Positions 1-44,704 of a stretch of 44,704 nucleotides of DNA are shown in pieces. The notes under the pieces are model-generated. The model worked only from the letters and a program-made list of their open reading frames with translations, was not told the origin of the DNA and did not search any database. The DNA is from Herbinix sp. (GTDB lineage Bacteria > Bacillota > Clostridia > Lachnospirales > Lachnospiraceae). The stretch is taken from the NCBI GenBank assembly GCA_029239235.1, contig JAQZBD010000021.1, forward strand, positions 1-44,704, in the 5' to 3' direction. The translations under genes and the position numbers were made by a program. Position 1 is the stretch's first letter. Each line of letters begins with the position of its first letter.

Positions 1-827
1 TATTTTTTAAAACCATTCTTTTCAAGAAACCTATTAATCAATTCACACGGAACCATGACCCCGTATTTAAATCTATTGAAAAAATCCGTACCACCACCAA
101 CATTTACTCCAACTATTCTCATTTCTTGATTTAACACTACACTTCCGCTACTTCCTTGATTAATATATGCATTATGTTTAAAGACATCTATTGGTAATAA
201 ACCATCATTGCTTTCAAAATTATAATAATCATTTGATGTAATAACACCAAATGATTGAATAAATCGTTCTCCCTCTGGATTGCTTATAATTGCTATTTTT
301 TCATTATACTGTGGATTAGTTTTATTTAATAAAAGCCTACTTAATGTTTCCTTTGATTTGAACGAAATTACCGCCAAATCATATTCTTCATCTAAAAAAA
401 CAACTGTGGCTTTTTCAAATTGCCCATAGTACATTTCATTTGAAACATATGATTCACTATTTTTACTGTATTCTGAGTATGTAGGTGCTCCATATGGTAT
501 TACAATATAATCTATATTTTCAAAATGCTGCACAACATGATACGCCGTCACTGCATAATAAGTGTCTCCCACCGAATCAAAAACAACTCCACTAGCACCA
601 GCTCCATATGAAATACTTGTAACATTTTCTTTATTAGTTTTTTTCTCATTTACAATTGCAATAGTGCTTTTGAAAATATCACTCGTTATTATTTTATCAA
701 ATTCATCAAAATTACGTGTTTTACATTGATATTCATAAATACTTGGGTACACAAAAAAACACACTGCTGCCAATGTGAATATCAGACATATTGAAATTAG
801 TTTAATTAATTTTTTCTTATTACCCAC
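1..827 (-). CDS. Trypsin-like (S1/DegP-type) serine protease, membrane-anchored; 3' end reaches the window edge
   Basis: Own translation of the minus strand from a GTG at 827 (GAGGTGG just upstream): VGNKKKLIKLISICLIFTLAAVCFFVYP...(TM) ...TAYHVVQHF...DEEYDLAVISF...NQGSSGSVVLN...GVMVPCELINRFLEKNGFKK. His, Asp and GxSG Ser motifs are in order. Last full codon ends at base 3, so the stop is cut off; this explains its absence from the ORF track. Confidence 0.82.
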   Translation of the reverse strand, partial: MGNKKKLIKLISICLIFTLAAVCFFVYPSIYEYQCKTRNFDEFDKIITSDIFKSTIAIVNEKKTNKENVTSISYGAGASGVVFDSVGDTYYAVTAYHVVQHFENIDYIVIPYGAPTYSEYSKNSESYVSNEMYYGQFEKATVVFLDEEYDLAVISFKSKETLSRLLLNKTNPQYNEKIAIISNPEGERFIQSFGVITSNDYYNFESNDGLLPIDVFKHNAYINQGSSGSVVLNQEMRIVGVNVGGGTDFFNRFKYGVMVPCELINRFLEKNGFKK

Positions 828-1044
828 ATCCCACCTCAAAGAAAACTAAGCTTGTCTTTTGGGTAGTATATAAAATACCCGATGAAATAATTCGATAATC
901 CAAACTGCAGAATTATTTTGTTTGTCTGAATAATTCTAGCATAAAGAACTGATACAAGCTAGCTAAAATATTTGTTTTCTCATACAAATTTTATAATAGT
1001 TATATTTACAGATGAGCCAGTTGTTGGCTTATTTTTTGTCCTAA

Positions 1045-1221
1045 TTTTCTCCCTTAGAACGTCATTCACATGCTTCCTTATTGATCGAGCTGGGTTATTC
1101 CCCTCTGCTTGTTGCCGAAAGGTTAGGTCATGACAAGGTTGAAACCACCCTAAATATTTATGGCCATTTGTACCCAAATAAGCATATGGAAGTAGCCCAG
1201 AAGCTGCAAGCCCTAATATAA
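1045..1221 (+). pseudogene. Tyrosine recombinase/phage integrase C-terminal remnant
   Basis: Plus-strand frame: FSPLERHSHASLLIELGYSPLLVAERLGHDKVETTLNIYGHLYPNKHMEVAQKLQALI*. It has the HxxR-region RHSHAS, LGH and catalytic Tyr (NIYGH) of tyrosine recombinases; an in-frame TAA at 1042 and no upstream integrase sequence. Confidence 0.85.
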
Positions 1222-1243
1222 TAGTATCATTTTAGTATCACAC

Positions 1244-1291
1244 AAAAAATAAAACCCTGCAAACCATTGATTATCAAGGTTGACAGGGTTT
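1244..1291 (-). terminator. Intrinsic terminator downstream of rpmF
   Basis: Minus strand AAACCCTG...CAGGGTTT stem followed by TTTTATTTTTTG. Confidence 0.75.
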
Positions 1292-1298
1292 CATTCAA

Positions 1299-1478
1299 TT
1301 ATTCAGCTGTAATGATTTCTTTCTTGTTGTAAGAACCACAAGCTTTACATACTCTATGAGGAACCATGAGTTCTCCACACTTGCTGCATTTTACTAAGTT
1401 TGGAGCAGTCATTTTCCAGTTAGCTCTACGGCTATCTCTTCTTGCTTTAGAATGTTTACCCTTTGGACAAATAGACAT
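1299..1478 (-). CDS. rpmF: 50S ribosomal protein L32
   Basis: 59 aa (below ORF-track cutoff): MSICPKGKHSKARRDSRRANWKMTAPNLVKCSKCGELMVPHRVCKACGSYNKKEIITAE; Zn-ribbon L32. Confidence 0.95.
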   Translation of the reverse strand: MSICPKGKHSKARRDSRRANWKMTAPNLVKCSKCGELMVPHRVCKACGSYNKKEIITAE

Positions 1479-1481
1479 CTG

Positions 1482-2009
1482 TCACACCTCCTTAAAATTG
1501 TTAAAAATATCTCGGATTACTGACATTCTGGGATCATAATGATGCGTGTCGCAGTCACAGGTATTCTCATTAAGATTTATTCCGCACTTTTCGCAAAGTC
1601 CTTTGCAGTCCTCATCGCATAAAAGGCTCATGGGGAAATCAATTAAGATTTCTTCATAAATCAATGTGTCTACATCCAGATTGTATCCAATAATATAATT
1701 TGTTTCGTCCAGACCGTCTGTACGCTCCTCCTCAGAAAGCTTAAAATCAACTTCTTTCTGAAATTCGATCTCTATCGGATATATAATCTCCTTTAGACAT
1801 CTGTTACAGTATAGGGTCAAAGAAATATTCGTTTTGCCCTCGATCATCACAAGCTTGTCTCCAAGATTTGTAATTGTGAGCTCTACCGGTTCCTTATGAG
1901 CGAATCCATAAGTAGCACCTTGGTATTCAATACTCTCCAATTCAATGGGGGCATCGACCTTTGCTATCTTATCCTTCGTAGTCATTATTTCTGACAAAGA
2001 TATAAGCAT
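1482..2009 (-). CDS. DUF177 (YceD/YlbN-like) protein
   Basis: C-terminal CDEDCKGLCEKCGINLNENTCDC motif, immediately upstream of rpmF as is typical. Confidence 0.9.
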   Translation of the reverse strand: MLISLSEIMTTKDKIAKVDAPIELESIEYQGATYGFAHKEPVELTITNLGDKLVMIEGKTNISLTLYCNRCLKEIIYPIEIEFQKEVDFKLSEEERTDGLDETNYIIGYNLDVDTLIYEEILIDFPMSLLCDEDCKGLCEKCGINLNENTCDCDTHHYDPRMSVIRDIFNNFKEV

Positions 2010-2129
2010 TGTAATCTCTCCGAATATTCACTGCTTTACAAGAATTTATAAAATAAACTCTTTTTTACGCGCTTCTTGTATTATAACCAGTGAAATACTA
2101 TTTGTCAATCAAAATTTGTTATTTCTTAC

Positions 2130-3326
2130 TTATTTGAGTAATTCTACAGTCTCTCTAGAAATTGCTAACTCTTCATTGGTAGGAACGATGCAAACCTTAG
2201 TCTTGCATTCCGGACCTGTAAGCATAAGAAGCTTGCTCTTAGTGTTGTTTAATTCTAAGTCAATCTTAACGCCTAAGTATCCTAAGTATTCGCATACCCA
2301 TTCTCTTACTCTCCAGTCATTTTCGCCAACGCCTGCTGTAAATGCAATTGCATCCACACCATTCATAGCTGCTACATAGCCACCGATATATTTTGCTACG
2401 TTATAGCAGAATACCTGGAATGCGATAGTAGCTAATTCGTTACCTTCATCTACTGCATCATTTAAATCACGGAAATCGCTGGAAACTTCAGACATACCCT
2501 GAAGACCGGATTCTTTATTTAATACATTCATAACCTGATCAAGGGTCTTTCCTTCCTTCTTAGCCATAAACTCAATGATAGAAGGATCGATGTCACCACA
2601 TCTGGTACCCATTACAAGACCTGCAAGTGGAGTGAAGCCCATGCTGGTATCGATGGATTTGCCGTTTAATACAGCAGAGATGCTGCAACCATTTCCAAGG
2701 TGGCAAACGATGATTTTGGAGTTATTAATATCTAAGCCGCAGAACTGTGCTGTTTCTTTGGATACAAAGCTATGGCTTGTTCCATGGAAGCCGTATTTAC
2801 GAATCTTATATTTTTTGTAGTACTCGTGAGGAATACCATATAAATAAGCTTTTGGAGGCATTGTCTGGTGGAAAGCAGTATCGAATACACCAACCTGAGG
2901 CTTGCCAGGCATTAATTTCTCACATGCATGAATACCAATTAAGTTTGCTGGGTTGTGAAGAGGTGCTAATTCGCTGCATTCCTCTAAAGCTGCAATTACT
3001 TCATCATTAATGATTGTAGAGCAAGCAAACTTCTCACCACCATGTACTACGCGGTGTCCGATCGCTCCGATTTCATCCAAGGACTTAATTACACCATGCT
3101 TTTCATCGGTTAATGCATGAAGCACCATTTCAATAGCAACCTCATGATTCTTCATTTCAGTAGTCTCAATTACAATTTTGCTCTGTCCTTCTGGTGTGTG
3201 CTTTAAGTGGCTTACGTCTTGTCCAATACGTTCGCAAATACCAACCGCCAATACTCTCTCAGAATCAGAATCAATCAACTGATACTTTAAGGAAGAACTA
3301 CCACAATTAATAACTAATACTTTCAT
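2130..3326 (-). CDS. ackA: Acetate kinase
   Basis: MKVLVINCGSSSLKYQLID..., HRVVHGGEKF, CHLGNGCSISAV, FTAGVGEN motifs. Confidence 0.98.
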   Translation of the reverse strand: MKVLVINCGSSSLKYQLIDSDSERVLAVGICERIGQDVSHLKHTPEGQSKIVIETTEMKNHEVAIEMVLHALTDEKHGVIKSLDEIGAIGHRVVHGGEKFACSTIINDEVIAALEECSELAPLHNPANLIGIHACEKLMPGKPQVGVFDTAFHQTMPPKAYLYGIPHEYYKKYKIRKYGFHGTSHSFVSKETAQFCGLDINNSKIIVCHLGNGCSISAVLNGKSIDTSMGFTPLAGLVMGTRCGDIDPSIIEFMAKKEGKTLDQVMNVLNKESGLQGMSEVSSDFRDLNDAVDEGNELATIAFQVFCYNVAKYIGGYVAAMNGVDAIAFTAGVGENDWRVREWVCEYLGYLGVKIDLELNNTKSKLLMLTGPECKTKVCIVPTNEELAISRETVELLK

Positions 3327-3432
3327 TTACGCATACCTCACTTTTTTTATTAATAAATATGTTTTACTCTGATCTTCTCAGAGCAGTAGTTTAAAATAAC
3401 AATAATAGTAAAATCAATACGCTAGACTACGA

Positions 3433-3457
3433 AAAGCGAAGCATATCACTTCGCTTC
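3433..3457 (-). terminator. Hairpin between pta and ackA (possible attenuator)
   Basis: AAGCGAAG-catatca-CTTCGCTT perfect stem; short T-run on the minus strand. Confidence 0.5.
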
Positions 3458-3467
3458 TTTGCGTATG

Positions 3468-4484
3468 TTAGACTTGTGCCGCCTGTACTGCTGTAATTGC
3501 GATAACACCAACGATATCATCTGCTGAGCAGCCTCTTGATAAGTCATTTACCGGTTTCGCAATACCCTGGGTAATAGGACCGTAGGCTTCAGCCTTAGCA
3601 AGTCTCTGTGCTAATTTATATCCAATATTTCCCGCATCAAGGTCAGGGAAGATTAATACATTTGCTTTACCTGCGATATCACTGTCAGGTGCTTTGGATG
3701 CTCCAACGCTAGGTACAATGGCTGCATCCAACTGGAATTCTCCGTCTATTTTATACTCAGGATATAACTCCTTTGCGATTTTAGTAGCTTCCACTACTTT
3801 ATCAACATCAGGATGCTTTGCACTTCCCTTTGTAGAATGGGATAACATAGCTACAATTGGTTCCTTGCCAACTAATAATTCAAAGCTTTTTGCGCTGCTG
3901 CCTGCAATTGCTGCCAGCTCCTCTGAATTTGGATTCTGATTAAGTCCCGCATCAGAGAAGATAAAGGTGCCTTCTTCGCCAAACTCGCAATTTGGAACTA
4001 CCATTACAAAAAATCCGGATACCAGCTTGGTTCCTGGAGCTGTCTTTAAAATCTGAAGAGAAGGACGAAGTGTATCAGCGGTTGAGTGTACTGCGCCTGA
4101 AACCATACCATCCGCATCTCCTGCTTTGACCATAGTTACTGCAAAGTATAGATAATCCTTTGTTAAAAGATCTTTTGCTTGCTCAGGTGTCATACCTTTG
4201 CTTTTTCTAACTTCAACAAGAATATCAATATATGCCTGAAGTTTATCTGTGTTGTTTGGATCAATAATTGTAGCTTTAGAAATATCCAGGCCTTCTGCAC
4301 CTTTTTCAATTGCTTCCTTATTACCTACCAATACGATGTTAGCAACACCTTCAGATAAAATTTTGCTCGCAGCCTCTAAGGTTCTTCTGTCATCAGACTC
4401 CGGCAGTACAATCGTTTTGATGTTTTGCTTTGCTCTTTCCTTGATTCCATCAATGAAACTCATGATGTATCTCCTTCCTTGCAC
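3468..4484 (-). CDS. pta: Phosphate acetyltransferase
   Basis: IVLPESDDRRTLEAA, GMVSGAVHSTADTLRPSLQI, VLIFPDLDAGNIGYKLAQRL; directly upstream of ackA. Likely start MSFIDGI (about 4463). Confidence 0.97.
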   Translation of the reverse strand: MQGRRYIMSFIDGIKERAKQNIKTIVLPESDDRRTLEAASKILSEGVANIVLVGNKEAIEKGAEGLDISKATIIDPNNTDKLQAYIDILVEVRKSKGMTPEQAKDLLTKDYLYFAVTMVKAGDADGMVSGAVHSTADTLRPSLQILKTAPGTKLVSGFFVMVVPNCEFGEEGTFIFSDAGLNQNPNSEELAAIAGSSAKSFELLVGKEPIVAMLSHSTKGSAKHPDVDKVVEATKIAKELYPEYKIDGEFQLDAAIVPSVGASKAPDSDIAGKANVLIFPDLDAGNIGYKLAQRLAKAEAYGPITQGIAKPVNDLSRGCSADDIVGVIAITAVQAAQV

Positions 4485-4824
4485 TTCAATAAAATAAAAT
4501 TAATGTATATAAATAATAAGTAAAAACCATAACTTTGATTATAAGCCAAAACAGCTTTCGACACAAGTACATTTTGTAGAAAAAAGTAGGTTTCTTTAAA
4601 CAAAATTAATGATAAAAACAAGTTATCTTTGTTTATTACTACGAAAATACTATACGAAATCACTCTATTCAAAGTGTTTACTGACACTGTCGCTTCCTGA
4701 CCTATATATTATAACCAATTTTGAGCGTGGTTAGTTGTTATAATTGACGTTAGCAGATGAAAATGATATATTTAAAACACGTATTATTATGCAGAATGAA
4801 TATCCAATTTATAGGAGATTATGA

Positions 4825-6111
4825 ATGAAGGTTGTAGGATTGATAACTGAATATAATCCATTCCATAACGGTCACAAATACCATATAGAAGAAGCAAAAA
4901 GAGTGACCGGAGCAGATTACGTCATTATAGTAATGAGCGGTAATTTTGTGCAGCGTGGAACTCCTGCTGTCATTGACAAATATAGCCGTACGGAAATGGC
5001 TCTAAACAATGGTGTTGACCTAGTCCTGGAATTACCGGTATGCTATGCTACCGCAAGCGCTGAGTATTTTGCACATGGAGCAGTTTCCTTATTGGATCGA
5101 TTGGGAGTTGTGGATTATCTTTGCTTTGGCAGCGAATGCGGAGATATCACTCTACTGGATGAGGCTGCAGGTTTTTTACTGGATACTCCGACTTCCTTTA
5201 ACACGCATTTACAGGCTTTTCTGAGAGACGGTATGACTTATCCTGCTGCCAGAGGCCTGGCATTACAGCATTACCTCGAAGCGCAGCACCCTAATCATAG
5301 CTCCGCCCTGATTAATGTGCTAACAGAACCAAATAATATCCTGGGGATTGAATATATGAAGGCACTTAGGCGCTTGAGCTCTAGGATTACGCCTATCACA
5401 ATACAGCGAATTTCCGCTCATTACCATGATTCTGATTTAAACATTGAGGAGTCGAACTCTTTCACCATTAGTTCTGCTACCGCAATACGCAGAGCTATTT
5501 TCAGCAGCGGCTTGGAAGCTGACAGCTATTTTGAAGAAATCCGCCATAGTGTTCCTGATGATGTATTCCATATACTTAAAAAACACCATCAGATTAAATA
5601 CCCAATTTCAGAAGAGGATTTTTCTCAAGCAATAAAGTACAAGTTGCTTTATGAAAGCCGGCAATCCCTCTGTGAGTACCTCGACATCTCGGAGGATTTG
5701 GCAGATCGCTTAAAGAAACATTCCAATCTTCATAAGACCATGACTGAATTAGCACAGGATATTAAAACGAAGAACCTAACCTTAACACGAATTAACCGGG
5801 CTGTGATTCACATGCTCTTAAACATCAAAACGGAAGCAATTGAGGAATATAATCAGAAGGGATATACCCAATATGCCCGGGTGCTTGGCGTAAAAAAAGA
5901 TTCCTCACATCTGCTTCGTAAAATCGAACAAAATGAGAGCATTCCTATTATTACAAAAGTATCAAAGGCAGAGCTACAATTATCTCCTATCGCATTTCGT
6001 ATGCTTCAGGAGGATATTTTAGCTGCTCATTTATATAACCATGGGGTCTATGAGAAATACGGTACTTCTATACCAAATGAATATAAGCATGGGATTATTC
6101 TTCATTCTTAA
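4825..6111 (+). CDS. tmcAL: tRNA(Met) cytidine acetate ligase / nucleotidyltransferase (YlbM family)
   Basis: MKVVGLITEYNPFHNGHKYHIEEAKRVTGADYVIIVMSGNFVQRGTPAVIDKYSR. Confidence 0.93.
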   Translation: MKVVGLITEYNPFHNGHKYHIEEAKRVTGADYVIIVMSGNFVQRGTPAVIDKYSRTEMALNNGVDLVLELPVCYATASAEYFAHGAVSLLDRLGVVDYLCFGSECGDITLLDEAAGFLLDTPTSFNTHLQAFLRDGMTYPAARGLALQHYLEAQHPNHSSALINVLTEPNNILGIEYMKALRRLSSRITPITIQRISAHYHDSDLNIEESNSFTISSATAIRRAIFSSGLEADSYFEEIRHSVPDDVFHILKKHHQIKYPISEEDFSQAIKYKLLYESRQSLCEYLDISEDLADRLKKHSNLHKTMTELAQDIKTKNLTLTRINRAVIHMLLNIKTEAIEEYNQKGYTQYARVLGVKKDSSHLLRKIEQNESIPIITKVSKAELQLSPIAFRMLQEDILAAHLYNHGVYEKYGTSIPNEYKHGIILHS

Positions 6112-6180
6112 ATTTGGTTAAGGAGTCCTGCTTAATACAATCCTCATAAGTTTAAGAAGAGTTAACCATAAAATACAAAT

Positions 6181-6225
6181 TGCGCCCTTAATCAATGATA
6201 TATCTATCTCTGATATAAGGGCGCA
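6181..6225. terminator. Bidirectional terminator hairpin between convergent genes
   Basis: TGCGCCCTTA...TAAGGGCGCA perfect 10-bp stem. Confidence 0.7.
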
Positions 6226-6261
6226 TTTGCTTCAACAAATATATACTCATTTCGCGATAGG

Positions 6262-6681
6262 TTATTCTGTTTCCGTCTTCGGAGTCTTCCCCTTCTTTAT
6301 CTTGCTTTCCGCAAGCATCGTATTCTGTGCCACACGATAGCGGACAATCTCTGCAATCAAATCCAGCGGCAGCGGTTTATCTAAAGGAAACTGTACCGCC
6401 CCTTTTGAGGTCTTATACTTCGCAAGCTGCTCCTGATATACTTCAATTCCATCCGGTGCCGGGTAAAAGCCAATATGCTTTTGGAAAGCCGCAAAATGAA
6501 CCAGGTTCCCATACAAAGCATAGGTGGGCATCCGCCAGCTGATCTTTTCCTCCGTATTTTCCGGTACATTTTCCTTAATCACTTTACGGATTGCCTGTAG
6601 CTTCTCTTGAATTTCCAGTGAATATAAATTAATATATTCGTCAACCGTTTTGAAATCATCTTTATTCTCCGCCATGTACAT
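6262..6681 (-). CDS. DUF1801 / YdhG-like protein
   Basis: TVDEYINLYSLEIQEKLQAIRKVIKENVPENTEEKISWRMPTYAL...HIGFYPAP. Confidence 0.88.
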   Translation of the reverse strand: MYMAENKDDFKTVDEYINLYSLEIQEKLQAIRKVIKENVPENTEEKISWRMPTYALYGNLVHFAAFQKHIGFYPAPDGIEVYQEQLAKYKTSKGAVQFPLDKPLPLDLIAEIVRYRVAQNTMLAESKIKKGKTPKTETE

Positions 6682-6711
6682 CCTCCTTTATTTCTTTCGT
6701 TATTTTCAATA

Positions 6712-8517
6712 CTATTTCATCAATTCTTCCATCTGGCCAAGCAATTCCTCAAACAACTGCAATGCCTGATGAACCGGCTCCTTCGTACTCATATCCACTC
6801 CTGCTGCCTTCAACAGCTCAATGGGATAGTTTGAACTTCCACCGCTTAAAAAACGGATATAATCTTCAACTGCAGGTGTTCCTTCATTCAGTATTCTTCT
6901 TGATAAGGCAATCGCTGCAGAATATCCGGTAGCATATTGATAAACATAAAATGCATTATAGAAATGTGGTATTCTTGACCACTCCATATCAATTTCTGGA
7001 TCTATAATGACGCCATCACCAAAATATTTAACATTCAGGTCATGATAAATCTTGCATAATGCATCCGCTGTTAAGCTTTCTTCATCCTCGACCAGCTTAT
7101 GGGTGATCATCTCAAACTCTGCGAACATGGTCTGACGGAATAAGGTACCTTTGAATTTCTCAAGAAAATGATTGATCAAATATGCCTTTTGCTTCTTGTC
7201 ATCGGTATTCTTTAACATATAGTCAATTAACAAGGATTCATTACAAGTGGATGCAACTTCCGCCACGAAGATTTTATATCCGGCATACACATAAGGTTGT
7301 GTTTCATCCGAATAATAACTGTGAATTGCATGCCCCATTTCATGAGCCAAGGTATATACATTATCAAGGGTATCATTATAGTTCAGCAATACATAGGGAT
7401 GGGTTCCATAGGCACCCCAGGAATAAGCTCCGCTCCTTTTATTCTCATTTTCATAGATGTCGATCCAACGGTTACGAAATCCCTCCTGCAAAACTCTCTG
7501 ATAGTCCTCACCCAGCGGCTCCAAGCCTTTGGCAACAATATTCTTCGCTTCCTCAAAAGGTATCTCCATCTTCATATCTGCTAAAAGTGGAGCGTATAAA
7601 TCATACATATGAAGCTCCTCAAGTCCCAGTAACTTTTTACGCAGCGCTACATATCGATGCATCAAGTGCAGATTTTCATGAACTGCATCTACCAGGTTCG
7701 TATATACTTCTGTAGGGATATTTCCTGCATTCAGAGCTCTTTCTAAGGTGGATTTATACTTTCTTGCCTTAGTAAAGAATACTTCCTGCTTAACATTTGC
7801 ACTAAAGGAGGCTGCAAGAGTATTTCGATAGCTTTTATAGGTAGCATATACGCCCTGGAAGGCATCTCTTCTTACTCTGCGATCCGCGCTTTCTAATAGC
7901 TGTCCATAACGGCCATGGGTTATTTGAATTGTATTCCCGTTTTCATCCTGAATCTCCGGAAACTTAATATCTGCATTATTGAACATGGAAAAGATATTAC
8001 TTGCTCCATCACCAATTTCTCCGGCATCCGCTAGCAGTGTTTCCATTTCACCGGAAAGAACGTGGGGTTTTAAACGAAGAATGTCCTTTAGATAAAAATC
8101 ATACTCCGCTAATCCATGGTTCTCTGCATGAAACTGTGATATTGATTCTAATGGAATCGTCAGAATTTCCGGAGTAGCAAAGGATAGTGCGCTATTTACC
8201 TGTACTGATAAGGCACTTGCTTTATTTGATAAGTCCTGATATACAGGATTCGCTGTATCCTCATGATATTTCTGATTTGCATATACGTAAACTCGTTCCA
8301 TCAGCTTACTAATCTCATCCGACAGCTGTAAAAAGCCTAGTAGTAAATCTCCAGATTTCGAAAGCCTCCCCTGATATTCGAGAGCCCTTGGAAGTATTTC
8401 CTTGACCTTATTATACTCTAACTGCCATTGTTCATCGGAGCTGTACAAATCCTCAATTGCCCATGTATATTTCTTCTCAACTTCACTTCTTTTTGGTAAG
8501 ATCTTGTTCTGTGCCAT
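6712..8517 (-). CDS. pepF: Oligoendopeptidase F (M3 family)
   Basis: TLAHEMGHAIHSYYS (HExxH), M3 family architecture. Start moved to MAQNKILPKRSEV because GGAG lies 8 nt upstream; track start is 8562. Confidence 0.95.
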   Translation of the reverse strand: MAQNKILPKRSEVEKKYTWAIEDLYSSDEQWQLEYNKVKEILPRALEYQGRLSKSGDLLLGFLQLSDEISKLMERVYVYANQKYHEDTANPVYQDLSNKASALSVQVNSALSFATPEILTIPLESISQFHAENHGLAEYDFYLKDILRLKPHVLSGEMETLLADAGEIGDGASNIFSMFNNADIKFPEIQDENGNTIQITHGRYGQLLESADRRVRRDAFQGVYATYKSYRNTLAASFSANVKQEVFFTKARKYKSTLERALNAGNIPTEVYTNLVDAVHENLHLMHRYVALRKKLLGLEELHMYDLYAPLLADMKMEIPFEEAKNIVAKGLEPLGEDYQRVLQEGFRNRWIDIYENENKRSGAYSWGAYGTHPYVLLNYNDTLDNVYTLAHEMGHAIHSYYSDETQPYVYAGYKIFVAEVASTCNESLLIDYMLKNTDDKKQKAYLINHFLEKFKGTLFRQTMFAEFEMITHKLVEDEESLTADALCKIYHDLNVKYFGDGVIIDPEIDMEWSRIPHFYNAFYVYQYATGYSAAIALSRRILNEGTPAVEDYIRFLSGGSSNYPIELLKAAGVDMSTKEPVHQALQLFEELLGQMEELMK

Positions 8518-8610
8518 AAATACGTCTCCTATCATGATATTCTTGAATAAAACCTGATCCATTTCAATAAATTATAATAAACCTGTCACTTGTCTTCAAG
8601 GAGTATTTTC

Positions 8611-9663
8611 ATGAATTTTCTAAAAGCACGAAAGGGTACTTTGATCAAATTAGCCGTTCTTTTGTTTTTAATTATAATGCTATTATTTCCGGACTCAGTA
8701 TTTCGTGGTGCAAGCTCTGGTTTACTTTTGTGGTTTCATAATGTACTTCCAAATCTGCTGCCATTTATTATTGTTTCGAATCTAATTGTCCGTTTAAGCA
8801 TCACGAGACACATTAGTAAAGTGTTTTATCCCATCTTTGGTAAATTGTTTCGTATCAGTAGAGAGGGCTGCTATCCGGTTGTAATTGGCTTTTTATCCGG
8901 GATTCCAATGGGAGCGAAGACCTCGGCTGATCTAGAGTCAGAACGCCGCATCTCCACAGAGGAGGCACAATTTTTAATGGCGATGTGTAATAACGCCAGC
9001 CCTATGTTTATTATAGGATACATATCACTGACGCAATTGAATCTCCCCGGTATAAAATATGCTCTGTTCGGTATCATTTATGGCTCGGCAATCCTCGGTG
9101 CATTCATTTTTCGGCTTCTTTACTCCATGAGAACACACAATAAGAGAGTGCAACAAGCGGGTCCTCTCGTGATAAACAAATCAAATCAAAAAGCAGATAC
9201 CCTTGTCTCCAAAAAAGTAACTGGCAAAGTAGCTATGACACAAGTAAGCGAATCCTCCTCGCAGCCTAGCTCCTTTCGTTTTGAAATGCTTGATGCTGCC
9301 ATTATGAATGGTTTTGAAATTGTGACAAGAATCGGTGGATATATTATATTATTTTCCATCTTGGCTCAAATTATGAAAGATACGATTACCTCTTCCGGTA
9401 TGATCAAAGCTGTAGCAATGGGAATTCTTGAAATCACAACGGGTATCAGCCAGATTTGCCAAACCTCCATGGATATAAAGACAAAGATAGTCCTGATTAC
9501 TGCTCTCACTTCTTTTGGTGGCTTATCTGGTATTGCACAAACAAAAAGTGTTTTACAGGGATCAAGACTATCAATTCGTTCCTATTTATATGCCAGAGTT
9601 ATAGTCGCAATGATCGCTTTTTTACTTGCCACGATCTATGTAAATACACTCTTTCACTATTAA
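8611..9663 (+). CDS. ylbJ: Sporulation integral membrane protein YlbJ
   Basis: Nucleoside recognition/Gate-like polytopic protein; GFLSGIPMGAKTSADL, MCNNASPMFIIGYI, LTSFGGLSGIAQTKSVL. AAGGAG precedes ATG 8611 (track uses TTG 8590). Confidence 0.92.
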   Translation: MNFLKARKGTLIKLAVLLFLIIMLLFPDSVFRGASSGLLLWFHNVLPNLLPFIIVSNLIVRLSITRHISKVFYPIFGKLFRISREGCYPVVIGFLSGIPMGAKTSADLESERRISTEEAQFLMAMCNNASPMFIIGYISLTQLNLPGIKYALFGIIYGSAILGAFIFRLLYSMRTHNKRVQQAGPLVINKSNQKADTLVSKKVTGKVAMTQVSESSSQPSSFRFEMLDAAIMNGFEIVTRIGGYIILFSILAQIMKDTITSSGMIKAVAMGILEITTGISQICQTSMDIKTKIVLITALTSFGGLSGIAQTKSVLQGSRLSIRSYLYARVIVAMIAFLLATIYVNTLFHY

Positions 9664-9704
9664 CTACTAACTGTCATTCGACCGTGAGGTCGCTCAATGC
9701 AGGA

Positions 9705-9729
9705 TGTGAAAATCGCGTTTATTTTCACA
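9705..9729. terminator. Hairpin between convergent genes
   Basis: TGTGAAAAT-cgcgttt-ATTTTCACA. Confidence 0.6.
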
Positions 9730-9733
9730 CTAA

Positions 9734-10381
9734 CTACTGGATGTCATTCATAAATGTATTTTCATCAAAATCAAAGTCTTCCTCAGAGAAAGTCTCCGAT
9801 GCAGCTGATACAGTGCCCTGGCTATTATTTTGAGGGTAGAGCTGCTCACTTAATTCTCTTTTATTACTATTAATGATCTCCAGATTATTCTTTAAAGTAC
9901 CAATGAAACCATCATATTTTGAAACCGCAGACTCATAGGCATTTGCCAGTACATTCTCTACTTCTGACAACACTTCATTGGAATAGATCAATGCACTTGT
10001 TCTGATTTGCTCTGACTCTTCCGCAGCTTCTCTGCGGAGGCGGTCAGCTTCGTCAGAAGCCTGCATAATCATTTCGTTAGCTTGGTAGTAGGCCTGCTGC
10101 ATAATCTCGTGCTCGTTTAATAACTCCTTCGCCTTATCTCTGTTCTGGCGCAGGATATTTTCTGCTTTTTCTTCGGCATCTGCAATGATAGCATCTCTGT
10201 TTGAAATAATTTTCTGATAACGCTTTATTTCATCCGGTGTTCTAAGGCGAAGCTCGTCCAATAAATCATACAGTTCATCCTTGGGGACGATTACCTTTGT
10301 GCTTGATAAGGGTTGCATTCTGCAACTTTCAACGAATTCATATATATCCTCAATTAACTGTTCTATTCTGCTTGCTCCCAT
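9734..10381 (-). CDS. Coiled-coil protein (ATP synthase b-subunit/DivIVA-like helical), function unknown
   Basis: MGASRIEQLIEDIYEFVESCRMQPLSSTKVIVPKDELYDLLDELRLRTPDEIKRYQKIISNRDAIIADAEEKAENIL...; heptad-rich. Start at 10381 avoids overlap with coaD. Confidence 0.8.
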   Translation of the reverse strand: MGASRIEQLIEDIYEFVESCRMQPLSSTKVIVPKDELYDLLDELRLRTPDEIKRYQKIISNRDAIIADAEEKAENILRQNRDKAKELLNEHEIMQQAYYQANEMIMQASDEADRLRREAAEESEQIRTSALIYSNEVLSEVENVLANAYESAVSKYDGFIGTLKNNLEIINSNKRELSEQLYPQNNSQGTVSAASETFSEEDFDFDENTFMNDIQ

Positions 10382-10394
10382 TCTCAAACACTCC

Positions 10395-10883
10395 TTATAT
10401 TTTATATTTATCATAGATCGGCTGAACAATACTCGCCGGTACGAATTGTCTGATATCCCCGCCAAAGGATGCGATTTCCCTTACCGCACTAGAACTTAAA
10501 TAAGAATATTCTACGCTTGTCGTGAGGAATATGGTGTCTACTTTCGCATTTAGTTTATGATTGGTCTGTGCTATCTGCAATTCATATTCAAAATCTGTAA
10601 TAGCTCTAAGTCCTCTTACAATAATCGTTGCCTCCTGCTGTTTGGCAAAATCGATTAAAAGTCCATCAAAGGCTATTACCTTTATCTTATCTATATCTGT
10701 ATATTCTTTTATCACTTTCTCTATCATCATAACCCGTTCTTCCGAAGAAAACAAAGGTTTTTTCGATTTATTTTGTAAAACTCCTATAATCAGCTCATCC
10801 ACCAATTTTGAAGCACGAACGATAATGTCCAGATGTCCTAACGTAATTGGGTCAAAGCTGCCGGGATAAATACCGACTTTCAT
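10395..10883 (-). CDS. coaD: Phosphopantetheine adenylyltransferase
   Basis: [26 protein letters not shown]..., [23 protein letters not shown]. Confidence 0.97.
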
Positions 10884-10941
10884 TCATACCTCCATAGCAA
10901 GCGGATGGCTTGTCCATTTGCTTTCGTATCTCAAGCAATAT

Positions 10942-11496
10942 CTATTTCAACTCAATAAATACATGTTGATTTGTCTTATATTCTTTCTTCTTATAAATAC
11001 GGAATTTGGTATCCTCCAGATAGTCAAAGTCCGTCCTTAAGGAAGCTTCAATCACAATAATTGTATCACAGTATATAATATTTGAATTTTGAAGGGCAAG
11101 AAGTACTTCCTTCTCATGCAGAAAGTTATATGGCGGATCCATAAATATCACATCAAAAACCTTACCCTTAATCTCTAAAATGCGGATAGCTTCCACTGCA
11201 TTATAAGCAATGACTTCCGCGCTTTCCTCCAGCTTAGTGGTTCTAAGATTCGTACGGATGCATTCTATGGCAGCTTTGCTATTCTCAACAAAAGCAGCAT
11301 ATTTTGCGCCTCTTGATAAGGCCTCAATGCCTATGGCTCCGCTACCGGCAAATAAATCCAGAAAATCTGAATCTGCCAAATATGGATTCAAAATATTAAA
11401 TAATGTCTCTTTTGTTTTATCCGTCGTTGGTCTAGTCTCTAGCCCCTCCGGCGTCTTTAGCTGCAATCTTCTTGCTTTCCCCGCAATAACTCTCAT
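10942..11496 (-). CDS. rsmD: 16S rRNA (guanine(966)-N(2))-methyltransferase
   Basis: MRVIAGKARRLQLKTPEGLETRPTTDKTKETLFNIL, DLFAGSGAIGIEALSRGA, FMDPPYNF. Start refined to MRVIAG. Confidence 0.95.
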   Translation of the reverse strand: MRVIAGKARRLQLKTPEGLETRPTTDKTKETLFNILNPYLADSDFLDLFAGSGAIGIEALSRGAKYAAFVENSKAAIECIRTNLRTTKLEESAEVIAYNAVEAIRILEIKGKVFDVIFMDPPYNFLHEKEVLLALQNSNIIYCDTIIVIEASLRTDFDYLEDTKFRIYKKKEYKTNQHVFIELK

Positions 11497-11654
11497 ACCA
11501 ATTCTCCGTTGCCCGATTCTACACGAAACGAGCAATTCAATACTGTTAATGACTTCAAATTATATTTTAGTATATTATAAATATTTGTCAACTTTTTTAT
11601 TGTAAGTTTATCCTATCTTAAGCAAGATTGCAATAAGTTATTATAACTAATGAA

Positions 11655-11697
11655 AGAGCATAAAATCCCAGGTTGCCGCCGGTTTTTTATGCTCTTA
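11655..11697 (-). terminator. Terminator/hairpin downstream of the GH3 cluster
   Basis: AGAGCATAAAA...TTTTATGCTCT inverted repeat. Confidence 0.6.
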
Positions 11698-11776
11698 AAA
11701 TTATTTATTACGGTTCTTGCTTATCTTGGTCTGATGCCCTGCCGGATTCCACAAATTCTTCGTAACATCCTTCCTC

Positions 11777-12184
11777 TTAAGCTCGTTTTTCTTTCAATGC
11801 GAATCCTGCTATATATATTACTGCCGCAGCCAGAAAAAGAACAATTGTTGCTATAAAGGAGCCGGAAACGGAGCTTATATCAATCGCTCTTACAACCGCT
11901 ATGATATAATTGGCATTAACCGAAAGGAACTGAAAGATACAAATAATATACGCAACAAAAGGTATTACCTCCACAGTAGCCACCCTCTTTACGGAAAAGA
12001 TGATGTTGGTTGAAATTCCGATTGCCGCTATTACAAGCATTACGACAGAGTACTCCTCTGTAAATCCTGTAATAATTCCTGTTGTCAGATAAAGAACAAA
12101 GCCGATAATACCTAAAAACAATGCTCCTATACTACAATAAAATTTCTTACTATTTTCATTGATGCTATTTGTAATAATACTCAT
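11777..12184 (-). CDS. Small predicted multi-TM protein (about 4 TM)
   Basis: 135 aa, hydrophobic; same strand and directly downstream of the GH3 gene. Confidence 0.75.
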   Translation of the reverse strand: MSIITNSINENSKKFYCSIGALFLGIIGFVLYLTTGIITGFTEEYSVVMLVIAAIGISTNIIFSVKRVATVEVIPFVAYIICIFQFLSVNANYIIAVVRAIDISSVSGSFIATIVLFLAAAVIYIAGFALKEKRA

Positions 12185-12243
12185 GCTATACCTCCATAGA
12201 AATGATTTCTAAGGGGTGAAGCGGGACTTTCATCCCCCTTTCC

Positions 12244-15171
12244 CTATTTATATTTGCCCGGATGTTTTCTTTCATCCAACTGACGCACTATAACCCATAC
12301 AAACGCTAGTAAGCAAATAACACCTACAATAATATCCGCTGCAATTAATTTTATCATCCAAGGTGACATATCATAGTAAGCATATGCGCCAGGCATAACA
12401 TTATTATAAGCATTGCCGTTTACCACTACATAGCTGATATTATGAATGGCATTTCTCGCACTCCACTTTGCTGTAGGCGTTGAGAGATCAATCTCAGCTG
12501 CTGTCAGTCCCATCCAAAGATCATTACCGATGCGGTAACCTACATCCTTGCTCTTATAGGTGCCGCTTGTAAAGTCTGTCAGCACCATTCCTTCAAAGCC
12601 CCATTCGTCTCGCAGCAGCTTTGTCAGCATAGTATAGCTGTTGGTGGGGGATTCTGCCCCTACATAATTCATGGAGGTCATTATAGCACGGCAGGCATTT
12701 GCTTCAATCGTTTTAACTTCTCCTGCCTTAGTATCATAATATTTTTCAGTTCCGGTTGCATTTTTAACGCAGAGCTCAAAGGCCTTTAAGTAAAGCTGAC
12801 GGCTTGACTGCTCGTCAGCCCATACTGCCACGGTGGAACGGTTTTCATCTGTCTCATTGAGAGCAAAATGCTTCAGATAGGTTGTCAGTCCTCCCTCTGT
12901 AAAGGCTCCTGATACCACTGCACTGGCAATATAGCCCGTTAATACAGGGTCTTCTGAGTAGTACTCGAAGGTTCTTCCGCTGTAAGGAGTACGATGCAGG
13001 TTCAGGCCGGGTGCATACCAACCGTTTACATTGTTAGTCAAAGATTCAATTCCTACCATTTCACCCATTTTTTCTACTAGTTCTCTGTTCCAGGTAGCTG
13101 CCTGAACGCTTCCGCAGGGATAGCTGCACGCCGTTACTGGACTGGTTGTTGTACCGAATTGCTCTGCAAGCTCTGTATTTCCTCCCCAGGTTGCTGTCAG
13201 TCCGACAGTTCCGTCATGATCGGAGGTTTCTACTTTTCCGATGGCATCCACAGCCGCCGTCATATAAAGTCCTCTCGTAATCAGCTCCGGTATATCTGTA
13301 GAAGAATAATCCAGATTATCCAGAAGCTCATCCCACATGGGATCCTCAAAGGTGAGTCCACGCAGAGAACTTAACTGTATTCCATTGTCTGCCTTGTCCA
13401 CCGGTGCCTCATCATGGTAAAGAAGGCTGCCTTCCACTTCTCCCAGTTCTGAATCTGTTTTATAATCGAATTTTTGTATGTCTTTTACCACCTGTGTGGA
13501 AGCTGCCTTGGCAACCGGAGCTGCTGGGAAGGTTCCTGCGAAATCACTCCTTGATAGGATTGTCATATCATTTTCCACAGGATATTCATTCATTCCATCG
13601 AAAAGGTTTTGAGCCAACACCTCATCTGTGCTGCGCTTGCCCACTGCTTTTCCGCTCTTTGCAGTGTCTGCATACACAAGTGTTTCGTCCACCTTAACTA
13701 TTTCTGATCCCCATACATCATGAGAATCCTTTCCAAGGAAGATCTCATAGTCTCCTGCTTCCAGTACATAGGAGCCCTGATCAGAATACAGCTTCTGATA
13801 ATCGTAGGAAGCCATGTCCTCAACTGAAAACTCGATTGAAAATTCCTCTTTATCGCCTGCCTTAACCTTTACTTTAGTGAATTCTGCTAGTTCTTTCGCA
13901 GACTTCTCAATACCGCCCTTTGTATATGGCGCTCCATAATAAATCTGCACTACTTCGCTTACATCACGGGAAGATGCATTTGTTACGGTTCCCTTTACAG
14001 TGACTCTTCCGTCTTTCTCCTCGACGCTGTCCAAGGTCTGGGTCACCTTATCATCCTCATAGTTAAGTCCAAAACCAAAGGGGTAAACAACGGCGTTCTC
14101 ATAGCCCTTTGACTCTCCAAACACCGGGAAACTATTATCCTCCGCATATCTGGTCTCATAATAACGATAGCCTACATAAATTCCTTCTTCATATTCCAGA
14201 TAAGAGCTTGGTCCATCCTCCACTGCATTTATATAAGGTGTTGTAATTCTATTTACATAGGTTGGGTCTGATTTGAAATCCGCATACCACAAAGCGGAGG
14301 TTTTTCCGGAAGGATTCACCTCGCCGTCCAGGATTTTTGCCATTGCTTCAAAGCCAGTTGCTCCGGGAAGTCCGATCCACAAGATAGCATCTATCTGGTC
14401 ATCGGTCTGAAGTGAGACGATCTCTATGGGAGTTGCACAGCTTAGAACAACAATCACATTGCTGCAGTTTTCTTTTGCATATGCAATTGTGTTCTTTTCA
14501 TTTGCAGTAAGCTCCAACTGGGTTTCGGTTCCGTCGGAATAGGGAATTGCACTATTATAATCATAACCCTCCATACTGGGTCTGGCTATGAATACGATAC
14601 CGGTAGTATCCGCACAGCTTGCCTCGCTTCCCTGATAAATGTCTGCGTTATATTCTGAGAGGTTAGTACCCTCCTTGCTTTCGTCAACGATCATTGTTTC
14701 GGCTGTTGCGCCCTTCATTTTTTCCGCAACAGTGTTGTTTACCTCAAAAGCTTTCGTCAGCGCCTCCTCCGGGGTAACCACATAATCTGCTGAGGTATCC
14801 ACATTAGCAGAACCAGCTCCTCCGTAATACGGTGAAACATAGTGATATCCAAAAGGAGTTACCTTCGCACCCTGTGAAAGTGGCAATACATCCTCCTGAT
14901 TCTTCAGCAGGACTGCACCTTCCTCCACTACCTCCTGTGCTACCAGAGAGGCAGCAAGTCTGGACTCCTCCGGGGTCTTGTATTCCGTTTCATAAAACTG
15001 TGCATTTTCGGGCGCTGCTCCGTCCACATCTGCGACATGCCGCTCTCCTCTTCCTAATGCCCAATCCAAGGATGCCGTGTATACCATAGCCGTTTGCGTT
15101 ACGGTAACCATCAGCGCAATCAAGATTGCAACACTGGAAATAATTATTGTTCTGAATTTTGCATTTGACAT
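12244..15171 (-). CDS. Glycoside hydrolase family 3 protein, inverted domain order, N- and C-terminal TM
   Basis: GH3 C-type domain first (LVAQEVVEEGAVLLKNQEDVLPL...), Fn3-like (VTNASSRDVSEVVQIYYGAPY), then TIM-barrel part (LHRTPYSGRTFEYYSEDPVLTG, LKHFALNETDENR, GFEGMVLTDF). N-term IIISSVAILIALMVTVT and C-term LIAADIIVGVICLLAFVWVIV hydrophobic segments. Confidence 0.93.
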   Translation of the reverse strand: MSNAKFRTIIISSVAILIALMVTVTQTAMVYTASLDWALGRGERHVADVDGAAPENAQFYETEYKTPEESRLAASLVAQEVVEEGAVLLKNQEDVLPLSQGAKVTPFGYHYVSPYYGGAGSANVDTSADYVVTPEEALTKAFEVNNTVAEKMKGATAETMIVDESKEGTNLSEYNADIYQGSEASCADTTGIVFIARPSMEGYDYNSAIPYSDGTETQLELTANEKNTIAYAKENCSNVIVVLSCATPIEIVSLQTDDQIDAILWIGLPGATGFEAMAKILDGEVNPSGKTSALWYADFKSDPTYVNRITTPYINAVEDGPSSYLEYEEGIYVGYRYYETRYAEDNSFPVFGESKGYENAVVYPFGFGLNYEDDKVTQTLDSVEEKDGRVTVKGTVTNASSRDVSEVVQIYYGAPYTKGGIEKSAKELAEFTKVKVKAGDKEEFSIEFSVEDMASYDYQKLYSDQGSYVLEAGDYEIFLGKDSHDVWGSEIVKVDETLVYADTAKSGKAVGKRSTDEVLAQNLFDGMNEYPVENDMTILSRSDFAGTFPAAPVAKAASTQVVKDIQKFDYKTDSELGEVEGSLLYHDEAPVDKADNGIQLSSLRGLTFEDPMWDELLDNLDYSSTDIPELITRGLYMTAAVDAIGKVETSDHDGTVGLTATWGGNTELAEQFGTTTSPVTACSYPCGSVQAATWNRELVEKMGEMVGIESLTNNVNGWYAPGLNLHRTPYSGRTFEYYSEDPVLTGYIASAVVSGAFTEGGLTTYLKHFALNETDENRSTVAVWADEQSSRQLYLKAFELCVKNATGTEKYYDTKAGEVKTIEANACRAIMTSMNYVGAESPTNSYTMLTKLLRDEWGFEGMVLTDFTSGTYKSKDVGYRIGNDLWMGLTAAEIDLSTPTAKWSARNAIHNISYVVVNGNAYNNVMPGAYAYYDMSPWMIKLIAADIIVGVICLLAFVWVIVRQLDERKHPGKYK

Positions 15172-15200
15172 TTCATTCCTCTACCCTTCTCTTTTTCTTT

Positions 15201-15232
15201 AAGTTAAGGCCTAACTTATAGAAAGCATTATA
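15201..15232 (-). promoter_or_regulatory. Candidate promoter and operator upstream of the first GH3 gene (12244-15171)
   Basis: Minus strand TATAAT (15232-15227) followed by near-palindrome AAGTTAGGCCTTAACTT (15217-15201); -35 weak (TTAAAT with a 17-nt spacer). Confidence 0.4.
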
Positions 15233-15292
15233 GCTGGGGAGTGGTCAATATTTAAGAGACATCACGTATTCTTATTATTTTTAATCGTATCT

Positions 15293-18259
15293 TTACTTGT
15301 TATATTTATTATATTTTTCCGGAAACCTTCTTTCATCTCTCGTTCTCAGCAGAAGCAGCAGCGCTGTAAAAAGAGCAAGCACATAGGCCAGAAGTGTTAA
15401 TACCAACAAAACCACCTTCCAGGCCGGCATCGTATAATAGACCTGAGAACCTGGCATAACATTATTATATGCATTACTGTTCACTACAACATAGCTGATA
15501 TTATGGATGGCATTTCTTGCACACCACTTGGCTGTTGGCGTTGATAGATCAATTGGGACTGCTGTTATTCCCATCCAAAGATCGTTGCCGATCCGGTAGC
15601 CTATCTCCTTGCTCTTATAGGTTCCGCTTGTAAAATCCGTAAGCACCATGCCCCGGAAGCCCCATTCGCCGCGGAGCAGCTTGGTTAGCATTGCATAGCT
15701 GTTCGTTGGGGACTTCACACCTACATAATTCATGGAGGTCATGATAGCACGGCAGGCATTTACTTTAATTGTCCTGAGCTCTCCTGCTTCGGTATCATAA
15801 TAGGTTTCTGTTCCACTTGCACTTTTCACACAGATCTCGAAGGCTCTGAGGTAAAGCTGACGAAATACCTGCTCGTTGGCCCATACCGCAACGCTGGAGC
15901 GGTTTTCATCCGTCTCATTAAGGGCAAAATGCTTTAGGTAGGTCGTCAGCCCTCCCTGGGTAAAGGCTCCTGATACGACTGCACTCGCTATATAGCCCGT
16001 CAGTACCGGATCCTCGGAGTAGTACTCGAAGGTTCTTCCGCTGTAGGGGGTGCGGTGCAGATTAAGGCCAGGTGCATACCAGCCATTCACGTTATTGGTC
16101 AGGGCTTCACTGCCTACCATCGCTCCCATTCGTTCCACCAGCTCCCTGTTCCAGGTAGCAGACTGCACGCTTCCGCAGGGATAACTGCAGGTTATTACCT
16201 GGTTGGTTGTGATGCCATACTTTGCAGCAAGCTCTGCATTTCCTCCCCAGGTTGCTGTCAGACCAACCGTTCCGTCATGGTCTGAGGTCTCCACCTTCCC
16301 AATGGCTTCCACCGCCGCTGTCATGTACAGTCCCCTGGTAATCAGCTCCGATATGTCCTCTGAGGCATAATCCAGGTTGTCCAGCAATTCCTCCCACTTG
16401 GGATCATCATAAGTCAGCCCGCGCAGGGAGCTTAGCTGTATCCCGTTATCCGCTTTGCTTAACGGCTCCACATCCCGGTAAAGTAGACTGCCTTCCACTT
16501 CTCCTAGCTCGAAATCAGTCTTATAATTAAATTTATGGATATCTTGCAGCACCCGCATTGATGCAGCCTTTTCCTTCGGTGTCCCCGGGAAGGTTCCGGC
16601 AAAGTCACTTCTTGACATGGTCGTCATCCCATTCTCCGCCTGGTATTTATTCACATCCTCAAACAGGTTTTGAGCCGGCACCTGATCTGTGCTGCGCTTA
16701 CCTGCCGCTTTTCCGCTCTTTGCACTGTCAGCGTAAACCAATGTCTCCTTTACTGTAACCTGCTTTACTCCCCAAATATCATGAGAATCCTTGCTAAGAA
16801 AGATCTCATAGTCTCCTGCTTCCAGGACATAGGAGCCATTGCCCGAGTACAGCTTCCGGTAATCATAGGATGCCATGTCCTCTACTGAGAATTCAGCCGT
16901 AAAGACTTCACTTTCCCCTGCCTTCACCTTAACCTTGGTAAATTCCACAAGCTCCTTGACTGACTTCTCGATTCCGCCCTTCGTGTATGGTGCACCGTAA
17001 TAGATCTGTACGACCTCGCTCACGTCCCGGGAGGAGGCATTGGTTACAGTTCCCGTAACAATGATTCGTCCGTTCTTTTCTTTGACGCTGTTCAGAGTCT
17101 GGGTAATCATGGCATCCTCATAGTTGAGTCCAAAGCCGAAGGGGTACACCACTGCGTCCTCATAGTCCTTTGTTTCACCAAATACGGAGAAGCTGTTGTC
17201 CTCGGCATATCTGGTTTCATAGTACCGGTAACCTACATAGATCCCTTCCTCATACTCCAGGTAGCAGTTTGGTCCGTCCTCTGCTACATTAGTATAGTGG
17301 GTCGTGGTATGATTCACATAGGTGGGATCGGATTTAAAATCTGCATACCAGAGAGCAGAAGTTTTTCCGGATGGGTTTATCTCCCCGTCCAAGATCCTTG
17401 CCATTGCCTCAAAGCCCGTGCTTCCGGGAAGTCCGATCCACAGGATAGCATCGATTTCATCATCCTTTTGCAATGTAACGATCTCCATCGGTGTCGCGCA
17501 GCTGAGGATGACGATTACCTTACTGCAGTTTTCTTTTGCAAATGCAATTGTCCTCTTCTCATTCACCGTAAGCTCCAGCTGAGTTTCGGTTCCATCGGAA
17601 TAAGGAATCGTACTGTTATAGTCGTAGCCCTCCATGCTGGGTCTGGCGATGAAAACAATACCAGCGGTATCAACACAGCTCGCCTCACTCCCCTGATAAA
17701 TATCCGCATTATATTCCGAAAGACCAGTACCTTCCTTGCTTTCATCACACACCATTGTTTCAGGTGTGCCGGCCTTCAGTCTTTCCGTAACAGTGTCATT
17801 CACTTTGAAAACCTTCGTCAAAGCTTCTTCTGGAGAAATAATATAGTCTGCGGAGGTATCAACGTTAGCAGATCCCGTGCCTCCGTAAAAGGGCGAGACA
17901 TAACGATAACCGAAGGGAGTTACCTTTGAGTTTCGGGATAGGGGCAGCGCGTCATCCCTATTTTTTAACAGTACTGCACCCTCCTCCACTACCTCCTGTG
18001 CCACCAGCGAGGCTGCCAGCCTGGATTCCTCAGGAGTCTTATAGTTCGAACTATAAAACTGTGCCGTCTCGGCTGCTCCATCTACACTGGCAATTTGTCG
18101 CTTTCCCCTTCCAAAAACGGCATTAAAATAAGCTTCATATTCATTTGCTGCAATCGCTATAAATTGCATTGAAAGTACGAGAATTATAACCGGAGGGATT
18201 ACAAGAATTCTCAAATTGTGCCCGCTCATTTTCCTACGGTTCTTTCCATTCGCTTTCAT
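15293..18259 (-). CDS. Glycoside hydrolase family 3 protein, inverted domain order, N- and C-terminal TM (tandem paralog)
   Basis: Colinear, highly similar to the 12244-15171 product: EEGAVLLKNRDDALPL, SGRTFEYYSEDPVLTG, LKHFALNETDENR, GFRGMVLTDF; TM segments at both ends. Confidence 0.93.
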   Translation of the reverse strand: MKANGKNRRKMSGHNLRILVIPPVIILVLSMQFIAIAANEYEAYFNAVFGRGKRQIASVDGAAETAQFYSSNYKTPEESRLAASLVAQEVVEEGAVLLKNRDDALPLSRNSKVTPFGYRYVSPFYGGTGSANVDTSADYIISPEEALTKVFKVNDTVTERLKAGTPETMVCDESKEGTGLSEYNADIYQGSEASCVDTAGIVFIARPSMEGYDYNSTIPYSDGTETQLELTVNEKRTIAFAKENCSKVIVILSCATPMEIVTLQKDDEIDAILWIGLPGSTGFEAMARILDGEINPSGKTSALWYADFKSDPTYVNHTTTHYTNVAEDGPNCYLEYEEGIYVGYRYYETRYAEDNSFSVFGETKDYEDAVVYPFGFGLNYEDAMITQTLNSVKEKNGRIIVTGTVTNASSRDVSEVVQIYYGAPYTKGGIEKSVKELVEFTKVKVKAGESEVFTAEFSVEDMASYDYRKLYSGNGSYVLEAGDYEIFLSKDSHDIWGVKQVTVKETLVYADSAKSGKAAGKRSTDQVPAQNLFEDVNKYQAENGMTTMSRSDFAGTFPGTPKEKAASMRVLQDIHKFNYKTDFELGEVEGSLLYRDVEPLSKADNGIQLSSLRGLTYDDPKWEELLDNLDYASEDISELITRGLYMTAAVEAIGKVETSDHDGTVGLTATWGGNAELAAKYGITTNQVITCSYPCGSVQSATWNRELVERMGAMVGSEALTNNVNGWYAPGLNLHRTPYSGRTFEYYSEDPVLTGYIASAVVSGAFTQGGLTTYLKHFALNETDENRSSVAVWANEQVFRQLYLRAFEICVKSASGTETYYDTEAGELRTIKVNACRAIMTSMNYVGVKSPTNSYAMLTKLLRGEWGFRGMVLTDFTSGTYKSKEIGYRIGNDLWMGITAVPIDLSTPTAKWCARNAIHNISYVVVNSNAYNNVMPGSQVYYTMPAWKVVLLVLTLLAYVLALFTALLLLLRTRDERRFPEKYNKYNK

Positions 18260-18283
18260 AATAAATAAAATACCTTCCCTGCT

Positions 18284-19642
18284 TTAGCTTACATTGGTTT
18301 CAACCGAGGCTCTTCTTTCCTGGTGCGGAAAAAAAATATCAAGTGTAAATACATTTTCCTCTGTTGTAACAGAAAGATATCCCTCATATTTATCAACGAC
18401 CCGTTGGATACTTTTCATACCAAAGCCATGGTAATCCTTATTACCCTTCGTAGTCTGCGGCAGTCCGTTATCAAATTCAAGCTCAGCCTGGTAATAGTTA
18501 TACAGACTGATATCCACTCTATCCTGCTTTTGCTTAACTGTAAGATTAACAACCCTCATATCCTCCTCCAGCTGCATCACCGCCTCAATCGCATTATCCA
18601 CGGCATTGCCAAACAGAGTATAGATATCTATCTCATCCATGAACTCCAGACTTTTCCCATCTGCAATGCAAGATAATTCAATATGATTCGTATTGCACGA
18701 CAAGCTTTTTTCCGTCAGAATAATATCCAGAGTCTTATTTCCTGTCTGTACACTGGAATCATAAATAGAAATCACCTTTTCTATCTCCGTACAAGCCTGC
18801 TGGCTTATATCGGCATTTTCTCCGATCTCACGGATCAGATGCTTCAAATCATGACACTTCAAATTAATTAAATCTATGTTTTCCCTTTTCATCTCTAGCT
18901 GCTTTTTTCCCTGGTTCCACATCAGGTATACCACCCCAAGTTCATCCTTAAGCTGCTTTTGCATCAGCAGTCCGAATTGAATCGACAAGGTAAGACCGCA
19001 GCACAAAAGATTATAGATATGCCCTGCTAATACATAGAATTTGTCATAGGAGCCCTGCGCATAATAAATAATTGCTGCGTTAATAAAGATATCAACTACA
19101 AGGATCAGGAACACCAAAACCAAAAGGATACCTGTTCGAATATGCAGATCTTCATTCTTTTTTATGCGATTTGCAAAAAATAAAAACATCAGCCAATATA
19201 CGAGGGCATAACTATCCACATACACCACCGCTGCAAAAGGTGATATCCCCCACCCCTCTGAACTAATAGTCGCACTGTACATCCCAAGGGTCAGCCCATG
19301 ATCCAATCCCGTAAGTATCAGCGCCAAAAGACTGACTCCATAAGCAATATGCTGTACCGTATAAGCCGCAATGGAGCAAAAGATGATATTCCTCCAGGAT
19401 TCATTAAAGCAGCTCTTCATTACAGCCGTTACAAATACGAATATCATCAGGAACATAAAGGAGGCATAGACCGCATTGTAAAACAGTATGGGAAAAATCC
19501 ATACAAATCCATAGCAAAGCAAATTTCCCGCTATAAAGCGCGGCCAGAAATTCGGTTTCTTCTTCAGCCTCATTAAAAACAGCCATTCCGATATAAGAAG
19601 CTCTGTCAGAAATAAAAATTTATATGCAAATAAAGGTGCCAT
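18284..19642 (-). CDS. AgrC-like sensor histidine kinase (polytopic, GHKL ATPase)
   Basis: Several TM helices then CHDLKHLIREI (H box), LFGNAVDNAIEAVM (N box), GFGMKSIQRVVDKYEG (G box). Start refined to MAPLFAYKF with GGAGG upstream inside the response regulator end. Confidence 0.92.
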   Translation of the reverse strand: MAPLFAYKFLFLTELLISEWLFLMRLKKKPNFWPRFIAGNLLCYGFVWIFPILFYNAVYASFMFLMIFVFVTAVMKSCFNESWRNIIFCSIAAYTVQHIAYGVSLLALILTGLDHGLTLGMYSATISSEGWGISPFAAVVYVDSYALVYWLMFLFFANRIKKNEDLHIRTGILLVLVFLILVVDIFINAAIIYYAQGSYDKFYVLAGHIYNLLCCGLTLSIQFGLLMQKQLKDELGVVYLMWNQGKKQLEMKRENIDLINLKCHDLKHLIREIGENADISQQACTEIEKVISIYDSSVQTGNKTLDIILTEKSLSCNTNHIELSCIADGKSLEFMDEIDIYTLFGNAVDNAIEAVMQLEEDMRVVNLTVKQKQDRVDISLYNYYQAELEFDNGLPQTTKGNKDYHGFGMKSIQRVVDKYEGYLSVTTEENVFTLDIFFPHQERRASVETNVS

Positions 19643-19643
19643 T

Positions 19644-20351
19644 TTAAATACCTCCACCCACATATTTATTCAATGCACCGAGAAAGGTCTTCTTTTTGGG
19701 ATGAGAAATCTGCAACTCGTTTCCTCCCACGACTGCAATCCAACCGCTGACCTTTGATACAAATTTCAGATTAACAAGATAACAGCTGTTACAGCGTACA
19801 AAGTGCTTGTCAAACAGCTGCTCCTCTACTTTTTTCAAAGTTCCGTAGCCTTCGTAATCGCCGCTTTTCGTATGGTAAATCAACCGATGATTAGAAACCT
19901 CTATGTACTTTAAACTTGCCGTATCAATGAAGATAACCCCGTCCTGTGTTCGGATCAGAATTTCCCTCTCTTTGTTATTCTCAAGCCTGGAGATTGCCTT
20001 CTGTAGCTTCAGTGCTACATTAGGATAGGCCACAGGCTTTACAATAAAGCTCATGGCATCCACCTCATAGCCCTTTACAGCAAACTGGGACATGTTGGTC
20101 ACAAAAATAAGAATGACCGTTTGATCTATCTCCCTAAGCCTTGCCGCTGCTTCCATTCCGTCCATATGCGGCATTCCTATATCCATAAATACGATATCAT
20201 ACTTCGTCTTATAATTATCTAAGAATATAATTGCATTCTTAAACACCTCAATTGAAAATGTTACATTTTTCTCTTCTGCGTACCTCGTTAAGTATTTTTG
20301 CAGTAAATCCGCTGAAATCTTCTCATCCTCAACAATTGCAACACTAAACAT
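19644..20351 (-). CDS. LytTR-family response regulator (AgrA-like)
   Basis: MFSVAIVEDEKISADLL, IVFMDIGMPHMDGMEAA receiver; C-terminal LytTR domain (FIDTASLKYIEVSNHRLIYHTKSGDYEGYGTLKKVEEQL..FVRCNSCYLVNLKFV). Start refined; GGAGGG upstream. Confidence 0.93.
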   Translation of the reverse strand: MFSVAIVEDEKISADLLQKYLTRYAEEKNVTFSIEVFKNAIIFLDNYKTKYDIVFMDIGMPHMDGMEAAARLREIDQTVILIFVTNMSQFAVKGYEVDAMSFIVKPVAYPNVALKLQKAISRLENNKEREILIRTQDGVIFIDTASLKYIEVSNHRLIYHTKSGDYEGYGTLKKVEEQLFDKHFVRCNSCYLVNLKFVSKVSGWIAVVGGNELQISHPKKKTFLGALNKYVGGGI

Positions 20352-20786
20352 ACATATTCCCTCCATATGTACCGCTGACAATATCTTTTTCTCCTCCGGT
20401 AACCAGACCAAAAACCGACTCGGACTATAAATATTAGCTGACCGTGTTTTAGGTAGGAAAATGTTAACTCCGATATCTCGTTTGAATCAATATTGGATAA
20501 AAAACAGATAAAAAACACAGACGTCCGTTCATTCTTCTCCATTTTTAATATAAAGCCCCGTTGGAATAAAGAAACTTTTCTGCTGTGTTTATTATACTAG
20601 CCGATATAATGAAATACTTCTGATTTTAAGAATACAACATATTTTCCCTTGTCTCGCACCACTAAATATGCCTTATTATACATGATTGTGTCATATCTCG
20701 CAACCTTTAAAGCATAATGCTTGTTTTCAGTACAAAATCCAGGAGATTTTAGTTTAATATACCTATAACTAACCAAAAAAATACGG

Positions 20787-20816
20787 TTGTCAATCACTTG
20801 ACAACCGTATCATTAA
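20787..20816 (-). terminator. Terminator of the SASP gene
   Basis: ATACGGTTGTCA-atcact-TGACAACCGTAT perfect 12-bp stem followed by T-run on the minus strand. Confidence 0.9.
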
Positions 20817-20831
20817 TCTTACCTTACTTTA

Positions 20832-21032
20832 TTATTTGCCTGCCATTCTGTTTTCATAATCTGCGATCATTTTCTTAACCATATAACCGCCTACAGAACC
20901 ATTCTGTTTCGAAGTTAAATCACCATTATAACCTTGTTTTAAAGGTACACCAATTTCATTGGCAACTTCATACTTAAAACGATTTAATGCTTCCTTTGCT
21001 TCTGGAACTTCTGCTCTGTTTCTACTTGACAT
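20832..21032 (-). CDS. Alpha/beta-type small acid-soluble spore protein
   Basis: AKEALNRFKYEVANEIGVPLKQGYNGDLTSKQNGSVGGYMVKKMI. Confidence 0.95.
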   Translation of the reverse strand: MSSRNRAEVPEAKEALNRFKYEVANEIGVPLKQGYNGDLTSKQNGSVGGYMVKKMIADYENRMAGK

Positions 21033-21093
21033 ATAAACTCCTCCATTTCATATTTTGATTTAACACTCAAAATAATTTGTGTTGTTGTTTACT

Positions 21094-21130
21094 ACTTAGT
21101 GAAATATACATTCAAGATATTTCATTAAGT
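21094..21130. repeat. 13-bp inverted repeat between citrate synthase and SASP genes
   Basis: ACTTAGTGAAATA - 11 nt - TATTTCATTAAGT, one mismatch. Confidence 0.6.
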
Positions 21131-21230
21131 TGTTACAGTCATAGTATGTGCAGATTGAATTGAACTATGCTAGAATTTATTTCTTTTTTAAATGTAAATT
21201 TTAGCAATTACTTTTTAATAAAATTAAACA

Positions 21231-22598
21231 TCAGTCAGCAGTTCTTTGCTCCAGCGAAATATAACCCTTTCTCTTGGCAACACTTTCATAAGCCGGTCTG
21301 ATTATCTTTCCTGCATTATTTAATTCTTCTAAGCGATGAGCGCTCCAACCCGAAATTCTTGCAATTGCAAAAATTGGAGTATACAACTCCTTTGGAAGAT
21401 CCAGCATATGATATACGAAACCGCTATAGAAGTCCACATTTGCACTAACACCTTTGTACATCTTTCTTTCTCTTCCTATGATTTCAGGTGCAAGCCGTTC
21501 TACCATTTCATATAAACCGAATTCCTTCATCAATCCTTTTTCTTCGGACAGACTTTTTACATATTTTTTCAATGCATTGGCTCTAGGATCAGAGATGGAG
21601 TAAACTGCATGTCCCATACCATAGATTAATCCCATTTTGTCAAAGGCTTTTTTATTTAGGATATCAGAAAGGTAAGCACTAATTTCTTCTTCATCTTCCC
21701 AATTCTTAATCTTTTCCTTCATGTCATCAAACATCTGCATAACCTTGATATTGGCACCGCCATGTTTGGGACCTTTCAAAGAACCTAGAGAAGCGGCAAC
21801 AGATGAATATGTATCTGTACCAGAAGAAGTTACTACGTGGGTAGTAAAGGAACTATTATTACCACCACCATGTTCGGCATGAAGCACAAGTGCTACATCC
21901 AGGATTTTTGCTTCCAGTTCCGTATATTTCTTATTAGGACGAAGCATATATAATAAATTCTCTGCTGTCGATAACCCTTCCTTGGGTGGATGGATTACTA
22001 AGCTCTTGTTATGATGATAATGACCATACGCCTGATAACCATATACAGATAATAATGGAAATAATGCAATTAACTGAAGACTTTGTCTTAAAACATTCTC
22101 CATAGACGTATTATCTGCCATATCATCGTAGGAATAAAGCGTTAATACACTTCTTGATAAGGTATTCATCATATCCTTACTTGGCGCCTTCATTATAATG
22201 TCTCTTACAAAGCTAGGAGGCAGTTCTCGTTTTTCCTCTAATAATCGGATAAATTTATCTAATTGTTCCTCTGTTGGAAGATTACCAAATAACAAGAGAT
22301 AAGTAGCCTCTTCAAAGCCAAATCTCTTTTCTTTCATATACCCGCCAATGAATTCTTCAACGTCAACACCGCGGTAATACAACTTTCCTTCGCAAGGCAA
22401 CTCTACTCCCTCAACCTGCTTGTGAGATACGATTTCACAGATTTCAGTTAGACCCGTTAACACACCTCTTCCATTTAGGTCTCTTAAACCACGTTTTACA
22501 TCATAAACCGTATATAGCTCAGGGTCTATCATTGTATTCTTCTTGCATAATTCAGTTAGTTCCATAATTTCTGGTGTAATTTCGGAATACTTATTCAT
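21231..22598 (-). CDS. gltA: Citrate/2-methylcitrate synthase
   Basis: LYYRGVDVEEFI, HAEHGGGNNSSFTTHVVTSSGTDTYSSVAASLGSLKGPKHGGAN, GMGHAVYSISDPRA, NVDFYSGFVYHML. Confidence 0.93.
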   Translation of the reverse strand: MNKYSEITPEIMELTELCKKNTMIDPELYTVYDVKRGLRDLNGRGVLTGLTEICEIVSHKQVEGVELPCEGKLYYRGVDVEEFIGGYMKEKRFGFEEATYLLLFGNLPTEEQLDKFIRLLEEKRELPPSFVRDIIMKAPSKDMMNTLSRSVLTLYSYDDMADNTSMENVLRQSLQLIALFPLLSVYGYQAYGHYHHNKSLVIHPPKEGLSTAENLLYMLRPNKKYTELEAKILDVALVLHAEHGGGNNSSFTTHVVTSSGTDTYSSVAASLGSLKGPKHGGANIKVMQMFDDMKEKIKNWEDEEEISAYLSDILNKKAFDKMGLIYGMGHAVYSISDPRANALKKYVKSLSEEKGLMKEFGLYEMVERLAPEIIGRERKMYKGVSANVDFYSGFVYHMLDLPKELYTPIFAIARISGWSAHRLEELNNAGKIIRPAYESVAKRKGYISLEQRTAD

Positions 22599-22908
22599 GT
22601 TATCTCCTTTCTATTGTCCAAGCTCTTTTGGATCAACGTTGGTTCAATAGTTGCCTTATTATTCCCATTATATTACTATAAGTAATGTTGTTTTAATTAT
22701 AGCATAGATATGTTTGTATGCAATCCCCAAAATAATTCCTTATAAAAATATAATTTTATTTATAATTATTTAACTTATGATATCCAGATGTCTTACTTTT
22801 TATCATTACACCTGTACAGAAGGCGCTGACTCAGCACCATGTATCCCAATTATAAAAACAGGCCTTTGTTTCAAAATATAAGTTAAGGAAAGTTATGTTT
22901 ATTTGAAT

Positions 22909-22934
22909 AAAAGGCGCAGAATTCCGCGCCTTTT
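22909..22934 (-). terminator. Terminator at the end of the glycan/L,D-transpeptidase operon
   Basis: AAAAGGCGC-agaattcc-GCGCCTTTT. Confidence 0.85.
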
Positions 22935-22971
22935 ATCTCAGTTACAAAAATATAATTTATGTTCCTGTTAT

Positions 22972-24303
22972 TTATTCATATTTAATTACAACATCAGCGG
23001 TTGCAACATTTCCCGCTTCATCAGTTGCTTTAATCGTAATCTGGCAGTCATTGGCCTCACCGCCAATAATGCTTGCCTCCAGTTTAATATCTTTGGTGAA
23101 TGAATAATTATCAATAACTGTTACAGCGTCTAGGACACTGCTCTCATCCGGAATCTCTCCAGCCATTAAAGTCAACTCAGGAACCGATAAAATATCCGGT
23201 GCTAAATTATCAATCATTAACTCAGCATGCATCTCTCCAAGAACCTTTTTATTTCTCAGCACCTGATAGTTCAAGAAATAATAATCCTCTTCCACCTTCT
23301 CAATTACTACAGTAATATTTGCCGGGTCTATTTTTTTACCCCTTTGATAGGCTTCTACCCCTTCAAGGGCAAAATCTGTTGTTATCATATCCTTATCTTT
23401 AACTACTCTATCTCGTATTCCTTTGAATTCAACCGGAGTATTACTTTCCTCTACCGTAACCAGGATAGTTTTATCAGAAATCAAGCCGAGGGCATCCTTT
23501 ACGGTGTATGTAATTCTATATTTGCCGGGCACTTCGTAATTAACCTCACCCTCCACCTTCACCGATTTTGTTATATTGGTGCCAGTGGCAGATACGGCGG
23601 TGATACCCTTCAGAAGATTGACCTTCTCACCCTGTATAACCGTTAAATTTTTTGCGCCTTTAATCTCTGGTATTTTTTTATTAAATGGATTTTTCGGATC
23701 CGGATCCGTAGGATCCCAACCATTTGCTTTCGTAATCTTTATTGCCTCCGGTTTTCCTAACGGCCCCGGATTCTTCTTATCATCATAAATAACAACGGTG
23801 GTGCCTACACCACAATGATCATAAATCCATTTAGCATCTGCAACTGATATCCTGATGCACCCATGGGATGCTGCTGATCCCAATTTATTATATTGCTTGG
23901 TAGACAAGGAGGCCGGATTATTATTTTCATAATAGTAGACGGAATGAAATAAGATTCCTCCTACAATTCGGGTAGCATATTGTCCATATACATCCCCCAT
24001 TAGTAGTTTCCAACGATATTTCGCTTTTGTTTGAAAGGTTCCGGTGATGGTTCGGTTGCCTGTCCCAACAGAACATACCATTGCTTTGACAGGAATCGTA
24101 TACGCACCTTTTTTATCTTTTTCATAAATTGTTATTGTATTGTATGCCCGATTTACCTTAATCAGATATGCTTGCTCAGCTGCTGCTACAGGCTGTTTAC
24201 CGACCGCGAGTAATAATAGGAAAACAACAAGGGTGACAAATAAATTCTTCCGTTGAAATAACCTTTTGTAAAATCTGTTCATAACAAATCTCCGTTCCGC
24301 CAC
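22972..24303 (-). CDS. L,D-transpeptidase (YkuD) with C-terminal Ig-like/DUF5011-type domains
   Basis: HSVYYYE...LGSAASHGCIRISVADAKWIYDH (YkuD HxxxS HGCIR), then beta-rich repeats ending IKATDEAGNVATADVVIKYE; signal anchor. Confidence 0.9.
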   Translation of the reverse strand: MAERRFVMNRFYKRLFQRKNLFVTLVVFLLLLAVGKQPVAAAEQAYLIKVNRAYNTITIYEKDKKGAYTIPVKAMVCSVGTGNRTITGTFQTKAKYRWKLLMGDVYGQYATRIVGGILFHSVYYYENNNPASLSTKQYNKLGSAASHGCIRISVADAKWIYDHCGVGTTVVIYDDKKNPGPLGKPEAIKITKANGWDPTDPDPKNPFNKKIPEIKGAKNLTVIQGEKVNLLKGITAVSATGTNITKSVKVEGEVNYEVPGKYRITYTVKDALGLISDKTILVTVEESNTPVEFKGIRDRVVKDKDMITTDFALEGVEAYQRGKKIDPANITVVIEKVEEDYYFLNYQVLRNKKVLGEMHAELMIDNLAPDILSVPELTLMAGEIPDESSVLDAVTVIDNYSFTKDIKLEASIIGGEANDCQITIKATDEAGNVATADVVIKYE

Positions 24304-24383
24304 TTATTTCGTGACTTCATTATGCAAGATATTCTGTCGTTTATGCTTATTGCTAAGCATTTTTTCCGTTTCGTCTTTCATAA

Positions 24384-26786
24384 CTACTTTATCCGAAGGA
24401 TGTAGGTTTCATAGTCTTTGGTTTCATTCATTGGACTTAGAAAAACAACTTTCCCCAGTCTCTTTAGCATCTCATGGTTCATCGTCGTATATTTATCCTG
24501 CTCCAGCTTCCCAACATAGATGTAGGAGACATTATATTTTTCCAGTAATGTTCTTACATAAGCTTCATCAGAAGAAGTATATATTTTCTCAATATCCGAG
24601 GTTCTTGCATCCAGAAGTGATGTATCACCCTTCCAGAGCCATTCATGGGTATGCCAGCCCAGTATGGTAGGCAGCCCGGTCATAACCGATACTCTTTCAT
24701 AATCTGTATAGCTATCCCCCGGTGCTTCAAGAACCACCGGCATTCCTGACACGTTCTTATTTAGCCAGTCAATAGCCAGATCATCGTCCGGCATGGTCGT
24801 TTCCATAAATTCAGTCGCATCGATACCTTTATACTCCGATACTTTGAAGATATTCCCATACCAGGAATTCACTGCATTTTGAATGTAGCATATGGTCAAA
24901 AGGAATAAAAGCATTACAACTGCAGCAACCTTCTTCTGTCTTTTTGTAGTTCCGAATCGAAGCAGTCGCAGCAATATATATCCAAAGACAATTCCAAACA
25001 TGATAAATGCCTGATAGGTAAGCTTAAACATTGTATTTGCTCTTTTATAGTCCCCTGAGTAAATATCCTGAACATAAACCACCTCTGGAATCAAAACCAG
25101 GCCAATGGCACATAGTCCAATTGTAATAATAAATAAATCTGAGGTTGTTAAATTCTTGGATAAATCCGTTAGCTTTATCTCAAAAGTTCGCTTTGCTTTG
25201 CGTGTTTCTGTATCGGTTTGAACAACTTGCGACCTTTGAGCTTCTTGCTGTACCTGTAGGTTAATCTCTGCTGCATATTCTATCATTTGCCTTTTGTGGA
25301 TATCCGATATAATAAAGCAAAGAAAAGCAATCACCGCAAAGATAGGCAGTCCCCACAAAATGATAAGCTGATTGAGTGGTGTGTGGGCTACGGAAAGGCA
25401 TATATTGGTGGATATCTGATCAAACCTCAGCGTAAAAGGCAGCGCCACTATTTCCGATGCACAAAAAATAAAAATCCCCTGAAGCACCGTTAATACAAAG
25501 ACCGTCTTTACTCTAAAATGATTTACGATCAGATTTGTAAATAAAATTATCGCACCGGATACAACAAAATAAATGGGGAAATCCCAAAAATTCGTTGTAT
25601 GGAACAAACCAATAAAGAATGCTACCAACAGGAAGGCGGGATTAATAATATCCTTCCAAAAGGGCACATCCCTTCTTTTCTGAGCTCTGCGATAACACAT
25701 CCAGGCAAATAATATACCCAGTACTGTCAGTACAAATATAATATTAATAACATGGGCATGGAGATCCCCTAATACAAAGGAATATGCCGGAAACTCATGT
25801 ATCGTTTTATCATTTGTCTCAGGATGATATCCAATAAATCTGGTTGCGTCCGGAAACCAGTAATCGTCTGTACTTGCTTCCATTCCAAAAAACTTACGCA
25901 CCCAGGATTCAAACCATTGATAAGTAGGATAATGCATATTTCCTGCAAAGACAACAGCTGCTCCCCCAAGCAAGCCACTCGTGATGGGAATCCATTTTCC
26001 TTGCTTCTCTCGCTCCTGCATATAATGAACTACAATATTATAAATCAGTGAATAGCAAAGCACAAAGGAAAGAGCACCGACCATCATAAGCATTAGGTTA
26101 TATCCGTGAAAAACCTTTACAAAGGATAACTTTGTCAAAAAGGTCGCCAGATATTGTCCTACATAATAGTAATTCAAACTCGTACCGGAGAACCAGAAAT
26201 CCTGAGGAGGCATGTATTCACTGCGCATCATACTGGTCATGAAGCCATAATCCATAAATTTCTCAGTACCATATGCCTCAGGCTTAAATCCTCTGATATA
26301 AACAAATAGCAAGAATAAACCAAAGAATAAAAGCTCTTCACCCAATATGGTATCCAATAGCTTTTCTAATGATATAAAACTTTCCTCACGATTAACACTC
26401 TTTACAAGTTCATTCTTTTGATAGTTTTTACGTAAAACCAGAATTATTCCATTTGCAATAAGACCAATACCAGCACAGATGATACAGGACAGTGCTGTGA
26501 ATTTCAGTATATGCAAGGAGGACAAAAACCACATCACGTAGCCTGTGATCGCCAAGCCTATTGGTTTGGAAAACAGATATCCTTTGTCATGGAATCGGCC
26601 AAATACTAAAGTTGTTATCGGTAAAAAGATAATTCCAATACAGGTAATTGTGATCCACCACTGCAGAAACGGAGTAAAGTCTGACTGCAACAGTATATTC
26701 CCTATGACAATTAATATGATTGTAATTAACAAATAAATGGCTTTTTTTAGCATAATAATCCCCACTCGTCCTGTAATTATTTTCAA
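24384..26786 (-). CDS. DUF2298 'YYY' membrane protein (putative GT-C-like transferase)
   Basis: Polytopic; FSGTSLNYYYVGQYLATFL and HEFPAYSFVLGDLHAHVINI motifs. Confidence 0.85.
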   Translation of the reverse strand: MKIITGRVGIIMLKKAIYLLITIILIVIGNILLQSDFTPFLQWWITITCIGIIFLPITTLVFGRFHDKGYLFSKPIGLAITGYVMWFLSSLHILKFTALSCIICAGIGLIANGIILVLRKNYQKNELVKSVNREESFISLEKLLDTILGEELLFFGLFLLFVYIRGFKPEAYGTEKFMDYGFMTSMMRSEYMPPQDFWFSGTSLNYYYVGQYLATFLTKLSFVKVFHGYNLMLMMVGALSFVLCYSLIYNIVVHYMQEREKQGKWIPITSGLLGGAAVVFAGNMHYPTYQWFESWVRKFFGMEASTDDYWFPDATRFIGYHPETNDKTIHEFPAYSFVLGDLHAHVINIIFVLTVLGILFAWMCYRRAQKRRDVPFWKDIINPAFLLVAFFIGLFHTTNFWDFPIYFVVSGAIILFTNLIVNHFRVKTVFVLTVLQGIFIFCASEIVALPFTLRFDQISTNICLSVAHTPLNQLIILWGLPIFAVIAFLCFIISDIHKRQMIEYAAEINLQVQQEAQRSQVVQTDTETRKAKRTFEIKLTDLSKNLTTSDLFIITIGLCAIGLVLIPEVVYVQDIYSGDYKRANTMFKLTYQAFIMFGIVFGYILLRLLRFGTTKRQKKVAAVVMLLFLLTICYIQNAVNSWYGNIFKVSEYKGIDATEFMETTMPDDDLAIDWLNKNVSGMPVVLEAPGDSYTDYERVSVMTGLPTILGWHTHEWLWKGDTSLLDARTSDIEKIYTSSDEAYVRTLLEKYNVSYIYVGKLEQDKYTTMNHEMLKRLGKVVFLSPMNETKDYETYILRIK

Positions 26787-26805
26787 ATGAGTCCAAATTC
26801 GTAGT

Positions 26806-27513
26806 TTAGCTTAAACTTTGATTAATCCTTCTAAAGTCTGTCCAAGCTTGCTTTCCGATTTTTACAATTCGTTTCATATTGATGGAATTAACACCGCCCT
26901 GCCTTTTACGGAAGGTAACCGGAAGATATTTCACGGATAGATTTTTCTTAGCATAAATAACTGCTATCATTACATTGGAAAGATTAAAATTATCCGGTAT
27001 TAAATTGATATACTGCTTTAACACCTCGGTTTTCATTAAACGAAAAGGTGTATTTGCATCTGCTAAGCTAACCCCGAAGCTGATGCGTAAAACTAGCTTT
27101 AGAATTTTCGTAACGAAAATACGGGATAATCCATCCTGACGCTTCTTTCGATTACCAATTACCATATCGTAGTTATTTCGAATATTCCAAAACGGCCAAA
27201 ATTCAAAAGGAATTGTCTGTCCATCTGAATCTGTCTGAAAAATATAATCTGCCCCAGCTTCTATCGCATATCGATAGCCATACAATAAAGTCGCTCCATG
27301 TCCGCTGTTTGGCTTTGTGATAGGCTCAAAAGCCGGAAGATTCTTAGCCATATCCTGCAGGATCGAAAAAGTGGAATCTTTACTTCCATCATCAATCATG
27401 ATAAGCTTGCTTCCATTTCCAATCTGCTCAACAATTGGATACCAGTCCTTTATTACGTTAACGACATTGGCCTCTTCATTATATGCAGGTATTATAACGT
27501 ATAACTTATCCAA
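26806..27513 (-). CDS. Glycosyltransferase family 2 (polyprenyl-phosphate sugar synthase-like)
   Basis: MDKLYVIIPAYNEEANV, MIDDGSKDSTF, GYRYAIEAGADYIFQTDSDGQ. Confidence 0.92.
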   Translation of the reverse strand: MDKLYVIIPAYNEEANVVNVIKDWYPIVEQIGNGSKLIMIDDGSKDSTFSILQDMAKNLPAFEPITKPNSGHGATLLYGYRYAIEAGADYIFQTDSDGQTIPFEFWPFWNIRNNYDMVIGNRKKRQDGLSRIFVTKILKLVLRISFGVSLADANTPFRLMKTEVLKQYINLIPDNFNLSNVMIAVIYAKKNLSVKYLPVTFRKRQGGVNSINMKRIVKIGKQAWTDFRRINQSLS

Positions 27514-27549
27514 CTAAATACCCTCCATTTCTCCTTCATAGTGCTTAAC

Positions 27550-30500
27550 TTATCTTAGGGCTTCGAAGGCATCTAATGCCCTTCTTACAACTGCGTCCAT
27601 ATTATAATAACGATATTCTGCAAGTCTTCCGATAAAGATTACCTTGCTTTCCTTCTTCATTTCCTCTTCATATAGCGCAAATTGATCTTTATACTCCTTT
27701 GTAGGGAATGGATAATAAGGCTCACCCTCTGCACTTGGAAATTCTTTGCCGATGGTAGTTTTCTTATGATCCTGCCAGGTCAGCTTCTTATATTCTGTTA
27801 TTCTGGTAAAATCATAATCATTCGGATAGTTTACTACGGGTGCTTCCTGATATTCCTCTTGATCAAAGGTTTCAAATACAAAATTAACACTACGGTATGC
27901 CATTTTACCATGCTTAAAGTTATAGAATTCATCCGTTGCTCCGGTATAAATCAACGTATCATACTTAATATCCTGAATCACTTCATTATAGTCCGTATTC
28001 AGCAGTATCTTGATATTCTTATTTTCAACCATATGCTCACACATCTTCGTGTAACCACGCTTTGGCATACCTTGATATTTATCCGCAAAATATCTGGTAT
28101 CACGATTTAAACGAATTGGAATTCTGGAGATTACTGAGGTATCCAGCTCACTCGGGTCAATTCCCCATTGCTTTCTCGTATAACTCTCAAATATTTTCTC
28201 ATAAATATCCTTACCAACCTTACTTAAGGCAACGTCCTTGCTGGTTCTAATCTCATCGATTTGTACTGCCTGTTTTTTTAAGAACTCTTCTACCTGTGAG
28301 CAGTCCAGATTCAGGTTATATAGCTTATTAATTGTTTCAACCGTGATTGGCATCGGCACAAGATTACCATCCACATATGTTAAAACTCTATGCCAGAAAT
28401 CATTCCATTTTGTAAATCGGGATAGATATTTATATACTCCCTGGTCATTGGTATGGAAAATATGTGGTCCGTAATTGTGAATCAGAATTCCATCCTCATT
28501 GTAGGAATCATAAACATTACCGCCAATATGATTCCTTTTTTCTATTACTAATACCTTCTCATTTAATTCATTAGCAATTCGTTCCGCCATGGTTAATCCA
28601 GCTAGTCCAGCACCTACTATTACGTATTTGTATTCCATCTCTATTCTCCTTTGGTTTAGTGTATTCGGCAATTGCGAAACCATATAGTTCGTGAATTTTT
28701 CATACACTTGGTACAAATTCCTTCGCTTCATGCTGTACTCGCCTTCCCCCTCATAGTATACACATTTATAAGTGGCTTTTATGTTTTCCTCATTAACAAC
28801 ATAATCCTGACTATTCCGATTGTCCGAATCTATTATAATAAATCGGATTTGGTTCTCTTTTACAAGTTCATCTAACCCCTCTGAGGTGGACGATTCATAC
28901 ATTAGCTTAACCTGAGCAGTACGATAATCCGTATCATATCCTGCTGACCAGGGAAAGTACTGCCATCCCTCATATAACATAGCTCCCCCAAGAACAACCT
29001 GATTCACTGCATAATTAGACGACAAAAACAGATCCTTGGAATCACTATTTTCATCAACCCAATCGGTAATCGGATCCTTTAAACTCAGGACTACCGAAGT
29101 TGAGGGTGTATTCTTCTTTAAGACAGTAATGAAATCATATATGCCCGTTGCTGTTAAACATATGATCAACATGACACCAATTAAATTCAGAAGGATGTCC
29201 CTCTTACTAAATAATCTGGTCACCAGTAAGGCTGCAAAAATCCCAAGGAGAATGCAACTTATCATGATATACTTATGATTCACTGTCACATCTACCGTAA
29301 GTGATAAGGTAAATGCAAAGATTAGTGGTGCTGTAAATGCAAGGATAAGAAAACGTCCTACTCCTTTTTCCAGGCAAAAGGCCACTAACAATACAAAGGG
29401 CAGAATACCAAGCAAACGATCCAAATAAGAGGCAACTCCAAAAATTGTTTTATTCTCGGCAATAAAGCCAAAAAACAGCTTAGTCGATACCACCGATCCA
29501 TCAACAAAAAATTGAGACTGTAGCATTGTCAGCGCTAAAGTAATGAATGCTACAACTATAAAATCACTGCGGTGTTTAGAGAGAATGGCAATAACAAATA
29601 GCATTGCTAAGCACCCAATGACCGCTGCACCATGAAAAAATCCCAAGCTTCCTAATAATATACCTATGGCTACCGCCCTTTTCAAATCCTTATATCTCCA
29701 GGCATCCATCGTGAAAAAAATTTCACGAATCCAATTCCATGTTTTTTGCTGCCAGCTTTGCTTCTCCTCTGCCGAATCAGGCTTATTCAAGCTATACTTT
29801 TTCAATGCCTCAAACATCTCATATAAATAAGGCAACATCAATATAATGACAAGAAGGATTACCGTTAATCCAAAAGCAAGATGCCTTTGATTACAATAGA
29901 CATTCAGATTCCATAAGCCCCAATCCTCATTGGGTGTATCCGATAGAAAAGCTGTGTTATCCCTTAATGCCTGCAAAATTCCGGTTCCTTCAGGTAATTC
30001 AGAAAGATACGTAAACAAGGTCTTCGCACTTCGAAATGCAAAGAACAAACAGGATAAAACTCCCGCACATAGCTTACCGGTGATTTTGACAGCTAAAACA
30101 TACAGCAGGGAAAACGCACTAACAAAGCTGAGGATACTTGGAATATTAAAGGCATAATCCAGACGCATACCAAGATACTCCAGATTACCGACCAGAAATT
30201 GAAACATAAAATGATATTTAATATCTTCCCCTCCAAAATGAGCATAAGTGGTGGGAAAGTTATTTCCATGGGAAAAGGAGCGGATCATACCAATATGAGG
30301 AGAAAAATCACTGAATACCGACACTCCGATATAAAGCTGATCGCCAGAAACAAAGAACGTTACCCACATTAGGATACTGCCTAATAAGACAATTGCAGCA
30401 ATTAGAATCAGTTCCAATATGACTGTTTTCCTATCCTCTGCCACTAAGGATACCCGGTCCTGCTTCAAGACCTTCTCTCTTCTCATGATTCCAACTACCG

Positions 30501-30807
30501 CTATAGCTGCAGCAATGGGCATCACAATCCAATTTGCCGGTTTCAGTGGTTCTGCTGTCCCTCCGAACAGATAAGCAATCAAATAGGTTGTCCAGGTCAC
30601 CACCAGCGTTCCGGTAACAAACCATGCCGGAAGGAGTATCAGAAAGGGACTTAAGCGTATTGTTCTATTTTCGTAATCTTTTTCTACTATTCCACTAAGA
30701 CCGGGAAACGCATAAGTACAGATTACCCAGCCTACCAAAAAACATAGTATCAGATAAACAATTCCAATCATATAAATGCCCATGACCAATACCGCACAAA
30801 ATGCCAT
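27550..30807 (-). CDS. Fusion ORF: polytopic membrane protein (N-terminal ~720 aa) + UDP-galactopyranose mutase (C-terminal 362 aa, 27550-28638)
   Basis: C-terminal MEYKYVIVGAGLAGLTMAERIANELNEKVLVIEKRNHIGGNVYDSYNEDGILIHNYGPHIFHTND...GRLAEYRYYNMDAVVRRALD is UGM (glf-like). N-terminal part has many TM helices. An SD AAAGGAG sits about 7 nt before the internal ATG (28638). Confidence 0.9.
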   Translation of the reverse strand: MAFCAVLVMGIYMIGIVYLILCFLVGWVICTYAFPGLSGIVEKDYENRTIRLSPFLILLPAWFVTGTLVVTWTTYLIAYLFGGTAEPLKPANWIVMPIAAAIAVVGIMRREKVLKQDRVSLVAEDRKTVILELILIAAIVLLGSILMWVTFFVSGDQLYIGVSVFSDFSPHIGMIRSFSHGNNFPTTYAHFGGEDIKYHFMFQFLVGNLEYLGMRLDYAFNIPSILSFVSAFSLLYVLAVKITGKLCAGVLSCLFFAFRSAKTLFTYLSELPEGTGILQALRDNTAFLSDTPNEDWGLWNLNVYCNQRHLAFGLTVILLVIILMLPYLYEMFEALKKYSLNKPDSAEEKQSWQQKTWNWIREIFFTMDAWRYKDLKRAVAIGILLGSLGFFHGAAVIGCLAMLFVIAILSKHRSDFIVVAFITLALTMLQSQFFVDGSVVSTKLFFGFIAENKTIFGVASYLDRLLGILPFVLLVAFCLEKGVGRFLILAFTAPLIFAFTLSLTVDVTVNHKYIMISCILLGIFAALLVTRLFSKRDILLNLIGVMLIICLTATGIYDFITVLKKNTPSTSVVLSLKDPITDWVDENSDSKDLFLSSNYAVNQVVLGGAMLYEGWQYFPWSAGYDTDYRTAQVKLMYESSTSEGLDELVKENQIRFIIIDSDNRNSQDYVVNEENIKATYKCVYYEGEGEYSMKRRNLYQVYEKFTNYMVSQLPNTLNQRRIEMEYKYVIVGAGLAGLTMAERIANELNEKVLVIEKRNHIGGNVYDSYNEDGILIHNYGPHIFHTNDQGVYKYLSRFTKWNDFWHRVLTYVDGNLVPMPITVETINKLYNLNLDCSQVEEFLKKQAVQIDEIRTSKDVALSKVGKDIYEKIFESYTRKQWGIDPSELDTSVISRIPIRLNRDTRYFADKYQGMPKRGYTKMCEHMVENKNIKILLNTDYNEVIQDIKYDTLIYTGATDEFYNFKHGKMAYRSVNFVFETFDQEEYQEAPVVNYPNDYDFTRITEYKKLTWQDHKKTTIGKEFPSAEGEPYYPFPTKEYKDQFALYEEEMKKESKVIFIGRLAEYRYYNMDAVVRRALDAFEALR

Positions 30808-30906
30808 GAAAGTGTGGGATGGGCTCGACCCCTCCTTTGCTCTATATTTTTACTTTTTTCAACCTTCCTCCGAGTCAATTCCATCAAACCTATACCTGAA
30901 TGTAAA

Positions 30907-31911
30907 TTAATTCTCGTCCTCTCCCAATTTATCGCTCCGAGATTCCTTTGAACTAATACACTTTGATACAAGGTATCTGGGTCTCCCCTTTACTTCTTTA
31001 TATATTTTCGTAAGATAAATTCCTATCATTCCAAGGCTTACCATAATGGAGCTGCCAATGATTAGTTGCAACAATATAACTGTAGTAAAGCCGCTGGTTG
31101 CCTGCCCGAAAAATTTCATATACAGTGTTTGAATTCCCAAAGCAATCGCACCAAAAAACATGATAATCCCCAGTAGGGTAATGCAATGTAACGGAACTGA
31201 GGTATAGGAGGTTATTGCGTTGACCGCTAATCGTATCAGTCGTACAAAGGACCATTTGGTTTTACCGTTTACACGTTCTGCAACATCGAATTGAATCTGT
31301 TTGCGATCAAAGCCAATCCAAGCCGACATACCACGAAAGAAAATTGCTCGCTCCGGCATCTCTTTCCAGGCTTCCACAGCCCGTCGATCCATCAATTTAA
31401 AATCAGATGCTTTTCCTAAATTAATATCTGATGTTTTATAGATAAAGTAATAGAAGAATTTCGCACAAAGTCGGTAAATAGGATTTTCCTTGCCTCTGGA
31501 GCTTTTCACACCCTCCACTACATCAAAACCCTCTTCCCTCCAAGCCTTTACCATTTCGGGAATCAATTCGGGAGGATGCTGTAGATCAGAATCCATAACA
31601 AGCACCATATCCCCTTTCGCATATTCCAGTCCCGCACAAAGCGCAGATTCTTTTCCGAAATTTCGGCTCAAACGGATGGAAATAATCCTTGGATTACTCT
31701 CTGCCATACTCTTTATTTCATTCCAGGAATGATCTCTTGATCCATCATCCACTAATATGAACTCATAATTTATCTGATTTGTGATTAATACCTGCTCAAT
31801 AACACGAATGGAACTGTTAATATGACTTTCTTCCTGATAAACAGGTATTACTATGGAAAGCTTAGAATTCTTTGTTCTCTTCGTATTCATATCATAATAT
31901 AAGTTCCCCAT
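30907..31911 (-). CDS. Glycosyltransferase family 2 with C-terminal TM (GtrB/bactoprenol glucosyltransferase-like)
   Basis: SIVIPVYQEESHINSSI, VDDGSRDHSW, MDSDLQHPPELIPEM; two C-terminal TM helices. Confidence 0.93.
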   Translation of the reverse strand: MGNLYYDMNTKRTKNSKLSIVIPVYQEESHINSSIRVIEQVLITNQINYEFILVDDGSRDHSWNEIKSMAESNPRIISIRLSRNFGKESALCAGLEYAKGDMVLVMDSDLQHPPELIPEMVKAWREEGFDVVEGVKSSRGKENPIYRLCAKFFYYFIYKTSDINLGKASDFKLMDRRAVEAWKEMPERAIFFRGMSAWIGFDRKQIQFDVAERVNGKTKWSFVRLIRLAVNAITSYTSVPLHCITLLGIIMFFGAIALGIQTLYMKFFGQATSGFTTVILLQLIIGSSIMVSLGMIGIYLTKIYKEVKGRPRYLVSKCISSKESRSDKLGEDEN

Positions 31912-31947
31912 AACTTACCTTCTTTATCATTTTTATACTCGTGCCTT

Positions 31948-31971
31948 TCACTTTTTGATTTCAAAAAGTGA
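31948..31971. repeat. Palindrome upstream of the glycan operon
   Basis: TCACTTTTTGA-TT-TCAAAAAGTGA, perfect 11-bp arms, 37-60 nt before the GT2 start codon. Confidence 0.7.
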
Positions 31972-32167
31972 GTCGGCCTTAATAAATAGTTTGAAATTGA
32001 CTTTCATTCAAACAAAAACTGCTTTTATTATTATACATGAAGGAATTTTATTTTACCATGTTTTTGTAAAAATAATGGGTAATCTTTTTGTGATAATACT
32101 GTGAAATCCTTGTATTTTATACTATTATCGACATAGAAATGAATTAATTATTCCTTATGGACAGCCC

Positions 32168-34213
32168 TTATAAGGTACTTGCTGTTCTGTGTAAGATCTT
32201 ATCCTCCAGATTAGGATTTCCTTCAAAGATTTCATCCACTTCCTTATCCGTCATTTTCTTCACAGCCTCCGCCGCCTCCTTTAAGACGCCGGCATCTGTA
32301 AAAATATCTCCCAGTTTAAAATTCATATCTCCGCTTTGACGTATTCCAAAGATATCTCCCGGACCACGCAGCTTTAGATCCTCTGCCGCAATAAAGAACC
32401 CATCATTTGATTTATTTAATATCTCCAGACGCTCCCAGGCTTCTTTACTGCTGCTGCCGCAGACAAAGATGCAGTAGGACTGGTGCTTTCCACGTCCAAC
32501 ACGTCCTCGCAGCTGATGAAGCTGAGCAAGTCCAAACCGCTCCGCATTCTCTACCATCATAACCGTTGCATTTGGAACATTTACACCTACCTCAACAACA
32601 GTGGTGGATACTAATACCTGTATTTCACCGCTGGCGAACTCTTCCATAACCTGATTTTTTTCCTTGGGCTTCATTTTTCCGTGCAAATATTCTACTCTTA
32701 CATCCAGAGGAAGGGCGTCTCTAAGACGCTCTGTATATTCGATGACATTTTCTGCTTCAATCTCTTCACTTTCTTCCACCATAGGACAGATAACATAAGC
32801 TTGCCTTCCCATAGCTACCTGTTTCTCAATAAACCGATAGGCATTTGGGCGGTAATTCGTATCTACCACACAGTTTTTAATTGGTAAACGCTGTGCAGGA
32901 AGCTCGTCCACTATGGATATATCCAGATCTCCATATAAAATAATAGCTAAGGTTCTGGGAATCGGTGTTGCACTCATAACAAGGACATGGGGCTTTCCTC
33001 CCTTATTCATCAAGGCCTCTCTTTGTTTTACCCCAAAACGGTGCTGTTCATCCGTAACTACCAGACCCAGCTTATCATATTCCACCTTTTCCTGAATAAG
33101 CGCATGGGTTCCCACCACAATATCGACCTGATGGGATGCAATTCGCTGATAAGCTTCCCGTTTTTCCTTTGCAGTCATAGAGCCCACCAAAAGACAGATG
33201 GATACACCAAAGCTCAATAGTAATTCAGTAAGAGAACTCAGGTGCTGTTTTGCAAGAACTTCTGTCGGTACCATTAAGCAGGCCTGATATCCGTTCTTCA
33301 CTGCCAGTAATAAGGCCAATATGGCAAGAATTGTTTTACCGGAGCCTACGTCTCCCTGAATTAAACGATTCATTACATACTCCCCTTGCAGGTCTGCTCT
33401 TATTTCCTCCCAAACCCTAAGCTGCGCATTCGTTAATGGATAAGGAAAAGCTTTAATCAAAGCCTCACAGTCTCCAGCATCGCTCATGGTGTATTCTGAC
33501 TGAATCAGCAGCCGCTTCTCCTTTAATTTACGCAGTGCCAGGGAATAAAGAAAAAATTCGTCAAAAACCAGGCGCTGCCTGGCTTTCATCATACTGCTTT
33601 TCGACTTTGGGAAATGTACCTCCTTCATTGCCTTCGTTCTGTCCAGCAGATCATATTCTTTGGCGAGCTTTTTCGGAATATAATCCTTCGCCATGGTAAG
33701 CTCTGATAACACCTGCTTCATAGCTTTTGATATCGTTGTATTTGTAATGCCTTCGGTCAATGGATAGCTTGGCTGCAATACTCCTCGAAGCTTTGCATAG
33801 CTTTCCCACTGAAAAATACCCGGCTGCTCCATAACAAGAACACCATTCTTACGCGAGACCTTTCCCCGAAAGATATAACGGGTTCCGCTTCTTAAGGTCT
33901 TCTGTAAAAAAGGCATGTTAAACCAGGTAAGCTGAAGGGAGGCGGAAGCATCCTTGACCAGTACACTTAATATCTGAAGATTTCTTACTTTTTTTATTTT
34001 AGGTGATGTCACTAGGGAAGCTTCAATGGAGGTTGTTACCCCCTCGGAAACTGCAGAAATCGGAACAGGGTCGTTGAACTCTTCATACCCTCTAGGGTAA
34101 TGTTCCAGAAGATCTTGAACTGTTTCGATCCCGAGCTTATAAAAAGCTTTCTCTGTCTTTTCACCAATACCCTTAATTACTTTTACATTATCATATGCTT
34201 CCACTTTCTTCAC
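32168..34213 (-). CDS. recG: ATP-dependent DNA helicase RecG
   Basis: RLIQGDVGSGKTILA, VVTDEQHRFGVKQRE, VLVMSATPIPRTLA, QLRGRVGRG. Start may be the GTG at 34204. Confidence 0.97.
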   Translation of the reverse strand: MKKVEAYDNVKVIKGIGEKTEKAFYKLGIETVQDLLEHYPRGYEEFNDPVPISAVSEGVTTSIEASLVTSPKIKKVRNLQILSVLVKDASASLQLTWFNMPFLQKTLRSGTRYIFRGKVSRKNGVLVMEQPGIFQWESYAKLRGVLQPSYPLTEGITNTTISKAMKQVLSELTMAKDYIPKKLAKEYDLLDRTKAMKEVHFPKSKSSMMKARQRLVFDEFFLYSLALRKLKEKRLLIQSEYTMSDAGDCEALIKAFPYPLTNAQLRVWEEIRADLQGEYVMNRLIQGDVGSGKTILAILALLLAVKNGYQACLMVPTEVLAKQHLSSLTELLLSFGVSICLLVGSMTAKEKREAYQRIASHQVDIVVGTHALIQEKVEYDKLGLVVTDEQHRFGVKQREALMNKGGKPHVLVMSATPIPRTLAIILYGDLDISIVDELPAQRLPIKNCVVDTNYRPNAYRFIEKQVAMGRQAYVICPMVEESEEIEAENVIEYTERLRDALPLDVRVEYLHGKMKPKEKNQVMEEFASGEIQVLVSTTVVEVGVNVPNATVMMVENAERFGLAQLHQLRGRVGRGKHQSYCIFVCGSSSKEAWERLEILNKSNDGFFIAAEDLKLRGPGDIFGIRQSGDMNFKLGDIFTDAGVLKEAAEAVKKMTDKEVDEIFEGNPNLEDKILHRTASTL

Positions 34214-34371
34214 CTCCAGGAATCTATATAAATTTTTTGATTCAGAAACTCAAAACTCGACCACTTCATTAAATGGCCGTTTGACACTTGTAGCCTGCCT
34301 ACCAAATCGTAGTACCACCTATTATAAACGATTAAGATTGGATTAAAAAGAAAAAATTTCAAAATAATCTA

Positions 34372-34400
34372 TTGACATTTATTTCTTTCGATTGTATTAT
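34372..34400 (+). promoter_or_regulatory. Sigma-A promoter of the GntR/ABC operon
   Basis: TTGACA (34372-34377), 17-nt spacer, TATTAT (34395-34400). Confidence 0.85.
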
Positions 34401-34420
34401 TGTATTAATCACTTAATACA
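34401..34420 (+). promoter_or_regulatory. Probable GntR (YtrA-type) autoregulatory operator
   Basis: TGTATTAA-TCAC-TTAATACA perfect 8-4-8 inverted repeat directly after the -10 box. Confidence 0.75.
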
Positions 34421-34448
34421 GTAGTACAAAGAAAGGAGAATTGAAACG

Positions 34449-34835
34449 ATGCAATGGGAACTTGATTCTGGGCGACCGGTATATCTTCAATTAATAGAGC
34501 AAATACAGGCTGGCATTATATCCGGATATTATAAAGCTGGAGATAAGCTGCCCTCTGTTCGAGAATTGGCTGCAGAAGCCACTGTAAATCCAAATACCAT
34601 GCAGAAGGCATTAGTCGATCTTGAGCGAACCGGCTTAGTATTTACCAACCGAACCAGTGGCAGATTCATTACCTCTGATGAATCCATGATAAAAAAACTA
34701 AAAGAACAATCTGCGTTGGAATTAGTTCAGGAGTTTATTGAGCGCATGAAACAGCATGGCTTCGAACCAAAGGAAACCTTAGCTTATGTAACAGATATTG
34801 TAAACCAAAAGAAATCGACAGATCAAAAAGTTTAG
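34449..34835 (+). CDS. GntR family regulator (YtrA subfamily)
   Basis: MQWELDSGRPVYLQLIEQIQAGIISGYYKAGDKLPSVRELAAEATVNPNTMQKALVDLERTGLVFTNRTSGRFIT. Confidence 0.95.
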   Translation: MQWELDSGRPVYLQLIEQIQAGIISGYYKAGDKLPSVRELAAEATVNPNTMQKALVDLERTGLVFTNRTSGRFITSDESMIKKLKEQSALELVQEFIERMKQHGFEPKETLAYVTDIVNQKKSTDQKV

Positions 34836-34931
34836 TTTTAGAGTCTATTAAAAATAGCGTTAAAGAAATGGGAGTAAATCAATTTCTATCTTAAGATTTT
34901 AAAGGCGTAAAACGCCGTAATGGAGGATATC

Positions 34932-35630
34932 ATGAATACAATCTTAGAGTGTAAATCACTAACTAAAAAATATTCAAGTCTTACCGCCCTCGATAATGTG
35001 AATCTCACATTAGAACGCGGCAGAATCATCGGACTGTTAGGCCCGAATGGCAGCGGTAAAACAACACTAATCAAATTAATTAATGGACTATTGGTTCAAA
35101 ATTCGGGAGAACTACTTATTAATGGTAAATCCCCTAATCCGGAAACCAAAAAAGTTGTTTCTTATTTACCGGAGAAGACCTATCTGCCTGATTGGATGCG
35201 TGTCTCAGATACCATTAATTTCTTCAAGGATTTTTATCAAGACTTTGATGAGAAACGTGCTTATGACATGCTGACTCGTCTTCAGCTCGATCCAAGCAGA
35301 CGCTTAAAATCATTGTCAAAAGGTACAAAAGAAAAAGTTCAGTTAATTCTGGTAATGAGCCGTCAGGCTGATCTATACTGTTTGGATGAGCCAATCGGTG
35401 GAGTTGACCCTGCTGCCAGAGATTATATCCTAAATACGATTATCTCTAATTACAATGAAAATGCCACTGTACTTATCTCCACTCATTTGATTGCAGATAT
35501 TGAAAAGATATTAGATGAAGTAGTATTTATAAAAAACGGGCACGTCACACTGCACGAAAGCGTCGACGATATCCGTTCAAAAGAGGGCAAATCCATTGAT
35601 ACATTATTCAGGGAGGTATTCAAATGTTAG
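34932..35630 (+). CDS. ABC transporter ATP-binding protein
   Basis: GLLGPNGSGKTTLIKLI (Walker A), LSKGTKEKVQLILVMSRQADLYCLDEPIGGVDP. Start MNTILE (GGAGG upstream). Confidence 0.96.
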   Translation: MNTILECKSLTKKYSSLTALDNVNLTLERGRIIGLLGPNGSGKTTLIKLINGLLVQNSGELLINGKSPNPETKKVVSYLPEKTYLPDWMRVSDTINFFKDFYQDFDEKRAYDMLTRLQLDPSRRLKSLSKGTKEKVQLILVMSRQADLYCLDEPIGGVDPAARDYILNTIISNYNENATVLISTHLIADIEKILDEVVFIKNGHVTLHESVDDIRSKEGKSIDTLFREVFKC

Positions 35631-36409
35631 GAAAACTATTAAAACACGAATTTAAGGCAACGAGCAGGCTATTACTTCCTTTATTTTTAATCCTTGCCGT
35701 ATTGACCATTATGGATCGTATTGTATTGGGTCTTAACGTATTTGAAGGTATATTTGCTACAATTTCTGGCTTTATCACCTTTGCGTATGTTATATCAATT
35801 ATTGCTGTGGTAGTGGTTACCACTGTATTTGTTATTTATCGTTTTTATAAAAACCTAATGACGGATGAGGGATATCTCATGTTCACTCTTCCTGTAAAGC
35901 CCAGTGAACTTATTAATTCAAAACTACTAGTAGCTACTTTGTGGACGATTGTATCTACGATAGCAATTCTTCTCTCTCTAATCATTGTTTTTTCAGGAAC
36001 CAGCTATTTTCCTGAAATTAAAGATGGTTTTGCTCTCGTATTTGAGCAGATTTCCCTTCAGTTAGGTTCTTACGCAAACCTATTTTATATTGAGCTTTTT
36101 GTACTAATAATCGTCAGCATTATCAATAACATCCTGATGGTCTATGTATCCATTGCAATCGGACAATTAATAAATGGGCATAAGATTCTTGGTTCTATTG
36201 GTGCTTATATCGTCATAAGTGTCATTATACAAATTGTATCCGTTGTTGCGCTCGGAGTGTTTAGCCTTATCCTAGGCAGAACCATTGAAAACGTTAGTGC
36301 ACTACCTCAAATTTTATTCCCTCTGGTGATCATAGGTCTGGTAGTGACAAATATATTGTATTATTGGGGCACCAACTTCTTATTTAAGCGAAAGCTGAAT
36401 TTAGACTAA
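35624..36409 (+). CDS. ABC transporter permease
   Basis: MLGKLLKHEFKATSRLLLPLFLI...; about 6 TM; overlaps the end of the ATPase gene. Confidence 0.88.
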   Translation: MLGKLLKHEFKATSRLLLPLFLILAVLTIMDRIVLGLNVFEGIFATISGFITFAYVISIIAVVVVTTVFVIYRFYKNLMTDEGYLMFTLPVKPSELINSKLLVATLWTIVSTIAILLSLIIVFSGTSYFPEIKDGFALVFEQISLQLGSYANLFYIELFVLIIVSIINNILMVYVSIAIGQLINGHKILGSIGAYIVISVIIQIVSVVALGVFSLILGRTIENVSALPQILFPLVIIGLVVTNILYYWGTNFLFKRKLNLD

Positions 36410-36440
36410 TCAAGGGGTTGAAAAGGGAGGGTAAATCACA

Positions 36441-36818
36441 ATGAAGATAAGAAAACTATTATCCATATTACTAATTCTTATTACTTTATTAAGCTTTAGC
36501 GGATGCAGTTCCGGTTTCGAAATTGGTTCCGTTGAAAATAGTACCAGTACAAAAATTACAATGTCCTATTATTTATTTTCCGGGGTCAAGACCAGAAAAA
36601 TAACAGTTGAGAAGGATAAACCGGTTGATGTTGCTGTTGAAATTGAATCCGAAGGTGGTTCTCTGGATTTAAGTATTACGGATGAAAAAGGGAACTCTAG
36701 CTATCAAGGACAGGATCTAGAGTCAAGTTCCTTTCTTGTAACCTTATCAGAAGAAGGTACCTATACCCTACAGATCGAAGCGAAGAAGCATAAGGGCAGC
36801 TTTGATATCTCTTGGTAG
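36441..36818 (+). CDS. Small lipoprotein
   Basis: MKIRKLLSILLILITLLSFSGCSSG lipobox, then ~100-aa beta-rich domain. Confidence 0.82.
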   Translation: MKIRKLLSILLILITLLSFSGCSSGFEIGSVENSTSTKITMSYYLFSGVKTRKITVEKDKPVDVAVEIESEGGSLDLSITDEKGNSSYQGQDLESSSFLVTLSEEGTYTLQIEAKKHKGSFDISW

Positions 36819-36889
36819 TAATATCTGATTCACATGTTTCAATATCCCTGTAAACAATTGCTCGATACTATGTATAGCTAGAATTCAAG

Positions 36890-36920
36890 GGGGAGATGTA
36901 TTACTATGATACATCTCCCC
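36890..36920. terminator. Intrinsic terminator
   Basis: GGGGAGATGTAT-tactatg-ATACATCTCCCC then TTTAT. Confidence 0.85.
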
Positions 36921-36947
36921 TTTATGTATTCTAACCTGCAATTTCTT

Positions 36948-37619
36948 TTAACGCAATCTACGATGCTCAAATCGACTCAAAGCCGATAAACAATTCACTA
37001 ATCCCTGTATCCGAGTTTCCAGCGGACCTTCGTCCACAGCAACATCTAAAGAAACTGCCATATCATTGATTAATCTGTCATTCAGATGTTTTTTGTTCAA
37101 AAGCAGAACCTCTAACTTCTTATTATAGGATGTTCCATCTAGGAATTCCATTAATATGGAATTCACTTCCCCTGTCATTTCCAGAGCCTCTCCCTGATCC
37201 TCAGTAAATTTCTCAACTTCACTATGCTCAGTTTCACATGTCTCAGCTTCACGATTCTCTGCTTCACGATTTCCAGCTTCACGATTTCCAGCTTCACGAT
37301 TTCCAGCTTCACCTACATTTTCTACCAACCTTATACTATCAGCTGTCACCTGATTCTCATTCCCGCATAAAAGGTCTTCGAAAGAACTTTTTCGTTCAAA
37401 CCGATATTTCTGTTTTATATCCGGATATTTGATATGATCCACTTCACTGATGAACATTTCCAAAGGTCGAACAAAGGTCTTAAAGTCTCCATAGAGTGCT
37501 TGATAAACTACCATCAGCTCTCTGCTCTCAGAATGGGTTGCTACCGTTATGATCTGATATTGCTTGTCCTTAAAATGCTTATATATTTCACCCGGTTTGG
37601 GTATTCTACCTTGTTCCAT
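36948..37619 (-). CDS. DUF1653 domain protein with internal repeat linker
   Basis: PKPGEIYKHFKDKQYQIITVATHSESRELMVVYQALYGDFKTFVRPLEMFISEVD. Confidence 0.88.
   Translation of the reverse strand: MEQGRIPKPGEIYKHFKDKQYQIITVATHSESRELMVVYQALYGDFKTFVRPLEMFISEVDHIKYPDIKQKYRFERKSSFEDLLCGNENQVTADSIRLVENVGEAGNREAGNREAGNREAENREAETCETEHSEVEKFTEDQGEALEMTGEVNSILMEFLDGTSYNKKLEVLLLNKKHLNDRLINDMAVSLDVAVDEGPLETRIQGLVNCLSALSRFEHRRLR
37231..37312. repeat. 15-bp tandem repeat (GCTTCACGATTTCCA)
   Basis: Three exact units (37261-37305), one diverged unit before (37246-37260), a more diverged one (37231-37245) and a partial one after. Confidence 0.95.
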
Positions 37620-37688
37620 TGCCTGATCCTCCTTGATTACGATTGCTAAAACATCTGTGTCTTATTAAGATATACAAATTTTAACATA

Positions 37689-37725
37689 AAAACCGGTAGA
37701 AGCTCAACCATTTTCTACCGGTTTT
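37689..37725. terminator. Intrinsic terminator downstream of the YloV-like gene
   Basis: AAAACCGGTAGAA...TTCTACCGGTTTT perfect 13-bp stem. Confidence 0.85.
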
Positions 37726-37743
37726 ATAATATACAATTAATCT

Positions 37744-39459
37744 TTATTCTACGGATAATACATAGTAGTAAATTGGCTGACCACCATAATGTATCTCAAC
37801 ATCCAGGTTAGGATACTTCTCCATGATCACTTCTGCCAGAGCGTTCGCTTCCTCTTCCTTTACCTCTTCGCCATAATACAAGCTGATTAATTCGGAATCG
37901 TCATTTGCTAAACACTGAATTAATTCTAGCGAGGTAGCTGCAACCTCTTCGCCAACAGCAAGAATTGTCTTATCGCCAATTCCCATGATATTACCCTGTT
38001 TTATTTCTTTTCCATCCAGGCTGGTGTCACGTACTGCATAAGTAACCTGACCTGATTTCACCTTCATCATTTCCTCTGTCATTCTAACAACATTCTCTTC
38101 CGGAGCTTTATCATAAACAAAATTGATAACTGCTGTGATTCCCTGTGGAACTGTTTTCGATGGAATGACATGAATATTCTTATCTTCTGTCAGCTGTTTT
38201 GCTTGTTCGGCTGCCAGAATGATATTTCCATTGTTGGGTAGTATAAAGATATTATCAGCATTTACTTCACTAATTGCTGTTAACATATCTTCTGTACTTG
38301 GATTCATCGTCTGTCCGCCCTTGATTATATAATCCACACCAAGTCCGGTAAATATTTCATCCAAGCCTTCTCCCATAGATACAGCTATGAAACCGGCTTT
38401 TTTTCTGGGCTTAGCTTCGACCGGCTTCTTAACTTCCGCCTTCTGTGCCTGAGCAACCTTCTCTGCATCCTTAATTAATCTCTCATTATGCTCTTCACGC
38501 ATGTTATCAATCTTCATTCTTGTTAATGAACCATACGTTAACGCCTTCTGAATTGCAAGTCCCGGGTCATTCGTATGTACATGAACCTTCACGACATCAT
38601 CATCAGATACAACGACAAGCGAATCACCAATGGACTCAAGGTATGCCTTAAAGCCTTCTTCTATTTGTTCATTATATTCTTTTTCGACCATAATAATAAA
38701 TTCAGTACAATAGCCAAATTTAATATCATCCGTAGAAATTCGTTCTCTTCCGGCACCGGTACTAACTTCACTGGTTGTAATATTCTCAAAGGATACTTCC
38801 TTGCCAGTGAGAGCATCATATGCACCCTTTACGATTTCAAGTAAACCCTGTCCTCCTGAATCTACTACACCTGCTTCTTTTAACACTGGCAATAGTTCCG
38901 GAGTATTCTTTAATACAACCTCCATATGAGCAATAACTTCCTTACAGAAGTAAACCATATCCTCAGTTTCAGAAACTAATTCAGCTGCTTTTTCAGCCCC
39001 GCCTCTGGCTACTGTTAAAATAGTTCCTTCTTTTGGCTTCATAACTGCCCGATAAGCGGTCTCAACTGCTTTCTGTAAAGCATTTGCCATAATGGTAACA
39101 TTTATTTCTTTAAAATCCTTAATTTCCTTGGAGAAACCACGGAACAGCTGGGATAAGATAACACCAGAATTCCCTCTGGCACCTCTCAAAGATCCTCCTG
39201 AAATAGCTTTTGCTAATTCCTCAATCGTAGGATTCGAAAGGGCATTAACTTCTTTAACAGCGGACATAATGGTAAGTGTCATATTTGTACCAGTATCACC
39301 GTCGGGAACTGGAAATACGTTCAATTCATTAATGATTTCTTTTTTAGCTTCGATGCTGGCAGCCCCGGCAAGAAACATCTTCTTAAGAGTCTGTGCATCT
39401 ATCGTTTTAACAACCACTGGTTTTTCCTCCTTAAACGTTGTCCTCTCAGGATCAGTCAA
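37744..39459 (-). CDS. DAK/DegV fusion, FakA/YloV-like fatty acid kinase
   Basis: NVFPVPDGDTGTNMTLTI, GARGNSGVILSQLFRGF, VDSGGQGLLEI; DegV-like C-terminus. Confidence 0.93.
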   Translation of the reverse strand: MTDPERTTFKEEKPVVVKTIDAQTLKKMFLAGAASIEAKKEIINELNVFPVPDGDTGTNMTLTIMSAVKEVNALSNPTIEELAKAISGGSLRGARGNSGVILSQLFRGFSKEIKDFKEINVTIMANALQKAVETAYRAVMKPKEGTILTVARGGAEKAAELVSETEDMVYFCKEVIAHMEVVLKNTPELLPVLKEAGVVDSGGQGLLEIVKGAYDALTGKEVSFENITTSEVSTGAGRERISTDDIKFGYCTEFIIMVEKEYNEQIEEGFKAYLESIGDSLVVVSDDDVVKVHVHTNDPGLAIQKALTYGSLTRMKIDNMREEHNERLIKDAEKVAQAQKAEVKKPVEAKPRKKAGFIAVSMGEGLDEIFTGLGVDYIIKGGQTMNPSTEDMLTAISEVNADNIFILPNNGNIILAAEQAKQLTEDKNIHVIPSKTVPQGITAVINFVYDKAPEENVVRMTEEMMKVKSGQVTYAVRDTSLDGKEIKQGNIMGIGDKTILAVGEEVAATSLELIQCLANDDSELISLYYGEEVKEEEANALAEVIMEKYPNLDVEIHYGGQPIYYYVLSVE

Positions 39460-39808
39460 TCACTCTGACACCTTCAACAAAAATATTAATTTTTTTAATC
39501 TCAAGTCCTGAGAATTCTTCAACATTATATTTCACGTTACTGATTAAATTGTCAGCAACTGCAGAAATACTCACACCATAGGAAACGATAATATGCAAGT
39601 CAATTGTAATTTTATTATCTTCAATTTGGACACTGACACCATGACTTAAGCTATCTCTTTTTAATAGCTTCGCAATACCGTCCTTCATATTAACGGACGC
39701 CATACCAACAACGCCAAAGCACTCTACAGCAGAGGCTCCTGCATATTTTGCCAGCACATCATTATCTACAACTATTTCACCGATTTGTGAATTCATATGT
39801 CCTCTCAT
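39452..39808 (-). CDS. Asp23/Gls24 family protein (YloU-like)
   Basis: GEIVVDNDVLAKYAGASAVECFGVVGMAS...; overlaps the YloV-like gene. Confidence 0.93.
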   Translation of the reverse strand: MRGHMNSQIGEIVVDNDVLAKYAGASAVECFGVVGMASVNMKDGIAKLLKRDSLSHGVSVQIEDNKITIDLHIIVSYGVSISAVADNLISNVKYNVEEFSGLEIKKINIFVEGVRVID

Positions 39809-40079
39809 ATTAACCCTCCTATCAATTTACGCAACTACAAGTCTTTCACTTATTATACCATTATTTCATGGATAAGCAAAGGTAGGAATTTACTTATCTT
39901 AGTATAACCATTTTAATGATGGCACCTAATCTTTTATCTATATTTTTAACATATAGATAGGATTTTATGAATCTCTTAACTCCACTTCCGTAAGAGGCAT
40001 TATTTTTCCTTTTTTAGGATAACCATGAAAACCCTTGCATACTATATATTATTACCAATTATTATTGGAAGTGATAATT

Positions 40080-40217
40080 ATGAAGAGAATGTTCGGGTTT
40101 ATCCTGTTTTGGATTGCCATCGGTATGACTATAATGCTATTTATCACAAATGCAATCTTAGCTATATGTATTATCATTTTATGCTTATTACTCGGATATA
40201 ATCTATTTTGTAACTGA
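40080..40217 (+). CDS. 45-aa hydrophobic membrane protein
   Basis: MKRMFGFILFWIAIGMTIMLFITNAILAICIIILCLLLGYNLFCN; GGAAGTG upstream of the ATG. Confidence 0.6.
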   Translation: MKRMFGFILFWIAIGMTIMLFITNAILAICIIILCLLLGYNLFCN

Positions 40218-40355
40218 TTCCTTAAATTTTCTTAACCAATAAGATATATCTGCAAATTCAACAGCAAGACATGCTATAAAGCATTTACTTTTAATAACCA
40301 TAGCCTCACTTTGAGAAATTCATGAAATATACTCCTATTTTTCAACAAAAAAAGA

Positions 40356-40379
40356 GGGTGTCAAGATCCCCTGACACCC
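40356..40379 (-). terminator. Terminator downstream of rpmB
   Basis: Minus strand GGGTGTCA...TGACACCC then CTCTTTTTTTG. Confidence 0.85.
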
Positions 40380-40389
40380 ATCGTTTCCC

Positions 40390-40575
40390 TTACGCGCGTT
40401 CTACTTTACCGGATCTAAGACAGGAAGTACAAACATACATCTTTCTTGCTGCACCGTTAACACTAACTTTAACGGACTTTACGTTAGATTTCCACATCTT
40501 GTTAGATCTTCTATGAGAATGACTCACAGCGATTCCAAAGTGAGCACCTTTATCACATATTGAACATTTTGCCAT
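40390..40575 (-). CDS. rpmB: 50S ribosomal protein L28
   Basis: MAKCSICDKGAHFGIAVSHSHRRSNKMWKSNVKSVKVSVNGAARKMYVCTSCLRSGKVERA; start refined from 40659. Confidence 0.97.
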   Translation of the reverse strand: MAKCSICDKGAHFGIAVSHSHRRSNKMWKSNVKSVKVSVNGAARKMYVCTSCLRSGKVERA

Positions 40576-40686
40576 CAAAAGCACCTCCTTAGGGAAAATA
40601 TTGACCCAAATGGCCCTACAAACACGATTTATTTTAACAGAAGATGACATATAATGCAAGCATTATTTTAAATTGCTAACATCTTG

Positions 40687-41088
40687 TTAACATTCTTCTG
40701 TTTGTTTCTTAATTGCTTCCTCTAGCTTTTCATCCATTTCATCCTTTGCATGGGACTTCTTTGTAAATTTGTTGATGATATCCGGAACCATATCCAGAAT
40801 CTTTGTCACTGCATCCTGATCCTTTATATTGACCAGTTTAGAGCTGCCATTTTGGATTACAAGCACTGAGCTAGGTGATATCTTTCCACCCATACCACCA
40901 CCTGCATTATTCTTACTATCATTTGAAAAGGCACCTGCACCCACTCCAAAGCTAACCTCAACGAGTGGTAATATAATTGTATTTTCATCTACCTTAACTG
41001 CTTCTCCGACTACTGTTTTTGTTGATATGAAGTTATCCATACCCTTAAACAATGATTCGACTGTTGAATTAAAACTATTCTCTGCCAT
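40687..41088 (-). CDS. gerW: GerW/YtfJ family sporulation protein
   Basis: KTVVGEAVKVDENTIILPLVEVSFGVGAGAFSND...GGGMGGKISPSSVLVI. Confidence 0.92.
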   Translation of the reverse strand: MAENSFNSTVESLFKGMDNFISTKTVVGEAVKVDENTIILPLVEVSFGVGAGAFSNDSKNNAGGGMGGKISPSSVLVIQNGSSKLVNIKDQDAVTKILDMVPDIINKFTKKSHAKDEMDEKLEEAIKKQTEEC

Positions 41089-42326
41089 TATAACGCCTCC
41101 TTTAGGATTACTACATTCTTCGTTAACTGTTTAAATCGTTTATCTAATATAAGCTTAATTACGATGATAATGATTGTAATTAATCTTATTCTACCCCTTG
41201 CATAGTGCTTGCCTTCCAACACTTTGTTCTCAAAATCCGGTGTAATTTGAATGTTGTCCCCATAAATGCTATAGAGCATTCCCAAGGCTCCCAACGCTTG
41301 TCCCGTTGAACAGGGATCACCGGTACCAAATCTAATTTTAGATTTGAATTCCTTCGGAAGTATATGCTTTACTATTTTTTTTATACTTGCGAAAGTAATT
41401 TTAAAACCTTCCTTATTCGCCTCTTTTCGAATAAAATCAAGGATTAAATCTAACTTGCTTTTTATATTGTGTATTGATTCAAAGATTATTTTAATTCTTT
41501 CGATGAAATTTCGAATCGAAGCTACAACTTTATCCTTAACAACTTTTATTTTGATATAAATACGCTTAAATAATGATGCTTTTTCTTCGTTATCCATATG
41601 CACTATTGAAATGGAAGTTTTCTCTACACCATTCTTTTTTTCAATATCAGTTATATTCTCTTCTGATTTCACATTCTCTATTGATTTTATAATCTCTTCT
41701 GATTTTATACTCTCTACTGATTTTATATTCTCTACTGATTTAGTATTCTCTTCTGATTTTATAACCTCTTCTGATTTTATAACCTCTTCTGATTTTATAT
41801 TTTGTTCTATTTTCTGCTTTTCAACGATCGCCTTCTCATTATCTACTTTATCAACTAGTATTGTTTTTCTAACTCGACTTACTGTCTTTTCATTTATTGT
41901 GTCCTGCTTTTCGTTAGTTATGTCCGAAGATTTATGATTCTTAATATTTTGTTCTGTTTTTAACTTGTTAATCTTCTTCGATTCTTTCTTAACTTTTACG
42001 GACTTTTTACCTTTTTTTTGTTGAACTGCTTTTTTTCTCTTTTCTGGTTTGTGCTTGCGTGGCTGCAGGTTATCATAAATAGTAAACCACAGCACCTTTA
42101 CGAGGATGTGAAATACCCCGTTCATATGCGAAACCCTGGCTCGAACTATATGAAACAGCCAGCTTACTTTGCTATCTAAGATAAGTAATTCTTCACCGTG
42201 CTCAAACTTTATCCTATACCTGATGGGAGTAAAAAGAACGATAAGAATCATTACCAACAATAATCCAAGCACAGCAAGCAATAATATCCCTATTACCTTC
42301 AATATAAGCAGAATTACTCCAAGCAT
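41088..42326 (-). CDS. DUF2953 (YtfI-like) protein with hexapeptide-repeat insert
   Basis: N-terminal TM, repeat region, C-terminal RFGTGDPCSTGQALGALGMLYSIYGDNIQITPDFENKVLEGKHYARGRIRL; TAATG overlap with gerW. Confidence 0.88.
   Translation of the reverse strand: MLGVILLILKVIGILLLAVLGLLLVMILIVLFTPIRYRIKFEHGEELLILDSKVSWLFHIVRARVSHMNGVFHILVKVLWFTIYDNLQPRKHKPEKRKKAVQQKKGKKSVKVKKESKKINKLKTEQNIKNHKSSDITNEKQDTINEKTVSRVRKTILVDKVDNEKAIVEKQKIEQNIKSEEVIKSEEVIKSEENTKSVENIKSVESIKSEEIIKSIENVKSEENITDIEKKNGVEKTSISIVHMDNEEKASLFKRIYIKIKVVKDKVVASIRNFIERIKIIFESIHNIKSKLDLILDFIRKEANKEGFKITFASIKKIVKHILPKEFKSKIRFGTGDPCSTGQALGALGMLYSIYGDNIQITPDFENKVLEGKHYARGRIRLITIIIIVIKLILDKRFKQLTKNVVILKEAL
41652..41811. repeat. 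18-bp imperfect tandem repeats in the DUF2953 gene
   Basis: Repeated CTCTTCTGATTTTATAAC units encoding IKSEEV-type hexapeptides. Confidence 0.9.
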
Positions 42327-42529
42327 ATATCCACATCAACCACCAATCATCATCATTTTGTCCATAGAATACAGGTGACCAGAAGGAGTTTTTTACCTTC
42401 CTATAAACGCGTTGTATTTGCGTCATGTATTCTGAAATAAGGGAACAGTTTTCATGTTGCTATAATAAGATTTAACCTCTTAACCACCAAACTATATCTT
42501 ATGTACGATGATTTTTCTTGTAAGACATA

Positions 42530-42799
42530 TTATGTAAAATAATTTCTTACATCAAATTTCCCTGTGTTTTGATAAACTTCTAATATCATTGCCTGAACAA
42601 GATCAATTGCTTCTTCTCTGCCTTTGGCAAGTCCTACAATATGGACATTGACTTTTTTATAATGGGGAAACAGCAATTCATTGGCTTCGAGGATATCAAA
42701 TAAATTATGGGGATTGGAGGCAAAGGCAACGCAATACACTCCAAAAGCAGCTTCTCTATTATTAATAGAAGCCATAACCTTTTCCTTTTTCTTTTCCAT
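42530..42799 (-). CDS. Conserved-looking hypothetical protein
   Basis: MEKKKEKVMASINNREAAFGVYCVAFASNPHNLFDILEANELLFPHYKKVNVHIVGLAKGREEAIDLVQAMILEVYQNTGKFDVRNYFT; start chosen at the internal Met. Confidence 0.72.
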   Translation of the reverse strand: MEKKKEKVMASINNREAAFGVYCVAFASNPHNLFDILEANELLFPHYKKVNVHIVGLAKGREEAIDLVQAMILEVYQNTGKFDVRNYFT

Positions 42800-42935
42800 C
42801 TTATCCCCTACAAAAAGTCGTGTTGACCATACAATCATAGAAAAACGATACCTCTTTCACTTTTGGGTTGATATTCCCATTTACATAATACAGTTTCTTA
42901 TTAGTATACCACATATTACCAAAAAAAATACAGTC

Positions 42936-44357
42936 CTATTCTGTCATTATATCATTTATTATCTCTACACAGGCTGCTTTTTCATATGCATCTGTACATC
43001 GTTCCAGGCTATAGAGAACATAATCCATAACTTCCTTGTGATCATTAAAGAATACGGGTAATTTATTGATTGTATTTGCCATGACAGCACGGGTAACCAT
43101 TCGATCACTTTGATCAAATAAGGCAGACAGTTCTTGGATTAAAGCCTTTTTTTCTTCGTAAATTTTATCTTCATCTGCTATCTCGTCAGAAACCACCAAT
43201 TTATCAAGATCAATAAATAAGCTATTGGAGAGTAAATCCTGAGAACGTAATAATACCTGCAACGGCTGTTCCAGCATCAGACTTTCTGTCAAAGACCTCT
43301 GTCGTTCCTTTATTTCAAACAATGCATCCTCCATCATTGCCTGTTCATAATACATAGCTTCCTGAACACCTTCTAACTCAGTCAGCATTTCCAGTAAGTC
43401 TTCAGAAGGGTCATTTTTTAGTTTGTTCTCGAACTCCTTATTAATTTCCTCAATAATATTAACCGCAGTTCGCTCAGCATATTCACTGTCAGCCTCAACC
43501 ATACCTGCATAGGGTGCACATAGAAGAAGTGTATAGATTTCATTTGTCAGCTCTTGTAGTCCAATATAGACAGTTGTTTCCGTCTCAAGCATCAAGGTAG
43601 CTGCCTGCAATAAGGTCAATGCCTTATGAAACTCCTTCTCTGTAATATCCTTGAAGGCTATCCCGGACAAAGAGGTCTTTTTTTCCCAAAGCTGTGGATA
43701 CAGCTCTTTTAAGTCTTCCTCAGAATGCAGCATCGCTGAGGTGCGAAGAATATATAAAAATGCTTCCAGCGAATTAATATCTGCCCCTAAATAAGCATCT
43801 ATACTACCCTTTATTAATTCAAAGTACTTCTGCTTCGTTACACGAACGGGCAATTGTCCAATCATCTCTTTGATCTTATCATTAATGATAAGATTGTCCT
43901 CAGAATCAAAGATATATCGGAGGATTTCTTTTGATAGCTCTTCTTCATCCACTGCATTTATTGTCCCTTTAAACCGATACTCTACGCGGTTAATGACATA
44001 TTCATAGATTTGAAAAAGATCTGTATAAGCAGTTAACACATCTACATGCTTGGTATTATCCTTACGGATTTCATCAATTCTGCGAATTGCCTCTTCTCTT
44101 GCTTCTCCGCTTTGCTTTTGAAGGATATTTTCTTTCATAATTCCATTTAACTGCTCCATTGTTTCAAGAGCATCTTTACTCCAGGTGTTTTCATCATCAC
44201 AGAACGCCTCGTAGAAGGAAAAATAATGCATAGCAAGTCTAACATTCGCATATGCGTGGTATTGATTTGAAAGCTGATTAAATAACCCTGGTATTGCTGC
44301 CTCTAATTGCTTTCCCTGTTGAATATCTTTGCAAATATGCTTTATGTTTTTATTCAT
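42936..44357 (-). CDS. Hypothetical helical protein (473 aa)
   Basis: Long open frame, acidic/helical, no family recognised. Confidence 0.8.
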   Translation of the reverse strand: MNKNIKHICKDIQQGKQLEAAIPGLFNQLSNQYHAYANVRLAMHYFSFYEAFCDDENTWSKDALETMEQLNGIMKENILQKQSGEAREEAIRRIDEIRKDNTKHVDVLTAYTDLFQIYEYVINRVEYRFKGTINAVDEEELSKEILRYIFDSEDNLIINDKIKEMIGQLPVRVTKQKYFELIKGSIDAYLGADINSLEAFLYILRTSAMLHSEEDLKELYPQLWEKKTSLSGIAFKDITEKEFHKALTLLQAATLMLETETTVYIGLQELTNEIYTLLLCAPYAGMVEADSEYAERTAVNIIEEINKEFENKLKNDPSEDLLEMLTELEGVQEAMYYEQAMMEDALFEIKERQRSLTESLMLEQPLQVLLRSQDLLSNSLFIDLDKLVVSDEIADEDKIYEEKKALIQELSALFDQSDRMVTRAVMANTINKLPVFFNDHKEVMDYVLYSLERCTDAYEKAACVEIINDIMTE

Positions 44358-44704
44358 TTCTCATACCATCCTGTTCTTTTGATATAATTTTCAGTCATCA
44401 CTATCGTCTGGATTCCCGTTAGTATCCTCGTAGATATTCTACTTATATCATGAAGTCGTTGTTTCGATCATGTACTACATATTATAACAGTAATTTTCTT
44501 TAGACACTAGATAGATATTACATATTTCCTATGATTTTACTGTAACCACATTGCCTTAAGCTTATTTTGAAGCCATATCCTATTACTAGTGAATTGTTTT
44601 ATTAAGTATTAAGAAGTGCCTATTATAAATATAATAAGCACTCCCTATTTACCATTATTTAATTTTTCATATTGTTATTACGATAACCATAATTTTTACT
44701 GCTT

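Follow-up and report, generated by a model that had tools for sequence, protein, structure and literature searches.

A compact unit encoding a LytTR response regulator (RR), a polytopic GHKL histidine kinase (HK), two GH3 glycoside hydrolases with a membrane anchor at each end (GH3a and GH3b) and a small four-helix membrane protein (4TM) was analysed in the window, a stretch of 44,704 nucleotides from Herbinix sp. (contig JAQZBD010000021.1). Since the regulator, the kinase and the double-anchored GH3 recur together across the Bacillota and the Actinomycetota, the module looks like a real and mostly undescribed system that senses and trims surface glycans, in support of the surface-glycan unit linked to a two-component system (TCS) that an earlier note on this DNA had hypothesised.

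Organisation of the locus

The five genes lie on the minus strand (20351–11777) in the order RR(LytTR)–HK(GHKL)–GH3–GH3–4TM with short gaps between them (Table 1), an arrangement noted before and confirmed here by the open reading frames (ORFs) and the Pfam domains. HK and RR overlap by 20 nt, and the gaps HK–GH3a, GH3a–GH3b and GH3b–4TM measure 24, 121 and 59 nt, respectively. On its upstream side the unit is closed off by a strong terminator-like hairpin (20811-20780) and a spore-protein gene, and on its downstream side by rsmD.

Table 1. Features of the kinase–GH3 unit, numbered by position in the window
Feature	Position	Strand	Evidence
LytTR response regulator (RR)	19644..20351	-	Pfam Response_reg 4e-18, LytTR 2e-14; ATG at 20351, GGAGGG RBS upstream
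Polytopic GHKL histidine kinase (HK), GH3-linked clade	18284..19663	-	HATPase_c_5 1e-25
GH3a, permuted GH3, anchor at both ends	15293..18259	-	GH3_C, Fn3-like, GH3_N; helices 18-36, 949-967
GH3b, permuted GH3, anchor at both ends	12244..15171	-	GH3_C, Fn3-like, GH3_N; helices 6-24, 943-961
Small 4-TM protein, dedicated GH3 partner family	11777..12184	-	Four helices by hydropathy; family context
Candidate sigma-70-type promoter, RR-HK operon	20675..20703	-	TTGCGA-17-TATAAT; consensus match only
Terminator-like hairpin, separates unit from upstream spore-protein gene	20780..20811	-	14-pair stem, then T run
Possible weak tandem repeat TAAAGATACG N11 TAAGAATACG, 21 bp apart	15266..15295	-	~95-124 bp upstream of GH3b; too imperfect for significance alone

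Double-anchored GH3 enzymes

GH3a and GH3b are 77% identical, which points, as judged from their sequences, to a recent tandem duplication. Both show the permuted order GH3_C, Fn3-like, GH3_N (Pfam); the domain swap claimed in the earlier note is thereby confirmed, but it is not new, being that of the GlyA1-type GH3 subfamily. GlyA1 is a GH3 with a permuted domain topology (PDB 5K6L-5K6O; PMC5104943), and the same order of (alpha/beta)6, FnIII and barrel is shared by GlyA1, the P. barengoltzii beta-glucosidase (5WUG) and BrGH3A (PMC11233000). The nearest solved folds of the AlphaFold2 model of GH3b (mean pLDDT 90.4) are 5K6M, 5K6O and 5WUG (Foldseek; alignment of ~910 columns).

One strong hydrophobic helix is present at each end of both enzymes by hydropathy, the absence of such helices having been named beforehand as grounds for rejecting the hypothesis, and the GH3b model has terminal helices at 3-30 and 937-969. 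The charge pattern is positive-inside at both ends across the family, which supports the proposal that the enzymes are held extracellularly between two anchors. The acid/base and the nucleophile of GH3b are E201 and D866; these two residues, along with D653, R733, K767, H768 and R778, are kept in 87 of 87 double-anchored GH3s, and the idea of a pseudo-enzyme was therefore rejected. The likeness to GlyA1 extends to most of the subsite -1 residues, whereas Tyr-677 of GlyA1 is replaced by Phe or Met and its stacking Trp-710 by Phe or Tyr in most double-anchored members. The membrane helix at each end and the TCS and 4TM neighbours further distinguish the double-anchored enzymes from the GlyA1-type GH3s, and the word 'transmembrane' was not found by text search in the papers on GlyA1 (PMC5104943) and BrGH3A (PMC11233000).

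Recurrence of the module and its membrane partners

The combination of RR, HK and double-anchored GH3 was found in Lachnospiraceae, Oscillospiraceae and other Clostridia (Bacillota), and also in Coriobacteriales, Demequina, Cellulomonas, Microbacterium, Schaalia and Alloscardovia; the genome from which the window derives carries several such modules and seven members of the kinase clade. Culturable relatives with the module include Mediterraneibacter glycyrrhizinilyticus and Butyrivibrio proteoclasticus. In a reverse test starting from the kinase, a GH3 of the double-anchored type was present in 28 of the 40 clade loci and another GH3 in 2 more, compared with none near the 20 less related control kinases, so that the conservation of the RR-HK-GH3 neighbourhood in relatives, whose failure had been named as grounds for abandoning the hypothesis, is borne out. 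Six of the 10 clade loci lacking a GH3 end at a contig end, while for four clade kinases (L170, L182, L196 and L198) the sequence retrieved contains no GH3 and is not cut beside them by a contig end. Both GHKL and GH3 genes abound in the genomes concerned, and a regulator class and an enzyme class that are each so frequent could in principle lie close together by chance, but this explanation is refuted by the reverse test (30/40 vs 0/20) and is further opposed by the spread of the linkage over two phyla and by the strict association of the 4TM family described below, which leave it a negligible probability.

Agreement between the trees of HK and GH3 is only weak (r 0.20 overall and 0.03 when compared within genomes), whereas those of HK and RR agree (0.77); tight recognition between HK and GH3 is thus not indicated, and a specific partnership of the two gained no support from this mirror-tree test.

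All 17 members of the 4TM family found in 250 Lachnospiraceae genomes adjoin a double-anchored GH3, which substantiates the earlier inclusion of the small membrane protein as a real component of the unit, and in relatives the 4TM gene often overlaps the GH3 stop codon. Many relatives also carry a GH3-dedicated GtrA-like protein, of a subfamily found beside GH3 in 25 of 27 cases, together with a cytosolic GH3 of canonical order that retains the beta-glucosidase signature. The 4TM and the GtrA-like proteins are dedicated rather than incidental neighbours. The 4TM protein has no match in Pfam/NCBIfam and no structural relative in the PDB, and its assignment as a GtrA was rejected by profile comparison.

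Relationship to Agr systems

A LytTR regulator and a polytopic GHKL kinase constitute the domain set of Agr systems, and Pfam detects both in the unit; the resemblance to peptide quorum systems that had been noted stops at this domain class. No AgrB domain was detected in the ORFs of 60 aa and above adjoining the unit, in agreement with the absence of agrB remarked upon earlier, and the AgrB genes of the genome sit on two other contigs, C195 and C82, at a distance from every GH3 module; the unit is therefore not an Agr system. An Agr-like quorum-sensing system whose peptide genes have been lost or are hidden would explain the domain set, but the location of the AgrB genes, the low similarity (only 45 bits) of the window HK to the kinase that lies close to AgrB on C195, and the lack of conserved Cys or His in the 4TM family render it highly improbable. 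Agr-type LytTR/GHKL systems share with the module the regulator and kinase domain classes and, as seen in relatives, operator-like half-sites in tandem at a spacing of roughly two helical turns, whereas the module lacks AgrB, has a kinase of a different clade and is linked to a glycosidase.

Operator-like repeats

Tandem 9-bp repeats 20–22 bp apart, resembling LytTR operators, are enriched upstream of double-anchored GH3s (19 of 55, against 4.1+-2.3 in shuffles) but not of RR genes (1 of 50) or other genes (31 of 290); the spacing had been picked after hits were seen in the same data, with other genes and other spacings serving as a subsequent check. The textbook LytTR consensus showed no overall enrichment in a scan of all upstream regions; the ACAGTTT pair and the spacing test were looked for after the top hits of that scan had been seen. 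The pair ACAGTTT-20 bp-ACAGTTT occurs nine times in the scanned loci, eight of them 76-125 bp upstream of a double-anchored GH3, of which seven come from one related group, and the tandem site ACAGTTTATGC lies upstream of GH3 in L039/L109-type loci. A clear operator is absent from the window, where the single weak candidate (Table 1) fits the operator-like repeats of the relatives in its position.

Probable function of the module

It is probable, in our judgement, that the genes form a self-contained module for surface-glycan sensing and trimming, in which a dedicated TCS would govern a surface exo-glycosidase tethered to the membrane, together with its 4TM partner. The earlier note had suggested that the kinase may respond to a GH3 product or to the 4TM protein. 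The clade-specific kinase would sense a signal located at the membrane or outside it and, as expected from its family, pass phosphate to the LytTR regulator, which may act on the promoters of double-anchored GH3s through the tandem half-sites 20-22 bp apart detected statistically in relatives. The GH3, catalytically complete and with a helix at each end, would serve as a retaining exo-glycosidase on the external side of the membrane, and the 4TM protein, consistently associated with it, is probably an accessory membrane subunit; the GtrA-like protein and the cytosolic canonical-order GH3 complete the set in many relatives. The substrate would be either a dietary or host glycoside or an envelope glycan of the cell itself.

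A glycoside hydrolase and a regulator, as in Gram-positive polysaccharide utilisation loci, are both present in the window unit (Pfam), and ordinary dietary-glycan utilisation, in which a beta-glucosidase or similar exo-glycosidase at the cell surface would be subject to carbohydrate control and the small membrane neighbours would be incidental, is a credible reading though not the one we would expect to hold. In Butyrivibrio proteoclasticus, Kelly et al. 2010 (PMC2914790) place each of the three LytTR regulators close to secreted GH3s that end in a C-terminal TM helix, within the polysaccharide utilisation loci PUL7, 21 and 33, which is the same pairing of LytTR regulator and TM-tailed GH3 and favours dietary use, as do carbohydrate genes near several of the loci examined here. 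However, no sugar-transporter domain was detected in the genes scanned beside the window unit, the 4TM and GtrA-like proteins are not incidental, and the neighbours beyond the core are heterogeneous, a Pfam tally of catabolic and envelope roles around the modules and the control kinases being mixed. The statement of Kelly et al. covers one genome in one sentence, which mentions neither an N-terminal anchor nor a 4TM partner, and no clade of kinases, GtrA-like protein, operator or spread across phyla. The permuted GH3 fold (GlyA1) and the LytTR–GH3 link in one Butyrivibrio genome (2010) are already known, while the breadth, the double anchor, the 4TM partner and the operator signature appear to be undescribed.

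Envelope-glycan remodelling, in which the GH3 would trim or transfer sugars on the lipid-linked or wall glycans of the cell and the TCS would report the state of the envelope, seems unlikely to be the main role. It is favoured by the location of both GH3 ends at the membrane, by the recurrence of GtrA-like (23 loci), GT2 (23) and UDP-galactopyranose mutase (9) genes in cassettes of Actinomycetota and some Bacillota, and by GT2 genes and a mutase-containing fusion within ~10 kb upstream in the window, although the loci of the closest relatives (L039-L041) yielded no member of the mutase cluster. Against it, several Bacillota modules adjoin catabolic genes (GH2, GH43, GH78, fucose isomerase, FGGY kinase, sugar transporter), and a beta-glucosidase signature is preserved in the cytosolic partner GH3s. 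The GtrA-like and GT2 genes of the relatives' cassettes recall the GtrA/GtrB-type polyprenyl-phosphate sugar systems, but no transferase was identified as a third component; unlike GtrA/GtrB/GtrC, the window unit has a GH3 in place of a GtrA-like, GT2 and transferase cassette. A bolder proposal, which we regard as rather improbable, is that GH3 and 4TM form a membrane complex acting on lipid-linked or envelope glycans at the membrane face by hydrolysis or transglycosylation, with its action or product read by the dedicated kinase clade, as glycosidase-coupled signalling over the Bacillota and the Actinomycetota.

To our knowledge, most LytTR/GHKL systems outside classical quorum sensing have had no signal assigned to them. 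In the present case an entire clade of kinases is linked with a single type of enzyme, a single small membrane partner and an operator-like signature, and therefore offers defined genes, mutants and promoters with which a signal can be sought. Double-anchored GH3s have multiplied within genomes (nine in that of the window, of which one is truncated at a contig end). This suggests that Actinomycetota and gut Bacillota possess a substantial, unstudied function involving surface glycans, and such enzymes are easily annotated as plain beta-glucosidases.

Organisation of the five-gene unit

The five genes represent a conserved and modular glycosidase system, membrane-tethered and linked to a two-component system. 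They lie on one strand in the order that the earlier note had proposed, namely response regulator (RR), histidine kinase (HK), two GH3 proteins (GH3a and GH3b) and a small four-helix protein (4TM). Pfam searches assign Response_reg and LytTR domains to the RR, HATPase_c_5 to the HK and the domain order GH3_C, Fn3-like, GH3_N to both GH3 proteins, which are 77% identical; the 135-residue 4TM protein has no Pfam family match, and NCBIfam added nothing specific. Upstream the unit is bordered by a spore-protein gene together with a terminator-like hairpin, and downstream by rsmD; judging by the spore-protein gene, the organism probably forms spores.

Features of the unit, its surroundings and the AgrB genes of the same genome
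Feature	Position	Strand	Content
RR	window 19644-20351	minus	Response_reg, LytTR
HK	window 18284-19663	minus	HATPase_c_5
GH3a	window 15293-18259	minus	permuted GH3
GH3b	window 12244-15171	minus	permuted GH3
4TM	window 11777-12184	minus	four-helix protein
Spore-protein gene	window 20832-21032	minus	alpha/beta-type small acid-soluble spore protein
Weak repeat upstream of GH3b	window 15295–15266
Probable envelope-glycan locus	window 22972-31911	minus	L,D-transpeptidase with Ig-like domain, DUF2298 membrane protein, two GT2s, 1085-aa fusion
AgrB	contig C195, 24740-26598
AgrB	contig C82, 50260-50832

The fold is already known and the LytTR–GH3 association has been noted once: Kelly et al. (2010, PMC2914790) reported that the three LytTR regulators of Butyrivibrio proteoclasticus each lie near a secreted GH3 bearing a transmembrane helix at its C-terminus. 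The architecture and the partners are largely undescribed, a full-text literature search, with most subscription papers outside its scope, having returned no further description of the system.

Recurrence of the kinase–GH3 association

Nine GH3s of the double-anchored type were identified in the genome itself, two in the window and one each on contigs C274, C312, C234, C231, C285, C106 and C186, the last cut by the contig end. The genome encodes seven kinases of the GH3-linked subfamily (clade kinases), the next-best kinase scoring 45 bits against the window HK; five of the seven are close to a double-anchored GH3 on the same contig and the other two (C106, C279) sit at the end of their contigs. 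When one genome per species was scanned, at least 79 loci were recovered. Besides Lachnospiraceae and further Clostridia, they come from Coriobacteriales, many Actinomycetes and a single Erysipelotrichaceae genome, and most of those with enough flank have an RR and an HK gene paired no more than a few kb from the double-anchored GH3.

The reverse search started from the kinase in 150 genomes of the window's family. HMMs derived from the loci collected first were then applied to the regions around 40 clade kinases and, as controls, 20 kinases with lower scores. A double-anchored-type GH3, in some cases truncated where the fetched stretch ends, was present in 28 of the 40 clade loci, and another GH3 in two more (L192, L201). 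Six of the ten GH3-less loci are at contig ends (L147, L167, L185, L186, L187, L190), and L170, L182, L196 and L198 gave no GH3 match in the fetched surroundings; none of the 20 control loci had one. Conservation of the neighbourhood, one of the checks named in the earlier note, is borne out from both directions.

The HK and RR trees correlate well (r 0.77), but those of HK and GH3 only weakly (r 0.20; 0.03 when compared within genomes), which gives no indication that each kinase is tuned to its own GH3. This pattern suits a kinase whose signal is not the GH3 protein as such; the GH3 gene would instead be the target, presumably under direct control of the RR. The suggested resemblance to Agr systems holds at the level of domains but goes no further. 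The two AgrB genes of the genome lie on other contigs, and the kinase located ~440 nt away from the one on C195 reaches no more than 45 bits against the window HK. The latter AgrB and its distant GHKL kinase are likely to constitute a separate Agr-type system.

Double-anchored GH3 enzymes

One strong hydrophobic helix was found at each end of both GH3 proteins, as the earlier note describes. GH3b was modelled with AlphaFold2 from 49 sequences at a mean pLDDT of 90.4, and the model shows long helices at residues 3–30 and 937–969. Charges flanking the end helices fit the proposed extracellular enzyme held between two anchors, with both tails predicted to be inside. Of 87 double-anchored GH3s, 76 have exactly one helix at each end, ten have one extra N-terminal helix and one has two extra; the GH3s of L109, L110, L115 and L132 carry a long N-terminal extension with an additional hydrophobic helix ahead of the usual anchor. 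The closest folds to the window GH3 model (Foldseek) are the permuted enzymes 5K6M, 5K6O and 5WUG, over ~910 columns.

E201 (acid/base), D866 (nucleophile), D653, R733, K767, H768 and R778 (GH3b numbering) are invariant in the 87 proteins and correspond, by motif rather than by superposed coordinates, to Glu-143, Asp-709, Asp-532, Arg-597, Lys-630, His-631 and Arg-641 of GlyA1, a known permuted GH3 (PMC5104943). The sugar-pocket position of GlyA1 Tyr-677 is mostly Phe (Met in the window) and that of the stacking Trp-710 mostly Phe or Tyr, while Tyr and Trp are both retained in the cytosolic, canonical-order GH3s from these neighbourhoods. Judged from these residues, the double-anchored enzymes should be active, since the catalytic positions are invariant, and perhaps have a shifted specificity, as two pocket positions differ.

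Repeats upstream of the GH3 genes

No overall enrichment was seen when the loci were scanned with the textbook LytTR consensus; its best matches pointed to pairs of ACAGTTT. Nine such pairs 20 bp apart occur in 3.9 Mb of loci (both strands), and eight lie 76–125 bp ahead of a double-anchored GH3; seven of the eight belong to a single related group and the eighth to L039, which is the nearest relative of the window module. A consensus-free search of the 160 bp upstream of each gene, for 9-mers recurring at a spacing of 20–22 bp with no more than one mismatch, found repeats ahead of 19 of 55 GH3s (non-redundant intergenic regions), compared with 4.1±2.3 in shuffles, and ahead of 3 of 55 at each of two other spacing ranges. 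The corresponding counts were 1/50 for RRs, 4/28 for cytosolic GH3s and 31/290 for other genes (shuffle mean 25.6). The enrichment is strong evidence, although not independent, the spacing having been chosen after seeing matches in the same data. In the window, GH3a probably shares the RR promoter, since only 24 nt separate it from the HK, and GH3b is preceded by only a weak repeat.

Partner proteins

Of the proteins encoded directly behind the GH3 in relatives, two sequence groups align with each other (profile-profile probability 95.5, E 1.5e-8). A search of 250 genomes of the window's family with their combined 4TM profile yielded 17 full-length matches (E ≤3e-5), all directly beside a double-anchored-type GH3, a count not wholly independent because some of the loci supplied the profile; matches new to the search (e.g. 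L227–L232) show the same adjacency. The gene, a dedicated partner of these GH3s, usually overlaps or abuts the GH3 stop codon and in one case lies directly upstream, and its product may form a complex with the enzyme. A structure model (pLDDT 77) had no relative in the PDB. A GtrA-like identity was considered and rejected, as the profile of that different four-helix family does not align with the 4TM groups. In L092, L094, L096, L102, L104 and L116, a single-helix small protein (~140-208 aa; no Pfam match for that of L092) replaces 4TM directly behind the GH3.

A GtrA-like subfamily is itself directly beside a GH3 in 25 of 27 examined loci of relatives. Canonical-order GH3s of ~800 aa, mostly with no predicted membrane helix, recur in relatives, GT2s occur in 23 loci and UDP-galactopyranose mutase in nine; some Bacillota loci also contain GH2, GH43, GH78, a sugar transporter, fucose isomerase or FGGY kinase, and the remaining neighbours are of mixed Pfam content in the tally. 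The GT2s of L075, L081, L082, L083, L087, L089, L090 and L097 are ~510-580 aa long where no separate GtrA-like gene was called, which suggests putative GT2-GtrA fusions. L052, L064 and L091 carry, besides the upstream RR–HK pair, a second LytTR-type regulator downstream of the GH3 without a kinase of its own. In the probable envelope-glycan locus of the window, one of the two GT2s appears GtrB/CsbB-like by eye, and the 1085-residue protein joins a polytopic N-terminal part to a UDP-galactopyranose mutase domain, a fusion that looks unusual.
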